The notes below the pieces were generated by a model. The model was not told where the DNA came from. It was given only the letters and a program-made list of their open reading frames with translations, and searched no databases. A DNA stretch of 64,000 nucleotides from Natronorubrum tibetense GA33 (GTDB lineage: Archaea > Halobacteriota > Halobacteria > Halobacteriales > Natrialbaceae). This document shows positions 1 through 64,000 of this stretch, piece after piece. The stretch's first letter is position 1. Each line of letters opens with the position of its first letter. The stretch is from NCBI RefSeq assembly GCF_000383975.1, contig NZ_KB913017.1:3696265-3760264 (forward strand), read 5' to 3'. Position numbers and translations under genes: made by a program.

Positions 1-48
1 CCGTTTGTGGAGGTAACGTTATCCCTTCGCCGGATGACCATTCGCCGT

Positions 49-417
49 ATGACCCGCGTCGCGCTCATCGCTCACGACGAAAAGAAGTCGGAACTGATCG
101 AATTCACGCAGGCTCACGAAGCCCAGTTGCGGGAGTACGACCTGCTCGCGACCGGGACGACCGGCAAGCGACTGATGGAGGCGACCGACCTCGAGGTCGA
201 GCGCAAGGCGTCGGGACCGCTCGGGGGCGACCTGATGATCGGCTCGGAGGTCGCCGAGGGGATCCTCGACGGCATCGTCTTCCTCCGGGATCCGCTGCGC
301 GCCCAGCCCCACGAGCCCGACATCTCGGCGCTGTTGCGGATCTGCGACGTGCACGACACGGCGCTGGCGACGAACCTCGCGTCCGCGGAGTTTTTGATCG
401 AAGGGCTGTCCGACTGA
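49..417 (+). CDS. mgsA: Methylglyoxal synthase
   Basis: This enzyme converts dihydroxyacetone phosphate to methylglyoxal and phosphate in the cytoplasm, a bypass of lower glycolysis. The protein is about 122 residues, close to the usual family length. It shows the family's N-terminal strand with [10 protein letters not shown], the phosphate loop ATGTTGKRL, the SGPLGGD segment carrying the catalytic Asp, and the D[11 protein letters not shown] block. I chose the ATG at 49 because alignment to the family begins with TRVALIAHD; an in-frame ATG at 7 would add 14 unlikely residues. It stands alone, followed by the permease fragment on the opposite strand. Family assignment is firm from the motifs; physiological use in a haloarchaeon is inferred. 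Confidence 0.93.
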
Positions 418-421
418 GTGG

Positions 422-667
422 CTACTCGTCGGTGTCGCTCAGGAGAACCCCCGGATAGAGCTGGCTCGGAATCTCGAACGCCGGTTCGTACTCGTCGAGA
501 TCGGCTCGCCGGATCACGACTACGGAGACGTGGACGAGCGAGTAGGCGACGAGAAACGAGCAGCTCGCCACTTCGGCCAGCAGTTCGATGATCGCCCCGA
601 CATACAAGCCGGCGTCGATCAGAAGCGCCGTCACGTCACCCGTGGCTACGACGGCTCGTCGGACGTC
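422..667 (-). pseudogene. Fragment of an APC-type amino acid permease (C-terminal membrane part)
   Basis: Reading on the minus strand, this stretch encodes about 80 residues that align closely with roughly residues 328-405 of the adjacent full-length permease (669-2948). Shared strings include RAV-ATG-VT-LLI, then LAEVAS-SFLV-Y-L-HV, and YEP-FE-P--LYP. It begins immediately beyond the stop codon of that gene, has no proper start (the first usable codon is a GTG at 634), and ends after LLSDTDE. It lacks the first ten or so membrane helices and all Usp domains, so it cannot be a working transporter. It is best explained as the remnant of a tandem permease copy that was mostly deleted. Confidence 0.75.
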
Positions 668-668
668 C

Positions 669-2948
669 TCACCTCGACAATCGTTCCACGATTCCCTCTC
701 GGACCGATCGGTGAATGTCGTACTCGCCGCGAACCAGCGCCACGTTTCCGTCGGCCCGACTGACGACCCGATCCGCGACCGATCCCCAGAGGATCTTCGA
801 GACGGACCGTTTCTCCGAGACGCCCAGACAAACGGTGTCGTACTCGTCGATATGCTCGAGAATCGCCGTCTCGATATCGTCGCCGACGATGACCTTCGAC
901 TCGTACGTTCCGTCCTCGAGGCCGGCGGTCTCGGCGACGTGCTCGATCATCCGTTGACCGCGTTCCTGCGGGCCGATCGGGTCGTCACCCTCCGCTCCGT
1001 CCTCGGCGGTTTGCTGTACGTTCAGTAGCGTTGGTGTCGTTCCTTGAAGCGACGCATACTCGTATGCGCGACGCGCCGCGATGGGTGCGTGCGGTCCGGG
1101 ACCCGCCAGTGCGACGGTCGAGCCGATCTCCCGGTCCGCGAGGTTCACGATCGTGACCTCGCACGGCGCGTCCTTGATAACCGGGTCGACGGTCGATCCG
1201 AACACGTAGTCTCGCTTCCGTCGTTTCCCGTGCCAGCCGAGGAGCACGTGATCCGCCTCTTCCTCCTCGACAACCGACAGGATCGTTCGCCCGACGTCTC
1301 GACCGACGATCGCGCGGGTACGCAGATTGACGTTCAGTTCGCCGGCCGCTTCGCGTGCGCTCCCGAAGAGTTCCCGTTGCCGTTCGACGCGTTCCTCTTC
1401 GAACTGGAGATTCTGTTCGAGCGCCGTCTGCGGGGGAACTCGGATCACGTTCACCGCGACGATCTCGGGCGTCCCGGCTTCGGTGTGCGTTCGGGCGGTG
1501 GCTGCGGCAAGACGCAACAGCTCCGACTGCGTCTCGGGATTCGCAATCGGAACGACGATCCTGTACGCATCGGTCGATTCGCCGGCTCTGTCTTCGGTGC
1601 CGACGATCGCATCACCGACCAGCTGGTCGTCGTCGACGCGCGGTCGAACGTAGCCGGCGTACCACAGCAGGCTGAGCGTGATGATGCCGGCTCCGATGAG
1701 TACGACGACCGTGTCCATCTGCGAGATGACGACGAACGACAGTGCGACGCCGACAATCGGCACCGCCGGATACAGGGGCGTCGGCATCTCGAAATCCGGC
1801 TCGTAATTTTCGGGTTCGGCCCGCCGGACGACGACGACGGTGACGTGGATGAGCGCATAGGAGACCAAGAAGCTGAAGCTCGCGACCTCGGCCAGGTACT
1901 CGATAAACGCCTCGCCAACCCAAAGACCAGTGATAATCAACAACGTGGTCACGCCACCAGTCGCTAACACCGCTCGATGCGGCGTACGGAACCGTCGGTG
2001 CGTCTTGTTCAGTTTGTGACTCATTACCCCGTCCCGTCCCATCGCGAAGACGACGCGAGCGGCCGACAGGATCGACGAGTTAGAACTCGAGATCGCGGCG
2101 ACCGCAGCGGCAGAGACGATCGCGATGACTCCTACCGACCCCATCGAGACGGCCGCGACGTCGGAGACCGGAACGAGCGACCCACCCAGTATTTCGTAGT
2201 GAACGACGCCGGTACTAACGATCATCACGACCGCGTACAGCGCAGTGACGGACACGACCGAAAGGACCATGGTGAGCGGGATCAGCCGGCCCGGATCTTT
2301 GATCTCCTCCGCGACGGTCGCGATGATCTCGAACCCGAGAAACGTGACGAAGACGATCCCGGTCGTCGCGATGATCCCGCTCGGGCCCGTCGGTGCGAAC
2401 GGCTCGAGATTGCCCGAATCGACGTAGAAAACCCCCACTGCGACGAAAATGATGATAATAACCGTCTCGAGGCCGATCATGATGTTCTGGAACTGGCCGG
2501 ACTCCTCGGTCCCGACGTAATTGAGCCCGACGAGGAACACGAGCCCGAGGAGCCCGAACAGGATAATGAGCGCACGACCGTCGAGGAACGGAATCGGCTC
2601 GACGATGTACTGGCCGAAGCCGACCATGTAGAACGCGCTCGCGAACATCAGTCCGGTCCAGACGCCCCAACCGACGATCGAGCCGAAGAGATTGCCGAGT
2701 GCACGATTCACGTAGTGGTAACTGCCACCGGCGATCGGCATGCCGGTCGCCAGTTCGGAGATCGAGAGCGCCGCCAGTAACGCGACGAACCCGGCGATCA
2801 CGAACGAGACCGAACTCGCCGGACCGGCGTTCTCGGCGGCGATTCCCGGCAGAATGAAGATTCCGGCTCCGATCATCGTGCCGCCGCCCAGCGTCATCGC
2901 CTCGACGAAGCCGAGATTACGAGCGAGTTCGCTGTCGTCAGCAGACAC
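669..2948 (-). CDS. APC-family amino acid permease with two C-terminal Usp domains
   Basis: This is a 759-residue inner-membrane transporter of the amino acid/polyamine/organocation superfamily. Residues about 10-430 hold around twelve hydrophobic helices, including the TM1 signature GGGTMIGAGIFILPG typical of cationic amino acid carriers. Residues about 470-610 and 620-745 form two tandem UspA-like cytoplasmic domains. The first keeps a nucleotide-loop-like GWHGKRRKRDYVFGST, and the second has a looser GVSEKRSVSKILWGSV. Permease-Usp fusions are common in haloarchaea, where the Usp part is thought to regulate transport, possibly through ATP binding. Substrate cannot be read from sequence. The ATG at 2948 precedes SADDSELARNLGF. 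A decayed partial copy lies directly downstream. Confidence 0.9.
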   Translation of the reverse strand: MSADDSELARNLGFVEAMTLGGGTMIGAGIFILPGIAAENAGPASSVSFVIAGFVALLAALSISELATGMPIAGGSYHYVNRALGNLFGSIVGWGVWTGLMFASAFYMVGFGQYIVEPIPFLDGRALIILFGLLGLVFLVGLNYVGTEESGQFQNIMIGLETVIIIIFVAVGVFYVDSGNLEPFAPTGPSGIIATTGIVFVTFLGFEIIATVAEEIKDPGRLIPLTMVLSVVSVTALYAVVMIVSTGVVHYEILGGSLVPVSDVAAVSMGSVGVIAIVSAAAVAAISSSNSSILSAARVVFAMGRDGVMSHKLNKTHRRFRTPHRAVLATGGVTTLLIITGLWVGEAFIEYLAEVASFSFLVSYALIHVTVVVVRRAEPENYEPDFEMPTPLYPAVPIVGVALSFVVISQMDTVVVLIGAGIITLSLLWYAGYVRPRVDDDQLVGDAIVGTEDRAGESTDAYRIVVPIANPETQSELLRLAAATARTHTEAGTPEIVAVNVIRVPPQTALEQNLQFEEERVERQRELFGSAREAAGELNVNLRTRAIVGRDVGRTILSVVEEEEADHVLLGWHGKRRKRDYVFGSTVDPVIKDAPCEVTIVNLADREIGSTVALAGPGPHAPIAARRAYEYASLQGTTPTLLNVQQTAEDGAEGDDPIGPQERGQRMIEHVAETAGLEDGTYESKVIVGDDIETAILEHIDEYDTVCLGVSEKRSVSKILWGSVADRVVSRADGNVALVRGEYDIHRSVREGIVERLSR

Positions 2949-3172
2949 GTCGGTTCACCCCTACCAACGACAATCCCTGCGGCACCTTCTGACAAACCAT
3001 TCGTAGCGCTAGATGAAACAACAACCGACATAAAAGCTCACGTATCGAAACCCGAGATGGCGAGATGACCACGGTCAGTTCGCCCCTAATCGATATTGTA
3101 TGCTGACATCCGGATCAGTGAGTCCGACAGAGACCGTCAGAGCTATTCAGACCGCTCGTCCTATCACGGACT

Positions 3173-3367
3173 ATGCTCGAGTCGATCGATACGGTCAGTT
3201 TGGTCCGAAATCTCAGTATCTATGCGGTCGGCGTCGGGTTGGCAGCCGCCGGAGCGCTCGGGCTCGCGGAAGCGATCGAACTCTCGAGTCCAATCGCCGC
3301 GGCCCTGTTCATCACGGGACTCGTGACAGTCGTCGCCGTCCACGAGTATCTCGGCGGGCCGCTGTAG
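3173..3367 (+). CDS. Small two-helix membrane protein, unknown function
   Basis: This is a 64-residue protein. It has a short polar start (MLESIDTVSLVRN), a first hydrophobic segment at about residues 15-34 and a second at about 40-58, and ends HEYLGGPL. This size and layout is typical of small haloarchaeal membrane proteins, but I recognise no family. It lies alone between the divergent permease gene and the convergent antiporter gene. Base use matches the GC-rich chromosome, which favours a real gene over a chance frame. Function is unknown. Confidence 0.6.
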   Translation: MLESIDTVSLVRNLSIYAVGVGLAAAGALGLAEAIELSSPIAAALFITGLVTVVAVHEYLGGPL

Positions 3368-3439
3368 CGATCAGCGGATTCAGACACGGAATTCAAATCC
3401 AGTCGGGACCGTTTTCAGTCTCGTTCAGGACGGTCGTCG

Positions 3440-5167
3440 CTATATTCGATCGAATCGCGTCGAGAAGCCGTGGCGCTCGAGATCGACGAGCACGTCCATG
3501 TGTTCGTCTTTGAGCGCGTCCACCTCGCTTTCGTCTTCGAGTACTCGCTTGACGTTGTGGACCAGCTGATCCGACGCGAGAACGTTCGGGACGTTGACGA
3601 ACGTCGCGCCGTCGTCGAGCAACTGCCGAGCAGTTCCCGACGAACTGGATCTGAGGATCACGTCTGCATCCGTCTCGAGGTCGAGCAGGTGCTCGGAGAG
3701 CGGTCTGTGATCGACCGTCGAAACGAGCAGCGCGGCGTCGGAGAGTTTCGTCCGTTCCATCGGATAGGATCCCATAGCGTCCCCGAAGACGTAGTTGCGA
3801 CACTCCCGCTCGAGGTCGTCTCGGAGCACGGGGTCGTTCTCGATGACCACGTACGGCTGCTCTAGGTGCTCGAGTTTGTCGACCAGCAAGCGGCCCTGTC
3901 GTCCGTACCCGACGACGACCACGTGATGCTCGAGGTCGTCGGCGACGCGACTGTGTTCGTCGATCCGGCGCGTTTGCTGCCCTCTGACGAGCCGCTCGAC
4001 GACGGATCTGTACACCTGTTCTTCGTACTGTCGCGCGATGACGGTGATGATCATCGTGGCGGCCGTGGCCAGAATAATCGCGTCGAACAGTCCGTCCGCG
4101 ATCGTTCCGAGCAGCCACGCCTGGATCGCGATCACGAGCGCGAGTTCGCTCATCTGGTTCAGACTCGAACTCGCGTAGAACGCTGTTCTCGCGTCGTACC
4201 CCTCGTAGAGGAACGCGAGTAGGTGCACCGCGGGGCTGACGACCAGGGCGAGACCGAGCAACGCGGCCGCGAGAACGAGCACCTCGAACGTCGGTATCTG
4301 TACCAGCGCGCCGACGGTGACGAAGAAGATTGCCACGAAGAAGTCCTTGATCGACTCGATCCCGTTCTGGACGCCCAGCGCCTGTGCGCCGTCGTTTCGG
4401 ATCGCGATCCCGGCGGCGAACGCGCCGATGACGATCGAGATCCCGGCGAGCTCCGCGGCGGCGAGGAAGGCGATCAGGATCGAGATGCTCCCCATCAGTA
4501 TGAGCTCCTCGAACCCGTCCGCAGCGCGAACCAGTAGCGGGAACCCGTGCTGATACATGAGGAGACCGGCGATCAGGAACAGCGTTCCGTACCCGATGTT
4601 CGACGTGACGATCTGGGGATCCGCTAACGTCTCTGCCGAGAGGATCAGGATAACCACGATCGCGACGACGTCGTCGAAGAAGTGGATCGACGACGCGAGC
4701 CGACCGTGGACGAGGTTGCTACGGATCTCCTGTTCGAGGACGCCGGCGCCGACGAGCGTCGAGCTGAGTGTCGCCGCGGCGCTGAAGTAGATCGCGTTCC
4801 GGAGCGCGTACTCGAATCCGAAAAGGATCGAGAACCCGTACCCGACGGCGAACGCGATCGATCCGACGACGAGCAGCTGCGTCGCGGCGGCGACTTCGGC
4901 GTCGCGGAAGACCGACTGGATGTCCCCGAAGTCGACCCGGATCCCGAAGACGAACACGAGGAAGGCGATCCCCCACTGCGCGAGCTCGAGGAGCTCCTGC
5001 TGGTCGACCATCGGGGGACCGAACAGGTCGCCCGTGATCACCGGTCCCGCGAGCAGACCGGCGAGAATATAAAACGGGATCGGCGAGAACCCGAAGTGGT
5101 TCGCGACGATCAACAGCACGCCCGCGGTGACGAACATCACCGAGAGCGCGATAACGAGGTCGGCCAT
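3440..5167 (-). CDS. CPA2-family cation/proton antiporter with TrkA-N domain
   Basis: This is a 575-residue monovalent cation/proton antiporter of the KefB/KefC type. The N-terminal ~390 residues are a polytopic membrane exchanger (many helices, with FVFGIRVDFGD near the start). From about residue 410 there is a RCK/TrkA-N regulatory domain with a good Rossmann loop, VVVVGYGRQGRLLVDKL, followed by an acidic residue after the second strand (VIENDP), as expected for NAD(H) binding. It starts two bases after the stop of the upstream antiporter gene (5170-6927), so the pair forms one transcript and is probably translationally coupled. It likely serves K+ or Na+ homeostasis; the ion and direction are not readable. 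The TrkA-C part seems absent. Confidence 0.9.
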   Translation of the reverse strand: MADLVIALSVMFVTAGVLLIVANHFGFSPIPFYILAGLLAGPVITGDLFGPPMVDQQELLELAQWGIAFLVFVFGIRVDFGDIQSVFRDAEVAAATQLLVVGSIAFAVGYGFSILFGFEYALRNAIYFSAAATLSSTLVGAGVLEQEIRSNLVHGRLASSIHFFDDVVAIVVILILSAETLADPQIVTSNIGYGTLFLIAGLLMYQHGFPLLVRAADGFEELILMGSISILIAFLAAAELAGISIVIGAFAAGIAIRNDGAQALGVQNGIESIKDFFVAIFFVTVGALVQIPTFEVLVLAAALLGLALVVSPAVHLLAFLYEGYDARTAFYASSSLNQMSELALVIAIQAWLLGTIADGLFDAIILATAATMIITVIARQYEEQVYRSVVERLVRGQQTRRIDEHSRVADDLEHHVVVVGYGRQGRLLVDKLEHLEQPYVVIENDPVLRDDLERECRNYVFGDAMGSYPMERTKLSDAALLVSTVDHRPLSEHLLDLETDADVILRSSSSGTARQLLDDGATFVNVPNVLASDQLVHNVKRVLEDESEVDALKDEHMDVLVDLERHGFSTRFDRI

Positions 5168-5169
5168 CG

Positions 5170-6927
5170 TCAGTCGTCACCCCCGAACTTCCGCGGATCG
5201 AACTCGATATCGATTCCCTTCGAGTCGCGATCCTGCTCGGCATCGGATCGGTCGCGCCGCCTAATGCGTTCGATATCGTCCTCGATGGCCGAGTGGAACG
5301 CTTCCCTGTCGGTGAAGTACTGTTCGAGGTAATCGTTGACCTTCTCGGCGGTCAGGTAGGTGTTCATGATGACGTACGCGGCACCTCGTCTGTAGAGTTC
5401 GCGTGCATCGTCGATCTGGCCGGCCTCGACGAAGACCGTCGCGTCGTCGTCGACCTCATCGAGCAGCGCTTCGTTGACATCGGTCTGGACGCTCGAACTC
5501 AGTACGAAGCTCGCTTTCTTCAGTCCCGAAGCCTTTCGGACTTCGCTATGTCGGAAGTCGCCGAACACGTAGTCGTACTCACCTTCGGACTCGAGTTCTG
5601 CGATGTGATCGGTCCGTCGGTCCACGACGACGACCTCGCCGTACTTTTCTTTGAGCAGTGGCAGGGCTCGCTCGGTCACCTCGTCGTAGCCGATTGCGAC
5701 GGCGTGGTCCTTGTAAACCTTGAGCTCCTGGTCCACTTTCTCTTCCGATTCGAACCGACTGAACCACGGCGCGACGCGCTCGTAGATCGTGTGGTTGTAC
5801 GCGATGATGTACGTCGAGAGGGTCATCGTCATCAGCGCCATCAACGTCAGGTAACCGAGCACGTCGGGTCCGATGTATCCCTGCGCGATCGCCAGCGCAC
5901 CGACGACCAGCGAGAACTCGCTGACCTGGACCATGTTGATCGAGCCGAGGAAGGAGGTCTCGACGCTGAAGCCCTCCCGGTCGATGAGGTAGAACATGAT
6001 CCAGAAGTTGCCGATCATGAGGACGATCGAGGCGATTACGGCCTCCTGCCAGTAGGCGAAGAGACTGGCGGCGCTCTCGATCTGAAGCCCAATACTCGCG
6101 AAGAACACGAGGATGAAGAAGTCCGTGATCGGCGTGATACGGTCCTCGAGTTCCTTGCTGTAGGGGAGCTGTGCGAGGCTGATTCCCGCGAGGAACGCGC
6201 CGACCTCGACCGAGAGGTCGAATCCCTCGGCGATAGCGATGAAGAGGAACGCCCACGCGATCGCGACGATGAGGAAGACGTCCTTGTTGTCCGCGATCCG
6301 TCGGAAGAGCCGCGGGAGGAGGTACCGCGAGGAGAGGATCGAGAAGAGGCCGATAAAGCCCATCATGACGAAGATCACTGCGAGGGTGGTCGCGATCTCT
6401 CCCGGGTTGCCCAGCGAGTCGGCGCTGAACATCGCGAGGACGACGACGAGGTAGATGTCCTGAACGATCAGGACGCCGACGTCGATCTTTCCGGGAAGGG
6501 AGGTGATCTCGTCCTTATCAGTCAATACTTTGACAATAATCGGCGTCGCGCCGAAGACGGTCGCCAGCGCGATGACAAGGACCTCGACGGTGCCGAAGCC
6601 GAGCGCCCACGCAACGAGAAACGCCAGCGCGGTCTGGAGGACCGTTTGCCCGATAGCGATGTTTGAAATCGGCTTGAGAATTTCTCTAATATCGTCGAAC
6701 CGCATCTTCATTCCGAGGAGAAACAGCAGGAATCCGAGCCCGAGTTCTGCCATCACGTCGACGAGCCCCTCGTCGGTGACGACGTCGAACAGCACCGGAC
6801 CGAGAACGACGCCCGTGGCGATGTAGGCCACGATCGTCGGCTGCCCGAGCCGACGCGCGATCAAACCAATCGCGGTCGCGACGACGATGATGATCGCAAA
6901 GTCAGCAGCGAGAGCGATCTGGTCCAT
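5170..6927 (-). CDS. CPA2-family cation/proton antiporter with degenerate TrkA-N domain
   Basis: This 585-residue antiporter is the first gene of a two-gene operon with 3440-5167. The membrane part covers about residues 1-390, with the opening helix FAIIIVVATAIGLIARRLGQP and the family's FLLGMKMRFDDI block. The C-terminal domain (about 405-540) has the Rossmann fold outline, but its nucleotide loop reads AIGYDEVTERAL rather than G-x-G-x-x-G. Ligand binding may therefore differ from its partner. After the domain comes a highly charged tail rich in Arg and Asp. The ATG at 6927 gives a normal family start. Two paralogues in tandem may form a heteromeric pair; this is inference. Confidence 0.9.
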   Translation of the reverse strand: MDQIALAADFAIIIVVATAIGLIARRLGQPTIVAYIATGVVLGPVLFDVVTDEGLVDVMAELGLGFLLFLLGMKMRFDDIREILKPISNIAIGQTVLQTALAFLVAWALGFGTVEVLVIALATVFGATPIIVKVLTDKDEITSLPGKIDVGVLIVQDIYLVVVLAMFSADSLGNPGEIATTLAVIFVMMGFIGLFSILSSRYLLPRLFRRIADNKDVFLIVAIAWAFLFIAIAEGFDLSVEVGAFLAGISLAQLPYSKELEDRITPITDFFILVFFASIGLQIESAASLFAYWQEAVIASIVLMIGNFWIMFYLIDREGFSVETSFLGSINMVQVSEFSLVVGALAIAQGYIGPDVLGYLTLMALMTMTLSTYIIAYNHTIYERVAPWFSRFESEEKVDQELKVYKDHAVAIGYDEVTERALPLLKEKYGEVVVVDRRTDHIAELESEGEYDYVFGDFRHSEVRKASGLKKASFVLSSSVQTDVNEALLDEVDDDATVFVEAGQIDDARELYRRGAAYVIMNTYLTAEKVNDYLEQYFTDREAFHSAIEDDIERIRRRDRSDAEQDRDSKGIDIEFDPRKFGGDD

Positions 6928-6965
6928 AGAAAGTAATCCCTACGGCGATTTTGTTCAAGGGCCGT

Positions 6966-7426
6966 ATATATGTTGCTTCTCACGGTGACGGCGCCCGCGT
7001 CCTCGTTCTCGGAACGAGCGAGTTGACGGAGACTATCGTCGAGGAACTCGATTCGAGCATCCCGGTTCTGATCGTTTCGCGAAGCGGGCGGAGCGCATCG
7101 AGTTAGATCGGGAGTACGACGTACTCGAGGGTGATCCCGGACGACGCGAAACGGTAGAGGAAGCGGGAATTCACGCCGCTAGCGCCGTAATCGCCGCGGC
7201 GGAAAGCGATTCGCAGGACGCGATGTCGATACTCACGGCGAGGAAGATCGATCCGTCGATGCGGATCGTTGCCGCCGCGAGTAGCGCCGCAAACGTCTCG
7301 AAACTGAAACGAGCGGGTGCCGATGTCGTAATAAGCCCCCACACGCTCGGGGGAAAACTCATAGTCAAATCGGTTCTCTCCGAAGATGACGACGAGGCGG
7401 CGAACGTACTGGCGGACCTATCCTAA
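6966..7426 (+). pseudogene. Frameshifted TrkA-N (RCK-type) domain remnant
   Basis: Two frames together spell one NAD-binding domain of the kind seen in haloarchaeal K+ channels and Kef proteins. The first frame (about 6984-7085) reads GARVLVLGTSELTETIVEEL followed by IPVLIVSR and then runs to a stop. The second frame (about 7089-7426) continues with ERIELDREYDVLEGDPGRRE, then VEEAGIHAASAVIAAAESD, AMSILTARK, IVAAASSAANVSKLKRAGAD and VVISP. The junction near 7088 is a clear frameshift, and no membrane pore domain remains upstream. It lies divergent from the two antiporter genes. An ATG at 7223 could still make a 67-residue fragment, but I regard that as vestigial. Confidence 0.7.
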
Positions 7427-7520
7427 CGCGTAACTGTATCTCGGTTTCCCCTGTGGTGTACGTACTATCCTTCGAAGGGACCCCAGGGTATGTGTTCTCG
7501 AGGAACGTACTACGGGCACG

Positions 7521-7745
7521 ATGCTGAAGGTACCCCGTATTCGTCGGCCCGCAGCGTTCGAGGATCTATTCACGGTCCTCTCGGTGTACGTCCTCGCAGT
7601 ACTCATACTATCCGCGGTCCTCGAAAACGCGTACCGGGGATATTGGTTCATCGCTGTTACAGCTCTCGTCGGTTGTTGGACCGTCTGGGCGGTTTACAGC
7701 GTTATCAAACGGTCCGCCGAAGCCGTATCACCCGAAACGAAATAA
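7521..7745 (+). CDS. Small two-helix membrane protein, unknown function
   Basis: This 74-residue protein has a basic N-terminus (MLKVPRIRRP), a first hydrophobic segment at about residues 18-37, a short loop (ENAYRGY), and a second segment at about 42-62. It ends in a charged tail, SAEAVSPETK. The positive-inside rule would place both ends in the cytoplasm. I recognise no family. It follows the TrkA-N pseudogene by about 95 bases on the same strand, but there is no evidence that they were ever one unit. Confidence 0.5.
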   Translation: MLKVPRIRRPAAFEDLFTVLSVYVLAVLILSAVLENAYRGYWFIAVTALVGCWTVWAVYSVIKRSAEAVSPETK

Positions 7746-7903
7746 ATTCGCGTCGAGTCCGACATCCGAGACTCGAGGCCAGATCCGAGCCAACGCCGCG
7801 GCCGAGCGACGACTGATCGTTTACTCGCCCTTCGGTACCAGTTTCGATTCACACGCCGAGCAGAAGGGATAGCTTCAACCTCCTCGAGCGCCCCGTGACT
7901 CCC

Positions 7904-8575
7904 ATGCCACGGGCGGTCGTCTTCGACCTCGATTACACACTCGCCGTGCCCACGCAGGACCGAACCACCATCCTCCAGCGGGCCGCCGCCGAAGCCGGCG
8001 CGCCGGCGCTGACCCGCGAGGCCTATCTCGAGGCCCACCGGCGAAACCTCACGCGCGAGACGCGCGAACCCATCTTCGCGGATCTGCTCGAGGGCCGGGA
8101 GACCGACGCGGACCCGGCCGCCGTCGCCGACGCCTACCGCGAGACGATCGCGGCCTCGCTCAAGGCGCTGCCGGGCGTCGAAGCGATGCTCGAGGACCTT
8201 CGTGCGGAGTACCGCGTCGGACTACTCACCAACGGCCCGGTCCGGGCCCAGCGGGACAAGATCGCGACGCTCGGCTGGGAGCGCGCCTTCGACGCGGCGC
8301 TCGTGACGGGCGAACTCGAGGCCGGGAAACCGGACCGTCGGGCGTTCGAGGCGATCGCCGCCGAACTCGACGTCGATCCCGCTGACGCCGTCTACGTCGG
8401 CGACGAGGTCCAAGCCGATGTCTACGGCGCGACGAACGCCGGGATGGACGTCGTGCAGGTGATGCTCGAGGACGGTCCCGACCCCGATCCGCGGGCGACG
8501 GATCACGTCGATCAGTCGGCTATCGCCGCCGAGTTCCCGTCAATTCTCGACGCACTCGATTCTCCGGCTACGTAA
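7904..8575 (+). CDS. HAD-superfamily hydrolase
   Basis: This is a soluble haloacid-dehalogenase-type phosphatase of about 223 residues. Motif I is FDLDYTLAV with nucleophile Asp8 and acid/base Asp10. Motif II is LLTNGP, the Lys of motif III lies in EAGKPDRRAF, and motif IV is YVGDEVQADV. The helical cap between motifs I and II is the C1 type used by phosphoglycolate phosphatase-like and other small-molecule phosphatases. I chose the ATG at 7904 because the family begins right at the motif I strand; a GTG at 7895 would add only MTP. The substrate is unknown. Confidence 0.88.
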   Translation: MPRAVVFDLDYTLAVPTQDRTTILQRAAAEAGAPALTREAYLEAHRRNLTRETREPIFADLLEGRETDADPAAVADAYRETIAASLKALPGVEAMLEDLRAEYRVGLLTNGPVRAQRDKIATLGWERAFDAALVTGELEAGKPDRRAFEAIAAELDVDPADAVYVGDEVQADVYGATNAGMDVVQVMLEDGPDPDPRATDHVDQSAIAAEFPSILDALDSPAT

Positions 8576-8876
8576 GCGAGCGCATCGTTTGGCGACGGCT
8601 ATCGTTGAGTCTCTCCTCGAGAGAACCCTCGGTCGACGAGCAGCCGCTACCGTTCAGACCGACCCGAACACCTACGGCGTCCGTTCTCGCAGCCCTCCGT
8701 TCTCGTCGCCCGCTTTGGTTCGACAACGGAACCGTTCGGTGGAGCTACGCGTGGGCCAGTCTGCAAAGCGAACTGCCGCCGATATATAAAAAATAGTGAA
8801 CTGAATACGCTTATAATGCTAATAGTAGTCAAGATTCAAGGACACTCTGTTTATTTTATTCATTCTTAAGGAGAAA
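8576..8876. other. Non-coding interval upstream of the beta-helix protein gene
   Basis: No gene is supported here. The first two thirds are GC-rich and contain only short overlapping chance frames. From about 8785 to 8876 the DNA becomes strikingly AT-rich, which fits an upstream promoter and activator region for the exported protein starting at 8910. Confidence 0.5.
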
Positions 8877-8886
8877 GCTTATATAG
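8877..8886 (+). promoter_or_regulatory. TATA box of the beta-helix protein gene
   Basis: The sequence CTTATATAG is centred near 8882, about 28 bases before the ATG at 8910. In archaea transcription starts some 25-28 bases after the TATA centre, so the transcript would begin at or next to the start codon. A leaderless message is usual for haloarchaea, and no Shine-Dalgarno motif sits at the proper distance. Confidence 0.65.
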
Positions 8887-8909
8887 GAAACAGAGAATTA
8901 CAGGATCGT

Positions 8910-11279
8910 ATGGCACGCGATATTGCAGAATCGGATGGCGGTAAAAACGGCGGCAAACGGGCGTTTAACGGCGATAAAGCGGATAATAACACGTTACTTG
9001 ATCGTCGCTCGTACCTGAAACTCGCCGGAACGACAACGGTGGCAGCGGCCGCAGCGGCCGGTGGGGCGAGTGCCAGCGGTGACGATTACGACGTGATTAC
9101 GGCCCGCGGACAGACGATCCGTCTCGGCAACGAGACGTGGGCAAACAAACTCATCGACGTCACCGGCGGCGGGAGCATCACCGTGCTCGTCGAGGGCGCA
9201 GCCACGATCCGCAACGTCGGCGTCGAGGGGCTCTATCAGGGAAGCGGCTTCATCTTCTCGATCACGAACACCGGCGGCACCGTCAGCTTCGAGAACGTCT
9301 ACATCGGCGACGGGGCGAACAAACGAGGCGAAAGCTTCGTCCACGGCCCCGGTGCCGTCTTCTACCACCGGAGCGCGAACTGCCGCGTCGAGTTCGACCG
9401 AATGAACGTCCAGGGCTACCCGAACAACGGCTTTTACTGTTCCAACACTGCCCACGGCGGCAGCGTCCACTGGACCAACTGTTACGGGAAGAACAACGGC
9501 GTCACCACGTTCCGGACGGGATCCGGGTCGGACACGCTCGAGAACTGCGTCGCGTACAACGACAACACGGACTACTCGACGAGCGACGGTCGCTGGGGGA
9601 ACTACTCCGAGAGTCACGGCCGACCGCTCTGGCACTGGGGCAACCAGACGATGACCGCCACGAACTGCAACTTCGCCGCCGGCTCGTACGGCGCCGCGGC
9701 GATCACCCACGAGAGCGGGCGGATCGTTCTCAACGGCGGAAACATCTCCGGCGGAACGCAGGGGAACGTCAACACGTCTCGAGCGGGCTCTACCCCCGAT
9801 CTCTCGATCCCCGACGGCGTCCCCACGTCGGCCGAAGCGGCCGCGTCGGGCAGTTCCGGCGGCTCACCCGAGCCTCGCGGCGACTACGAGGACCTTCGGC
9901 ACACCTACGAGTTCGTCGCCGAGGGCGAGTCCGAGCCGACCGACTACTATTTTGAGATCGAGGACGGACCGATCGAGCCCTCGACGTACAACGACGCCAC
10001 CGTCGAGGACGACTACATGTGGGTCAGCGACGACGGGACCCGCGCCGCGGGCCGCGTCGTCGACGGCCGTCACGCCTGGGAGTTCGATACGAACATCATC
10101 GACGCCACCGTTGAGGGCCCCGCTCACGCGGTCGTCAACGACGTCGACTCGAACCTCGAGCGGTATCCGCTCTCCGGCGCAACTGGCGACGGCTGGAAGG
10201 GCGATATGCCGTGGCACGACGAGGGGGAAGCCGACGAACCCGAAGAGGACGACGGCGACGACGAGGACGGCCACGAGTTCGACCACACCTACGAGTTCGT
10301 CGCCGAGGGCGAAGACGAGCCGACGGATTACTACTTCGAGATCGAAGACGGCAGTCCCATCGTCCCGTCGACGTACAACGGTGCGACTATCGAAGACGAC
10401 TTCATGTGGATCAGCGACGACGGCACTCGCGCCGCGGGTCGCGTCGTCGACGGCCGTCACGCCTGGGAGTTCGACACGCTGCTCGTCGACGTCACCGTCG
10501 AGGGGCCGGCCGAACCGATCGTCAACGACCAGCAATCATACCTCAGTCGCTACCCCCTCTCCGGTGCAACCGGAGACGAGTGGAAAGGCGACATGCCGTG
10601 GCACGACTCCGGTGAACACACCTACGAGTTCGTCGCCGAGGGCGAGTCGGAGCCGACCGACTACTACTTCGAAATCGAAGACGGAAGCACCATCGAGCCT
10701 TCGACGTACAACGGCGCAACGATCGAGGATAACCTGATGTGGGTCAGCGACGACGGAACCCGCGCTGCGGGCCGCATCGTCGACGGCCGCCACGCCTGGG
10801 AGTTCGACACCCTGCTCGTCGACGTCACCGTCGACGGCCCTGCGGAACCGATCGTCAACGATCAGGAGTCCCACCTCGGTCGCTACCCGCTCTCCGGCGC
10901 GACCGGCGACGGCTGGAAGGGGGATATGCCGTGGCACGCCTCCAGGCAACACACCTACGAGTTCGTCGCCGAGGGTGAAGACGAGCCGACCGACTACTAC
11001 TTCGAGATCGAGGACGGAAGCACCATCGAGCCCTCGACGTACAACGGCGCGACCATCGAGGACAACCTGATGTGGGTCAGCGACGACGGTACTCGAGCCG
11101 CCGGCCGCGTCGTCGACGGTCGCCACGCCTGGGAGTTCAACACCCTGCTCGTCGACGTCACCGTCGACGGCCCTGCGGAACCGATCGTCAACGACCAGCA
11201 ATCGTACCTCAGCCGGTACCCGCTCTCCGGCGCGACCGGCGACGACTGGAAGGGCGACATGCCGTGGCACGAAAACTAG
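8910..11279 (+). CDS. Tat-exported right-handed beta-helix protein with four C-terminal 111-residue repeats
   Basis: This is a 789-residue secreted protein. The N-terminus is polar and unusually long, then has a Tat motif DRRSYLKLAG (Arg32-Arg33) and an Ala-rich hydrophobic stretch. Residues about 55-305 are full of short strand-turn units (for example IRNVGVEGLYQGSG and TNTGGTVSFENVYIGDG), typical of pectate-lyase-like parallel beta helices. From residue 331 there are four repeats starting HTYEFVAEGE, at residues 331, 459, 570 and 681. Each ends near YPLSGATGD-WKGDMPWH and is probably a beta-sandwich binding module. An acidic linker, rich in Glu and Asp, separates repeats 1 and 2. It likely binds or processes a polysaccharide outside the cell, but no catalytic residues can be assigned. 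Coding homology seems to continue in frame past its TAG stop (see 11280-11604). Confidence 0.85.
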   Translation: MARDIAESDGGKNGGKRAFNGDKADNNTLLDRRSYLKLAGTTTVAAAAAAGGASASGDDYDVITARGQTIRLGNETWANKLIDVTGGGSITVLVEGAATIRNVGVEGLYQGSGFIFSITNTGGTVSFENVYIGDGANKRGESFVHGPGAVFYHRSANCRVEFDRMNVQGYPNNGFYCSNTAHGGSVHWTNCYGKNNGVTTFRTGSGSDTLENCVAYNDNTDYSTSDGRWGNYSESHGRPLWHWGNQTMTATNCNFAAGSYGAAAITHESGRIVLNGGNISGGTQGNVNTSRAGSTPDLSIPDGVPTSAEAAASGSSGGSPEPRGDYEDLRHTYEFVAEGESEPTDYYFEIEDGPIEPSTYNDATVEDDYMWVSDDGTRAAGRVVDGRHAWEFDTNIIDATVEGPAHAVVNDVDSNLERYPLSGATGDGWKGDMPWHDEGEADEPEEDDGDDEDGHEFDHTYEFVAEGEDEPTDYYFEIEDGSPIVPSTYNGATIEDDFMWISDDGTRAAGRVVDGRHAWEFDTLLVDVTVEGPAEPIVNDQQSYLSRYPLSGATGDEWKGDMPWHDSGEHTYEFVAEGESEPTDYYFEIEDGSTIEPSTYNGATIEDNLMWVSDDGTRAAGRIVDGRHAWEFDTLLVDVTVDGPAEPIVNDQESHLGRYPLSGATGDGWKGDMPWHASRQHTYEFVAEGEDEPTDYYFEIEDGSTIEPSTYNGATIEDNLMWVSDDGTRAAGRVVDGRHAWEFNTLLVDVTVDGPAEPIVNDQQSYLSRYPLSGATGDDWKGDMPWHEN
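9900..11276 (+). repeat. Four tandem intragenic repeats (about 333 bp each)
   Basis: Repeat units begin with the codons for HTYEFVAEG at 9900, 10284, 10617 and 10950. Units 2, 3 and 4 are spaced exactly 333 bases (111 codons) apart; the first is longer because of an acidic linker. Units 3 and 4 are nearly identical in protein and very close in DNA, which suggests recent duplication or ongoing unequal exchange. Confidence 0.9.
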
Positions 11280-11604
11280 CTCGACCACATCCTGCTGATC
11301 GACGGCGTCAGCTCCTCGAGTAAGACTGAGTACGAACCTGTCGCACGTGCCGACCGTCGTCGGCAACGGTTCGCCGGCTTCCTACGAAGGGTGCGTCGGC
11401 AGCGAGATCCAGCGGATCGGCTGGGAGGACTCGAGTCGATACGCGACGGCGGACTCGGACGGCACAGCCAGCGGTGCAATCGAGGACGGCTACCACGGCT
11501 TGCGCTACTCCGACTCAGTTACCGAGTTTTTGTTCGCGGCGGGCTCAGCGTTCGTCTACGACAACTCCGACCGCATCGACCCGACGACTACTGAGACGGT
11601 CTGC
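11280..11604 (+). pseudogene. Decayed beta-sandwich domain following the beta-helix gene
   Basis: Directly after the TAG stop at 11277, in the same frame, translation gives LDHILLIDGVSSSSKTEYE, which resembles the opening of C-terminal domains in haloarchaeal exported pectate-lyase-like proteins. After about 60 bases the sense moves to the +1 frame (from about 11347), which gives SGAIEDGYHGLRYSDSVTEF and AFVYDNSDRIDP, like the end of such a domain. One nonsense codon plus one frameshift thus separates it from the upstream gene. I infer that the ancestral protein was longer and was truncated. The identification rests on pattern resemblance only. Confidence 0.5.
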
Positions 11605-11783
11605 TGTACCGAGTTACCGGAACCCGCAGGACGGTCGCGGTTGCGCCGGTAATGACGTACAACAGCCCGTACGAGGTACCGACGGATTCGCGGCTGCCAT
11701 TTTCGCGGGGTTCGATCGCCCGTTACGACCGATCGTACTCCACAAAAGAGACGCGACGACGAGCGGGCAGCACCCGCCAAACG

Positions 11784-12170
11784 TTACAATAACCGGTTGA
11801 CGGCTTGTACGACGTCCGTCGCCCGCTTTACCGCCGCGCCACTTTCGACGAAGACCAGCGTTCGCGGCGGCTCCGTTGCCTTCGGGCGCACGCGCAACTC
11901 GAGGTCGTCGGCAGTCCCGGCCGCGACATCCTGTCCGGCCTCGAACTCGAGGCGCGCGCGATCGTCGTGGACAAACACCCGGGCGATCCGCTCGTCCGAA
12001 AACTCGACGTCGTACGCTCGCGAGCCGTCCGCCGTCGGCTCGACGTCTCGATCCGCGTTCGTGACGCGCGTCGACTCGAGCGTGCCGTCCTCGCGGCCGT
12101 CGAGTTCGGAGGCGAGCAGTTCGGCGATCCGGCGGCCGTCGGTGATCCGCGCTTCGACCATGGCGGACAT
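11784..12170 (-). CDS. Conserved haloarchaeal protein of unknown function
   Basis: This 128-residue acidic soluble protein has no membrane segment or signal. Its first half carries short charged strands (MVEARITDGRRIAELLASEL, AYDVEFSDERIARVFV) and it ends with a likely helix, AAVKRATDVVQAVNRLL. The pattern looks like a small alpha/beta domain. An alternative ATG three codons in (12161) is equally possible. It precedes DUF2240 and RNase H genes on the same strand, a set that looks like ordinary chromosomal background. No function can be assigned. Confidence 0.65.
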   Translation of the reverse strand: MSAMVEARITDGRRIAELLASELDGREDGTLESTRVTNADRDVEPTADGSRAYDVEFSDERIARVFVHDDRARLEFEAGQDVAAGTADDLELRVRPKATEPPRTLVFVESGAAVKRATDVVQAVNRLL

Positions 12171-12239
12171 CGGTCGGCCGGGGATTAACGCGCTTCGGCT
12201 TCCGATTCGTTCGCGGCGGCCTCGTCCACGTCGAGACGC

Positions 12240-12698
12240 CTACGAAGCCTCGCCGTCGTTCAGCGCCGCCCGCGCGACGGGGACCAGGTCGGTCACGTCG
12301 ATCCCCTCGCGACGGGCGTAGACGACGGCGGCGGTTTCGATCGTGACGCCAAGTTCCTGTTGGAGCGTGTTGATCGCGCCGACAGCCTCGTGTTTCTCTA
12401 CGCCTTCCGCGACGAGCGTATCGAGGACGCGCTCGAACGCGGAGCGTTCCTGCAGGAGGTCCTCGTCGGGGACGAACTCGTCGGGAACCGTTACGTCGGC
12501 GGGATCGAACGTGACCTCGAGACCGTCGTCGACCGGCTCGAGCAGTCCCTCGCGCGTCGCGACGTCGATCAGCCGTTTGGACTGGTCGGGGGAAAACCAG
12601 TCCCGATCGAGCGAGAGTGCGACGACGAGTTCGTTTTCCTGTAGCTGTCGGCTCCCGTTCTGGATGAACGGTGCCGCGATCGCGACGCGAAGGCTCAT
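12240..12698 (-). CDS. DUF2240 family protein
   Basis: This 152-residue protein matches the archaeal DUF2240 family in length and layout. It has an N-terminal helical region (VAIAAPFIQNGSRQLQENEL), a segment resembling a winged-helix (WFSPDQSKRLIDVATREGLL), a short acidic strand section, and a C-terminal helical part, ERVLDTLVAEGVEKHEAVGA, followed by YARREGIDV. The family's biochemical role is not known to me; the HTH-like portion hints at nucleic acid contact. It is co-directional with the RNase H gene upstream and the unknown gene downstream. Confidence 0.8.
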   Translation of the reverse strand: MSLRVAIAAPFIQNGSRQLQENELVVALSLDRDWFSPDQSKRLIDVATREGLLEPVDDGLEVTFDPADVTVPDEFVPDEDLLQERSAFERVLDTLVAEGVEKHEAVGAINTLQQELGVTIETAAVVYARREGIDVTDLVPVARAALNDGEAS

Positions 12699-12824
12699 GC
12701 ACTGTCTTGACCCGAACGACGAAATAACGGTGGCGGTTCCGACCGCTGGACTGGGTGGGTTCGATCCCCGCTCGAAGAAGCGGGTCGACCCTCGAGTGAC
12801 GAAGCGATCGCTGGGGGTTGGCCG

Positions 12825-13460
12825 TCAGTCCGAGGCGCGACCGCCGCTATTGCGGTTGGCTCGAGACGGCGGCGGGAACTCGGTCGCGGTCGGTTCGGGC
12901 GTCTCCGGGAGGACACAGCGGTCCGGTTCGCGATTGACGTGTCGGTACTGATTGGGTGCGTTCGCGAGCGGATGGGCGGGGTTCTGGTCGCTGTCGATGC
13001 GCGCGGCCCGGACCTCGCCGAAGCCGTTGAGCCGCGCCTGGATGCCCCGCCAGTGATACCGGGTCGCGGACGGGACGGAGATCGGACGCGGTGCCTTTCC
13101 GTCGGGGTGGTTCGTCGCGAGAATGGCGCTGTTGACGTTACTGGCGAGCGCATCGTGGTCGATGAGGACGCCGACGCGGGCGTCTCGAGGCGCACGCGCT
13201 GCCAGGACGTCGAGTCCGAGATGCAGCGCTCGATACTCGGCGACGTTGTTATCCGGCGGCGTATCCGTAGTCGCGACGCGTGCGACACGGGTGCCGTCGC
13301 GCGTTTCGATGACGGCGCCCAGTCCACCGCCCGCCTTCCGGAAGGACCCATCGGTAGCGACGTAGAAGTCACGATGATGGGTCCGCGGCGGGTGAGCGAT
13401 GTGGGGTGTGGGCGACTCGTCGAACAGGTCCCGCAGGGCGGACCGGCCGTGAGCGGCCAT
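12825..13460 (-). CDS. rnhA: Ribonuclease HI family protein
   Basis: This is a 211-residue RNase H-fold protein that would cleave the RNA strand of RNA:DNA hybrids. The catalytic carboxylates can be placed: Asp37 in YVATDGSF, Glu75 in NNVAEYRAL, Asp101 or Asp103 in LIDHDALAS, and the last near ARIDSDQNPAHPLA (Asp156 or Asp158). It thus keeps a DEDD set. An N-terminal segment of 30 residues and a Pro/Arg-rich C-terminal tail extend beyond the core, as in other haloarchaeal members. The ATG at 13460 gives MAAHGRSALRDLF. Such single-domain archaeal RNases H act in R-loop or primer removal. Confidence 0.88.
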   Translation of the reverse strand: MAAHGRSALRDLFDESPTPHIAHPPRTHHRDFYVATDGSFRKAGGGLGAVIETRDGTRVARVATTDTPPDNNVAEYRALHLGLDVLAARAPRDARVGVLIDHDALASNVNSAILATNHPDGKAPRPISVPSATRYHWRGIQARLNGFGEVRAARIDSDQNPAHPLANAPNQYRHVNREPDRCVLPETPEPTATEFPPPSRANRNSGGRASD

Positions 13461-13605
13461 ACTCGTAGTACGAGTCGAAGGTTTCTTAAAGTTATCCCAG
13501 AAATCTGCCCGTGAGACTGATCGACCGGCCGTTTATACTCTCCGTTTGTTGGACGTAATTATACATCGGTGTACATACCACAACATATCGCTCGGTAGAT
13601 ACCAA

Positions 13606-13616
13606 TATTTATAAAT
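13606..13616 (+). promoter_or_regulatory. TATA box of the dpp operon
   Basis: The AT-rich string TATTTATAAATA is centred about 28 bases before the ATG at 13640, which again predicts a leaderless transcript. This is the only strong TATA element ahead of the five transporter genes, although the 90-base gap after the binding-protein gene may hold a weaker one (TTATT near 15309). Confidence 0.6.
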
Positions 13617-13639
13617 AATCATCCGGTTTCCTATGGGGT

Positions 13640-15253
13640 ATGAAGGGTGTTATCAACCAGAGCATCGATCGACGGACGTTGCTGAAGCTTACCGGGGCAG
13701 CCGGGGCGACGACCGGACTAGGTGCACTTGCCGGCTGTTTAAGCGATCCAGACGACGACGATGGCGACGGTGATCTCGAGCTGGATTCGCTCACGATTAC
13801 TCAGGGAGAGTTCCCGGACGTCGAAGACCCGAACGACCACATCACGGGACCGTACTTCAACGTATACGATCACGTGTACGAACCGCTGTTCGACGTCGTC
13901 CCGGGCGAAGAACCTGCAGGTCGCGTCGTCGAGGACTGGGAGCACGGCGACGAGGGCACGGTCGAGCTGACGATCCGCAGCGACGTCGTTTTCCATCAGG
14001 GACAAGAGCTGACCGCGGACGATATCGCGTTCACGCTCGAGCGACAGATCGACCCCGACGTCCCACCGGTATCGGATCAGGTTGCCGGGCTCGGCTCGAT
14101 CGACGGTGCGGAGGCGATCGACGACACGACCCTCGAGCTCTCCTACAGCGGCGCAGCACAGCTCGCGGAGTTCGAGTTCGGGAACTACCTGCGAGCGGTC
14201 AGCCAGGAGTGGTACGAGAACGACGCGCCGACGACTGACGACGGCGTCATCTCCGGCGACGACGCGGACGCGTTCAACGGTACCGGACCGTTCCAGGTTA
14301 CCGAGTACGATCCGGCCCAGAACCGGATCGTCATGGAGCCGTTCGACGACTACTGGGGCGACGTACCGGAGCTCGAAGAAGTGATCTTCGAGGGCGAAAC
14401 CTCCGACTCCGGTCGGGTGAGTTCGTTGGTGGCTGACGAGACCAACCTCATCGACAACGTCCTCCCCGACGACGTCGGTGAGATCGAAAACGACGACGAG
14501 TCGCGGATCGAACAGGTGACCTCGTTCCGTAACATCTTCCTGCCGATGAAAAACGAGGTCGAGCCGTTCGACAGCGAGGAGTTCCGTCTGGCGATGAACT
14601 ACGCGGTCGACAATCAGGAGATCATCGACGAGGTCCTGGGCGGGTTCGGTGCGCCGATGTCCCAGCCGACGCCGCCGGAAGTCAACGGGTACAACCCGGA
14701 GCTCGATCCGTACCCCCAAGACCTCGAGGAGGCCGAGCAACTCGTCGAAGACGCCGGTTACACGGAGGACGATCCCGCGGAGATCACGCTCACCGCACCC
14801 GAGGGACGCTACCTCAACGACGCCGACGTCGGCCGACGGGCGGCCGACCAGATCGACCAGCTGCCGAACGTCGAGTGCGACGTCGACATCGTCCCGTTCG
14901 ACGTGGTTTCCGACGCCGCGTCCGCCGGCCCGGACGACGACGAGATCCCCTTCTTCCTGATCGGCTGGGGGGTTATTACTGGCGACGCCGACTACGGGAT
15001 GGTCGGCTTCTTCCACGAGGACGGCGGCGTCCAGACCTTCAGCGACGACGAACTCCAGAGCGAACTCGAGGCCACGCAGGTCGAAGACGATCCGGAGACC
15101 AGAGAGGAGATGCTCCAGGCTGTCAACGAGATGGCCCGTGAAAAGGCGCCGTGGGTCTTCCTGCACCAGCAGGAAAGCATCTACGGCATCAACGAGGACA
15201 TCGAGTGGGACGCTCGTGAGGACGAGAGCATCTTCGTCTGGGAGATGAACTGA
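13640..15253 (+). CDS. Dipeptide/oligopeptide-type ABC transporter substrate-binding lipoprotein
   Basis: This 537-residue protein is the extracytoplasmic binding component of a Dpp/Opp-type importer (SBP_bac_5 family). It has a Tat signal, DRRTLLKLTGAAG (Arg11-Arg12), and a lipobox ending LAGC with Cys33, so it is probably a lipid-anchored surface protein. An Asp-rich linker follows. Family hallmarks include YDHVYEPLFD near the start of the mature part, DIAFTLERQ, NGTGPFQVTEYDP, and the C-terminal PWVFLHQQ. The same family also binds nickel, sugars and other ligands, so peptide as substrate is only likely. It is the first gene of a complete operon. Confidence 0.93.
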   Translation: MKGVINQSIDRRTLLKLTGAAGATTGLGALAGCLSDPDDDDGDGDLELDSLTITQGEFPDVEDPNDHITGPYFNVYDHVYEPLFDVVPGEEPAGRVVEDWEHGDEGTVELTIRSDVVFHQGQELTADDIAFTLERQIDPDVPPVSDQVAGLGSIDGAEAIDDTTLELSYSGAAQLAEFEFGNYLRAVSQEWYENDAPTTDDGVISGDDADAFNGTGPFQVTEYDPAQNRIVMEPFDDYWGDVPELEEVIFEGETSDSGRVSSLVADETNLIDNVLPDDVGEIENDDESRIEQVTSFRNIFLPMKNEVEPFDSEEFRLAMNYAVDNQEIIDEVLGGFGAPMSQPTPPEVNGYNPELDPYPQDLEEAEQLVEDAGYTEDDPAEITLTAPEGRYLNDADVGRRAADQIDQLPNVECDVDIVPFDVVSDAASAGPDDDEIPFFLIGWGVITGDADYGMVGFFHEDGGVQTFSDDELQSELEATQVEDDPETREEMLQAVNEMAREKAPWVFLHQQESIYGINEDIEWDAREDESIFVWEMN

Positions 15254-15343
15254 TCGGCGAGAGAGAGCTCGCTATCTCACTTGAGTACCGATGAAGAACG
15301 AAAACAACTTATTGGCAACCGATAACCGCTGAACGGGAATTGA

Positions 15344-16333
15344 ATGGCTCTTGGAAAGTTTTTGATGAGACGGGTTCTGCAGGGAATATTCGTCCTCTGG
15401 GCCGTCGTCACCATCATGTTTGGCCTTCGGGCGCTGTCTCCCGGCGATCCGGTGAACCTGATCGCTGGACAGGTGCCGGATCAAGCAACGCGCGATCAAA
15501 TTCGGCAAGATCTCGGGCTCGATCAGCCGATGTACGTCCAGTATCTGGACTATCTCGGTGATCTACTGACGGGAAGTCTGGGATATTCGTACAACCAGCG
15601 TCGGGCGGTCACCGACATCGTGGCCCAGCACTTCGCCGCGACCGTCGAACTCGCCGTCGCGGCAACGGTCGTCGCGATTGTCATCGCGATCCCGCTCGGC
15701 GTCGTCAGCGCGACCCGGCGGAATCAGCCCGCGGATTACGGGGCGACGCTCGGCTCGCTCGTCGGGATCAGCACGCCGAACTTCTGGCTCGGAATCATGC
15801 TGATTCTGCTGGTAGCCGAACAGGTCGGGATGTTTCCGACCTCTGGGCGCGGCGTCGCGTTCCACGATGCGATGTACATGGTCTTTCGATACGGCTACGT
15901 CGGTGACCTGCTCAGCTGGCTCAGCTACATTATTCTGCCGGCGATTACGCTCGGGACGTACTTCACAGCGCTGATCACGCGACTGACGCGCAGCGGCATG
16001 ATCGACGAACTCGGCAAGCCGTACGTGACCGCGACGGAGGCCAAGGGGCTCCCGCAGACGCTGATTCGGTACAAACACGTCCTTCGAAACACGCTGATTC
16101 CGATTATCACGGTTCTCGGGCTCCAGCTCGGGACGCTGATGGGCGGTGCGGTGATTACGGAGGAGGTCTTCAACTGGCCCGGTCTCGGACTGATGTTCAT
16201 CGAATCGCTTCGAAACGGCGATTGGCCGGTCGTGCAGGGAATCGTCCTGTTCATCGCGGTCGCGTTCGTGGTGATCAACATTCTGGTCGACGCCGTCTAC
16301 GCGCGGCTGAATCCGCAGGTGAGCGACGAATGA
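15344..16333 (+). CDS. dppB: Dpp/Opp-type ABC transporter permease, DppB-like
   Basis: This 329-residue integral membrane permease pairs with the next gene product to form the channel. It begins with the typical MALGKFLMRRVLQGIFVLW helix and has about six membrane helices. The EAA loop that docks the ATPase is YVTATEAKGLPQTLIRYKHV. The C-terminus ends in the last helix and RLNPQVSDE. Its stop overlaps the ATG of the next permease (ATGA), so the two are translationally coupled and made in equal amounts. Confidence 0.93.
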   Translation: MALGKFLMRRVLQGIFVLWAVVTIMFGLRALSPGDPVNLIAGQVPDQATRDQIRQDLGLDQPMYVQYLDYLGDLLTGSLGYSYNQRRAVTDIVAQHFAATVELAVAATVVAIVIAIPLGVVSATRRNQPADYGATLGSLVGISTPNFWLGIMLILLVAEQVGMFPTSGRGVAFHDAMYMVFRYGYVGDLLSWLSYIILPAITLGTYFTALITRLTRSGMIDELGKPYVTATEAKGLPQTLIRYKHVLRNTLIPIITVLGLQLGTLMGGAVITEEVFNWPGLGLMFIESLRNGDWPVVQGIVLFIAVAFVVINILVDAVYARLNPQVSDE

Positions 16334-17337
16334 TTTCGGACCGAATCAAATCGAATCTGACGAAGGAACTGCGACAGAGCCTGCTAGCCAAACTCGGGAT
16401 CGTGCTCATCGTTTCGATCCTTCTCATGGGAATCTTCGCGCCGGTGCTGGCGACGCACAATCCCTACGATCAGGGCTATACCGACGACAATGGCGCCTCG
16501 TACCCGCCGGTTGGACTGAGCTACGATACGACGATCGCACAGGACGGGGAACGGGTAAGCCACACCGTCGAAGGAACCGGCGACCACGTCCTCGGAACGA
16601 ACAACCTCGGACAGGACATCTATTCGCGGTTCCTCTATGGTGCGCGAACGTCACTGCTCGTCGGCATCTCCGGAACACTGCTCGCGGCTGCGATTGGCGT
16701 CCCCATCGGCCTCACCGCGGGCTACTTCGGTGGCCGGGTCGACGACGGACTCATGCGGATGGCAGACGTCATGCTGGCGTTCCCGTCGCTCGTCCTCGCG
16801 CTGGCGCTGATGGGCGCGTTCGGCAGAGGGACGATCGGGATACCCGATCCGATCGTGAGAGCAGGGCTCGCGGACGGAATGCCCGAGACGATGACGTTTC
16901 CCGGGATGGTCGCAGTGGTCGTCGCACTGGTAACCTGGGTCTGGTTCGCGCGCGTCGCCCGCGGCGAAGCGATGTCGATACGCAACGAGGAGTACGTGAA
17001 GGCGGCGCGCTCGCTCGGCGCGAGCCACGGCACGATCCTGCGAAAGCACGTACTCCCCAACAGCCTCACGCCGATCATCGTCCTCGCGACGATTCAGGTC
17101 GCGGCGATCATCCTCCTCGAGAGCTCGCTCTCGTATCTCGGGTTCTCGGGGACGACGCTCTCGTGGGGCTTCGAGATCCAGAACGGACAGGACGTGATGC
17201 GGACCCAGTGGTGGGTCGCCACCATTCCGGGGATCGGAATCGTCCTCGCCGTGATCGGTATCAACTTGCTCGGCGACTGGCTACGGGACGCCCTCGACCC
17301 GAACATCGAGGGCGAAGGTGCCGGAGGTGCTGGCTAA
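16330..17337 (+). CDS. dppC: Dpp/Opp-type ABC transporter permease, DppC-like
   Basis: This is the second channel subunit, 335 residues. It has a short cytoplasmic start, a first helix (KLGIVLIVSILLMGIFAPV), a large external loop of about 70 residues, then five more helices. The EAA loop is YVKAARSLGASHGTILRKHV, with the usual DPNIEG end (DALDPNIEGEG). I chose the ATG at 16330, which overlaps the previous stop; an earlier in-frame start would add a low-complexity Arg-rich run. The external loop after TM1 is slightly longer than in bacterial DppC, as usual in haloarchaea. Confidence 0.93.
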   Translation: MISDRIKSNLTKELRQSLLAKLGIVLIVSILLMGIFAPVLATHNPYDQGYTDDNGASYPPVGLSYDTTIAQDGERVSHTVEGTGDHVLGTNNLGQDIYSRFLYGARTSLLVGISGTLLAAAIGVPIGLTAGYFGGRVDDGLMRMADVMLAFPSLVLALALMGAFGRGTIGIPDPIVRAGLADGMPETMTFPGMVAVVVALVTWVWFARVARGEAMSIRNEEYVKAARSLGASHGTILRKHVLPNSLTPIIVLATIQVAAIILLESSLSYLGFSGTTLSWGFEIQNGQDVMRTQWWVATIPGIGIVLAVIGINLLGDWLRDALDPNIEGEGAGGAG

Positions 17338-17338
17338 C

Positions 17339-18613
17339 ATGACTGACGAGATTCTGCGAGTCGAGGGACTGAAGACCAGATTCTTCACCGACGAAGGACA
17401 GGTGAACGCAGTAGACGGCGTCGACCTCGCTATCGAGCGCGGGGACACCTACGGCATCGTCGGTGAGAGCGGCAGCGGAAAGAGCGTCACCGCTCGATCG
17501 ATCATCGACCTGATCGACTCTCCCGGTGAGATCACCGACGGCGAGATATGGTACCGCAACCGGGAGTTCGCCGACGCCGTTGCCGACGACTACCCGGACG
17601 CGATCGACGACGATCAGGTCGATCTCCTCCGGATACCGCCGTCGATTCGCCGTTCGCTGCGCGGGACCCACTTCAGTATGATCTTTCAGGATCCCCAAAG
17701 CAGCTTCAACCCGAGCATCACCGTCGGCGAACAGATCGCCGAGGCAGTGGAGGTCCAGCAACGTGCGAGCGCGAACCCACGGTCAACGCGAGCGCGCTCG
17801 CAGAACTACACGCTCACTTCGATGGCACTCGGGACGGTGCTCCAGTCGAAGCGGTACGTGACGTCAGCGAGTCGCGAACGGGCAATCGAGTTGCTCGAAC
17901 TGGTCGGCATCCCCGATCCGGTCGAGCGGGCCGACGAATACCCCCACGAGTACTCCGGCGGCATGCTCCAGCGAGCGATGATCGCACAAGCGCTCGCCGG
18001 CGAACCCGACATACTGGTCGCCGACGAGCCGACGACGGCACTCGACGTGACCATTCAGGCCCAGATTCTTGACCTCCTCGACGATCTCAAAGCGGAGACC
18101 GGAATGACGATACTCCTGATCACACACAACCTCGGCGTCGTGGCCCGCATGTGCGACCGCGTCGGCGTGATGTACGCCGGCGAAATCGTCGAGCGCGGCA
18201 CGCTCGAGGACGTCTTCGACGATTACGTCCACCCCTACACGGCAGGCCTGCTCGGCTCGGTTCCCGATCTGGAGGGTGCAGGCGGTCGTCTCCAACCGAT
18301 CTCGGGGAACGTTCCCAGCCTGCTGGATCACGAGATGGGGGATCGGTGTCACTTCGCGGATCGGTGTCCGAAGGCCATGGAGAACTGCCTGAACCATCCA
18401 CCCGAATATCCGACGAGCGGGAGCGACGATCACGCGGTACGATGCGTGCTCGCAGAGACGGAGTACGACGATGAAAAAGCGTTGCCCGACGACTACTTCG
18501 TCGGGACGGACCGTCCCGCTGGGGACAAGCACGTCGGTCCCGACGACCGCGACGAAGACGACGAAGAACGGCGACATCCGCCGGCGGAAACCACCGGGGG
18601 TGAACACCAGTGA
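17339..18613 (+). CDS. dppD: Dpp/Opp-type ABC transporter ATP-binding protein, DppD-like
   Basis: This 424-residue cytoplasmic ATPase powers the importer. Walker A is GESGSGKSV, the signature is [15 protein letters not shown], Walker B is ILVADEPTT, and the H-loop His is in LLITHNLG. The C-terminal oligopeptide-transporter region carries Cys-rich [15 protein letters not shown] ~45-residue insert around residues 145-185 ([11 protein letters not shown] and onward) lies between the Q-loop (IFQDPQSS) and the signature. A polar tail of about 45 residues follows the last Cys (VRCVLAE). The ATG at 17339 is one base after the previous stop. Its stop overlaps the GTG start of the next gene. Confidence 0.93.
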
Positions 18614-19926
18614 GCGCCGACATGCCGCTCGTCCGCGTCGAGAACCTCGAGAAGTACTTCTGGGAGAACGACTCGATCCTCGATCGACTGTTCGGTGACG
18701 AGCCGGTGCCCGTCCGCGCCGTCGACGGGGTGAGCCTTGATATCCACCGCGGCGAGACGCTCGGTCTCGTCGGCGAGTCGGGTTGCGGGAAGTCGACCGC
18801 CGGCGAGACGCTGCTTCGACTGCAGGAGCCGACCGACGGCCGAGTCGAGTTCGAGGGCGCGAACGTCTACGACATGGATGGCAGCGACCTCGACGACTTT
18901 CGGCGCGAGGCCCAGATCGTGTTTCAGGATCCGTTCTCGAGTCTCGACCCCCGAATGACGGTCGGGAGCATCGTCAGACAACCCCTCGACATCCACGACG
19001 TAGGATCGAAGGCTGAGCGCCGGGACCGGGTTCAGGAACTCCTCGAGCGCGTCGGCCTCTCGGCCGACCAACTCGATCGCTACCCCCACGAGTTCTCCGG
19101 GGGCCAGCGCCAGCGGATCGGGATCGCCCGTGCGCTGGCCCTCGAGCCCGACTTCCTGGTGCTCGACGAGCCGACGTCGGCCCTCGACGTCTCGGTGCAG
19201 GCGCAGGTGTTGAACCTGCTCGACGACCTGCAAGCGGAGTTCGATCTGACCTACCTGCTGATCAGCCACGACCTCTCCGTGATTCGTCACGTCTGTGACC
19301 GCGTGGCCGTGATGTATCTCGGGGAGATCGTCGAGATCGGTCCCGTTGGCGACCTGTTCGAGGACCCGAGACACCCCTACACGCAGGCCTTGCTCGAGAG
19401 TGTCCCGCGGGCGTCGACCGCGGAACGCGAGCGCGAACGGGAGACGCTCGCCGGTGACGTGCCGTCGCCGCGAAATCCACCGAGCGGCTGTCGGTTCCGG
19501 ACCCGGTGTCCGATGGTGATCCCGCCGGAAGACCTCGACATCGAGCAGGATACCTACCGCCAACTCATGACGGTCCGCCAGCGGATCGAAAGCCGCGACG
19601 TCTCGCTCGAGTCCGTCGGCGACGACGGTCGGTTCGAGCGCGGCGAGGACGGCATACCCGCCGAGGACGTTCCTGGGTTCGTCGCGGCACTGAAGGAGCG
19701 ATTGCTCGACGAGACCCTCCCCCCACGTCACGACGAGATTCTCGAGGAGGCGCTCGCGGAACTGGCCGACGAAAACTGGGGCGCCGCCGCCGACCGACTG
19801 CGCGAGACATACGAGAGCGTCTGCGAACGGGACCGTCCCGAACTCGAGACCGAGGAACACCCGGTCGCCTGCCACCTTCACGGTGAGGCCAGCGAGCGGA
19901 CCGGTGAGCCGGATTCGTGGACCTGA
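18610..19926 (+). CDS. dppF: Dpp/Opp-type ABC transporter ATP-binding protein, DppF-like, with split Cys motif
   Basis: This is the second ATPase subunit, 438 residues, starting with GTG at 18610 overlapping the preceding stop. Walker A is GESGCGKST, the signature [15 protein letters not shown], Walker [10 protein letters not shown], and the H-loop LLISHDLS. The C-terminal oligo_HPY motif is unusual: its first half ([11 protein letters not shown]) and its last Cys (HPVACHLHG) are separated by over 100 charged residues, including [15 protein letters not shown]. In typical DppF these elements lie much closer together. The insert is acidic and probably helical. An iron-sulfur or structural role of these cysteines in the family is not settled. 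Confidence 0.92.
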
Positions 19927-20106
19927 CGGAGTTCGTGAATACCGGCCCGGCGAACGGTGGACTTACACGAGGTCTGAATCGGTGGCATTGACATCTGTAC
20001 TGTCCGTTTGGGCCGTAATCGGTGCCAACACAGTGTCGATCGTTCGGATGGGGGTGCCTATCTGTGTTGGCAGTAGGTGTAATATCGCTCAGGCTCTTGG
20101 ACAGGT

Positions 20107-20472
20107 ATGAACGATGCGAGCGCCAGCCGAATGGAAGCTGCCTGTTCTCTCCTCGCCGAGTCCGAGCGCCGGTTCCTGTTGTACCAGCTGGCCGAGCACC
20201 GGGACGCGAACCTCGAGGATGTCGTCACCGGAATCGCGGCCTGGGAGCTCGACGCCCGCCCGGCACAAATCGACAAGGACACCAGACAGCGAGTCTACGT
20301 CTCGCTGGTGCACAACCACCTGCCGCGACTCGCCGACTACGACATCATCGAGTACGACCTGCGAAGCGGCGATATCGTGCTCACCAACGGGTTCGACGAG
20401 ATCAAGCCGCTGTTAGAGCAGTTCAAGCAGACCGAAGCGGAGCCCGAAATCCGCGAGCTACCCCCGCTCTGA
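20107..20472 (+). CDS. Small winged-helix regulator, haloarchaeal DUF7344-like
   Basis: This 121-residue soluble protein has the helical order of a winged-helix DNA-binding domain. Residues about 10-30 (ACSLLAESERRFLLYQLAE), a second helix (NLEDVVTGIAAWEL), and the segment VYVSLVHNHLPRLADYDIIE, which fits the recognition helix and wing, match small haloarchaeal regulators of this class. It lies 180 bases after the Dpp operon on the same strand, but the gap suggests a separate promoter. Its target is unknown; control of neighbouring transport genes is possible but unproven. Confidence 0.75.
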   Translation: MNDASASRMEAACSLLAESERRFLLYQLAEHRDANLEDVVTGIAAWELDARPAQIDKDTRQRVYVSLVHNHLPRLADYDIIEYDLRSGDIVLTNGFDEIKPLLEQFKQTEAEPEIRELPPL

Positions 20473-20642
20473 ACCGGCGTCTTCTTTGGCAGGGAGTTTC
20501 GCGTCGCCACCGTTTCTGACGGGTTTCTGACGGTCGAGATACGTTCGATCGTTGGTTCCTACGAGCCGATAGCCACGGTTCGGCCTCGACATCGATCGTT
20601 TCGAACCGAAACAGGTAGGAGCGTTCTGGCGAGACGTTCCGT

Positions 20643-21569
20643 GTGAGCCGATATCGAAACCTCGGACTCTTTCTGGCGCTCGCGGCGATCTGGGGAAGCG
20701 CGTTCGTCGCGATCAGCGCGGGTCTCGATCACTTTCCGCCGGTGTTGTTCGCAGCCCTGCGATACGATATCGCGGGCGTGCTCATGCTGGCGTACGCGGC
20801 ATTCGCCGTCGACGACTGGTATCCGCGGTGCCGTAGCGAGTGGCTACTGGTCGCCGCCGGCGCCGTGTTGTTGATCGCGGCCTACCACGCGTTCCTGTTC
20901 GTCGGACAACAGCACACTACCGCGGCTGCGGCGGCGATCGTCGTCAGCCTCTCACCCGTGTTGACGACGGGGTTCGCCCGCGCGTTCGCCCCGTCGGACG
21001 CGCTCTCGGCGGTCGGCGTCGTCGGCCTGCTCGTCGGACTGGTCGGCGTCGCCATCATCGCTCGGCCGGATCCGTCGAACCTGCTGTCGGCGGACGTCGT
21101 CGCAACGCTGCTCGTCTTCTGTGCGGCAGCCGCCTTTGCGCTGGGAAGCGTCCTCACGCGGGCCATCGAGGCGGATCTCCCGATCGAGACGATGGAAGCC
21201 TGGTCGATGATCGGCGGCGCACTCCTCATGCATCTCGTCAGTCTCGGCCTCGGCGAACCGATCGAGCCCGCCGCCTGGACCCACCCCGAAGCGCTCGGCG
21301 CGCTCGGCTACCTCGCGGTCGTCGCGAGCGCGATCGGGTTCCTGCTCTACTTCGACCTGCTCGAGCGACTGGGGGCCGTCGAGATCAACATGGTCTCCTA
21401 CGTCGCCCCGATCTTCGCCGCGGTCGTCGGCTGGGCCTATCTGGGCGAAGTCATCGACGTGACGACCGTCGTCGGCTTCGGTCTCATCGCGGTCGGCTTC
21501 GTGCTCGTCAAACGGCAGGCGCTGCGCGAGGAGTTCGGACACGTGATGCGGTGGCACTCGAGCGAGTGA
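20643..21569 (+). CDS. EamA/DMT-family transporter
   Basis: This 308-residue integral membrane protein belongs to the drug/metabolite transporter superfamily. It has ten hydrophobic segments in two repeated EamA halves. The first begins LGLFLALAAIWGSAFVAI, and the second starts near VVATLLVFCAAAAFALGSVL. The second half has the characteristic SYVAPIFAAVVGWAYLGEVI. It uses a GTG start at 20643. Members export amino acids, nucleobases or other metabolites, and the substrate cannot be told from sequence. Confidence 0.9.
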   Translation: MSRYRNLGLFLALAAIWGSAFVAISAGLDHFPPVLFAALRYDIAGVLMLAYAAFAVDDWYPRCRSEWLLVAAGAVLLIAAYHAFLFVGQQHTTAAAAAIVVSLSPVLTTGFARAFAPSDALSAVGVVGLLVGLVGVAIIARPDPSNLLSADVVATLLVFCAAAAFALGSVLTRAIEADLPIETMEAWSMIGGALLMHLVSLGLGEPIEPAAWTHPEALGALGYLAVVASAIGFLLYFDLLERLGAVEINMVSYVAPIFAAVVGWAYLGEVIDVTTVVGFGLIAVGFVLVKRQALREEFGHVMRWHSSE

Positions 21570-21587
21570 GAGTTCCGCGTCGTCGAC

Positions 21588-21944
21588 TCACCGATCGCCC
21601 GAGCGTCGACGCCGATGTGTGTGACCGACGTACAAAGCGACGAGGTTTACCGAAAGCACTCCGAGAAAGAGCAGGGCTTGGAGCGGCGTCGACAGCCCGT
21701 TTGCGAGTAACGGAAGGTAGAGGATGGGGAGCACGATCGCCCCCCAGAACCCGGCTACGCGAATCGGTTTCGCGAGCGATGGAGCGACGGCCTCGAGCGT
21801 TCGGTCGTCGCTCGCCGTTTCGGGACTCGACTCGAGGTCGGGATCGTCCCCTTCGCCGGATGGCTCTCGCTCGTCCCGACGTTGGTCGTCGGTCGACTCG
21901 AGGGAGGCGTCGGCCGAGTCGCTGGCAGTGGAGGGTTTCGACAT
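21588..21944 (-). CDS. Small membrane protein with disordered acidic N-terminus
   Basis: This 118-residue protein has an N-terminal half rich in Ser, Asp and Glu (MSKPSTASDSADASLES and on) and likely disordered. Two hydrophobic helices follow, at about residues 63-80 (AGFWGAIVLPILYLPLLANG) and 83-103, with a basic end HTHRRRRSGDR. I chose the ATG at 21944; longer starts up to 22055 lack coding character. No family recognised. It converges with the EamA gene. Confidence 0.6.
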   Translation of the reverse strand: MSKPSTASDSADASLESTDDQRRDEREPSGEGDDPDLESSPETASDDRTLEAVAPSLAKPIRVAGFWGAIVLPILYLPLLANGLSTPLQALLFLGVLSVNLVALYVGHTHRRRRSGDR

Positions 21945-22285
21945 CGATCTGGACGGATACGTATCACAGATCCGATGGCTAGTACATATAACGGGACGAA
22001 CGTTTGCCGACCCCATGGCAGGTTCACTGTCGATAAGAGCCACCTGAACGAACACCTTCGGTTTCGGTCCGGAAAGCGGTCAGTTGGTGGTTATCTGATC
22101 CGCATTCGTTTCGGATTACAATCGTCTGCTACCGTTCCTAAGGGCTGGTTACAGTTCGACAGATCGCGTTATTGTAGTATTCGTGACACCGAACTGCCAA
22201 CGAGAGATCGGGACCGGTCGAAGACGGCAGCTGCTCGAAGGCAGATTGGTGCAAAAAATCGACGTCGATACGCGAGCGCCTCAGC
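21945..22285. other. Non-coding interval before the cdc48 gene end
   Basis: No gene is supported in this stretch. It carries the upstream region of the small membrane protein gene (a TTATAT element near 21985 on the minus strand) and the region downstream of the AAA ATPase. I see no repeat or RNA-like structure. Confidence 0.4.
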
Positions 22286-24517
22286 TCACTGGAAGCCGAT
22301 GCGGCTGCCGCGTCGGCCCGTCGGCCCAGGGCCACCCGAGCCGCCGCCCTGGAACTCCTCTTCGATCTGCTCGTAGTACTCGAGGATGTCGTCCGTAATC
22401 GTCGGTCGGACGTTCTCCATCGCCTGTCGGAAGTGACGCATCTCGACGATATCGGCCTCGTGATCATCGCGAAGCGCCTCGATGGCTGCCTCCCGAGAGA
22501 TCGACTCGAGGTCGCTGCCGACGTAGCCGTCCGTGATCTCCGCGATCTCGCGGAGGGTCACGTCGGCCGCCAGCGGCGTGTTCTGCGTGTGAATGTCGAG
22601 GATCCGTTCGCGGCCGTCGACATCGGGTTGACCGATCATGACGAGTCGGTCGAACCGACCCGAGCGCAACAGTGCGGGGTCGATCATGTCTGGGCGGTTT
22701 GTCGCGCCGATGACCATCACGTTCTCCATCTCCTCGAGTCCGTCGAGTTCGGTCAGCAGCTGGTTGACCACCCGCTCGGAGACGTTCGAGCCGGTCTCAC
22801 CGCCACGGCCCGGCGCGAGCGCGTCGAGCTCGTCGAAGAAGATCACCGTCGGGGAGACCTGCCGCGCCTTGCGGAAGGTCTGGCGGATGGCCTTCTCCGA
22901 TTCGCCGACCCACTTGCTGAGCAGCTGCGGGCCACGAACCGAGATGAAGTTCGCGTTCGTCTCGTTGGCGACGGCCTTCGCCATCAGCGTCTTTCCGGTG
23001 CCCGGCGGTCCGTAGAGGAGGACGCCGGCCGGCGGATCAACGCCCAGCCGCTCGAACCGCTCTGGGTTGTTCAGCGGCCACTCGACGGACTCCTGGACCT
23101 GTTCTTTGGCGTCGTGGAGCCCGCCCACGTCGTCCCAGGAGATTTTCGGGAGTTCGACGAGCACCTCGCGCATCGCGGAGGGTTCGACCTCGTTTAACGC
23201 GCCGCGGAAGTCCTGTCGCTTGACGATCATCCGGTCGATCAGGCTCGGCGGGATGTCCTCCTCGTCGAGGTCGATCTCCGGCAGGTATCGACGCAGCGCC
23301 TTCATCGCTGCTTCCTTCGTCAGCGACTCGATGTCCGCACCCACGAAGCCGTGGGTCTCGTCGGCCAGGTGGCCGAGTTTGACGTCGTCGGAGAGTGGCA
23401 TGCCGCGGGTGTGGATCTGGAGGATCTCCTCGCGACCCACCTCGTCCGGGACACCGATCTCGATCTCACGGTCGAATCGACCGGGTCGGCGCAGTGCCGG
23501 GTCGACCGAATCGACGCGGTTCGTGGCGGCGATGACGATGACCTGGCCCCGGGCCTCGAGGCCGTCCATCATCGTCAACAGCTGGGCGACGACGCGGCGT
23601 TCGACCTCGCCGGTGACGTCCTCCCGTTTCGGCGCGATCGAGTCGAGTTCGTCGATGAAGATGATCGACGGCGACTCCTCGCTGGCGTCCTCGAAGATCT
23701 CACGGAGCTGTTGTTCGGACTCGCCGTAGTACTTCGAAATGATCTCCGGCCCCGCGATGGAGAAGAAACTCGCGGAGGTCTCGTTGGCGACCGCTTTCGC
23801 CAGCAGCGTCTTCCCGGTCCCCGGCGGCCCGTGGAGCAGGACACCCTGTGGCGGCTCGATCCCCAACTTCTTGAAGATCTGTGGGTGTTTCATCGGGAGT
23901 TCGACCATCTCCCGCACGCGTTGAATCTCGCCCTGGAGACCGCCGATGTCCTCGTAGGTGATCCCGCCGCCGGTCTTCTCGAAGCCGCTGATCGGCTCCT
24001 CACGGAGTTCGACGTCGGTGTCCTCGGTGATCAACACGACACCCTCCGGCTCCGTCTCGACGGCGATGAGCGGAATCGCCTGCCCTGGCGACCGCATGAA
24101 TGGATGATTCGTCGAGGACATGACCGGGACGATGTCGCGGCCGACGACCGGCCGTTTGAGAATCTGGCGTTTCACCATGCCAGCCGCGTCGGAACCGAAC
24201 TGCACCGACGCCTCTTCGGGGGGTGCAAGCGTGAGTTTGTCCGCTTTCGTGGCTTCGGCCTTGCGGATCGTCACGCGCTCGCCGATTCCCACGTCGGCGT
24301 TCTGGCGGGTGAAGCCGTCGATCCGGACCGTGTCGGTGTTCCAGTCCTGCCGGTCGGCGCGCCACACCTTCGCCGCGGTGGTGTCTGCACCTTCGATCTC
24401 GATGATGTCGCCCGGACTCAGCTTCAAATGCAACAGCGTGTCCGGGTCGAGTCGGGCGATACCACGACCCGAGTCGTTCGGGTACGCCTTCGCAACCTCC
24501 AGTTGAACTTCATTCAT
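22286..24517 (-). CDS. cdc48: Cdc48/VCP-type AAA+ ATPase
   Basis: This 743-residue unfoldase is the archaeal counterpart of p97/VCP, which extracts and unfolds proteins for the proteasome. The N domain covers residues 1 to about 190 ([19 protein letters not shown] at the start). D1 has Walker [19 protein letters not shown] near residue 230 and Walker [14 protein letters not shown]2 has Walker [19 protein letters not shown] near residue 505 and Walker [13 protein letters not shown]. Second-region-of-homology arginines are in RRPGRFDRE and RSGRFDRL. The C-terminus is Gly-rich and ends [10 protein letters not shown] without a clear HbYX proteasome-docking motif. Length is normal. It stands alone, divergent from larC. 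Confidence 0.96.
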
Positions 24518-24752
24518 GATTCGGGGTAGACGATGATGTCTTTTACTCCGCTTCGTGAGCGGATAGGTTTTTTGCTAGCCTTCACCGCATGGTGTGCTAG
24601 ATGCTACCATATGTATCTGTGGCTGGAAACTACATAGATGTACCGGCATCGGTCGGTTTTGGTGCTACCGACAGCCGGTGGCGGAACCGAATACGGAAGC
24701 GGCCTCGGGACGAGCAGATGCCTTTTTGACCGTGCCACCCGGCCACCTACCT

Positions 24753-26183
24753 ATGAGCATCCTCGCGTTCGACGGCCGCATGGGCGCAAGCGGCGATATG
24801 ATCCTCGCCGCCCTGCTCGATGCCGGCGCCGATCCCGACGTCCTCGAGTCCGTCACCGACGCCCTCGAGGTGGAGTACCGAATCGACGAGACGGTCAAGT
24901 GCGGCATCTCCTCGACGACCATCGACGTCTACCTGACCGATCGTGACGGTTCCGACGGCCACGAACAGGGTCACGCTGACGAGCACGACGGGAGCGAACA
25001 CTCCCACGAACACGTCGATCACGACCACGGAGACGGGCACGATCACGAGCACGAGCATACCCACGACGACGGGGACGAGGACGACCATACTCATGACCAC
25101 GCTCACACGCACGAGAACGGAGACAGCCACGATCACGTCCACGCCGAAGGCCACGGCCCCCACCGGAGCTACCTCGAGGTCCGCGAGATCGTTGAGAACA
25201 TGGGCCTCGAGCCGGCGATCGAGCGCGACGCGCTCGCGATCTTCGAACTGCTCGGGGAGGCCGAGGCGAGCGTCCACGGGGAGTCCCTCGAGGAGATCCA
25301 CTTCCACGAGGTCGGGGCCGACGACGCCATCGCGGACATCGTCGGGGCCGTGTTGCTGTGTCACGACCTCGCCCCCGACGAAATCGTCACGACGCCGCTC
25401 GCGACGGGCGGCGGCAGCATCTCGATGAGTCACGGCGAGTACCCCGTCCCGACACCGGCGGTCGTGGAGATCGCCCAGCGGGCGGACTGGTCGCTCCGCG
25501 GCGGGCCCGTCGAGACCGAACTGCTCACGCCGACGGGGGCCGCGATCCTGGGCCACCTCGCCGACGGCGTGGAGTCGCTGCCCGCGCTCGACCTCGAGGG
25601 GTCGGGCTACGGCGCCGGCGGCTACGACCTCGATCCACACCCGAACGTGTTGCGGGTGCTGGTCGGGGACGGCGGCGGGCGCGGCGAGTTGGTCAAAGAC
25701 GATATCGCCGTCCTCGAGACGAACCTCGACGACGCGACGCCGGAGGTCCTCGGCGGCCTCCAGGAGACGCTCGCAGACGCGGGCGCAAGAGACGTGTCGA
25801 TACTGCCGGTCACGATGAAGAAGTCGCGGCCGGGGCATCTCGTGAAGGTGATCTGCAAGCCCGCGGACCGAGAGCGAGTGGCTCGAGCGCTGGCCGAGGA
25901 GACCGGGACGCTCGGCGTTCGCGATGCGGGGGCGACTCACCGCTGGATCGCGAACCGGGAGTTCGAGACGGTGGCGCTAGAGGTCGATAGTGAGACGTAC
26001 AACGTGACGGTGAAAGTTGCCAGCGACGTGGACGGCGAGGTGTACGACGTGAGTGCGGAGTACGACGACGCGCTAGCGGTGGCTCGAGAGACCCGGGTTC
26101 CAGTTCGCGACGTGCTTCGACGGGCCGAAACTGTGGCTCAAGCGGCTATCGATGCCGACGACAGCTTCGGCGACATCTCGTGA
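24753..26183 (+). CDS. larC: LarC-type nickel-pincer cofactor biosynthesis protein with His-rich insert
   Basis: This 476-residue protein matches LarC, which inserts nickel into the pincer nucleotide cofactor of lactate racemase-type enzymes. The family start is AFDGRMGASGDMILAALLDA. LHFHEVGA-type sequence is seen as EIHFHEVGADDAIADIVG, and ETNLDDATPEVLG marks the C-terminal domain. Between residues 70 and 137 sits a His/Asp/Glu/Gly-rich insert with dozens of His residues, likely a metal-binding loop. I chose the ATG at 24753; the frame extends upstream without family similarity. No LarB or LarE neighbours are visible. A second copy of its C-terminal segment lies near 50480. Confidence 0.9.
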   Translation: MSILAFDGRMGASGDMILAALLDAGADPDVLESVTDALEVEYRIDETVKCGISSTTIDVYLTDRDGSDGHEQGHADEHDGSEHSHEHVDHDHGDGHDHEHEHTHDDGDEDDHTHDHAHTHENGDSHDHVHAEGHGPHRSYLEVREIVENMGLEPAIERDALAIFELLGEAEASVHGESLEEIHFHEVGADDAIADIVGAVLLCHDLAPDEIVTTPLATGGGSISMSHGEYPVPTPAVVEIAQRADWSLRGGPVETELLTPTGAAILGHLADGVESLPALDLEGSGYGAGGYDLDPHPNVLRVLVGDGGGRGELVKDDIAVLETNLDDATPEVLGGLQETLADAGARDVSILPVTMKKSRPGHLVKVICKPADRERVARALAEETGTLGVRDAGATHRWIANREFETVALEVDSETYNVTVKVASDVDGEVYDVSAEYDDALAVARETRVPVRDVLRRAETVAQAAIDADDSFGDIS

Positions 26184-26818
26184 TCCCCAGTGTGACAGCT
26201 GGGTGAGACGAGCACCTGTTCAGGGAGGACGAAACGAGACCAGCAAAGCGGAGAGTCAGTGGACGTTCAGGTGCGGTGACCGGAACCACGAAAGAAATAA
26301 GAGATTTGTTCTCGATCGATGGCGGTAATAGGAGATATTCGAGTACGGTGCCGTGCAGTTGTACTCGGTTTGGCTATTCGTTCGCGAATGGGGCCCGAGT
26401 CTGTCTAACGACGACGTTGTACAGCGACAATAAAACCGAAACTCCGTGTTATTTCCGATGGAAATCTCGCATAGACCGAGTGGGGTGAGCAGTAAATTGT
26501 AACTCTAGTCCCCAATCAGTCGTTCTGAGGCCTCAAATCGTTGGCAGCGACGGTTAATCACTGAAACGATCGTTTCGGCTTTTGACAGTATCGTCGGTAT
26601 CAAAGGCATATGAGCAGCGTGATTTTACCCCGCAAAGAATGTAGCTACCTGAGAAGTCGACATCAGAGTGACCTATTAGAAGGCCGTAACCGGTTGGCCA
26701 ACACAGGTCGTCGATCACGGCCGCTTCGACAGTATACGTGCGCTACGACCGGTCATACTTCTGAACTAACGGTCCATTCGGGTGTTAGTCGATGTCGAAC
26801 ACATCGTGGGGATAATCG
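26184..26818. other. Long intergenic region upstream of the glycan operon
   Basis: I see no supported gene in these 635 bases; the short open frames have poor haloarchaeal codon character. A perfect 10-base palindrome, GTTGGCCAAC, lies at 26693-26702, about 120 bases before the first gene, and could be an operator. The stretch is less GC-rich than its neighbours and marks the left border of the surface-glycan locus. Confidence 0.4.
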
Positions 26819-27886
26819 ATGACTATGCGAGCTAACGAACAACTCGATGTCGGAGTGATCGGAGTGGGGTCGATGGGACAACACCACGTGCGCGTCTACA
26901 GTTCGCTCCCGGACGCAAACCTCGTCGGTGTCTTCGACGCCGACGAGAACCGTGCGCGGGCGGTCGCACACGATCATGACACGTCCGCGATGGAGTTCGA
27001 TCCGCTTCTCGACGCCGTCGACGCCATCTCGATTGCGGTTCCCACGAGCGCACACTACGAGATAGCGACCCGCTGTCTGGAGGCCGGCGTCGCAGCGCTC
27101 GTGGAGAAGCCGGTGGTCGGCGATCTCGAAACCGGACAGGACCTACTCGAGAGGGCGAATTCGGCGGACGTTTTGCTACAGGTTGGTCACATTGAGCGGT
27201 TCAATCCGGCAGTGATAACGCTCGCGGAGATTCTCGACGAGATCTCAGTGATCGGCCTCGCTTCGCGCCGACTCGGCCCGCCACCAAACACGAAAACGGA
27301 CGACAGTGCCGTACTCGACCTGATGATCCACGATATCGATATCGTCCTCTCGCTTCTCGACGAGGTTCCGACGTCCGTGAAGGGAACCGGGGTTCGAAAG
27401 AACGGGCACGTCTCAGCGCTAGTGGAATTCGGGCCCGACCTGATGGCATCACTGACGGCGAGCCATCGGACGCAGCGGAAAGTGCGAACGCTCGAGGTCA
27501 CCGCCGAAGAGGGGCTGTTCCTCGTCGATTACATCAACCAGTCGATCGAGATTCACCGTCGCTCGGTTCCGGAGTACGTCGAGCAGAACGGCAAGATCCG
27601 TTACAGACACGAGAGTTCCGTCGAACACCTGCACGTTCCGAACGAAGAGCCCCTCCGAAACGAACTCGAGTCGTTTCTGAAGGCGGTCGCAACGAACTCC
27701 TCGCCCAAGGTCACGCTCGAAGACGGGTTGAATGCGCTCGAAATCGCAGAACAAATCGAACAACAGGGTCTGGGGACCCTACCGAAGAAGGACACGCACA
27801 AACGGCTGTCGAATGAAAGGATATGCGCGACCGAACGGGGCAGAGGAGAGACGAGAAATAAACAACCGTCTGACAGGGGTGGGTGA
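26819..27886 (+). CDS. Gfo/Idh/MocA-family sugar-nucleotide oxidoreductase
   Basis: This 355-residue NAD(P)-dependent oxidoreductase likely acts on a nucleotide sugar. The Rossmann motif is GVIGVGSMGQHHVRVY, and the family EKP motif appears as LVEKPVVGD. HIERFNPAV is typical of the group oxidising UDP-N-acetylglucosamine or its uronate at C3. The C-terminal domain ends at about residue 325 and is followed by an Arg/Lys-rich tail. Either ATG at 26819 or 26825 is possible. It is the first gene of a tightly packed glycan operon; its stop is one base before the next start. The precise substrate is inferred from context. Confidence 0.85.
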   Translation: MTMRANEQLDVGVIGVGSMGQHHVRVYSSLPDANLVGVFDADENRARAVAHDHDTSAMEFDPLLDAVDAISIAVPTSAHYEIATRCLEAGVAALVEKPVVGDLETGQDLLERANSADVLLQVGHIERFNPAVITLAEILDEISVIGLASRRLGPPPNTKTDDSAVLDLMIHDIDIVLSLLDEVPTSVKGTGVRKNGHVSALVEFGPDLMASLTASHRTQRKVRTLEVTAEEGLFLVDYINQSIEIHRRSVPEYVEQNGKIRYRHESSVEHLHVPNEEPLRNELESFLKAVATNSSPKVTLEDGLNALEIAEQIEQQGLGTLPKKDTHKRLSNERICATERGRGETRNKQPSDRGG

Positions 27887-27887
27887 C

Positions 27888-29222
27888 ATGTCGTCTCATC
27901 GATCGTCGAGTCGACCCTACGACTCGTCCGGGACAGACCAACACTCCGTCATTTGCGTTGTGGGGCTGGGATACGTCGGCCTCCCGCTCGCGTACGAGTT
28001 CGATCGTGCCGGCCACACCGTCATCGGATTCGATGTCGATACCGAAAAGATTGAGCGACTTCGTTCCGGGGTTGATCCGACCAGCGACGTCGGGGACGAC
28101 GCGATAGCGGATTGTGACGTCTCGTTCACGAACGAACCGGCAGCGGTGAGCGCCGCACGGTTCGTTCTCGTGACCGTCCCCACACCGCTCGACGATCTGA
28201 AGAACCCGGATCTCGAGTTTGTCCGGAGTGCGGGCGAAACGATCGGCCGAAACATCGAACCGGGTACGATCGTGATACTCGAGTCCACGGTCTATCCCGG
28301 AGCCACACGAGAAGTTCTCGCACCTGCGATCGAACAGTCGTCAGGCCTGCAGTGTGGCGAGGACTTCTATGTTGGGTACTCGCCCGAGCGACTCGTTCCC
28401 GGCACCGACGAACACACCATCCGAAACGTCACGAAGATTGTGAGTGCACAAACCGACGAGATCCGCGACGAGATCGCGTCCCTGTACGAGACCATTGTCG
28501 ACGCCGGTGTCCACCGAGCACCGAGCATCGAGGTGGCGGAAACGGCGAAGTGTATCGAGAACATCCAGCGCGATCTGAATATTGCGCTCGTCAACGAGCT
28601 CGCGATCGCGTGTGAAAACCTCGGCGTCGACACGAGAGAGGTGCTCAAGGCAGCTCGTACCAAGTGGAATTTTCACGATTATCGGCCGGGCTTGGTCGGC
28701 GGCCACTGCATCCCGATCGACCCCTTCTACATCATTTACAAGTCCAAACAAAATGGATTCATGCCGCACCTGATACAGCAGGCGCGTGACGTCAACGAGT
28801 ACGTTCCCGTGCACATCGGAAAACTCGTAATCAAGTGTTTGAACAACTGTGACAAGGTTCCCCGACGAAGTTGCGTTCTCGTCCTCGGACTCTCCTACAA
28901 GCCGGGTGTAGGTGACGTTCGAACCTCCGCCATTGATGGGACGATAGCGTATCTCGAAGGATTCGACATCGATGTCGTCGGATACGATCCCTGCACAGAG
29001 AACGACGTCGCACGCGCCGAGTTCGGCATCGAGGTCCAGGAGGAACTGTCGTTCGAGGGCGTCGATGGGATCGTCTTGGCGACGGCCCACGAGGAGTTCC
29101 GATCCATCGATTACGGAACCGCAGCAGAGGACATGGCGGACGACCCGTTCTTCGTCGACGTCAACGCGCTGTTCGACACCGACGAGATGACCGAGTGCGG
29201 ATACGAGTATCGGAGATTGTAA
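27888..29222 (+). CDS. UDP-sugar 6-dehydrogenase (UDP-ManNAc/UDP-GlcNAc type)
   Basis: This 444-residue enzyme oxidises the C6 of a UDP-hexose(amine) to a uronic acid using two NAD+. The N-terminal Rossmann motif is VVGLGYVGLPLAYEFDRAG. YSPERLVPG follows, and the catalytic Cys lies in GLVGGHCIPIDPFYI. The third domain holds LGLSYKPGVGDVR. These features place it in the WecC/TuaD-like family, with WecC-type (UDP-N-acetylmannosamine or glucosamine) features most likely. I chose the ATG at 27888, directly after the previous stop; the open frame upstream overlaps the oxidoreductase gene. Its product would feed the oxidoreductase and glycosyltransferases of this operon. Confidence 0.92.
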   Translation: MSSHRSSSRPYDSSGTDQHSVICVVGLGYVGLPLAYEFDRAGHTVIGFDVDTEKIERLRSGVDPTSDVGDDAIADCDVSFTNEPAAVSAARFVLVTVPTPLDDLKNPDLEFVRSAGETIGRNIEPGTIVILESTVYPGATREVLAPAIEQSSGLQCGEDFYVGYSPERLVPGTDEHTIRNVTKIVSAQTDEIRDEIASLYETIVDAGVHRAPSIEVAETAKCIENIQRDLNIALVNELAIACENLGVDTREVLKAARTKWNFHDYRPGLVGGHCIPIDPFYIIYKSKQNGFMPHLIQQARDVNEYVPVHIGKLVIKCLNNCDKVPRRSCVLVLGLSYKPGVGDVRTSAIDGTIAYLEGFDIDVVGYDPCTENDVARAEFGIEVQEELSFEGVDGIVLATAHEEFRSIDYGTAAEDMADDPFFVDVNALFDTDEMTECGYEYRRL

Positions 29223-29224
29223 TC

Positions 29225-30271
29225 ATGTATCGAAATCATCACATTGGTGTGATCGTACCAGCATACAACGAAGAGGGTCACGTCGGAGACGTCATCCGCG
29301 AGATGCCCGAGTTCGTCGATCGGATCTACGCCGTCGACGACCGGTCGACGGACGGAACGTGGGCCGAAGTGCTGGACGCTGCCGAAACCGGCGCGGGCGA
29401 GCACTCGTCCAGTGGGCTCCGGACGATGTTGACGGATGGCGGTCGAATCGCGAATCGAGGATCCGTTCACGAACGAGTCGGCCAAGTCGTTCCAGTTCGC
29501 CATCACGAGAACAGGGGTGCCGGCGGGTCGATCAAGACGGGCTATCTACTGGCGCTCGTAGATGGGGTCGATATCACGGTCACCGTCGACGGCGACGAGC
29601 AGATGGACCTCGGTCAGATGACGCGCTTGCTCGATCCGATCGTGGAAGGGCGGGTCCAGTACGCGAAAGGAAACCGTTTGCTCCGCACGAAACCGAACAG
29701 AGTGATGCCAACCTGGCGACTCTTCGGGAACGCGGTTCTGACAGTTTTGACGAGTATTGCCAGCGGTTACTGGGGGATAATGGACCCTCAAAATGGGTAC
29801 ACCGCTATTTCACGAGAGGCGCTCGAGACCATCGAGGTCGAGGACCTCTACGAGTACTACGGGTACACCAACGACGTACTCACGAAATTGAACGTTCACA
29901 ATATCCGTGTCGGTGACGTGACGATGAAACCGATCTACGGAGATGAAAAGTCGAGTATCGTATACACGGAATACATTCCCAAAGTATCCGGAATGCTCCT
30001 GCGGAACTTCGTATGGCGACTACAGAAGACCAACCGCGGATGGTTCGTCCACCCACTCGCGCTATCGTACATCGTCGGTGGGATCGCTTCAGGCCTCGCG
30101 GCGGCCATCGGAGTTCGATCGCTGTACGCACACGTAAGTCGAAAAAAAGGCTCGACTGAACGATTCGCGTCGAGCCTCACGCTATTTGCAGTGGGGTGTC
30201 TCTGCATACTGTTCGGTACAGTGTTCGATATACACTGCAACGAGGAGAAGGTGGTGCGTATCCATGACTAG
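29225..30271 (+). CDS. Family 2 glycosyltransferase with C-terminal membrane helices
   Basis: This 348-residue membrane-anchored glycosyltransferase has a GT-A domain with nucleotide-binding start IGVIVPAYNEEGHVGDVI and DxD-type VDGDEQMDLG. It also has the DPM-like loop NGYTAISREALE and two C-terminal hydrophobic helices (about 285-305 and 320-340). The layout resembles dolichol-phosphate sugar synthases, so it may load a sugar on a polyprenyl carrier. An insert at residues 55-90 (EHSSSGLRTMLTDGG) is not standard. The ATG at 29225 lies two bases after the previous stop; the next gene overlaps its end by eight bases. Confidence 0.9.
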   Translation: MYRNHHIGVIVPAYNEEGHVGDVIREMPEFVDRIYAVDDRSTDGTWAEVLDAAETGAGEHSSSGLRTMLTDGGRIANRGSVHERVGQVVPVRHHENRGAGGSIKTGYLLALVDGVDITVTVDGDEQMDLGQMTRLLDPIVEGRVQYAKGNRLLRTKPNRVMPTWRLFGNAVLTVLTSIASGYWGIMDPQNGYTAISREALETIEVEDLYEYYGYTNDVLTKLNVHNIRVGDVTMKPIYGDEKSSIVYTEYIPKVSGMLLRNFVWRLQKTNRGWFVHPLALSYIVGGIASGLAAAIGVRSLYAHVSRKKGSTERFASSLTLFAVGCLCILFGTVFDIHCNEEKVVRIHD

Positions 30272-31361
30272 CGACGGTCTCAGCGTCGTCGTGACGATCC
30301 AGCACCCGTCTAACGTTCACTTTTTCCGAAATGCGATAACCGAATTCAGGAGTCGAGGCGACGACGTTCACGTTTTTGCGCGAGAAAAAGACATTGCGTG
30401 TGAGTTGCTCGACGAGTACGGAATCGAGTATCAACTTCTTGCAGGCGGTTCGTCGAACCTGTACGAACTGGCGAAAGTACAGACGAAATACGAGTACGAG
30501 ATTCTGAAACGCGTTCGAAGCCTCCAGCCCGACGTCCTGCTGGCCGTCAGTGAACCGGCGATCACCCACGCGTCCACCTGTTTCGATTGTCAGAGCGTTT
30601 TGTTTACCGACACCGAGCACGCGACGATCCAGAACTACCTCGCGTATCCGTTCGCCGACGTTATTTGCACCCCGGAATCGTACTGGGACGACCTCGGCAA
30701 CAAACAGGTCAGCTATCCCGGCTTCCACCAGCTCGCGTATCTCCATCCCGATCGTTTCTCGCCAAATCCTCGCGTCCTCGACCACGTCGACGCCGACGAG
30801 GACGATAAACTCGCAGTATTACGTCTCGTATCGTGGGACGCCGCTCACGACATCGGACAGCAGGGGATCGGCGGCGTCGAAACGCTCGTCGAGGGTCTCG
30901 AGCGCAGTGGTGTTCGGGTCCTGATCACCTCAGAGACCGAGTTACCGGCGTCGCTCGAAGATCGCCGGGTCGACCTCCCCGTCCACCAGATCCTCGATCT
31001 GCTCTACTACGCGGACCTGTTCATCGGAGAGAGCGGTTCGATGGCCATCGAGAGCGCCGTTCTTGGCACGCCGACGATCTACGTGTCGTCGCTCTCCGCG
31101 GGAGTTCTCGAGAAACTAGAATCGTGGTACGGACTTCTTTTCAGTCATGCCCAAAGTCCGCCGCCTCAGCAACTCCTCGAAGAGGCGACGACCATCCTCG
31201 AGACTGACTCGTCGGTCTGGGAGTCGCGCCGTCAACGCCTGCTCGAGGAGAACGTGGATATGACGGAGTTCATTCTGGAAATCGTCGATCGAACGGTCGC
31301 GGTACCGAAATCTCGGCCCGGGGCCCTGCAAAAAACGATTGATCGAGTGAGACAGCGATGA
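30264..31361 (+). CDS. DUF354 family protein, probable GT-B-fold glycosyltransferase
   Basis: This 365-residue soluble protein matches the archaeal/bacterial DUF354 family. It has the N-terminal strand VVVTIQHPSNVHFFRN, then GDDVHVFAREKD, and the region GESGSMAIESAVLGTPTIYV, which resembles the donor-binding loop of GT-B glycosyltransferases and UDP-GlcNAc epimerases. The family has no firmly assigned reaction to my knowledge, but it is repeatedly seen in polysaccharide loci. The ATG at 30264 overlaps the end of the GT2 gene (ATGACTAG), and its own stop overlaps the next gene, implying translational coupling. Confidence 0.85.
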   Translation: MTSDGLSVVVTIQHPSNVHFFRNAITEFRSRGDDVHVFAREKDIACELLDEYGIEYQLLAGGSSNLYELAKVQTKYEYEILKRVRSLQPDVLLAVSEPAITHASTCFDCQSVLFTDTEHATIQNYLAYPFADVICTPESYWDDLGNKQVSYPGFHQLAYLHPDRFSPNPRVLDHVDADEDDKLAVLRLVSWDAAHDIGQQGIGGVETLVEGLERSGVRVLITSETELPASLEDRRVDLPVHQILDLLYYADLFIGESGSMAIESAVLGTPTIYVSSLSAGVLEKLESWYGLLFSHAQSPPPQQLLEEATTILETDSSVWESRRQRLLEENVDMTEFILEIVDRTVAVPKSRPGALQKTIDRVRQR

Positions 31362-32239
31362 CGGAGTTGCTCGACGAGTACGAATTCGCACTGTGTCTAA
31401 CCCACGACGTCGACCGCCCGTTCAAGACGTTCCAAGCGCCGTACTACGCGCTGCAGGAACGGGACCCGTCACACCTGCGTTCGTTGCTCAACGACGAGCA
31501 ACCCTACTGGCAGTTCGAGGAGGTAATGAGCCTCGAGGACGATCTCGGTGTTCGGTCGTCGTTCTACTTCCTGAACGAGAAACGGCTCTGGGAGAAGGGA
31601 CTGCGAGAGTGGCTGCGTCCCGAGAGCTGGAAGCTCTACGGCGGCCGGTACCGCATCGAAGACGAGCGGATCGTAAACGTGATTCGAGACCTCGATCGCG
31701 GCGGCTGGGAGGTCGGAATTCACGGCTCCTACGAAACGTACGACGACCGGGGACGGCTGTGGTACGAGAAGGAGACGCTCGAGCGTATCCTGGGGAAGGA
31801 AATCCTCGGCGGGCGCCAGCACTATCTTCGATTGAAACGACCGACGACGTGGGAACACCACCGGGCAATCGGGCTGAAATACGACGCGACGCTCGGGTCG
31901 AACGGCGGATACGGGTTCGACGGACAGTACGACGTCCTTCGACCGTTCAACGACGAGTTCGTCGTGTTCCCGCTCACCGCGATGGAGCGGCCCCTGCTTG
32001 AATCCGCCGGGTCGACGGAGGCAGCGTTGCGCGAGTGTAACCGTCTCCTCGACGAGGCAGCGGCGAACGACGCCGTAATGACCGTGTTGTGGCATCCTCG
32101 GTACTTCAACGAGAGCGAATTCCCCGGATACCGGGAGCTGTACGTCGAGTTGATCGAAGGAGCGCAGGATAGAGGTGGATGGGTGGGACCGTGTGGCGAG
32201 TGTTACGACCGACTTGAACTCGAAGAAATGATACAATGA
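31358..32239 (+). CDS. Polysaccharide deacetylase-like (NodB-fold) protein
   Basis: This 293-residue protein has a NodB-like (beta/alpha) barrel pattern. Metal-binding Asp lies in the opening strand CLTHDVDRPFK, a His-containing second motif is VGIHGSYETY, and WHPRYF near the end fits the last motif. It would remove acetyl (or similar) groups from an amino sugar on a glycan or lipid-linked intermediate. It has no signal peptide, so a cytoplasmic substrate is likely. It overlaps both neighbours by four bases and so is an integral operon member. Closely similar genes accompany FemAB-like transferases in some bacterial exopolysaccharide loci. Confidence 0.8.
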   Translation: MTELLDEYEFALCLTHDVDRPFKTFQAPYYALQERDPSHLRSLLNDEQPYWQFEEVMSLEDDLGVRSSFYFLNEKRLWEKGLREWLRPESWKLYGGRYRIEDERIVNVIRDLDRGGWEVGIHGSYETYDDRGRLWYEKETLERILGKEILGGRQHYLRLKRPTTWEHHRAIGLKYDATLGSNGGYGFDGQYDVLRPFNDEFVVFPLTAMERPLLESAGSTEAALRECNRLLDEAAANDAVMTVLWHPRYFNESEFPGYRELYVELIEGAQDRGGWVGPCGECYDRLELEEMIQ

Positions 32240-33240
32240 GCATCGACATCGACACGCTCGAACCGACCGAACGCGAACAGTGGGACGATTACGTCGAGCA
32301 ATCGCCGATGGGAACGTTCTTTCACCGCTACGACGTCCTAGAGGTCATCGAACGGCACGCGTCCGCCGAGTTGCATCCACTGGTAGGATACAAGGGCCAG
32401 GAACCCGTCGGAATTTTTCCGGTATTCGAGATTCGAAAGGGTGGGGTTTCAACCGCGTTCTCACCGCCACCCGGACTCGGATTGCCGTTTTTGGGGCCTG
32501 CCCACCTCAACGAGAACAAGCTCAAACGCAGAAAGCTCGAGCAACGACGGAAACGGTTCGTCGACGGCTGTCTCGAGTGGATCGACGAGGTGTCTGGACC
32601 TCGATACACGCGGATCTGTACGTCGGTCACCTACGACGATCCGCGGCCGTTCAGCTGGAACGACTACGACACGAGGCCGCTACACACCTATCTACTCGAC
32701 CTCGATCGGGACGAGGAACAGCTCAAACGATCCTTCTCGAAGTCGCTCCGTCGCTACCTCGATCCCGACGATTCGGATCGATTCTCCATCGAAGAAGGCG
32801 GCACCGACGCGATCGGCTTCATCCACGAGCAGATCCGGTCGAGATACGAGGCGCAGGGGCGGCGGTACCGGGTACCGCTCGAGTTTCTCACGGACCTGTT
32901 CGAATCGCTCCCGGACGGACGCGTTCGTCCGTATGTCGCGGATGTAGACGGCGAGCGAGCGAGCGGAATCATTGTCTTCGAGGGCCAGTCGACGATCTAC
33001 TACTCGGAGGGTGGCGGAAAGCCCGACGTGGAGTACCCGATAAACGATCTGCTCCACTGGCGAATCATTCGGGACGCCAAAGATCGGGGGGTCGAAACGT
33101 ACGACCTCCACGGGGCCGATTCTCCGCGAATCTGCGAGTACAAGTCGAAGTTCAACCCCGATCTGGGGACGTACTACGAACTGGAGAACGGGACCCCCCT
33201 GATGAACGTCGTCTCGAATCTCTACCAGAAGTACAGATAG
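32236..33240 (+). CDS. FemAB-like peptidyl/aminoacyl transferase (GNAT fold), copy 1
   Basis: This 334-residue soluble protein has the two-GNAT layout of FemAB/MprF-type transferases. The N-half holds SPMGTFFHRYDVLEVIE, PVGIFPVFE and SPPPGLGLPFLGP; the C-half has an acyl/aminoacyl-binding core including YEAQGRRYRVPLEF, ASGIIVFEGQSTIYYSEGG and CEYKSKFNP. Family members attach amino acids from aminoacyl-tRNA to peptidoglycan precursors in bacteria. Archaea lack murein, so here the acceptor is probably the glycan built by this operon. It overlaps the previous stop by four bases. A paralogue lies at 35543-36541. Confidence 0.85.
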   Translation: MSIDIDTLEPTEREQWDDYVEQSPMGTFFHRYDVLEVIERHASAELHPLVGYKGQEPVGIFPVFEIRKGGVSTAFSPPPGLGLPFLGPAHLNENKLKRRKLEQRRKRFVDGCLEWIDEVSGPRYTRICTSVTYDDPRPFSWNDYDTRPLHTYLLDLDRDEEQLKRSFSKSLRRYLDPDDSDRFSIEEGGTDAIGFIHEQIRSRYEAQGRRYRVPLEFLTDLFESLPDGRVRPYVADVDGERASGIIVFEGQSTIYYSEGGGKPDVEYPINDLLHWRIIRDAKDRGVETYDLHGADSPRICEYKSKFNPDLGTYYELENGTPLMNVVSNLYQKYR

Positions 33241-33315
33241 CGGCGCCAAATCGAAGGTACCCCATGTTCGTACGACGAATCCGATCTCCATACAGCCGTT
33301 TACAGCAAGGTACGA

Positions 33316-34776
33316 ATGAGAAGTGACCTCGTATCGAGCGTCACGTCCGAGTTCGCAGGAAGAGCTTTCCACGCCCTGATGGCCGGCGTGTTGCTCGTAT
33401 TCCTCACTCGGTCGCTAGGTGCAGAGTCGTACGGATTGCTCGCGCTGGCGATCTCTGTCTTCGCGTTTTTCAGGTTGTTCAGCGAAATGGGAATCGCTCG
33501 GTCTGCTGCGAGATACGTCGCGGAGTTCAAATCGTCAGAGCCGGCGAAAGCAGACACTGTCGTCGTCGAATCGCGGCTGCTCGCGATCGTTGCAGCGATC
33601 GCAGTCGCGCTGATTCTCGTCGTCTCAGCGGACGTGATCGCCGACGTGCTCGACGAACCGTCGATCGCACCCGTCATCGTCGTTGGTTCGGGTATCGTGC
33701 TATTTTACTCCCTGCACCAGTACAACCGAATTCTTCTGCAGGGGTACGAGAACGTCATCGCGAGTGCGAAGCTTCACGCCCTCGAAGCGCTGTTCACGGG
33801 CCTGTTCGTGATCGGATTCGTCCTCTACGAACCGTCCGCGGTGACCGCGGTCCTCGGATACGTCTTCGGATACGGATCGGCGGCGATCGTCGGGTTCGTC
33901 ATGATCGCCAGGGTTCGGAGTCCGGACGAAACGGGGGAGAGAGATCGATCCGAAATCCGGTACCAGGTTCTCCGGTACAACGTTCCGCTGACCGTGACGA
34001 GACTGTCCGACGTCGTTGACCGACAGGTGGACATCCTCCTCGTGGGCTACTTTATTAATCCGCTGGCCGTCGCGTTCTACACGATCGGGAAAGAAATCTC
34101 GCAGCTCGTCAGCGTCCCTGCGGCTTCGCTCGGCTTCGCACTTTCGCCGACTTACGGTGCTGACAAGGCGGCTGGGCGGGGGAAGAACGCCGCAGCCCTC
34201 TACCAGGAGAGTCTGAACAAGACGCTCATATTTTATGTCCCCGCTGCTGTCGGGATCATCCTCGTCGCAGACGTCGCGATTCCGAGTATCTTTGGCGACG
34301 AGTACACCGGTGCGATTGTCGTTGTGCAAATTCTCGCGTTGTTCGTCTTCTTCGAGGGACTCGCCTCCATTTCGAGCCCTGCCGTCGATTACCTCGGCCG
34401 AGCTCGATCGAAAGCGATCGTCAAATTCATTACGTCGTTAGGAAATCTCATTTTGAACATACTGTTAATTCCGGTCGTAGGTGTCGTTGGCGCTGCGATT
34501 GCGACCGTCATCACGCACGGTCTGTATTCGTTCGCCACCGTCTACATCGTCTACACGGAACTGCCGTTCGACGTCCCAAGCATCGGCCGTTGTCTCTTAC
34601 GGGTGTTGGTGCTTTCCTTCGTGATGGGAACGGCCGTTCACGGACTCACCCAGGCGTTCACGGGGTACACGGCACTGATACTGGGTGTAACGATTGGAAC
34701 CGGTATCTGGCTCTTCGCCTGTCACGCGCTTGATCTCATCGATTACGGCGAGATAGTGACTATGCTCAAAAACTGA
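33316..34776 (+). CDS. Wzx-type polysaccharide flippase
   Basis: This 486-residue integral membrane protein of the MOP/MATE superfamily should move lipid-linked oligosaccharide across the membrane. It has about 14 hydrophobic helices. Its start is SSVTSEFAGRAFHALMAGVL, followed by TRSLGAESYGLLALAISVF and the conserved RLFSEMGIARSAARYVAEF, all standard for Wzx-type proteins. PTYGADKAAGRGKNAA sits in the middle loop. It follows the FemAB-like gene by 75 bases, in the same direction, and closes the main assembly operon. Confidence 0.92.
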   Translation: MRSDLVSSVTSEFAGRAFHALMAGVLLVFLTRSLGAESYGLLALAISVFAFFRLFSEMGIARSAARYVAEFKSSEPAKADTVVVESRLLAIVAAIAVALILVVSADVIADVLDEPSIAPVIVVGSGIVLFYSLHQYNRILLQGYENVIASAKLHALEALFTGLFVIGFVLYEPSAVTAVLGYVFGYGSAAIVGFVMIARVRSPDETGERDRSEIRYQVLRYNVPLTVTRLSDVVDRQVDILLVGYFINPLAVAFYTIGKEISQLVSVPAASLGFALSPTYGADKAAGRGKNAAALYQESLNKTLIFYVPAAVGIILVADVAIPSIFGDEYTGAIVVVQILALFVFFEGLASISSPAVDYLGRARSKAIVKFITSLGNLILNILLIPVVGVVGAAIATVITHGLYSFATVYIVYTELPFDVPSIGRCLLRVLVLSFVMGTAVHGLTQAFTGYTALILGVTIGTGIWLFACHALDLIDYGEIVTMLKN

Positions 34777-34882
34777 TTCCACAGGGGTACGTAACACGAT
34801 GCGAGCGGTGAGTTCGGCCGCTATTATACGGCAGTCCTGTCCAAGTGTTACAGCTACGTCGTTCGTGCTGGAGGGGGCAATC

Positions 34883-35476
34883 ATGGACGTGCTTTCCGGG
34901 TCGTTCGAAAAAATACGTACCGAGTCCCTCGTGTACTATCACGACGGTGCGATACCGAATATTGCGATTCCCAGTCGGGATTTGAATGTTGAATGGGTTG
35001 CGGAGGAATTAATAAATACTGTCGTAGAATCAAGCAACCGACGGGAGAGATTTTTTCATTTCCTCGATTCAGGGTACAGCGGCCTACTCGCACACGACGA
35101 CGAGTCTTGGACCGCGTACGGATGGATCTGTACGCCGAGATCCGACAGGGTTCCGATCCAACTCCCCGACTGGATCGGGGACCTCGATACGTATTGGTTG
35201 TTCTTTGCCAGAACGAGAGAAGGGGATCGCGGGGAAGGATGGCACAAGTATCTTCTCGCCGAACGGCTGCGAGCGATCTACGAATACGACCTCGGTTCGT
35301 CGATTTACACTGACACCGACATCGACAACGTCTCGCGATTTTCGATAGTGTCGAGCGGATTCGGACCGGCAGGAACGCTTAGAACGTACAGTCTGGGCTA
35401 TCCACCATTCGATATGAAAAAGATCGGGCGGTGGAACTGGGACACGTCGCATCCGCCGCTTCCCGAATCAGAGTGA
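34883..35476 (+). CDS. GNAT-like acyltransferase, putative
   Basis: This protein of about 197 residues begins MDVLSGSFEKIRTESLVYYH. The central part (SGYSGLLAHDDESWTAYGWI, then YWLFFARTREGDRGEGWHKY) looks like the strands and acetyl-CoA loop region of a GNAT fold, ending in FSIVSSGFGPAGTLRTYSLG. I prefer the ATG at 34883; an earlier ATG at 34799 would add 28 residues with no clear pattern. Its place between the flippase and a FemAB-like gene supports a role in decorating the glycan. Assignment is by pattern and context only. Confidence 0.6.
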   Translation: MDVLSGSFEKIRTESLVYYHDGAIPNIAIPSRDLNVEWVAEELINTVVESSNRRERFFHFLDSGYSGLLAHDDESWTAYGWICTPRSDRVPIQLPDWIGDLDTYWLFFARTREGDRGEGWHKYLLAERLRAIYEYDLGSSIYTDTDIDNVSRFSIVSSGFGPAGTLRTYSLGYPPFDMKKIGRWNWDTSHPPLPESE

Positions 35477-35542
35477 ATTCGAGTTCTCCGTCTGCCGACC
35501 AGATATCGAATACGTTCCGGTAGTCGATCAATTCGATGCGCG

Positions 35543-36541
35543 TCACCGGAAGCGCTTGTACAGTTCCTTCACTCCGTTCATCGCTTTACTTCCTCGTTCG
35601 AGCGTGTAGTAGGACCGGATCTCGGGATTAAATTTGGCCTTGTACTTACAGAGGCGGGGATTGTTTGCCCCGGCGAGATCGAATCGTTCGATACCGCGTT
35701 CGTGGGCTTGGCGGATATAGTACCAGACGACGAGATCTGTCACGGGTAAATCGAATTCGTAATCGGCTACCCCTTGCCAAGCGAGAATCACCTCGTCGTT
35801 CTCCAGTGTGAGATCGCCGCCGACGAACTCACCTTCCGCTCGACAGATGTACGCGCGCATGGTCCCTTCGGGTAGCGCTCGATAGAGATCGCGAGCGAAG
35901 GACTCGGGGACATTGAACGCGACGCCTTGCTCGGCGTGACGGTTCTGTGCCATGTTGATGATTCTCCCGACGTCCGCCTCGTCGCCTTCGAGAAGTTCGT
36001 ACTCGGCGTCGTCAGCATGGCGAACGTTCGACCGGATGTCACCGCTGAACGTCATAAACAGGTCGTCGGAATCGGGCGTGATGTCGACCTCGTAGGTGAA
36101 CTCCGGGGTCGCCTTGAAGTCGTTCCAGATGAACGGACGGGGATCGTTGTAGGCCGGGTGAGTTCGAACGTGGACGTAGCGAGGGTCGACGGTCTCCTGT
36201 AGTTTCACGTCGACAGCCTCAATAAACCGACGGTGGCGCTTTTCGGCCTTTCGTCGTTTCAGCTTTTCGTGGTTGAGTAAAACGGGACCCAGGTAACTGA
36301 TCTTTAGGTCGGGAGGCGGGGAGAGCGCAATGCGAATCGGGCCCCGCGACAACGCGAAAACCGGGAACAGTCCGATGGGTTCGTCCCCCTTGTAGCCACA
36401 GAACGGATGCAGAGTCGCGTTTGAGTACTCTCCCATCACCTTGAGCGCTTCGAAGCGATGGAAAGGGGTAGTCTGTGGAGAGCGCTCGATGAGGCTGTTC
36501 CATTCGTCTGCGTCGTCGAGACGCGCGACCTCGATACTCAT
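35543..36541 (-). CDS. FemAB-like peptidyl/aminoacyl transferase (GNAT fold), copy 2
   Basis: This 332-residue paralogue of 32236-33240 lies on the opposite strand. The two share SPxxTxFHR at the start, then LHP-GYKG-EPIGLFPVF, SPPPDLKI-YLGP, and NHEKLKRRKAEKRHRRF, and both end with the CKYKAKFNPEI / LYKRFR type of tail. Similarity is moderate, so the duplication is old, and the two may add different residues. The gene converges with the GNAT-like gene and has its own promoter region to the right. Confidence 0.85.
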   Translation of the reverse strand: MSIEVARLDDADEWNSLIERSPQTTPFHRFEALKVMGEYSNATLHPFCGYKGDEPIGLFPVFALSRGPIRIALSPPPDLKISYLGPVLLNHEKLKRRKAEKRHRRFIEAVDVKLQETVDPRYVHVRTHPAYNDPRPFIWNDFKATPEFTYEVDITPDSDDLFMTFSGDIRSNVRHADDAEYELLEGDEADVGRIINMAQNRHAEQGVAFNVPESFARDLYRALPEGTMRAYICRAEGEFVGGDLTLENDEVILAWQGVADYEFDLPVTDLVVWYYIRQAHERGIERFDLAGANNPRLCKYKAKFNPEIRSYYTLERGSKAMNGVKELYKRFR

Positions 36542-36761
36542 CTAATCACCTGTCCGGATACAAGGAGGTATCGTGTCTGCGTTACGTAATATATCATCAT
36601 GAACGTGGAACACTGGCGATCGGACCCAGTGTCAGTGGTTGTCGGAGTTACTCATTACCGCATCGAATGGCATAATAAGTGCGGCATGGGCTTTCAACGT
36701 CCGGAAATCGAACCTGCTGGCAAGATGGTGACTGATCGGTTGGTCCGCTGCACCGTCGGGA

Positions 36762-38657
36762 TTACCGGTAGTACACGACGCTGTTCGAATCGTACACTCG
36801 GTTCCGTTCCGAGAACTCGTCCCACGGCAGTTCGTCCTCGTAGACGTATTCAGATTCGGCCAACTGTAGCGGTCGCTGCTCGAGTTCCCCCTCGCGGATG
36901 AGAACCCCGTCGGCTACTCCGTGGTCGACGGATCCGTCTTCGATCGGCAACCGTTCGCACTCGGACTGCAGCACCTCCTCGTAGTATCGACACGTGACGT
37001 GGTCGGATCCCAACTCGTCTCGATGGACCGCATCGAGCTGCTCGAACGATTCCCGTTCCTGTTCCGTGTGGTAGTACGTGTAGAACTCCCGCTCGACGAG
37101 GGGGTTATCGGATGCGACGAAGTCGTTCGAGACGGCCACGAACGAGAAACACGATACCAGTAGTAATACGACGAGAAACGTTTTGAAACCGCCTCTCTTG
37201 ACCAGTTCGTAGAGTCCGTATCCGGCCGTCAATGCGAGGAAGACGAACCCGTAATGAGCGAACCTGGTGAAGTTCACTCCTGCCAGCGATTCGACGAGGA
37301 GCGTCGGACCTGGGAACAACAGGGGGATCATCAGCACTGTCGCGACGCTGAACGAGGTGAGAAGCGGTGCCTCGTCGCGCGTCCGTTCGAACCAGAAGAG
37401 AAATCCGACGAGTACGAAGAATAACGCGAAGGCGTACGGGAGGTAATTCGCCAACTCGTGCCACGGGAATTGCAATACGCCCCCGGGAGCACCCTCCGTC
37501 GGACTCGTTCCGACGAAAATGCCGACGGTGTAATCGATTACGAGGGCCGCGAGGCTCTCGGCGCTATACAACCAGTAAATGCCGGTGATCGCGCCAGCGA
37601 TGAGCAGCACCGATCCGTCGACGACGTATTTTTCAGCCCCGATTCCGCGCTCGAGAGAGCGCTGGTTGACGGTGTATCCCCGCTCGACGACGAATAGAAT
37701 TCCGAGTAGTACCAGCACGAACGGGATCGATACCGTGTGATAGAACACGATAGCGGCGACGAAGAGAGCACTCAGCAGCCGCATTCTGACCGACGCGCGG
37801 GAGACAAGCGTGAAGAGGAGAACGATAAACAGGACGGACGTGATGCTCCGCGAGATCGAGTACATACCGTAGAAGACGTACTCGGGGATCGCAATGAGCA
37901 CCAGACAGGAGAGTAACGCGACCGTCTCGTTCGGATACACACGACGCGCGAGGACGTACATCATCACCACGCCCGCACCGAAGATGAGTCCAGAAAGTAA
38001 GACCATCGTCGTGTGAGGATTAATCGACTCGCCCAGAAGGGCATACGACGACGCAGTGTACGTGTGCCACAGCGGAAACGACTCGTACAGTTCCCACGTT
38101 TCGGGCATCGTACCGGTTTCGTAAATCGAGAGCATCATTCCGACATGAGCGGGCAAATCCGTTCTACCGATGAAGTAATCGTAGTTGAGCGTCACGCTGA
38201 AAATCGAGACCAGCAGCGCCAGGATACAGTGATAGAGTGCGACACCGCTGCGTGCAGCGCCGGGTCCGGATGAGAGAATTAGTAAAAACAACAGCCCGTA
38301 GACGGCGGCAAACACGAAATAAAACGCCGTCGGTCGAACGGCGTACGCCGCCGTCATGGAGATCAGAATCGCGACGAGTACGTGAACCAGTATCGATGGA
38401 ATTCGCCAGTCGAGTCGGCGGAGTGAATCGGGATCGAACGTCGTCTTTGTTTTCTTTTCAGTCGACCGTCGGAACGACCGCGCTACCACGGGTGCGAGCA
38501 GCATCGGAACGGCGAGATAGATTCCGAGAATACTGAAATTCGACAGTCCCAGCAACAGCGGCGTCAAAATGCCGACAACCGCCAAAACGGGCAGGCCGTA
38601 GATCATGAGCGCGTACGTGAGAGCGAACAATTGCTCGCGGCTTACGGCGAACGTCAT
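36762..38657 (-). CDS. Large polytopic membrane protein, GT-C/GT39-like glycosyltransferase candidate
   Basis: This 631-residue protein has about 13 hydrophobic helices up to residue 510, then a soluble acidic C-terminal part of ~110 residues. An early outside loop contains YDYFIGRTDLPAHVGMM, with an acidic residue pair after TM helices, as in lipid-phosphate-sugar-dependent GT-C enzymes. TWELYESFPLWHTYTASSYA and YPNETVALLSCLVL follow. The C-terminal tail carries several Tyr-rich strands (VYDSNSVVYYR). It could transfer sugars from a polyprenyl carrier, or act as a polymerase for the locus. The exact family is uncertain. Confidence 0.7.
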   Translation of the reverse strand: MTFAVSREQLFALTYALMIYGLPVLAVVGILTPLLLGLSNFSILGIYLAVPMLLAPVVARSFRRSTEKKTKTTFDPDSLRRLDWRIPSILVHVLVAILISMTAAYAVRPTAFYFVFAAVYGLLFLLILSSGPGAARSGVALYHCILALLVSIFSVTLNYDYFIGRTDLPAHVGMMLSIYETGTMPETWELYESFPLWHTYTASSYALLGESINPHTTMVLLSGLIFGAGVVMMYVLARRVYPNETVALLSCLVLIAIPEYVFYGMYSISRSITSVLFIVLLFTLVSRASVRMRLLSALFVAAIVFYHTVSIPFVLVLLGILFVVERGYTVNQRSLERGIGAEKYVVDGSVLLIAGAITGIYWLYSAESLAALVIDYTVGIFVGTSPTEGAPGGVLQFPWHELANYLPYAFALFFVLVGFLFWFERTRDEAPLLTSFSVATVLMIPLLFPGPTLLVESLAGVNFTRFAHYGFVFLALTAGYGLYELVKRGGFKTFLVVLLLVSCFSFVAVSNDFVASDNPLVEREFYTYYHTEQERESFEQLDAVHRDELGSDHVTCRYYEEVLQSECERLPIEDGSVDHGVADGVLIREGELEQRPLQLAESEYVYEDELPWDEFSERNRVYDSNSVVYYR

Positions 38658-39253
38658 GCTTTCAATTCTGCCGGCGACAAATCACGACTCGTCGTCCTTG
38701 AGGGACGAGAACGGACCCCCTCGTGTCGCGAGCGAACCGTTCGACCGCGAATCGCCGCGTTCGGTAGACGAAATCGTGTGATAGACCGGTAGAGACGAGA
38801 GGACACACGTCGTTTGTATCGTCCGTTCAGTTCGAAAGAGAAGTCGGACGTCGCGGGAATCGTCACCGAATTGTGCGACGATTCGTCGAAGGGACCGTCC
38901 AGGTCGTGCGCGCCCGCGAGGAGTGTACGTGATCGCATCTGTAGAGTCACGGATCGTACATCGAGCGGGACTGTATAGCTGTAGGGGTGGTGACAGTGCG
39001 AAGGAAGGTCTCTCGGTTGAATGTGTGGTTTTCTCAGGACGTAATTGGTGATTTCCGTATCGGATCCGGCTCGCAATCGAACGGGTCGATACCGAGTTCA
39101 TGGCGAACGGTACGATTGCTGCGGTAGTAGCTTCTTACGCGACGTCCGATCCCTATTCGGTCTCGTAAGCGCCTGTTGACTTCCGGTAATAGTTAATAAA
39201 TAGACCATATTTTTCCAAAAGAACATATATATTATAATGAAATTGTTCAACTC
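38658..39253. other. Non-coding interval upstream of the lyase cluster
   Basis: No convincing gene. The first ~450 bases have GC-rich character with overlapping minus-strand frames that look like chance, being Arg/Ser/Thr rich with no family pattern. From about 39170 the DNA turns strongly AT-rich, which is the promoter zone of the first polysaccharide-lyase-like gene. Confidence 0.4.
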
Positions 39254-39268
39254 TAGAATTCAATTCTA
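39254..39268. promoter_or_regulatory. Palindrome upstream of first lyase gene, possible operator
   Basis: A perfect 7-1-7 inverted repeat, TAGAATTCAATTCTA, lies about 30 bases upstream of the TATA element (39298-39305) of the gene starting at 39331. Position and symmetry suit a dimeric activator or repressor. The half-site core AGAATT recurs as a direct repeat ahead of the next paralogue. Confidence 0.4.
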
Positions 39269-39297
39269 ATCGTTTGGTGACTTTCATGCGGAAAGAC

Positions 39298-39305
39298 TTA
39301 TTATA
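39298..39305 (+). promoter_or_regulatory. TATA box of first lyase-like gene
   Basis: TTATTATA is centred about 29 bases before the ATG at 39331, so the message is predicted to be leaderless, as for the other exported proteins in this window. Confidence 0.6.
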
Positions 39306-39330
39306 CCGTGACTGTCTGTATACAATTACA

Positions 39331-41322
39331 ATGGCACGCGATCGACCGATACTGGACGGCAATAGCAGCAGCACTGGCGACGAGCGACGAACAACCGACA
39401 ACCGTTGTAACAGGCGGTCGTACCTGAAACTGACCAGTGGTGCCGCTGTGGCAGCGGCGTCTCTGGGGATGGCCACAACCACGGCGAGTGCGACGGCGGG
39501 CTCCGATCCCGCCGCGTATCTCGAGAGCGCGGACGACTACAACCACGTCTCGTTCGACGGGAACTGGGAACAGTGGTTCACGAATACGCACGGCGGCTAC
39601 GTTTCGACGACGACGAATCACAGTCGTGGTGGCAGCGCACTCCGCATCGACTGGCCGACGGGAGAGTACTACGGCGCGACGATGGAGTACCTCATGGACG
39701 AAAACCACGGCTACCAGCCCGACTCCGGCCACGTCCGCTACTGGGTCTACTTCCCCGACGACTGGGAGTTCCACTCCGACGGTCTCGGCGGGACGAAACT
39801 CCCCGGCTTCGCTGGCACCTACCAAACCGGCGACCACGACATCGGTCCCGGCGGCTACGGTGGCCGCCCCTCCGACGGTACCAACGGTTGGTCGTCCCGA
39901 CTGTTCAACTGCCGACCAGATCGGGCCGGCGGCCGCGGCCCAATCGGTCTCGGCAGTCAGGTCTACCACGCCGGCGACGGCGGCGAACACGGTGCGCACC
40001 CGACCTGGGACGCCGCCCTCGAGACGGGCACTTGGCACCGGATCGACCAGTATGTCGAGATGAATACGCCCGGCAGGGAAGACGGCGTCTACCGCGGCTG
40101 GGTTGACGGCGACCTCGCCGTCGAGATGGAGGGGCTGTACTTCCGCGACGAAGGGTACGGTGACCTGATCGGCATCCAAACGCTGTGGGCGATGTTTTAC
40201 TTCGGCGGCGACTGGGGGTCGCCGGTCGACCAGCACATGCTGTTCGACGATCTGGAGATCTGGTTGTGGAACGATCGTCCGGATCTGAGCGACGGGAATG
40301 ATGACGAGAGCGGTGAACCGACCGAACCGAGCGTTAGTACCGGCGGTTCAATCGTCGACGAAACCGCTATCGAACTCACCGGCGAGGTGGAAACAGTCGG
40401 CGAGCACGACGCGTTGGAAGCCCGATTCTACTTCCGCGAAGCCGGGAGCGACGGTTGGGTCTGGCATTATGCGGGCCCAACCGACGTTACCGAACCGACG
40501 AGTATCGCCCGAACCATGTCCAGCGACGAGTTAGCGGAGGGTTCGGAGTACGAATATTACGCGTCCTTGATCGATGGAAGCGAACAAGTAGCTACGGGCG
40601 AGACGGAAACGTTCACGACGTTCGAAGAAGAGGCGGAAGAAGGCCCAAGCGTGACTACTGGAAGTACGGAGGTCACCGACGAGTCCGTCGAGTTAACCGG
40701 CGAGGTCGAAACAGTCGGCGAGCACGACGCGTTGGAAGCCCGATTCTACTTCCGCGAGGCCGGGAGTGACGGCTGGGTCTGGCATTACGCGGGCCCAACC
40801 GATGTTACCGAACCGACGAGTATCACCCGAACCATGTCCAGCGACGAGTTAGCGGAGGGTTCGGAGTACGAATATTACGCGTCCCTGCTCGATGGAAGCG
40901 AACAAGTAGCTACGGGCGAGACGGAAACGTTCACGACGTTCGAAGAAGAGGCGGAAGAAGGCCCAAGTGTGACTACCGGAGGTGCGGAGGTCACCGACGA
41001 GTCCGTCGAGTTAACCGGTGAGGTCGAAACAGTCGGCGAGCACGACGCGTTGGAAGCCCGATTCTACTTCCGCGAAGCCGGGAGTGGCGGCTGGGTCTGG
41101 CATTACGCGGGCCCAACCGATGTTACCGAGCCGACGAGTATCGCCCGAACCATGTCCAACAATGAGTTGGAGACAGGGGCGGAGTACGAGTACTACGCGT
41201 CACTGTTGGATGGGGCCAACCGGGTTGCCGAAGGGTCGGTACAGGCGTTCACTACGGCCGACGACGAGGAGGATACCGAAGACGACGAAGAACGTCCAAA
41301 CCGTGGTCGAGGACAAACTTAA
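39331..41322 (+). CDS. Tat-exported polysaccharide-lyase-like protein with three beta-sandwich repeats
   Basis: This is a 663-residue secreted protein. The Tat motif is NRRSYLKLTSG (Arg28-Arg29) followed by an Ala-rich core. Residues about 60-315 form a jelly-roll lyase-like domain with GNWEQWFTN, DWPTGEYYGATMEYLMDENH, WEFHSDGLGGTKLPGFAGTY, NGWSSRLFNCRPD, HRIDQYVEMNTPG and FGGDWGSPVDQHMLFDD. This resembles the concanavalin-like folds of PL14/PL20 alginate or glucuronan lyases, a resemblance seen by eye. Three near-identical repeats of 106 residues follow, of the fibronectin-III-like type (FYFREAGSDGWVWHYAGP). It ends with an acidic tail. I chose the ATG at 39331 over one at 39274 because of the TATA box position. 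It probably cuts acidic polysaccharide outside the cell. Confidence 0.82.
   Translation: MARDRPILDGNSSSTGDERRTTDNRCNRRSYLKLTSGAAVAAASLGMATTTASATAGSDPAAYLESADDYNHVSFDGNWEQWFTNTHGGYVSTTTNHSRGGSALRIDWPTGEYYGATMEYLMDENHGYQPDSGHVRYWVYFPDDWEFHSDGLGGTKLPGFAGTYQTGDHDIGPGGYGGRPSDGTNGWSSRLFNCRPDRAGGRGPIGLGSQVYHAGDGGEHGAHPTWDAALETGTWHRIDQYVEMNTPGREDGVYRGWVDGDLAVEMEGLYFRDEGYGDLIGIQTLWAMFYFGGDWGSPVDQHMLFDDLEIWLWNDRPDLSDGNDDESGEPTEPSVSTGGSIVDETAIELTGEVETVGEHDALEARFYFREAGSDGWVWHYAGPTDVTEPTSIARTMSSDELAEGSEYEYYASLIDGSEQVATGETETFTTFEEEAEEGPSVTTGSTEVTDESVELTGEVETVGEHDALEARFYFREAGSDGWVWHYAGPTDVTEPTSITRTMSSDELAEGSEYEYYASLLDGSEQVATGETETFTTFEEEAEEGPSVTTGGAEVTDESVELTGEVETVGEHDALEARFYFREAGSGGWVWHYAGPTDVTEPTSIARTMSNNELETGAEYEYYASLLDGANRVAEGSVQAFTTADDEEDTEDDEERPNRGRGQT
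40330..41265 (+). repeat. Three tandem 318-bp intragenic repeats
   Basis: The unit starting with the codons for GEVETVGEHDALEARFYF occurs at 40381, 40699 and 41017, exactly 318 bases apart. Long runs are identical at the DNA level, including silent positions, so the copies are recent or homogenised. The third copy diverges after about 41155. Confidence 0.9.
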
Positions 41323-41485
41323 CGCGTTACACTGTCTCAACTGACAAGTCTCGTGTTCGGCCAGTAGCAGACGGCCGTTCCACTCAACAAGCGGTCTTTC
41401 GATATTTTTCGGCTCAAAGTAACCATCGATACGAAAGAACGCTTTCTATTAAGCAGATCGTTGTATTTTTACTGTTTTTTAAAAT

Positions 41486-41506
41486 AAGAATTATTTCAAG
41501 AATTAT
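41486..41506. promoter_or_regulatory. Direct repeat AAGAATTAT upstream of second lyase gene
   Basis: The nonamer AAGAATTAT occurs at 41486-41494 and again at 41498-41506, a spacing of 12 bases, about 25 bases upstream of the TATA element TTTATAATT (41529-41537). It shares the core AGAATT with the palindrome ahead of the first lyase gene. It is a candidate binding site for a shared regulator. Confidence 0.35.
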
Positions 41507-41562
41507 AGCGAATTCGAACTCGAGAAAGTTTATAATTGTATTACTCGGTTGGTCGAGTCGTA

Positions 41563-42510
41563 ATGGAACGTTACCGAGCGGACGCGGACGACAGTAGCCC
41601 CTCGACTGAACACACTCGGTATCGCGGGACTGACGACGGACTCGGTCGACGATCTTGCCTCAAACTGGCGGGCGGAACGCTTGCGACGCTGGGCATCGCG
41701 AGCGGGGCTGCGAGCGGACGTGACGACTCGGAGTCCGGACACGATCTTGAGACTGCGTCCGACCACACCGCCATTTCGTTCGACGGAAACTGGGAACAGT
41801 GGTTCACGAACACGGAGGGCACCAACACATCGGTGACGTCCGATTCGGACCGCTCGGACGCCGTATTGCGCGTGGACTGGCCGACGGGAGAGTACTACGG
41901 CGCGACGATGGAGTACCTCATGGACGAAAACCACGGCTACCAGCCCGACTCCGGCCACGTCCGCTACTGGGTCTACTTCCCCGACGATTGGGAGTTCCAC
42001 TCCGACGGTCTCGGCGGGACGAAACTCCCCGGCTTCGCCGGCACCTACCAGACCGGCGACCACGACATCGGTCCCGGCGGCTACGGTGGCCGCCCCTCCG
42101 ACGGCACCAACGGCTGGTCGTCCCGACTGTTCAACTGCCGACCAGATCGGGCCGACGGGAACGGGCCGATCGGTCTCGGCAGTCAGGTCTACCACGCCGG
42201 CAACGGCGGCGAACACGGCGCGCACCCGACCTGGGACGCCGCACTCGAGAGGGGAACCTGGCACCAGATCGATCAGTACGTCGAGATGAATACGCCCGGC
42301 AGGGAAGACGGCGTCTACCGCGGCTGGGTTGACGGCGACCTCGCCGTCGAGATGGAGAGGCTGTACTTCCGCGACGAGGGGTACGGTGACCTGATCGGCA
42401 TTCAGGCCCTGTGGTGCAACTGTTACTTCGGCGGCGATTGGGGCTCGCCGGTCGACCAGCACATGCTGTTCGACGACCTCGAACTGTGGCTCTGGGAGGA
42501 GCGGCCCTGA
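41563..42510 (+). CDS. Tat-exported polysaccharide-lyase-like protein, second paralogue
   Basis: This 315-residue protein has Tat motif GRRSCLKLAGG (Arg29-Arg30). It consists of the lyase-like domain alone, ending WLWEERP, with no repeats. From DWPTGEYYGATM to the end it is almost identical to the first paralogue, including at DNA level, whereas its N-terminal 100 residues are clearly different. The start ATG at 41563 lies 30 bases after TTTATAATT. The sharp boundary of identity indicates recent gene conversion or duplication. Same predicted activity as its neighbour. Confidence 0.82.
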   Translation: MERYRADADDSSPSTEHTRYRGTDDGLGRRSCLKLAGGTLATLGIASGAASGRDDSESGHDLETASDHTAISFDGNWEQWFTNTEGTNTSVTSDSDRSDAVLRVDWPTGEYYGATMEYLMDENHGYQPDSGHVRYWVYFPDDWEFHSDGLGGTKLPGFAGTYQTGDHDIGPGGYGGRPSDGTNGWSSRLFNCRPDRADGNGPIGLGSQVYHAGNGGEHGAHPTWDAALERGTWHQIDQYVEMNTPGREDGVYRGWVDGDLAVEMERLYFRDEGYGDLIGIQALWCNCYFGGDWGSPVDQHMLFDDLELWLWEERP

Positions 42511-42783
42511 CTTCTGAGTCGCTATCGCATCGCCCGATAGCGCGGCCACGCCGACGGAAAGCCGACGAGTAGACCGATACACTCGATCGGTTCCATCGAC
42601 GCAAGCGACGGAAGCGTGTCGGAAGACGACTCAGCGCGGTCGTCGACATCGAGAAGTAACGTCTGATAACTCTTTCCTGACCTACTCCGAGGGATTACCG
42701 TTCGTTGATTCACCTCCAAACACTCGTTTACGGCGCTAATGACGGCCAAAGGCTCTTATCCGATGAAGGTAGTAGGTTCCCGT

Positions 42784-43659
42784 ATGCGTCGACGTGCCCT
42801 CCTCGCTGCGGTCGCTGGAACGACACTAGCGGGATGTTTTACCGACGATCCAGACTACGGCGAGGTAGATGACGTCGACGACCTCCTCGAAACCGCCGAT
42901 CAGTACAACACGGTATCGTTCGACGAGGACTGGGAACGGTGGTTCACGAACATCTTTGAGGGATCCGATACGACGACGTACACCGGTCGATCGGACGTTC
43001 CGTTTCGGGTCTACTGGCCCGAAGGTGAATATTACGGAATGACGATGGACCACTTCATGGAGGAGCACTACGACTTCGAACCCGAAGCTGCCCACCTCCG
43101 GACGTGGATGCGGTTCCCGGACGAATGGGAGTTTTACTCGGACGGGCTCGGTGGAACCAAACTCCCGGGGTTCGCGTCGCGGTTCAACGGTAGCGATACG
43201 GAACAGGGAGGATACGGCGGTCGGGAGGTTGACGGGACGAACGGATGGTCCGCGCGTATGTTCAATTGCCGGCCCGACCGACATCCCGAGGGAGCGGGGC
43301 CGATCGCCCTCGGGACGCAAATCTATCACGCGGAGGCCGACCGCGAGTACGGCGACCACCCGCGGTGGGACGTTCCGCTCGAGACGGACACCTGGCACCG
43401 CATCGACCAGTACGTCGAGGTGAACGCGCCCGGCGAATCCGATGGGGCGTACCTCGCCTGGGTCGACGGGGAACGCGCTATCGGCGTCGACGAACTCTAC
43501 ATGCGCGACGAAGGATACGAGGATATCAAAATCGAGTCCCTGTGGTTCAACTGTTACTTCGGCGGTGACTGGGGGTCGCCAGTCGACCAGCACATGGACT
43601 TCGACGACCTCCAGTTGTGGCTGTGGAGTGAGCGACCGAGCGTAACGGCGTCGCAGTGA
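42784..43659 (+). CDS. Polysaccharide-lyase-like lipoprotein, third paralogue
   Basis: This protein of about 291 residues has the short Tat/lipoprotein signal MRRRALLAAVAGTTLAGC, with Cys18 as the lipid-modified residue, so it is anchored to the membrane. The lyase-like domain follows, with DEDWERWFTN, WPEGEYYGMTMDHFMEEH, SDGLGGTKLPGFASRF, GTNGWSARMFNCRPD, WHRIDQYVEVNAPGE and FGGDWGSPVDQHMDFDD. It is more divergent than the first two are from each other. I chose the ATG at 42784 because the signal then begins canonically; an upstream ATG at 42763 would hide it. It may work at the cell surface while its paralogues are released. Confidence 0.82.
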   Translation: MRRRALLAAVAGTTLAGCFTDDPDYGEVDDVDDLLETADQYNTVSFDEDWERWFTNIFEGSDTTTYTGRSDVPFRVYWPEGEYYGMTMDHFMEEHYDFEPEAAHLRTWMRFPDEWEFYSDGLGGTKLPGFASRFNGSDTEQGGYGGREVDGTNGWSARMFNCRPDRHPEGAGPIALGTQIYHAEADREYGDHPRWDVPLETDTWHRIDQYVEVNAPGESDGAYLAWVDGERAIGVDELYMRDEGYEDIKIESLWFNCYFGGDWGSPVDQHMDFDDLQLWLWSERPSVTASQ

Positions 43660-43792
43660 TGTGCCGAAGCGCTGCGGGTGTCCCGGAATCGAGCGGTTCT
43701 CGAGTATCGATTCGGTCACGAGACGGTTGGTGACCGGTTGGCCGACTTGTGTACCCTCCGGTTTTACGTTCGTGCTTGGGGTAAACCGATCG

Positions 43793-44071
43793 ATGACCCA
43801 CCACCGATGGATTCAATTCGTTCGCTGGCAGATGGCCTGGATGGTTACGGCCGTGTTCGGACTGGTGGCACTCGGTGCGCTCACGTATGAACTCTTTTTC
43901 CTCCTCACGATGCTCGGTCTCCTCGTCGTGTCCGATCTAACGGCACCGTCCGCCGTGCAACCGAGGTGGCGATCGCGATTGCGGTTACTCCTCGCGTTCG
44001 GTCTGGTCGCTTTCTCGATCGTACTGATGCGACGAATCCTCGAAATTCAGGGAATCGGCATACTTTCGTAG
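43793..44071 (+). CDS. Small membrane protein with three helices, unknown function
   Basis: This 92-residue protein begins MTHHRWIQFVRWQMAWMV and has three hydrophobic segments (about residues 12-30, 33-49 and 66-84) separated by a short basic loop, RWRSRLR. No family recognised. It follows the third lyase gene by about 130 bases on the same strand and converges with the next gene. The upstream part of the open frame lacks coding character, so the ATG at 43793 was chosen. Confidence 0.6.
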   Translation: MTHHRWIQFVRWQMAWMVTAVFGLVALGALTYELFFLLTMLGLLVVSDLTAPSAVQPRWRSRLRLLLAFGLVAFSIVLMRRILEIQGIGILS

Positions 44072-44178
44072 TGAGCGGTCGAATCGAGTTCCAGTGCGCG
44101 ACCGTCACGCCAGAACTGTCGACCGATTTCCTCACATGGCATCCGGTGCACCGTCGGTTATCGCCGCCCCGTTTCACG

Positions 44179-45057
44179 TCAAGCGTCGTCTATCTCCCAC
44201 CGACAGGTGACCAGCCACTCCGCTCGACCATCACTCGAGTCGACCTCGAGTTCGATCGGCCGATCGAGTCCAACGGCGAGACCGACACCGATGAACGAGG
44301 GTATCGGATGATCGAACCGGTCGAGAGGCGCGAGCGAGCCACCAGAGATCTCGAACGTCATCCGCCCATCGGCACTGTCGACGGTCGGCTTCACCTCACG
44401 CGCGAGATCGAGTCCCTCGACCAGTCCATCGGCGAGCGCCGCGGCGAGTGGGGCCGGTGTCGTCGCAAGATCACCGGACAGCATGCGTTCGAATTCTCGA
44501 AAGAGACCGTACCCGGTTGGCTCGAGGACGAGTCCGTTACCGCCGTCCTCGGACCGGACGGCAAGTTCTTCGGGAACGTGGCCGCCGGATCGAACAGGAA
44601 TAACCAACCGTGCTCGATGGAGGTCGGCGTTCGGCCCAGTTGGTGCGTAAATGTGGTCCGCTTTCAGGTCGAACGCGTCGACAATCGCGGCACCGTTCGA
44701 GGCGCTTGCGGCGTATATGGATTCGCCGACTGTGACGGAAAGATACTGGCCGGAAGAGAGATAGTACGTGAGGAATCCGCCGAACAGTCCGACAGCGGCG
44801 AGCGTAAAGAGGACGTCACGGGTGTCCGGGAAGAGGATCCCGGCCAGACCGATCCCGAGTCCGAGCGCTGCGAGCGCGAGCGCTGTCCAGCGATACTGCG
44901 ATCCGGAAGAACGAGCGTGATCGCTGCGAAACGATGCGGGTTCTTCGGGAAGCCGTTCGGCGTGATCGGCGGGCAAACGGGTCGTACTCAGGTTGTGGCC
45001 ACTGACCGATTCACTGTCGGGTGAACTCGCGTCTCCGTCGATGTCTTCGGAACTCAT
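44179..45057 (-). CDS. Conserved haloarchaeal membrane protein, unknown function
   Basis: This 292-residue protein has an acidic, Ser-rich N-terminal region of about 50 residues. Two membrane helices follow (about 57-76, TALALAALGLGIGLAGILF, and 83-100). A soluble domain of about 190 residues then contains GQYLSVTVGESIYAASASNG, ARLVIPVRSGG, and a C-terminal strand-rich part with EWLVTCRWEIDD. I recognise it as a type of haloarchaeal conserved protein but not a named family. It would face the cytoplasm or exterior with a single large domain. It has its own promoter region on the right. Confidence 0.65.
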   Translation of the reverse strand: MSSEDIDGDASSPDSESVSGHNLSTTRLPADHAERLPEEPASFRSDHARSSGSQYRWTALALAALGLGIGLAGILFPDTRDVLFTLAAVGLFGGFLTYYLSSGQYLSVTVGESIYAASASNGAAIVDAFDLKADHIYAPTGPNADLHRARLVIPVRSGGHVPEELAVRSEDGGNGLVLEPTGYGLFREFERMLSGDLATTPAPLAAALADGLVEGLDLAREVKPTVDSADGRMTFEISGGSLAPLDRFDHPIPSFIGVGLAVGLDRPIELEVDSSDGRAEWLVTCRWEIDDA

Positions 45058-45304
45058 GTGCGGTCAATGGGCCACATTAGAAAACGTATACACTGATATC
45101 ACATTTGAATGTGGTGGTCAGTAAGATAGATTGTAAACATCTTATTATATTTTAATATAAATATACGACGGGTAATAACCAACGATATCGTTCGAGTACA
45201 ACGGATCGAACACGAACACTGACTCACCGCCGCGTTCACCGTAACTTGAGTGTCTCGTTTCGTGACCAGCCTCTTTTTACCGACGACGGTGGAAGAAGCG
45301 ACGC

Positions 45305-46345
45305 ATGGCCGCCGATCACTCGCTCGGTCCGGTTCCCTTTCGCCAGCTCTGGCAGATCCCCGCGGATCTCGTGGCGGTTCTCGGAGTAACGGCCGTCGTC
45401 AATGCTGTCGTGTTCGCGCCGATCGTCCGTGAAATACCGATGCTTCGAATTCCGGCAATTCTCGTGTTCGTGCTCTTCGTTCCGGGCTACGCCGTCGTAG
45501 CAGCACTCTACCCAGAGCAGGGGGAGTCACCACCCAGCGACGAATCGAGGGAAAGTGATCGATTACGAGCGGGAATCGACGGTTCGGAACGCGTAGCGCT
45601 CTCGATCGGCCTCAGTGCGGTAATCGTTCCGATCGTCGGGTTTCTCTTTACGTTCACGTCGTGGGGGATTCAGACCGGTCCGATCGCGATCGGCATCACT
45701 GCCTTCTCGCTGATCTTGACGGGCGTCGCCGTCGTTCGACGGTGGACCATTCCCGAAGCGGAGCGGTTTCGGGTTCCGTACGAAACGTGGCTCGCGGCAG
45801 CCCGATCCAGTGTGCTCGAACCGGCCGACCGAGCGGATGCGGTCCTGTCCATCCTGCTCGTCGCATCGGTACTTCTCGCGGCCGGAAGCGTCGGGTTCGC
45901 CGCCACGAACCTGCCACAGGAAGACGATTTTTCGACCGTCACGCTCCTCGTCGAGGACGACGGTGAACTGGTTGCCGACGACTATCCGACCGAGTTCGAG
46001 CCCGGTGAGGAGCAGGAGTTTGTTCTCGCGATCGACAATCACGAACGCCAGACGGTGGATTACACCGTCGTCGTCGCCGAACAGGACGCCGAGGTCCGTG
46101 ATAATGAAACCGTAGTGCACGAAGAGCGGGAGCTCGAGCGGTTCGAGATTCAACTCGAGCACGACGAAACGGGAACGATCGAACACGATATCGACCCGAC
46201 GGGAGCGGATGACGAGGTTCGAATCGTGTGGCTGGTGTATCTGGACGACAACGTTCCGTCCGACCCATCAGTAGACGACGCGAGTTATCACGTTCATCTA
46301 TGGGGAGAATCGGGTGCGACTGAAACGACGACTGACGAGGGGTAG
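45305..46345 (+). CDS. DUF1616 family membrane protein
   Basis: This 346-residue protein matches the archaeal DUF1616 family. The N-terminal region has helices at about residues 18-42 and 48-65, with RIPAILVFVLFVPGYAVVAALYP as family hallmark. Two further helices (around ALSIGLSAVIVPIVGFLF and AIGITAFSLILTGVAVV) follow, another near residue 185, and then an extracellular domain with beta strands (TLLVEDDGELVADDYPTEF, EQEFVLAIDNHE). The family is often near surface-glycan and S-layer glycosylation genes. A T-rich TATA-like TTTTTACC lies about 28 bases before the ATG. Confidence 0.85.
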   Translation: MAADHSLGPVPFRQLWQIPADLVAVLGVTAVVNAVVFAPIVREIPMLRIPAILVFVLFVPGYAVVAALYPEQGESPPSDESRESDRLRAGIDGSERVALSIGLSAVIVPIVGFLFTFTSWGIQTGPIAIGITAFSLILTGVAVVRRWTIPEAERFRVPYETWLAAARSSVLEPADRADAVLSILLVASVLLAAGSVGFAATNLPQEDDFSTVTLLVEDDGELVADDYPTEFEPGEEQEFVLAIDNHERQTVDYTVVVAEQDAEVRDNETVVHEERELERFEIQLEHDETGTIEHDIDPTGADDEVRIVWLVYLDDNVPSDPSVDDASYHVHLWGESGATETTTDEG

Positions 46346-46439
46346 CAGAGTTTTTCCACGGACGATCGACTTTCGAACCGCCGCACCGAATCTCGCTCGA
46401 CAACGGGTTCGGTCGAACGACACCGTCGATCCAGGCCGT

Positions 46440-47645
46440 TCACTTCATCAGCCTGTTTCGAAGGACTCGACGAAGACTACGCACGGTCGGGACCGGGTCG
46501 TCGATATGTACGACATCGAATCGGGGAGTCATGAGACAGGAACTGAGGATTTTCCACGTTTTGATCGGCAACGACGGGCGATCGACCAGTACCGAACTAT
46601 CAAATAGAACGCTCGACAGGTGACAGATCTCGCCATAGAGGTAATGACTTCTGATTCCGTTCACGTATCCCGGATCGATCGCCTCAGTCCTACCGGTTGC
46701 TTGCATCCAGTAGTACGTCGGGAAATCAGCACCTGCACGAACTGCACAGGAGAGTGATTGCCAGAAACGCGGGTTGATCTCCAGGAGTTTGTACTCGCCC
46801 GTCTCGCTGTCCTTCGCGAATTCGATACACGCGATTCCGTGCCAGTCGAGATGCTCCAGGAGTCGACGACCAACAGCCTCAAGATCCGGATCGTACATCG
46901 ACTCTCGATAGACGCCACCACCGCCAGTGTAGGAGTCGCCGCGAATCTGTCGATGTTGAAACGTCACCTGCGGCTCTCCGTCGTCGTATAGTGCACCGAA
47001 CACGTACTGTGCGTCGTTTCGCACGTACTTTTGGACGATCGGTTTATGATTCATTTCGGTAATGATCGAATTTCGATTAGGTTTGGCGCCGGATTCGACG
47101 TGGACGATCCCCTTTTCGATTCCAGATTCGTTCGATTGGTACGACGGAACCTGCTCTGCCGTAAGAAGATTGTATCGCGATTTGATGATGAACTCGTCGT
47201 CCCACTGATCGAATTCATCGATACACCAGGTTTCGGGGACCGGAACCTCTGCCTCGACGGCGTTGTCGTAGAGCTTCATCCGATCGTTGACGATACTGAT
47301 TGTTTCCATCGAGGGGACAGGTACCGACGTGTGTCGTTCGAATTCGTCCTGATATTTCGCGAGCACATACGGGTCAGAGGGACGAAGCGGGAGAATAGTG
47401 CGGACGTTTTGCCGTCTGGCGATGCGTCTCAGCGCATTTTTGTAGGCGATCAGATCGTCCTCGGGAGAACAAATGCGAATCTGTTCGTCACAGAACCGTG
47501 ATCCGCCTGCCGGGACGTCCTCGTACTCGGAGGCGACGATCGTGTACACGCCGCTTTTTCCGAGTGACCGGACACATGTATAACACGCAGGGCTAAACGT
47601 TGCCGGAAGGAGAACTTTCTCTCGCTCGGATACGGTTCCTGCCAT
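46440..47645 (-). CDS. ATP-grasp superfamily carboxylate-amine ligase
   Basis: This 401-residue soluble protein has the ATP-grasp layout. There is an N-terminal alpha/beta lobe (SLGKSGVYTIVASEY and onwards), a central lobe with a nucleotide-binding Lys strand (DDEFIIKSRYNL), and a catalytic lobe with CIEFAKDSETGEYKLLEINPR whose Glu and Asn bind Mg. RQIRGDSYTGGGGVYR is the flexible Gly loop. It should activate a carboxylate as acyl phosphate and couple it to an amine, possibly adding an amino acid to a sugar or peptide. I chose the ATG at 47645 over a GTG at 47660. It flanks the glycan locus; partner unknown. Confidence 0.85.
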   Translation of the reverse strand: MAGTVSEREKVLLPATFSPACYTCVRSLGKSGVYTIVASEYEDVPAGGSRFCDEQIRICSPEDDLIAYKNALRRIARRQNVRTILPLRPSDPYVLAKYQDEFERHTSVPVPSMETISIVNDRMKLYDNAVEAEVPVPETWCIDEFDQWDDEFIIKSRYNLLTAEQVPSYQSNESGIEKGIVHVESGAKPNRNSIITEMNHKPIVQKYVRNDAQYVFGALYDDGEPQVTFQHRQIRGDSYTGGGGVYRESMYDPDLEAVGRRLLEHLDWHGIACIEFAKDSETGEYKLLEINPRFWQSLSCAVRAGADFPTYYWMQATGRTEAIDPGYVNGIRSHYLYGEICHLSSVLFDSSVLVDRPSLPIKTWKILSSCLMTPRFDVVHIDDPVPTVRSLRRVLRNRLMK

Positions 47646-47879
47646 GTACACCGTTATCACAACGAGGCCGGATATATACAGTCGTGATTGTTAGATTAGT
47701 AACTTGAACTTTAAGTTTTAACTCAAAACTCTACGGAGACCAGAGTCATTAAGCGTTGGGGTACTGTCTAGTTTAGCACCTCCGCTGGCGTCCGTCCGTT
47801 GAGTGACTGGTGCGGTCGCTGTGTGTTGTAGTAGTGTGCGAACTGATCAAGCCACTCTCTGACGCTGGCCCGACTGGCC

Positions 47880-48577
47880 GGTGGTGTTCAGATAAGGTTG
47901 AAGGAGTGAGGCGTGGCGTTTTCAAAGTGATTCATGCCCGAAAACGCACGCCTCAGTTCTAGTATCGGCCAAATTGACTTGGATTTTGTGGAGCGAGAGG
48001 CAACACCGCGACTGTTGATGAAGCTCAGTATTCAGCTTCATCTCGCTGGCCTCTCGCTTTCAAATACTGTTCGCATTCTCGAGATATTCGGTGTTAATCG
48101 AGCTCGGTCCACCGTCCATAATTGGGTTCACAAAGCTGACCTACAGCCAGATTCTGGTCGGGATCCGGATCAGGTTGCGGTTGACGAAACCGTGATCCGA
48201 CTCAACGACGAGCAGTACTGGCTGTATGCTGCGGTGGATCCCGAGTCAAACGAATTGCTCCATACACAGCTTGAACCGACCAGAACCAAAGTGATAGCAA
48301 GTTCATTCATTGCGGAACTGCGCGAGAAACACGACGTCGATGACGCCGTGTTTCTCGTCGACGGCGACAAAGCACTGAACTACGCCTGCCAACGACATGA
48401 TCTCGATTTCAGATACGAACGCCACGGAAATCGGAACAGCGTCGAACGTGTCTTTCGAGAAATAAAACGACGAACTTCTTCGTTTTCAAACTGCTTTAGT
48501 CATGCACACGCGGAAACAGCTGGTGAGTGGCTTAGATCGTTCGCCTTTGCATGGAATCAGCTTATCTGAACACGATG
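47880..48577 (+). mobile_element. Intact IS6-family insertion sequence
   Basis: The element is 698 bases long. Its ends contain matching inverted repeats: GTGTTCAGATAAG at 47884 and its complement CTTATCTGAACAC at 48561-48573, with a few imperfect bases outside. It contains one complete transposase gene and is bounded by an 8-base target duplication, so it looks recently inserted and possibly still mobile. Confidence 0.85.
47934..48569 (+). CDS. IS6-family transposase
   Basis: This 211-residue DDE transposase is of full haloarchaeal IS6 length. A helix-turn-helix region lies around residues 40-68 (SNTVRILEIFGVNRARSTVH). The catalytic triad is visible as Asp in QVAVDETVIRL, Asp in VFLVDGDKAL, and Glu in VERVFREIKRR, with the last two about 34 residues apart. 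It is read rightward, against the dead outer transposase. Its codon use is less GC-rich than chromosomal genes, as common for such elements. Confidence 0.93.
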   Translation: MPENARLSSSIGQIDLDFVEREATPRLLMKLSIQLHLAGLSLSNTVRILEIFGVNRARSTVHNWVHKADLQPDSGRDPDQVAVDETVIRLNDEQYWLYAAVDPESNELLHTQLEPTRTKVIASSFIAELREKHDVDDAVFLVDGDKALNYACQRHDLDFRYERHGNRNSVERVFREIKRRTSSFSNCFSHAHAETAGEWLRSFAFAWNQLI

Positions 48578-49256
48578 GACTGGCCACCCACGAACTATGA
48601 AAGCGGTCGACCCGTATCTTCAGCGTATGAAATCACTTTTCGGTCAGGTTTCGGTCAACATAATTAAGCTGACCGCTCAATCCTAATCGGGAGAGTGCAG
48701 TCAGGTGGCCGTAGCCAACAACGAGAAGCTCAGTATCGGAGAGATCGCGTTTCTCGGTTAACCGATGCAGAAACGCGGCAGCTGGATCGGTGCCTTGTCG
48801 TGCGAAGACTGCGACATCGAGAATCAACCGTGAGTCGAGATCGATTGCAGCATACCTCAAGGCCAGTCGCCGTTTATCTTGACAGCAGTCTCATCAATCG
48901 CGACTCGCGACGATTTCGCCGTCCTCAGAACGCGAAGCGTTCTGATGGGCTGCACGAGAACTTCGTTATCGTGGTCGGCGGCGGGTCTGGCACGCTGTCA
49001 GCCAGCCGATGTACCCACTGGCAGATCGCTTGATAAGAGCGGTCTACGCCGAGCAAGCGAAGAATTGCTTGTGTCTATCGAAGCGAATATCTGGTCGCAT
49101 GGAGGCGGACGGCGAACACCCTGATGGGCGTCGCCATCCGCTCCCAACATTCATCAAATTCCGCCGCATAGCACTCGCTGAGCAGGTCTGCGAGCGGCAT
49201 GATCAAACCAACTCTACGACCTGCTGCTTCTCAAACCGCGCTAACTAGACGGTGCC

Positions 49257-49672
49257 ACTCGCCCAAATATCTCGCTCGAACAAACTGTTTCGTTCTCTAT
49301 ACTGCCCACGTGTGAGTGGAACCTGATAATTCGATAGCGCCGATTACGTGTCGAGATGCGTAGCGAAGAAAGCGTTAATTTCGGGTCCACCGTACGCTTT
49401 ATGACGGTTATTCGATAGTTGAACGTCACCTCGCCCCGACGACTCAGCTCTGTTGGCGGTTTGCCTCACCTTCTGAAATAGCGGTGTTAGTCGGTTAGGG
49501 CTAATTACCTGATGTTCTTTCCATCCACCCGCGGATTGGTCACGAAATGGCAACAGCGGAAGTAATTTAGCCGCCGATACGCCGAGTAAACAGGCGTGGG
49601 CGAAGTTTGGATGCGATTGTGCCCTCCTATCGATCCTAGCGAGCTAAGTACCAAATTCACAGAGACACACCT
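49257..49672. other. Non-coding interval between the IS elements and a Tat-exported protein gene
   Basis: I find no supported gene or structured RNA in these 416 bases. Short frames on the minus strand have no recognisable pattern. The final ~40 bases (with GAGCTAAGTACCAAATTC) probably hold the promoter for the gene at 49673. Confidence 0.4.
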
Positions 49673-50344
49673 ATGCGCCGCCGAATGCTGCTAACGGGTG
49701 GTGGAATCGTTCTCGGGACGACACTCGGAACCGTCCCAGCGACCGCCATGGGACAAGACGATAGCGACGACGATGAGGAGTCGGATTCGATCGAGTTCAC
49801 CGGCGACGGAGTAACCGTAACGGAGGAGTTCGAAATCGACGGTGGGCCGACGTTGATCGACGGCGTTCACGAGGGTGAGTCGACGTTCGAGGTTCGGGCC
49901 GTTCCGAGCGAGAACGGGCAGGACTACTCGCTGCTCAGTCATATCGGACCGTTCGATGGATCAACCGGTACCTTCGTCGAAGAGGGAACGTACGTGCTCT
50001 ACGTCGACGCCGACGGACCGTGGGAACTGACCGTTCAACAACCGCACGTGTCCGAAGACGACGCGGAGAATCCGCCGTTTTCGATTACGAGTTCCGGAAC
50101 GGACTGGATCGGTCCGATTCTATTCGACGGTGACACGGTTGTCAAAGCCATGTACGAGGCTGAATCGTACTTCCGCGTCGATGTCGTTCCACAGGAAACG
50201 GAGAACGATGACTTCGTTTGGAACGGGAGGGAACTCGTGTTCGATGCGATCGGCCCGTTCGGCGGCGTAACCGCTGTTCACACCGAAGGCGTCGGCTACG
50301 TTACCGTGAGCGCCGTCGACGAGTGGACGCTCGAAATCGAGTGA
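49673..50344 (+). CDS. Exported acidic protein with internal duplication, unknown function
   Basis: This 223-residue protein begins MRRRMLLTGGGIVLGTTLG, a Tat-like signal, with cleavage likely after ATAMG. An acidic linker (DDSDDDEESDS) follows. Two halves of ~75 residues resemble each other: GGPTLIDGVHEGESTFEVRA with HIGPFDGSTGTFVEEGTYVL, and DGDTVVKAMYEAESYFRVDV with AIGPFGGVTAVHTEGVGYVT. Both end in a WELTV or WTLEI strand. This suggests two small beta-sandwich domains outside the cell. Similar strand patterns occur in haloarchaeal surface proteins. No function can be given. Confidence 0.7.
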   Translation: MRRRMLLTGGGIVLGTTLGTVPATAMGQDDSDDDEESDSIEFTGDGVTVTEEFEIDGGPTLIDGVHEGESTFEVRAVPSENGQDYSLLSHIGPFDGSTGTFVEEGTYVLYVDADGPWELTVQQPHVSEDDAENPPFSITSSGTDWIGPILFDGDTVVKAMYEAESYFRVDVVPQETENDDFVWNGRELVFDAIGPFGGVTAVHTEGVGYVTVSAVDEWTLEIE

Positions 50345-50459
50345 GAGGTCCGCAGGATCCGGTTTCGGTCACTCTATCACTGAGACGGTGACTGATCGTG
50401 CTAGCGATAGCGATGTTGCAGACGGGCCGGCCCGAATCTACACGGGGATCACGGACTGC

Positions 50460-50674
50460 TCGTTCGAGTCGGCGGTCGGCGTTTGGGAGGCGGGGGGGCG
50501 ATCCACCGCTGGATCGCAAACCGGGAGTTCGAGACCGTGGAGGTCGATATTGGGGGTGAGACGCACGAGGTGACGGTGAAGGTCGCCAGCGACGTGGACG
50601 GCGAGGTGTACGATGTGAGCGCTGAGTACGACGAGGCTGCCGCGGTTGCATCAAAAATGGGTTTCCCCGTATGA
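50460..50674 (+). pseudogene. Displaced fragment of a larC 3' region
   Basis: The run HRWIANREFETVEVDI, then EVTVKVASDVDGEVYDVSAE and YDEAA, matches the C-terminal part of the LarC protein encoded at 24753-26183 (from RDAGATHRWIANREFE to its VARE segment). DNA identity is high, including long exact stretches. Upstream of HRW the match continues in another frame (GVWEAGG) across a run of seven G residues that has gained two bases. There is no start, no N-terminal 430 residues, and no remainder of the end. It is a translocated or residual scrap of a larC gene. Confidence 0.8.
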
Positions 50675-50946
50675 ACAATAATTCGCCAAGCAGAAACGGC
50701 AGCAAGAAGAAAACGGTCCTCAAAGGATTGCAACGATTAGACAAAACAAGCGGACTGTTGAATCGGCGAATGGACTCCTACGATGAACTTGTATTTCTGT
50801 GCATTAGCTGAAGCAAATTGTCAATACGATATCGCACCAGCGATTATTCCGTGGATGCAGATTTCAAGAAAAGCTCTGCTCTAGTCGGCTATACTGGTCG
50901 GCAAAAAACAATATTATTCATACCGATTTTAACGGCAGTTCGTCAC

Positions 50947-51408
50947 TCAGAGACCGACAAGGAAGCTGGGACTACTATTGTTGTCGTCGAAGTCGTCACC
51001 GAAGGCAGCACTGATTGCTGCCTGAACGTTGTCTCCGGTCTCAGCCTGCTGGTTCGTCACCGCCGTGTTAGACTGGGTGACATCCTGGGCCTGGTTTACG
51101 GTGGCATCAGCGCTGGAACTGGAGAAGGCTTCTGCAGCTCCACCGTGGTTCTTGGGATCGTGGTCATGGCCCATTGCAGTCGCGCTTGACTGCGAAGTGG
51201 CTTCTGCAGTGCCTACCTGTGCGTTATTGTTCTCTTGGGTCGTTTCGGCAATGTTTATCGCATCGCCAGAGGTCTGGTCACCGAAATTAACATCGCCGTC
51301 TCCGGGCATGTTGGTATGTGAATCTGCCGCTGCTGTTCCTGCGAACCCCATGAACATGAGGCTGCCAAGCATCGCTACCGTCAGTGTGATTGCGAGTGCG
51401 CGTTTCAT
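50947..51408 (-). CDS. Secreted Ala/Asn/Gln/Ser-rich protein
   Basis: This 153-residue protein begins MKRALAITLTVAMLGSLMF, a Sec-type signal, with cleavage predicted after AGTAAA. The mature part is low in hydrophobic and aromatic residues and rich in Ala, Asn, Gln, Ser, Thr and Asp. It has loosely repeated patterns such as TTQENNNAQVGTAEATSQSS and QAQDVTQSNTAVTNQQAETG, which recall curli-type Q/N ladders, though I cannot place a strict repeat. It ends SPSFLVGL. I chose the ATG at 51408 because upstream residues do not fit a signal. It lies alone, and could be a surface filament or matrix protein (speculative). Confidence 0.65.
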   Translation of the reverse strand: MKRALAITLTVAMLGSLMFMGFAGTAAADSHTNMPGDGDVNFGDQTSGDAINIAETTQENNNAQVGTAEATSQSSATAMGHDHDPKNHGGAAEAFSSSSADATVNQAQDVTQSNTAVTNQQAETGDNVQAAISAAFGDDFDDNNSSPSFLVGL

Positions 51409-51945
51409 TGTTGTTGTATCAGGCCACACATCACATACACCTGGAGTTTGCAACCCATGCGGAGCGGCGAATCGTTGAAGATTCGCCAGCCCCCTGCCGT
51501 CAGTGCTGTGATGCGGGACCCAGTCTCGGCTTATTACTGAGTCCCACTTATACCCGGAGAACAGTTTCGGAGAAACGAGCCGATTAAAGGCCTGAAACGG
51601 CCGTCATAGCCACACTTGATGAATATTCATAGATTGTGTATGTGCAGTTATTGTCTCCCTATTGTCACCGTGGTACGTTCGTGATTCCCCTACCGATAGT
51701 GTATTGGGTACCAGTTCCAAAATTCCGGATACTAACTGTATAGACGGCTACTGAGACGATCAAAAGCCGAGCTAAAATAAGGTGGTAATTGATTGTTAGG
51801 TAGAAATGATGACAAGATGGGTGGATGCTGTATGAAGTGTTACGGTACTCGTGACTATAATCCGCTGGTTATACTCATGGAGAGAGCAACTCTACTAGTC
51901 TACTCACGAATAGGACGAACACTCTTGTGTAACACTTTGTTGATC
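51409..51945. other. Non-coding interval between secreted protein gene and dead transposase
   Basis: About 540 bases without a supported gene. The first part is the promoter region of the secreted protein gene on the minus strand. The rest is AT-richer and looks like intergenic debris next to the IS1595 remnant; a plus-strand frame beginning near 51793 runs into that remnant and is not believable. Confidence 0.4.
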
Positions 51946-52440
51946 TCACAGCGTGGCTTTGATAGCGTGTTTGAGCGCTTCTCTTCCGGTCTCCGCAGTA
52001 ATTCCCGTCGAAGCAGGAAGGCTCGGAGATACTGTGTGAGCTTATCTTTTGAGATGCCTCGATGAGGCGAGAGCCACGGTTGCAGAAGCGACCCATGGCT
52101 CTCGCAGGTGTTGACGTGAACGTTTTGTCCGCATATTCGCCATTGCCGTGGACAACGTATTCGCGGTCGAATGCGTCGTCCTCGTTTAATTGATCGTAAG
52201 CACGAAATCTGTCAATGTAGACGATCAGTGGCCCCTTCTTGCGGTTTGCGAGAAGGAGCCGAACCGTCGATTCATCGGCTGATTTCGCTGGGATCACGTA
52301 TCGGTCGCCAGTGCCACGATCGACGAGCGTGAACACCGTCGGTTTGTCCCGATCATATGATTCTCGTCCCCAAACCGATATTTTTGCAGAAACCGCGACT
52401 GACGACTGAGAGGAGTGGGGCGACCAGTTTACGGCGTACT
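51946..52440 (-). pseudogene. IS1595-family (ISH4-like) transposase remnant
   Basis: On the minus strand the sequence reads SYDRDKPTVFTLVDRGTGDR, YVIPAKSADESTVRLLLANR, GPLIVYIDRFRAYDQLNEDD and REYVVHGNGEYAD. After a frameshift come VNTCESHGSLLQPWLSPHRG, ISKDKLTQYLRAFLLRREL and, after another shift, GREALKHAIKATL with a stop at 51946. These are hallmarks of haloarchaeal IS1595 transposases. The N-terminal third is missing, so it is not functional. Confidence 0.75.
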
Positions 52441-52618
52441 TGAGCTGAGACAGCGAAGACTCGAGGTGAGAATTGTTTACGATGGAAATTACACTAGTCT
52501 CTCCTCGATTCTCGAGGGGCACTCGAACAGGTGGGAAACTCAATAATCAGCATATGTGCTCGTGACAATCTGCCTTCTATGAAAAAAGCGTTTGCGATTC
52601 GATCACGTGGGACTCAGT

Positions 52619-53131
52619 ATGAATCGACGCGACATCATCGGTCTCGGTGCAGGTGTCTGTGTCAGTGTCACCGCCGGCTGTCTCGGGAGTAGTGGCGATT
52701 CCTCGGACGGTCAGTCCGACGACGAGTCACTGTGGACCGACGAGAGCGACGACGGTCAGCGTGACGAGGAGAGTACGTCGGACGGGGAGTCGGAAACCGA
52801 ACCGGTCGAGCGGATCACCATCGGCGACGAGTCGGAAACGGACGCGGCGTACTCCCTCTACATCCGGAACGCAACGGACGACGAGCGGTCGGTCGAGGTT
52901 CGGATCGACCACGACGAGGAGACCGTCCTCGATCGGACCGAAGACGTTCCGGCCGAGGCGTATCTCGAGATCGTCCTGGTTGATCCGGGAACCTACGAGA
53001 CGACCGTGGAGTCCGAGTCCAGTCGGAGCACGACGTCGATCACGCCGCCGAGCGCAGACTGCGAAGAATCGCGGACGGTCATGACGCTCGGGGAAGGCGG
53101 CATCGGCGTCGATACGTCGATACAATGTTGA
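52619..53131 (+). CDS. Tat-type lipoprotein of unknown function
   Basis: This 170-residue protein starts MNRRDIIGLGAGVCVSVTAG, with the lipobox Cys at residue 21 (TAGC). An acidic Ser/Asp/Glu linker of about 60 residues follows. A strand-rich domain then contains YSLYIRNATDDERSVEVRID, AYLEIVLVDPGTYETTVES and a C-terminal pair of cysteines (SADCEESRTV and IQC). It resembles many small haloarchaeal surface lipoproteins with an immunoglobulin-like fold. Function unknown. Confidence 0.75.
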   Translation: MNRRDIIGLGAGVCVSVTAGCLGSSGDSSDGQSDDESLWTDESDDGQRDEESTSDGESETEPVERITIGDESETDAAYSLYIRNATDDERSVEVRIDHDEETVLDRTEDVPAEAYLEIVLVDPGTYETTVESESSRSTTSITPPSADCEESRTVMTLGEGGIGVDTSIQC

Positions 53132-53480
53132 GCGGCGGCGTTCGGCATCGTCTCGCTCGAGCGGGAGGGCCGCGAGGTGTCGGCAGACGGGACCTTTTCC
53201 GGTCGCGTAGGCATCCGCTAATTATGTGGTCGGGATGTGTGGCCCGTGGCATGCACTTACGCCGACTCGCACCGGGATCCGGCACTCGGTTGCGACGACT
53301 GAGCGACGACGCGACGAGCAGGGAGGCTGCGAACGGCGGGATTGTCGTTTTGGGACGTGACAACGGGAACGCAAGTGGACGGTCACTTGCGGCCGGAACA
53401 CTCGAGTATCGCCAGCGAAACGAACTGTCGACGGCGCGGTTGTCTCCGTTTCGCCGCGCCGGCCGTCTCTCGAGTGAGCC
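53132..53480. other. Interval upstream of the DUF4330 module
   Basis: No supported gene. The stretch keeps high GC content and is open in one frame, but the predicted protein is Arg/Ser/Gly-rich without any family feature. A short AT-rich element (CTAATTATG near 53219) may be part of a promoter, although it lies well upstream of the next start. Confidence 0.35.
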
Positions 53481-54308
53481 ATGCCGCTGATCGACGACGA
53501 CGGGAACCTCTTCGGGGCCGTCAACGTCATCGACGCGATCATCGTCGTCGTGTTGCTCGCTGTGGTGGTCGCGGGGATCGCGGTCGTCGCGGCCCTGGGC
53601 GGCAGCGAATCGGAGACGCGGTACGCAACGATCGAACTCGAGAACCAGCCCGACTACGTCGTCGAGCGAATCGACGAGGGCGACGTCGCGACGTTCGAGG
53701 GGTCCGGTGACTCGATCACCGTGACGGACGTCCAGATCACGCCGTCGGCGGCGAACGAGGGGAATAGCAGCCAGCCCGACGTGACGATCCGTACAGAGGT
53801 CGACGGCGAGCGTATCGAGGACGAGGACCGGGAGGAGGATCAGTTCCAGGTCGCCGGTAATCCGGTCATGCTCGGGAACGAGATCCAGCTCGATATGGGC
53901 GCGTACGCCACGAGCGGGACGGTGACCGATCTCGGACACGATGGGGAGACGCTCTCGGACGCCGAGGGGGCCACCACGACGCGAGCGGCGGTCGAACTCG
54001 AGAACGTCCGGCCGTCCGTTGCGGACGGGCTGGGGGAAGGGATGTCCGAGACGATGCGCGGCGAGACGGTCGCGACCGTCGAGGACGTGGAAAGCGAGCC
54101 GGCGTCAATCGTCTTACAGAGCGAGGACGGCAACATCTACGAGCGCGAGCATCCGCAGAATCGGGACGTGACGATAGTCGTCGAGTTGCAGACGACGGAA
54201 ACCGAGACCGGCATCGAGTTCCGGGGTGAGCGACTCGGCGTCGGCTCGTCCATCGTGCTCAACTTCGACGGGATGACCGTTCAGGGCGAGGTGTCCGCTG
54301 TTGAGTGA
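53481..54308 (+). CDS. DUF4330 family membrane-anchored protein
   Basis: This 275-residue protein has the DUF4330 hallmark at its start: MPLIDDDGNLFGAVNVIDA followed by a single membrane helix (about residues 20-42, IIVVVLLAVVVAGIAVVAAL). The rest is a strand-rich, acidic extracytoplasmic domain, with ATIELENQPDYVVERIDEGD, GNPVMLGNEIQLDMGAYA and ERLGVGSSIVLNFDGMTVQG. The layout suggests repeated barrel-like modules. Its 3' end overlaps the next gene by eight bases, so the two are translated together and likely act together. Function unknown. Confidence 0.85.
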   Translation: MPLIDDDGNLFGAVNVIDAIIVVVLLAVVVAGIAVVAALGGSESETRYATIELENQPDYVVERIDEGDVATFEGSGDSITVTDVQITPSAANEGNSSQPDVTIRTEVDGERIEDEDREEDQFQVAGNPVMLGNEIQLDMGAYATSGTVTDLGHDGETLSDAEGATTTRAAVELENVRPSVADGLGEGMSETMRGETVATVEDVESEPASIVLQSEDGNIYEREHPQNRDVTIVVELQTTETETGIEFRGERLGVGSSIVLNFDGMTVQGEVSAVE

Positions 54309-55095
54309 CGAGGCGCTCGAGTCCGCGCGGGATCGATCGGTCGTCGTGCAGGTGGTGAGGCGGGGGAGTGATCGGGTTCGGTCGGCGGTCGGAGGGTCCG
54401 CGTTCATGCAGGTGGTTTCGGGTTGGGTCTCGAGTTTTCGGTCTCGGGACGAGGGTGAGTCCGTCGGTGGAGGTCCGCTCGGTCGGGCGCGTGCGAACTC
54501 GCGAGCGCTTTCGGTGGTCGCGGGGAGTAGGGTGGTCTCGAGCGGGGCGGCCGTCGGGAGCCGAATCACGCAGTGGCGAGGTGGGTCACGGCTCGTCGGT
54601 GCTGGAACGAAGGGAACGGACGTTCTGGAGTCGTCGTTCGCCTACCGGTGGCTCACCTCCGAGCCGGATCCGGAGGTCATCGTCATCGACCTCCGCGAGA
54701 CGCGGGCCCTCGGGCCGCTGATTCGAGGCGTGGATCGGGTCGGGAGGGGACTCGAGGCCCGGAGTACGACGTCGACGGTCGTCGGTTATGTGAGGTGGTT
54801 TGTTTCGGCCGTCCAGGCGCGTCCGATTCAGGCGGTGAGTGCTTGCGTGCTGGCTGCGGTGCTCGTTTCGCTAGTGCTAGTTGTGAGTGTTGGATTGGTC
54901 TCGGAACCGCTGCTCCTCGGACAGCTTCTGGTGGCCGGTCTGGCTACGCTTGGGCTTCGATCGCAGTCTAGTTTGGGGGAATTGCTCGAGTCTCGAGTCG
55001 GTCAGCTGCTCGTGGCGGCGTTCGAACCGCCGGAGCCGCCGGAACGCGGTGAGGGCGGGTCGCGACACGATGAGGAAGAAATACTCCAGGAGTAG
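54301..55095 (+). CDS. Membrane protein coupled to DUF4330, unknown function
   Basis: This 264-residue protein starts from a TTG at 54301, inside the end of the DUF4330 gene. The N-terminal 120 residues are polar (RGSDRVRSAVGGSAFMQVV and on). A central segment has EVIVIDLRETRALGPLIRGV. Two hydrophobic helices follow, about residues 180-200 (AVSACVLAAVLVSLVLVVSV) and 205-222, with the characteristic LGLRSQSSLGELLESRV, and then an acidic tail. The overlap and the same orientation bind it to DUF4330. A truncated second copy of its C-terminal region lies at 56830-57032. Confidence 0.75.
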   Translation: MSDEALESARDRSVVVQVVRRGSDRVRSAVGGSAFMQVVSGWVSSFRSRDEGESVGGGPLGRARANSRALSVVAGSRVVSSGAAVGSRITQWRGGSRLVGAGTKGTDVLESSFAYRWLTSEPDPEVIVIDLRETRALGPLIRGVDRVGRGLEARSTTSTVVGYVRWFVSAVQARPIQAVSACVLAAVLVSLVLVVSVGLVSEPLLLGQLLVAGLATLGLRSQSSLGELLESRVGQLLVAAFEPPEPPERGEGGSRHDEEEILQE

Positions 55096-55146
55096 AACCC
55101 TCTCGAGCGTGAGTCGGCACGGCTCTCGAAGAGACGCACACCTCGA

Positions 55147-55177
55147 AAGCCCCCGACGCGCTCGAGTCGGGGGGCTT
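55147..55177. terminator. Strong GC hairpin after the membrane protein gene
   Basis: AAGCCCCCGAC, then an 8-base spacer, then GTCGGGGGGCTT form a near-perfect stem with one extra G. It lies about 50 bases past the stop of the 54301-55095 gene. It could stabilise or end the transcript; archaeal termination usually depends on T-runs, so the role is uncertain. Confidence 0.4.
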
Positions 55178-55333
55178 GCTGCGCTCCTCACTCCTTCCAG
55201 TCGTTCCGGTGCTTACTGCGCCCGCCTTCCTCGAGCAACGGGAGCGCAAGCGCTCCCGAGCATCGCGACCGCGTCGCGTTCGCTCACCGCGTCGGCCCCT
55301 TTCAGTCCCACCCGACCGCGCGGTGGTCTGACG

Positions 55334-55459
55334 CGAGGCGTCTCCGTCGCCGAAACGGGTCGGGCGACGATCCCGGAGCGTTTCGACGAGGGACGCGAGA
55401 TTCCGGCTTCGGGACGGGTGGCAGTCGACGAGAACGAAGACGATGCGCTACTCGTTTAG
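55334..55459 (+). pseudogene. Remnant of an AbrB/SpoVT-type regulator
   Basis: The reading frame gives GVSVAETGRATIPERFDEGR, then EIPASGRVAVDENEDDALLV and a stop. This matches VSVTEKGQATIPKRLREKHG and IPVPGRVKFVENEAGEIVV of the intact AbrB protein at 57058. The start codon and first residues are lost, key basic positions of the DNA-binding swapped-hairpin have changed, and the C-terminal tail is gone. It lies downstream of the intact membrane protein gene, where the second copy carries its intact AbrB gene. Confidence 0.75.
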
Positions 55460-55590
55460 TTGGGTCAGTGTGTAAATCGTTTCAGTTGTTACTATAGAAC
55501 AGCACAAGACCGAAGAACCTTGACGAACTGGGGCAGTGCGCTGACTACCCCAATCTTGATTCTCGTGGAGCGTCAACGTTGTCAACAAGG

Positions 55591-55821
55591 ATGTCACATC
55601 AGATCCGTCTTGAAGATGACGTATACGAACGCATCAAAGCGAACAAACGTGATGATGAGTCATTCAGCGACGCCGTGGATCGTCTTATCGGTGGGCGGTC
55701 ACTCCGCGATCTCCGCACTGTCTTCGACGAAGACCAGGTGAGCGAGATGCGCGACGCGATAGCGGCCGCTGATCAGGCAGACCGCGATGAAGTACGGGAG
55801 GTCGCAGAGCGCTTCGAATGA
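55591..55821 (+). CDS. VapB-like antitoxin
   Basis: This 76-residue protein starts MSHQIRLEDDVYERIKANKR, a ribbon-helix-helix type DNA-binding N-terminus, followed by ESFSDAVDRLIGG and an acidic C-terminal helix (DEVREVAERFE) suited to wrap a toxin. Its last four bases overlap the start of the PIN-domain gene, the standard type II toxin-antitoxin arrangement. I chose the ATG at 55591; an ATG at 55579 would add four residues. Confidence 0.85.
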   Translation: MSHQIRLEDDVYERIKANKRDDESFSDAVDRLIGGRSLRDLRTVFDEDQVSEMRDAIAAADQADRDEVREVAERFE

Positions 55822-56225
55822 TCGTTGATACGAGCTTCGTTCTGGATGTCATCGACGACGTCGAACCCGCTGTCCAGAAAGAACAGGAGCTCGAAGCCGA
55901 GAGCATCCCGCTGGTGATCCCCTCGATGACCGTATTGGAGCTCTACATCGGCGTCGGGAAGGTGGCGAACACCCTCGAAGAACGTCAAAAGGTAGAAGCC
56001 GTACTCGATTCCTATCCAGTAGTGGATATGACTCCGAGCATCTCTCGCCGCGCTGGGCGACTGCTCGGTGAGCGAATGGCCGATGCGGCCAAAGGAAAGG
56101 GGCCTGGTATCGGGAAAGGAGATGCAGCAGTCGCAGCAACTGCTCTGGAACGTGATGAGCCTGTTCTCGCTGGTGACGGACACTTCGGGAACATCCCCGG
56201 AGTCACCCACGAAACGTACCGGTAA
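55818..56225 (+). CDS. vapC: VapC-like PIN-domain ribonuclease toxin
   Basis: This 135-residue PIN-domain nuclease shows the expected acidic residues: Asp4 in IVDTSFVLD, Glu41 in TVLELYIGV, Asp102 in GKGDAAVAATAL and Asp120 in LAGDGHFGN. It is coupled to the upstream antitoxin by a four-base overlap. VapC toxins cut tRNA or rRNA; the target of this one cannot be told. The pair sits between the two decayed copies of the membrane-protein/AbrB module. Confidence 0.88.
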   Translation: MIVDTSFVLDVIDDVEPAVQKEQELEAESIPLVIPSMTVLELYIGVGKVANTLEERQKVEAVLDSYPVVDMTPSISRRAGRLLGERMADAAKGKGPGIGKGDAAVAATALERDEPVLAGDGHFGNIPGVTHETYR

Positions 56226-56335
56226 GGAAGTGTCACAACGTACATCGTCCTTCTTCCATCCATAACCATACTGGTCTAACGTAGTGAAGTCAACCCTGTG
56301 TGCTTATGTGATCCACCATCTTACATCTAGATGAC

Positions 56336-56809
56336 GTGTCCGACATCTCCGCGCACTCCAAAGCCGACCGGGAGGAAAACCCCTTGGAGCGGCAGCGAGA
56401 GTTGATGGAGTTACTGTCGCAGGAAACCCGCCACAGCATCATTCAGGTTCTCTTGGGGCACCCAGAGGCTCTCGCGTCAGCGGGTGAAATCAATCATTTC
56501 ATTCCGAGCAAATCGAAAAAGACCGTGGAAGAGCAGCTGGGCGTGCTCGTCGAAGCGGGCATCCTCGAAATCTACGAGTACCCACCAAACAAGGAGAAGC
56601 GTGGCCTGCCGTGGAAATTCTACGGTTTCACCGAATATAGTGTCGGTATCCTCGTGGACTTCAACTATCTCGAGGGCGTCCCAATGGCGCGAGCCGTGCA
56701 CCAGAAAACGCGAACGCCCGAGAAAATTGAGCGGCACGAAACGGCCCCTCGACCACCCCTCCCAGAATCAGTCCGGACGGCGTTTCGGCTTGATGAAAAA
56801 GCGGAGTAA
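56336..56809 (+). CDS. Winged-helix transcriptional regulator (ArsR-like)
   Basis: This 157-residue protein has a helix-turn-helix core at about residues 20-85: RELMELLSQETRHSIIQVLL, then the recognition region KSKKTVEEQLGVLVEAGILE and a wing with YEYPPNKEKRGLPWKFYGFT. The C-terminal part is charged and Pro-rich. It starts with GTG at 56336. Such regulators are common next to haloarchaeal accessory modules. It overlaps in position with the junction to the second, truncated membrane-protein copy, which starts about 20 bases later. Confidence 0.82.
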   Translation: MSDISAHSKADREENPLERQRELMELLSQETRHSIIQVLLGHPEALASAGEINHFIPSKSKKTVEEQLGVLVEAGILEIYEYPPNKEKRGLPWKFYGFTEYSVGILVDFNYLEGVPMARAVHQKTRTPEKIERHETAPRPPLPESVRTAFRLDEKAE

Positions 56810-56829
56810 CTGGTTCCGGGCGTACAGGA

Positions 56830-57032
56830 GCGGGTCGCCGGAGATAGTTGTCGTCGCCGGGCTGGCCGCGCTCGGACTTCGGTCGCAGTCGAGTTTGGGG
56901 AAATTGCTCGAGACTCGAGTCGGACGAGGGATTGTGGCGGCGTTCGAATCGCCGGAGCGGGTTGAAAACGAGTCCCAGCAGGATGAGGAAGATACTGGGC
57001 GAACCTCTGGGAACATCCGAGAACAGGGCTAA
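56830..57032 (+). pseudogene. Truncated second copy of the membrane protein C-terminal region
   Basis: The frame reads VVVAGLAALGLRSQSSLGKL, LETRVGRGIVAAFESPERVE and an acidic tail, matching LVAGLATLGLRSQSSLGELL and ESRVGQLLVAAFEPPE of the intact gene at 54301-55095. The first ~200 residues are absent; instead the end of the winged-helix gene abuts. Identity is high over about 120 bases. It ends with a stop just before the intact AbrB gene. Confidence 0.8.
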
Positions 57033-57057
57033 GTAATTCTATCTGGATGTATTACGT

Positions 57058-57366
57058 ATGCCGAGTAATACCAACGGAGCCGGTGAGGAGCGAATCGTCT
57101 CCGTCACCGAAAAGGGGCAGGCGACGATTCCGAAGCGGCTTCGAGAGAAACACGGGATCCCGGTGCCCGGACGGGTGAAGTTCGTCGAGAACGAGGCCGG
57201 TGAGATCGTCGTCCGGCCGGTCGGCTCGATGCGGGAGTTCCGCGGCCTCGAGCGAGACGGCGAGGAGGAGCTCCCGGCGACAGCCGTCCTTCGCGACGAG
57301 CGGGAGCGAGATACGCGGCGATCCGAAGCAGTAGTCGAGAAGTTCGACGACGAGGACGCGGGATGA
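57058..57366 (+). CDS. AbrB/SpoVT-family regulator (antitoxin-like)
   Basis: This 102-residue protein has a swapped-hairpin AbrB DNA-binding domain at about residues 11-56: RIVSVTEKGQATIPKRLREK, then HGIPVPGRVKFVENEAGEIV. An acidic/charged C-terminal tail of about 45 residues suggests an antitoxin that binds a partner. Its stop overlaps an ATG (ATGA at 57363), but the following frame hits a stop after 11 codons (MTERIVFYIGS), so any toxin partner is lost. It follows the truncated membrane-protein copy. Confidence 0.85.
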   Translation: MPSNTNGAGEERIVSVTEKGQATIPKRLREKHGIPVPGRVKFVENEAGEIVVRPVGSMREFRGLERDGEEELPATAVLRDERERDTRRSEAVVEKFDDEDAG

Positions 57367-57520
57367 CCGAGCGGATCGTTTTCTACATCGGCTCCTGAGC
57401 CGGCTTTCATCCGGACGACGTTCGGCGGAGTCTCGAGCGGTTCCGCGACGAACTGGCCTGTTCGGTCGCCGTGGACAGCCGTCGTCTTCGGGCGAGTCAT
57501 CGAATCCGTCTCACTAACAG
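57363..57520 (+). pseudogene. Possible dead gene downstream of AbrB
   Basis: An ATG overlapping the AbrB stop begins MTERIVFYIGS and meets TGA. The same frame then stays open with Arg-rich sequence including FRDELACSVAVDSRRL. Position and coupling are what one expects for a PIN-type toxin, but no acidic catalytic residues are visible. This is weak evidence. Confidence 0.25.
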
Positions 57521-57653
57521 ACTGCCGAGCGACTGCTCGAGGGGACACCAGCAGCTACCCGACCCACTACCTACCCGCTTCGCGAGGATTTCCACGTTCA
57601 GTTTTGAGAGGGAAGATCTCTCTCGAGGGTGGTTGCTTACGTCCCGTCCACGG

Positions 57654-58610
57654 TCACCCGAGGACGTCAGCCGTCTCCGGGGGCTGCTCTGCGGCCTGGG
57701 TTGTTTCGCCGGGGATCGCCGCATCGTCGGGCACGATTAGTCGGCGCTCGGTGTACTCGAGCCCGTTCTTTCGCTCGGTTCGCTTGCGGACTGCGAGTCG
57801 GTGCTTCGAGAGGTCGAGTACTGCGTCGATCGTGCGGGAGACCAACTTCTTCGCGTAGCTCTCGCTGGTCCCCGGCTCCTGGCGTCGGATCCAGTGTTTG
57901 AGGTCGCTCGCCTTGAGGTACTCCCGGACGCCCTTGCAGCCCGCGTTCCAGGGATCGTCACCGACGCTCGAGTCGGTCCGTGCGCTCCACAGCTTCGCGG
58001 CTAATCTCGTCGGGAGCGCGTTCGTGGTCGACCGGAGCATGTCGTCGTCCACGCGCGCGAGTTGCTGGATCGGGAGCAGGTCGCCGTAGGCCAGCGAGAC
58101 GTCGCTTCGGTCGAGGGGATCGGTGTGTTCGGGGAGTCTGAAATAGGTTCGGCCGTCGTCCTTCGTGATCCGCTCGAGGCGATCGCCCCGGACGTCGAGT
58201 TCGTGTTCGTCGACGGTGTCGGCCCGGAGGTGGGCTCCCTTCTCGAGTTCGCGCGCCTGGAGCTCGCGCAGGCGCGTCTTGTTGGTGTTCGCTTTCTTCA
58301 GGGCCGCTTTGGTTTGCTTGGTTGTGGTTGTGGCGTTGGTCTGGAGGTCCTCGAGTGTCGTTTGATGGTCCTCGAGTTGGGTGTCAGTTTGCTCGAGGTG
58401 GTGGGTGTGGTTCTCGAGGCGTTTATGCTGGTCGTCAAGGCGTTCGTCGTGGTCCTCGAGACGGTGGGTGTGATCGTCGAGGCATTCGTCGTGATCGTCG
58501 AGGCGTGACTCAAGCGTCGCGATCCGCTCGTCCTTTCGTCGGAGTTCGGCCTCGAGTTGCTCGATACGGTCGGTGAGGGCGGCGAGCTGGGACTCGAGCG
58601 ACTCAGTCAT
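57654..58610 (-). CDS. Long coiled-coil protein with C-terminal domain, unknown function
   Basis: This protein of about 318 residues has an N-terminal coiled coil of ~110 residues made of heptads, such as LEAELRRKDERIATLESRLD followed by repeated L-D-D-H and L-E-D-H units. A basic stretch follows (TKQTKAALKKANTNKTRLRE), then a globular domain from about residue 120 (DGRTYFRLPEHTDPLDRSDV, DPWNAGCKGVREYLKASDLK). It ends with a Pro-rich tail. I chose the ATG at 58610, which overlaps the stop of the upstream gene by eight bases. The C-terminal part (LKHWIRRQEPGTSESYAKKL) may bind nucleic acid. No family recognised; such pairs are typical of haloarchaeal accessory regions. Confidence 0.7.
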   Translation of the reverse strand: MTESLESQLAALTDRIEQLEAELRRKDERIATLESRLDDHDECLDDHTHRLEDHDERLDDQHKRLENHTHHLEQTDTQLEDHQTTLEDLQTNATTTTKQTKAALKKANTNKTRLRELQARELEKGAHLRADTVDEHELDVRGDRLERITKDDGRTYFRLPEHTDPLDRSDVSLAYGDLLPIQQLARVDDDMLRSTTNALPTRLAAKLWSARTDSSVGDDPWNAGCKGVREYLKASDLKHWIRRQEPGTSESYAKKLVSRTIDAVLDLSKHRLAVRKRTERKNGLEYTERRLIVPDDAAIPGETTQAAEQPPETADVLG

Positions 58611-59034
58611 CGTTCTCACCGTCGGTCTCCTCGGTGTCGGGCCGGTCTTCGGATGCCCGTTCCTGATCGTCGTGCTGGTCGTGGTCGAATTTTTTCGGCG
58701 GCGGTCCGGAGAACGTCGTCACGCCACGGCCCGCATTGGTGTCGGTCTCGTCCGGATGATAATGGATCGCCGCTTCGGGTCCGAGCAGGAGCAAGCCGAT
58801 CTGGCTCGCTTCCGCCCTGATCTCCCGGCACCGTCGACGGGCTTGGTGGCGCGTCTCGTCCGGTACTCGTTCGCCTTCTATTTCGGCTCGATGGAGGCGC
58901 GCGTGTAGTGATCGGGTGAGCGTGTCGAGGGCCTCGAGATAGGTTTCGATCGGTTGAGTAGGGTCCTCGAGTCGTGCTGGCGATGCATCCTGTCGGTCGG
59001 GGCTTTCATTACCCCGCGAATCGTCGTTCGACAT
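58603..59034 (-). CDS. Acidic protein coupled to the coiled-coil protein, unknown function
   Basis: This 143-residue protein has a polar, probably disordered N-terminus (SNDDSRGNESPDRQDASPAR). A helical middle follows (PIETYLEALDTLTRSLHARL, then RHQARRRCREIRAEASQIGL), with a conserved-looking segment AAIHYHPDETDTNAG and a long acidic tail rich in Asp, Glu and His. Its last codons overlap the start of the next gene (ATGACTGA), so both proteins are made together. No known family. Confidence 0.65.
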   Translation of the reverse strand: MSNDDSRGNESPDRQDASPARLEDPTQPIETYLEALDTLTRSLHARLHRAEIEGERVPDETRHQARRRCREIRAEASQIGLLLLGPEAAIHYHPDETDTNAGRGVTTFSGPPPKKFDHDQHDDQERASEDRPDTEETDGENDD

Positions 59035-59268
59035 GGCTTCCGTAGTGTGGTTACGGGAGCTTCTCGCGGACTGGTGCCGCTAACACCGGTCCGTCATTCT
59101 GCGACTCAGTGATTGGAAGAGCCACATATTGCTTCCGTGCGAGAGACAAAGTACTCCTCTGACATAAATCTTGACTACATATGGCGTTCTAAAGAGACCC
59201 CAAATAACGAATTATCTCTCGAAGATGGTACTGATTTTTCTGTTCTGATGGAGGTCTATCGTGAATAG

Positions 59269-59529
59269 ATGGTCGAACGGGTCCCGTGGATGGCTCCTGT
59301 TGACTACGAGATTCTGCTCTTTTTCGACGAGCATCCTATCCAAGTGTCTCCAAAGGTAGTTGCAGCGAATATCGACTACGATCGCCAGTATGTGGGCAAG
59401 CGATGCGGGACACTCGCTGATGCAGGACTGCTGGAATCCGTTGGAACTGGCCTCTATGCGCTTACGGAAACTGGGCACGCGTATCTCGAGGGTGAGCTAG
59501 ATGTGAGCGAACTCGAGATGGAAGAATAG
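59269..59529 (+). CDS. Winged-helix protein, phage PhiH1 repressor-like
   Basis: This 86-residue protein has the winged-helix outline of the small haloarchaeal PhiH1-repressor-like family. Helix 1 is DYEILLFFDEHPIQVS, the recognition helix region is DRQYVGKRCGTLADAGLLES, and the wing is GTGLYALTETGHAYLEGEL. Length is normal. It stands alone at the border where base composition changes, which is where mobile-element-derived regulators are often found. Confidence 0.8.
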   Translation: MVERVPWMAPVDYEILLFFDEHPIQVSPKVVAANIDYDRQYVGKRCGTLADAGLLESVGTGLYALTETGHAYLEGELDVSELEMEE

Positions 59530-59806
59530 CATTAAATTAAAATGCTGGACTCAGGTGCTTTGAGTGTTCTTAGGAAACCTCAATGGCTTGTGCGGAGTAA
59601 TCCGTGGTATTCCTTTTTATGGTCGTAATTCAGTTACACATCAGACCATTAGCTGTGAGTCGCGTAGATCGGTTTTTAACGTCGCATATTGTTTGAAGGA
59701 GAGTACTAGTCAAGTGGTGCTAAGCATCCGGTAATAGAGTTCTACGACCGCATCAGACCACCGAGGTTATTACACTCTGCCAAATTACTACCTAATCAGT
59801 CACCGT

Positions 59807-61612
59807 ATGTCCTCATCTGAATCCGATTCCGTCTCTCGGCGCGAAAAAATAGATGCCCTCCTCGACGTTGCTCGCTTCAATCCGAAGTTCACAGCGTTGA
59901 TTGTCGTGCTGGGGCTTGCTGCGGCAGTACTCGAGGGTATCGGACTGAGCTTTATTTTGCCAGTCATCGAGATCGTACAGTTGGATGACCCAACAGCTGA
60001 GGCTGACGGGCTTTTGGGTGCATTCGTAACGGCCTACGCGACTCTTGGTGTTCCGTTCACACTTGGATACGTTGTCGTCGGTGTGGCCGTCGTGATGACC
60101 GTCCGCTACACGACTAGTTTTGTGGTCGCATGGTTCCGTGAGGCTCTGCGAACCTACTACATTCGTGACCTTCAACTTCGGGCCTATGATAACGCGCTTG
60201 ACGCGCGTGTTGAATACTTTGACGAGGAGGGATCTGACGACATTCTCAATGCCATCGTTACACAGACCACCTACGCAGGGCGAGTTATCCAACGAGTTGT
60301 CCAATTACTTGAGTCGCTATTTCTCTCGCTCGTCTATCTATTAATCGCGCTAGTCATCTCGCCATTATTGACACTCTTTGCAGTAGGTGTTCTCGGATTT
60401 TTAACGGTCTTCCTTCGGCGAATCGTTGAACCGGGCTACGAGGTTGGCGATATTGTTGCTGACGCCAACGAACGACGGCAAGAAGCTGCACAGGCGGGCA
60501 CCCAGGGCATCCGTGACGTCCGTATTTTCGGACTTGCCAGTGAGCTTCGACAGGATTTTGTCAATGCAGTTGACCGATTTACTAGTGCACGAATCACGCT
60601 TCGACGTAACGAAGCTGCGATCAATAACTTCTATAATCTCGGCGTCGCTGTTTCCGTATTCGTACTCATTTATCTTGCGCTGACGTTCGCTAATCTCTCG
60701 ATCGGTGCACTTGGTGTGTTCCTCTTTGCGATGTTCCAACTCGGGCCGAAAGTGAGCCAAGTGAATAAGTTACTTTACAATGTTGAAAATGATCTTCCAC
60801 ACCTCGTTCGTACACAGGAATTTATTAAGGAACTTGAGGCTCGAGAAGAGCCGAACAACCCGACTCGCGATGTTCCACAGGCTGTCGACCATCTTGAGTT
60901 CGCCGACGTTCATTTCTCGTATGATCAAGAAGAAGAGGTTTTGTCCGGGATCAATTTTGAGGTTGACAAAGGCGAGTTCGTCGCCTTCGTCGGCCAATCG
61001 GGTGCCGGTAAATCGACGATCATCTCAGTGCTTGCACGGCTATACGAACTCGACGGTGGTGAAATTCGTGCAAATAACGTTCCGATCGACGAAATGGATA
61101 TTCACGATTGGCGCGAACGAATTGCCATCGTCCGGCAGAATCCGTTCATCTTCAACGACACATTGGAGTATAACCTCACAATCGGAAATCGCGATGTAAC
61201 GCGTGCCGAACTAGAACGTGCCTGTGAGATTTCGAAGATCGACGAGTTCTTCGACGAATTGCCGAACGGGTACGAAACGATGCTCGGCGACGATGGTGTC
61301 CGACTATCAGGTGGACAGAAACAACGTGTCGCGCTCGCGCGGGCGTTACTACAGGACGCGGATCTATTAGTGCTGGACGAAGCAACGAGTGACTTGGACT
61401 CGAACCTTGAACAGGAAGTACAAGCGGCGATCGAGGAGATGGACCGCGACTACGCGATGATCGCTATTGCGCATCGACTGTCTACAGTCGAAAACGCAGA
61501 TCGAATCTACACAGTCGATAACGGTGAGATCATCGAGACTGGAACCCACAATGAATTGATCAACAACGATGGACAGTACTCCGACCTGTATGCTATCCAG
61601 TCTCGTGGATAA
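59807..61612 (+). CDS. ABC exporter, fused membrane and ATPase domains
   Basis: This 601-residue half-transporter is of the MsbA/PglK type. Six membrane helices lie at about residues 30-330, starting FTALIVVLGLAAAVLEGIGL. The nucleotide-binding domain follows, with Walker A GQSGAGKSTIIS, Q-loop IVRQNPFIFN, signature LSGGQKQRVALARAL, Walker B LLVLDEATSDLD and H-loop IAHRLST. It would work as a homodimer. PglK-like exporters flip lipid-linked oligosaccharides in bacteria, and the neighbouring genes fit a glycan role, but other substrates are possible. Codons are AT-richer than in the upstream genes. Confidence 0.92.
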   Translation: MSSSESDSVSRREKIDALLDVARFNPKFTALIVVLGLAAAVLEGIGLSFILPVIEIVQLDDPTAEADGLLGAFVTAYATLGVPFTLGYVVVGVAVVMTVRYTTSFVVAWFREALRTYYIRDLQLRAYDNALDARVEYFDEEGSDDILNAIVTQTTYAGRVIQRVVQLLESLFLSLVYLLIALVISPLLTLFAVGVLGFLTVFLRRIVEPGYEVGDIVADANERRQEAAQAGTQGIRDVRIFGLASELRQDFVNAVDRFTSARITLRRNEAAINNFYNLGVAVSVFVLIYLALTFANLSIGALGVFLFAMFQLGPKVSQVNKLLYNVENDLPHLVRTQEFIKELEAREEPNNPTRDVPQAVDHLEFADVHFSYDQEEEVLSGINFEVDKGEFVAFVGQSGAGKSTIISVLARLYELDGGEIRANNVPIDEMDIHDWRERIAIVRQNPFIFNDTLEYNLTIGNRDVTRAELERACEISKIDEFFDELPNGYETMLGDDGVRLSGGQKQRVALARALLQDADLLVLDEATSDLDSNLEQEVQAAIEEMDRDYAMIAIAHRLSTVENADRIYTVDNGEIIETGTHNELINNDGQYSDLYAIQSRG

Positions 61613-61930
61613 TGCGTCTCTGGCTTTTGATCAAGTTAATATCAACACCTCACAAATCATCCTCAGCTAACTGGAGCTGAAGCGTGATTTGCTGAGGAAC
61701 CGAAGGCAGATTCGTGCATCGAGGGGACCATCCCATCTCTCGTCGTAGTCACAGTCGAAGATAGCTATTTTGAGAGAGATTCGCCCAGTGACCTCTTCCG
61801 TGGGGGAAGTGAGGAAAACCTAAATGACAATCACGGAACGATATGAGTTAGCTACTTAGTGGGACGTCATAGTTGCCTCACACCTGATTGAACGATAACC
61901 TATATCAACCAAAGGGACAAGATTGGAATT
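61613..61930. other. AT-rich non-coding interval
   Basis: No gene supported in 318 bases. An 8-base inverted repeat, TCCTCAGC / GCTGAGGA, lies at 61660-61667 and 61691-61698, and could be a weak hairpin downstream of the ABC exporter gene. The end of the interval contains CCTATATCAACC about 30 bases before the next ATG, probably its TATA element. Confidence 0.45.
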
Positions 61931-62635
61931 ATGCCTAAAGGTGATAATTGGAGTGCCCTAGCAAAAAAAGGGCTGAAGAAACCACACCGGATACCCCCGT
62001 TTGTTCTGCGGCAAATGTTCCCAAAAAAGTTCCAGAAGTGGAAAAGCCAAGAAGGAGTGGTGACGTGGGATTCATTCAGTTGGGGTGATGGCTCTAACCC
62101 TGCACAAATTAGCGCCATTAATTACCATATGGTCCAAGCATTGCGGAAGGATCTGGAAGGACACAATTTCGAGACTGCCGTCGAAATAGGATGCGGGTAT
62201 GGACGGGTAACCCCATGGTTATCTGACTATGCATCTACTGTGATCGGTATTGAGCCAAACGAAGAAATGGCACAATATATAGAGAAATATCACCCCAATA
62301 TAAAATATATTCAATCAAAAGCGCAAGATATGCCATTGGATGATGATAGTGTTGGCTTGATTTTTACGCGCTCTGTATTACAACATATACCCCCAAATGA
62401 TATACAGAGTGTTTGCAATGAAGTATCTCGTGTGACTTCATCTAATTCTCGTTTGTTGCTCTGCGAGGCGACCTCAGGAGAGGGGGATAATCAAAGTTTC
62501 TGGCCTCGTCCCAAAAGCACCTATAAAGAACTATTCTCAGATTTCGAACTAACACAGAGTTGGAAAAGAGACGCTCCTGCAAAAACGCGGGAACACACTC
62601 GTGAAAGGATGACGTTCATCTGCAAACAGTCCTGA
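61931..62635 (+). CDS. Class I SAM-dependent methyltransferase
   Basis: This 234-residue methyltransferase has motif I VEIGCGYGRVTPWLSDY at about residues 84-100, the acidic residue ending strand 2 in IGIEPNEEMAQYIEKY, motif II QDMPLDDDSVGLIFTRSV and motif III-like SSNSRLLLCEATSG. The N-terminal 80 residues are basic and specific to this subgroup. It may methylate a sugar or lipid-linked glycan, judging from the exporter and the phosphatase-fold neighbour. The gene is AT-rich for a haloarchaeon, suggesting recent acquisition. Confidence 0.88.
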   Translation: MPKGDNWSALAKKGLKKPHRIPPFVLRQMFPKKFQKWKSQEGVVTWDSFSWGDGSNPAQISAINYHMVQALRKDLEGHNFETAVEIGCGYGRVTPWLSDYASTVIGIEPNEEMAQYIEKYHPNIKYIQSKAQDMPLDDDSVGLIFTRSVLQHIPPNDIQSVCNEVSRVTSSNSRLLLCEATSGEGDNQSFWPRPKSTYKELFSDFELTQSWKRDAPAKTREHTRERMTFICKQS

Positions 62636-62944
62636 TAGCTATCGATTTCCCATTCGCCAGGGAGTTCATCACGCATCAATTTTTATTTCATTTGGTTTAT
62701 CAATTAACCCTGGAAGTCTGTCGTCTATGGTGGTGGCTGAGCAACTGAAGAATCAATCTGTTTTCTTCACGTGATATTTAGTATCACTGATTGGTTATCC
62801 AAATTATAAACAGATATTGGCAATTGTTTAATACTGATTGGGACTTTCTACGATAGTGCTTGAATGTTTTTGTTCAGTTCCTCGAATCGTGTCCTTTGTA
62901 TGAGTAACTAGGTTTAAATTCGATGACCGCATGGTGGTTGACTG
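62636..62944. other. AT-rich non-coding interval
   Basis: Around 310 bases with no supported gene or RNA. The composition is as AT-rich as the flanking genes, in line with a common foreign origin for this end of the window. Confidence 0.4.
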
Positions 62945-63955
62945 ATGCAAGTACCAGACAATCCTATTCGAAAGGCTATTAATAACCCTAAGAAGGTTCC
63001 AAAATTCATCTTTGATGACATTATGCTCAAAACAATATCTGAAATCCACTCCTCACTCATTTCATCACAATATCCACAGCAAGAAGATTTGTTGGGTAAG
63101 CTTCGATCTGAAGATAATTACTGCCTTATTGTACTAGATGCATGTAGATTTGATTATCTTCAGAGTAGCTTTCACCAGTATTTTCAAGGAGAATGTATGC
63201 CAACGTGGGCTGCTTCGCTGAATACATTCCAATATCTACAAAATCTCTGGAAAGGGACATATGATTTTCCATATATAACTGCTGCTGCGCCCGTGACAAG
63301 CCAGAAATTTAATTTTCAAGATGGTGAAAAAGTGGATGGTCTTGCGGGCGATGGTGCTGAACTGAGTAAACGATATAATGGATACATACCAAATGAACAC
63401 TTCAATCAACTTGTTGAAGTATGGCGTGAAGCTTGGGACGAAGATTTAGGTGTGTGTCCACCAGAACCTGTTACAGAGCGGGCAATTGATATTGCTCCCG
63501 AGACAGATCAAATGGTAGTTCACTACTTCCAACCCCATGGTCCGTTTATTGGCTCTAAACAACTTACAGGTCAAATTGAAGAATATGATACTAACATAAA
63601 AGGAGGAGCAGTCGAAAAAGGCATTTGGTCCGCCGCTAAATCTGGAGATTTGAACAAATCAGATCTACGGAAAATGTACCAAGCTAATCTGGATCGAGTA
63701 CTCCCTGCCGTTGGGGAATTAGTGCAACGAACCGATTTTGACAAGTATATTGTTATTGGAGATCACGGTGAAGCTCTCGGAGAATATAATAGATATTACC
63801 ATTCTATAGAACATCCAAAAGTTCGGCTCGTCCCATGGGCACAGATCGATGGGGTTCAGGAGAACATACCGGAAATGTGGGAATATGAGGCTGAAGCTCA
63901 GTCCATTGATAAGGATACTGTTTCTAGACTTCAGGAGCTAGGTTATATTGAATAA
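62945..63955 (+). CDS. Alkaline-phosphatase/sulfatase-fold hydrolase or transferase
   Basis: This 336-residue protein matches the alkaline phosphatase/sulfatase superfamily. The first metal motif is CLIVLDACRFDYLQ, with the potential nucleophile region at MPTWAASLNTFQYLQ. VHYFQPHGPFIGSK supplies conserved His residues, and VIGDHGEALGE is the second metal-binding site, followed by YYHSIEHPKVRLVPW. There is no signal peptide or membrane helix, so a cytoplasmic role is likely. It could transfer or remove sulfate or phosphate groups on a glycan. It is strongly AT-rich. Complete within the window. Confidence 0.85.
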   Translation: MQVPDNPIRKAINNPKKVPKFIFDDIMLKTISEIHSSLISSQYPQQEDLLGKLRSEDNYCLIVLDACRFDYLQSSFHQYFQGECMPTWAASLNTFQYLQNLWKGTYDFPYITAAAPVTSQKFNFQDGEKVDGLAGDGAELSKRYNGYIPNEHFNQLVEVWREAWDEDLGVCPPEPVTERAIDIAPETDQMVVHYFQPHGPFIGSKQLTGQIEEYDTNIKGGAVEKGIWSAAKSGDLNKSDLRKMYQANLDRVLPAVGELVQRTDFDKYIVIGDHGEALGEYNRYYHSIEHPKVRLVPWAQIDGVQENIPEMWEYEAEAQSIDKDTVSRLQELGYIE

Positions 63956-64000
63956 CTCCTCACGTTGCTGCTTTACTATGCTTTAATGCGTGAAGCCACA

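Follow-up and report, generated by a model that had tools for sequence, protein, structure and literature searches.

A seven-gene operon at positions 26819–34776 of a haloarchaeal window (the whole stretch of 64,000 nucleotides that was analysed) may encode an archaeal equivalent of Wbp/Vim, a bacterial pathway in which deacetylation of a sugar is followed by acylation with an amino acid. We give this reading a slightly better than even chance. The original prediction, deacetylation and then aminoacylation by FemAB-like enzymes, survives in part. It is the best reading of the locus, the predicted FemAB architecture appears in the structure model, and throughout Halobacteria the FemAB-like gene stays with the deacetylase, but the closest precedent had been missed. 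In Porphyromonas gingivalis and Tannerella forsythia, the Wbp/Vim pathway makes a linking sugar, and genetic and mass spectrometric data together with a vimA swap support a proposed pair in which VimE removes an acetyl group from GlcNAc(3NAc)A and VimA attaches serine or glycine, leaving the amino acid on the C2 nitrogen (PMC7468200).

The operon lies on the forward strand and opens with P0001 (26819..27886), a Gfo/Idh/MocA oxidoreductase (PF01408, 89.5 bits) resembling WbpB-type UDP-GlcNAc(A) 3-dehydrogenases, with 229 bits to the NCBIfam UDP-GlcNAc 3-dehydrogenase model (cut-off 450). P0002 (27888..29222; longest open frame from 27732) is a WbpA/TviB-like UDP-GlcNAc-type 6-dehydrogenase, above the cut-off of TIGR03026 (370 bits) and below that of the TviB model (326 bits, cut-off 592). 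Next come a GT2 glycosyltransferase (29225..30271; PF00535, 48 bits) with weak AglJ and PpgS matches, which probably loads polyprenyl phosphate, and a DUF354 protein (30264..31361; PF04007, 64 bits), a candidate GT-B-type glycosyltransferase or epimerase-like protein. A CE4/NodB-like, VimE-like deacetylase (31358..32239), the FemAB-like P0006 (32236..33240; PF13480, 61.6 bits), a candidate VimA-like aminoacyltransferase, and a Wzx/MOP-type flippase (33316..34776; PF01943, 94 bits) complete the operon. The true starts are likely at 27888 for the 6-dehydrogenase, 29225 for GT2, 30264 for DUF354 and 34883 for the GNAT-like gene downstream. With these starts, neighbours among the first six genes overlap by at most 8 bases or stand at most 2 bases apart. 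The deacetylase and FemAB genes both share 4 bases with the gene before them, and the flippase begins 75 bases past FemAB.

Downstream of the flippase are a single-domain GNAT-like gene (34883..35476, forward strand; longest open frame from 34799), kept in four related loci, and a second FemAB-like gene, P0009 (35543..36541, reverse strand; PF13480, 66 bits). All nine predicted genes proved to be genuine open frames with the coordinates given, and the gene set, including seven co-directional genes, stands as first described. The named families are mostly backed by Pfam and NCBIfam searches, with two exceptions: the deacetylase lies under every curated Pfam cut-off and has VimE as its nearest NCBIfam model, and the family search gave no match for the GNAT-like protein, which carries an acyl-CoA-type RGxGW motif. 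Farther on are a multi-TM protein (36762..38657, reverse strand), a candidate polymerase or GT-C protein with no Pfam match and a homologue at 7 of the 40 other loci sampled, and three secreted PL14-like polysaccharide lyases on the forward strand (39274–41322, 41536–42510 and 42739–43659; PF21294, 60.6, 66.9 and 57.6 bits).

Aligned end to end, P0006 and P0009 share 40% identity. The AlphaFold2 model of P0006 (pLDDT 92.2) has the double-GNAT Fem fold, and its best Foldseek match is FemX (E 5.7e-16, TM 0.75). FemA is also among the top matches, as are aminoacyl-tRNA-dependent enzymes whose structures were solved with streptothrisamine, and MprF-type aminoacyl-PG synthases and tandem GNATs rank lower. 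As a single sequence P0006 matched nothing among PDB sequences; only a 64-sequence family profile gave matches, to FemX (~6e-10) and to the streptothrisamine-solved tRNA-dependent synthases (1.4e-8), with no acetyl-CoA GNATs among matches down to E 1. A plain acetyl-CoA GNAT was thus rejected as the best model for P0006. In the profile alignment, the catalytic Lys305 of FemX aligns with K303 of P0006, which is lysine in all 64 relatives. The likeness to FemABX thus covers the fold and this lysine, while identity to FemX is only ~16% and both FemAB-like proteins score below the gathering score of 24 for PF02388 (16.0 and 18.5 bits). TIGR03019, the FemAB model of XrtA/PEP-CTERM systems, is the best NCBIfam match of P0006 and P0009 at 38.1 and 26.0 bits, respectively; with a cut-off of 260, neither was assigned to it. 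Orf11, a streptothricin-type glycine transferase that glycylates streptothrisamine, stands beside FemX and FemA among the closest known systems. Archaea have no murein, the bacterial context of FemABX.

For comparison with VimA and VimE we used a Parabacteroides pair standing in for the Porphyromonas proteins, with the GNAT adjoining Parabacteroides VimE presumed from its position to be VimA. P0006 matches this GNAT with E 3e-8 (hhalign 96.5%). Judging by the alignment, the Parabacteroides protein has a residue other than lysine where P0006 has K303, and the lysine is therefore not diagnostic of VimA-type function. In the FemAB tree, P0006 falls outside the clade holding most deacetylase-adjacent FemAB proteins elsewhere, which counts against the Wbp/Vim reading, as do the VimE and TIGR03019 scores, both far below their cut-offs.

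The deacetylase reaches no Pfam family at its curated cut-off (DUF2334, 18.1 vs 26 bits). It matches the VimE equivalog NF053580 over profile positions 238–427 (E 1.9e-11), at 43.2 bits against a cut-off of 440, and was not filed as VimE. A profile search of PDB sequences gave no meaningful match, and fold comparison was used instead: for the AlphaFold2 model (pLDDT 88), the best Foldseek matches were polysaccharide deacetylases and ArnD. The protein has the CE4 fold with metal-binding and catalytic motifs, although the second histidine of motif 2 is not evident; D17, D19, H122, H155 and H246 are invariant in an alignment of 25 sequences. With Parabacteroides VimE it shares 24% identity (E 3e-13) and the motifs LTHDVD, H-x-SY, R-x-H and LWH, but it lacks the ~160-residue N-terminal region of VimE.

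The arrangement recurs. In Halovivax sp. KZCA124 the operon order is kept at 62–82% identity, with wbpD-wbpE at the head of the same operon. The fuller haloarchaeal cluster reads WbpD-WbpE-WbpB(Gfo)-WbpA(UGDH)-GT2/WecB-DUF354-deacetylase-FemAB. Among 40 sampled deacetylase loci of 20 kb each, 31 carry a FemAB gene, 31 carry DUF354, and WbpA-type and WbpB-type dehydrogenases are each found at about half. The conserved order in Halovivax and the joint occurrence of deacetylase and FemAB at 31 of the 40 loci show that the arrangement is not due to chance. FemAB was found in 139 of 144 genomes with the deacetylase and in 31 of 148 without it, a co-occurrence count that ignores phylogeny. A WbpD-like gene is present in 143 of the 144.

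The operon in the window has no wbpD, and its wbpE is decayed. The intergenic region upstream (26550..26818, forward strand) holds a wbpE relic, best preserved at ~26610–26733, that matches Halovivax WbpE by tblastn at 30.4 bits with internal stops; 28 bits was reached in none of 1000 shuffles. Positions 26554–26585 resemble the region upstream of Halovivax wbpD (a 32-base DNA match, 84%). The operon has lost its aminotransferase and acetyltransferase genes by decay. Plasmid C4, part of the same genome, carries intact wbpD-wbpE copies, and for this genome the Wbp/Vim reading assumes that WbpD and WbpE are supplied in trans, a point that counts against it.

In the proposed pathway, the two dehydrogenases, with WbpE and WbpD from the plasmid copy, would make UDP-GlcNAc(3NAc)A. 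The original prediction had left the substrate as an amino sugar or a uronate; the two dehydrogenases point to the 2,3-diamino uronic acid GlcNAc(3NAc)A. GT2 and DUF354 may put this sugar on a polyprenyl carrier, or the nucleotide sugar itself could be modified. Removal of an N-acetyl group by the CE4-like deacetylase, most likely from C2, would free an amine, which the FemAB-like enzyme would acylate with an amino acid whose probable donor is aminoacyl-tRNA. The flippase would export the glycan after aminoacylation.

The FemAB-like proteins could instead be acyl-CoA-dependent or other acyl transferases that return an acetyl, formyl or hydroxyacyl group to the freed amine, with no amino acid involved. 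The name of PF13480, 'Acetyltransf_6', and the separate GNAT with an acyl-CoA-type motif in the same locus favour this, as does the analogous pair in the Caulobacter holdfast, where the deacetylase HfsH and the Fem-like GNAT HfsK act in one adhesin pathway and HfsK is suspected of returning some acyl group to the amine that HfsH frees; HfsK binds c-di-GMP, and the pair implies no Wbp genes (PMC5362036). However, the best structure and profile matches of P0006 are aminoacyl-tRNA-dependent, acetyl-CoA tandem GNATs score worse, and reading the P0006 sequence revealed no canonical R/QxxGxG/A pyrophosphate loop. We regard this as unlikely. Rather less likely still is that the deacetylase and FemAB do not act in sequence, but on separate residues of a single polysaccharide, or that the acceptor of FemAB is a peptide, lipid or protein, their linkage reflecting only a shared surface-glycan island. 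FemAB homologues are multicopy, 31 of all 292 genomes have them without the deacetylase (which also counts against the Wbp/Vim reading), and several of the sampled loci have kilobases between FemAB and the deacetylase. The larger FemAB clade, to which P0009 belongs, sits mostly beside phosphodiesterase-like genes. Against this stand the near-constant presence of FemAB in deacetylase-bearing genomes, its position no more than 400 bases past the deacetylase at 14 of the 40 loci, and the 4-base overlap in the window.

An ordinary acidic exopolysaccharide cluster, yielding a plain polymer of GlcNAc(3NAc)A or GlcNAcA whose final structure owes nothing to the deacetylase and FemAB-like genes, appears very improbable. 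Three PL14-like lyases do adjoin the operon, and the cluster is found in H. denitrificans and H. mediterranei, whose reported exopolysaccharides contain GlcA2,3NAc or GlcNAcA and no amino acids. These species may make further glycans that have not been analysed, however, and a plain polymer leaves unexplained why a Fem-type transferase is kept with the deacetylase. For the Wbp/Vim reading, H. denitrificans cuts both ways: the presence of GlcA2,3NAc in the exopolysaccharide of a species with the cluster counts in its favour, and the published structure, with N-acetyl groups only, counts against it.

If the Wbp/Vim reading is right, a type of aminoacyl-sugar synthesis known from bacterial surface anchoring extends to archaea, and Fem-type enzymes act on glycans in murein-free cells. 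It would also provide an enzymatic candidate for the amino-acid-substituted sugars of haloarchaeal walls, reported more than four decades ago. A defined deacetylase and FemAB gene pair is available in genetically tractable Haloferax species with the cluster.

How does the locus compare with known systems? XrtA/PEP-CTERM exopolysaccharide loci also pair a FemAB protein with deacetylases and glycosyltransferases, but no exosortase was assigned in the window locus. With Wbp/Vim the haloarchaeal cluster shares WbpA/B/E/D-type enzymes, a CE4-like deacetylase and an adjoining Fem-like transferase; it differs in having DUF354, an AglJ-like GT2 and a flippase. Neither type IX secretion nor A-LPS is expected in archaea. 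By its sequences the operon appears to work like Wbp/Vim, yet it falls short of the formal VimE and XrtA-FemAB cut-offs. A search of the available literature for an archaeal FemAB or Vim-type pathway found none. The original claim that no such chemistry was described for haloarchaea was wrong: according to a passage in PMC4187196, N-glycyl-glucosamine was found in the cell wall of Halococcus morrhuae (Steber and Schleifer 1979). A bolder proposal, which we hold only tentatively and consider somewhat unlikely, is that haloarchaea have a widespread, murein-independent, tRNA-dependent aminoacyl-polysaccharide pathway, and that in Halococcus a deacetylase and FemAB-like pair makes the N-glycyl-glucosamine bridges of 1979. 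There is one hint in its favour: in one genus (g43), which we infer to be Halococcus, all eight sampled genomes have deacetylase and FemAB-like genes; the haloarchaeal surface-glycoprotein signal family is absent from six of these eight and present in all ten comparison genomes of other genera. H. morrhuae is a different organism, its wall contains glucosamine rather than a diamino uronic acid, and that passage of PMC4187196 names no enzymes, but in its wall polysaccharide an amide bond joins an amino acid to an amino sugar, the type of product predicted here.

All nine genes named in the original prediction were found in the window as described, within a 4.93 Mb haloarchaeal genome. Seven form an operon on the forward strand (26819–34776). 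With likely starts at 27888 for the nucleotide-sugar dehydrogenase (UGDH), 29225 for GT2 and 30264 for DUF354, the first six genes are spaced from an 8-base overlap to a 2-base gap, and the flippase starts 75 bases past them. In family searches, the Gfo/Idh gene had UDP-GlcNAc 3-dehydrogenase as its nearest NCBIfam model, UGDH was TviB-like, GT2 was weakly AglJ/PpgS, and the DUF354 gene and a Wzx-type flippase were assigned. The operon protein P0006 (32236–33240) and P0009 (35543–36541, reverse strand) are PF13480 FemAB-like proteins, paralogues sharing 40% identity. The GNAT-like gene at 34883–35476 had no family match in these searches but contains RGxGW, a motif characteristic of GNATs that use acyl-CoA.

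The operon's nearest named relative is in Halovivax sp. KZCA124 (Natrialbaceae), where the FemAB-like protein is 82% identical and wbpD-wbpE immediately precede the same operon. Both genes are gone from the window operon. The 635-base gap before it retains a degraded, stop-containing piece of wbpE (30.4 bits; 0 of 1000 shuffles reached 28 bits) and a stretch resembling sequence upstream of Halovivax wbpD, together at 26550–26818. Since plasmid contig C4 of the same genome keeps WbpD-WbpE-Gfo-UGDH-GT2, both enzymes may plausibly be supplied in trans. Elsewhere in the window, G+C falls to 41% at 58001–64000, possibly the start of another island, with a transporter, a methyltransferase and one gene without assignment.

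Is P0006 a Fem-type enzyme or a plain acyl-CoA GNAT? An AlphaFold2 model built from 64 haloarchaeal sequences (pLDDT 92.2) gave Weissella FemX as the top Foldseek match (E 5.7e-16, TM 0.75), followed by streptothrisamine-bound aminoacyl-tRNA-dependent enzymes and by S. aureus FemX and FemA, all ahead of tandem GNATs, acetyl-CoA enzymes and MprF-type domains. A FemAB-like profile searched against PDB sequences returned strong E-values for Fem-type and tRNA-dependent synthases only (FemX ~6e-10), aligning FemX K305 with P0006 K303, a lysine in 64/64 sequences. Because FemX-type matches rank best and K303 is invariant, the predicted FemAB architecture was upheld over a plain GNAT.

The deacetylase P0005 (31358–32239; model pLDDT 88) matches polysaccharide deacetylases and ArnD, with D17, D19, H122, H155 and H246 invariant in 25 sequences. 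In family searches it is nearest VimE, at 43 bits to NF053580, far under the 440 cut-off. A Parabacteroides distasonis protein above that cut-off (731 bits) shares 24% identity (E 3e-13) and the motifs LTHDVD, H-x-SY, R-x-H and LWH with P0005, and adjoins a GNAT homologous to P0006.

Among 292 Halobacteria genomes, 170 have FemAB homologues, 144 deacetylase homologues and 191 WbpD-like acetyltransferases. In raw counts that ignore relatedness, FemAB is present in 139/144 deacetylase-bearing genomes versus 31/148 without, and WbpD-like proteins in 143/144 versus 48/148. Across 40 sampled deacetylase loci of 20 kb, the recurrent order is WbpD-WbpE-Gfo-UGDH-GT2-(WecB)-(DUF354)-deacetylase-FemAB-GT4-Wzy-Wzx. 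FemAB lies inside 31 of these stretches, against a chance expectation of ~1% (2–3 copies per ~4 Mb genome); its predicted retention with the deacetylase is borne out across Halobacteria. Of the 40 loci, 14 have at least two FemAB genes, and 15 have all four Wbp-type genes. Members of one linkage cluster, secreted proteins that are lyase-like or beta-helix-like, turn up at 21 of them. Beside the window operon lie three secreted PL14-like lyases in a row (39274–43659), consistent with a uronate-containing polymer. Homologues of the window ATP-grasp protein (46440–47660), which might serve the glycan pathway as an amino-acid or carboxylate ligase, recur in 9 of the 40 loci.

In a tree of 64 FemAB sequences, one clade mostly adjoins deacetylases and a larger one, including P0009, mostly phosphodiesterase-like genes. 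P0006 belongs to neither of these but to a small group of six, of which four are deacetylase-adjacent; by identity it is nearer the phosphodiesterase-linked clade than the deacetylase-linked one. Neighbour labels switch several times over the tree, so recruitment has occurred more than once. In many haloarchaea the phosphodiesterase-like neighbours of this second, larger clade are of type I (locus L205, 15986–18600, and other loci).

Haloferax mediterranei pHME505 carries, in order, an acyltransferase, DegT aminotransferase, Gfo, dehydrogenase, wecB, deacetylase and two GNAT/FemAB genes, and H. denitrificans has the same set. Published H. denitrificans EPS contains 2,3-diacetamido-2,3-dideoxyglucuronic acid (PMC3191746), which is the product expected of the four Wbp enzymes. 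Near the pHME505 cluster, an asparagine-synthase-like gene (locus L212, 1929–3791) weakly matches the XrtA amidotransferase TIGR03108; reminiscent of WbpS, it is a candidate uronamide enzyme.

The genes, their order, the folds, the conserved residues and the co-occurrence are observed, whereas the sugar, site, donor, amino acid and order of steps are inferred. The most likely route, favoured as a whole at slightly better than even confidence, is that UDP-GlcNAc(3NAc)A would be made and loaded onto a polyprenyl carrier, the loaded sugar deacetylated and then aminoacylated by the Fem-like enzyme, and the glycan flipped. The model proposed for P. gingivalis and T. forsythia has VimE taking the C2 acetyl off GlcNAc(3NAc)A and VimA attaching Ser or Gly; when vimA is exchanged between them, the amino acid changes accordingly (PMC7468200). 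The same paper ties VimA to TIGR03019, the XrtA connection raised in the original prediction. The original prediction knew of no such chemistry in haloarchaea; N-glycyl-glucosaminyl bridges are, however, described in Halococcus morrhuae walls (PMC4187196). These two studies thus provide precedents for the pathway logic and for the archaeal chemistry, and the literature searched yielded no archaeal gene cluster uniting them. One genus, g43, which looks like Halococcus, has deacetylase and FemAB in 8/8 genomes (G044, G073, G157, G209, G236, G250, G253, G256); the halo_sig_pep surface-glycoprotein signal family is absent from six of them and present in 10/10 tested genomes of other genera. A link to Halococcus walls is possible, and would be the most valuable extension of the system.

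The haloarchaeal system works like Wbp/Vim, yet its deacetylase fails the formal VimE cut-off, as its FemAB-like proteins formally fail that of the XrtA family TIGR03019. It is real and widely conserved, an archaeal variant of a Wbp/Vim-like pathway.
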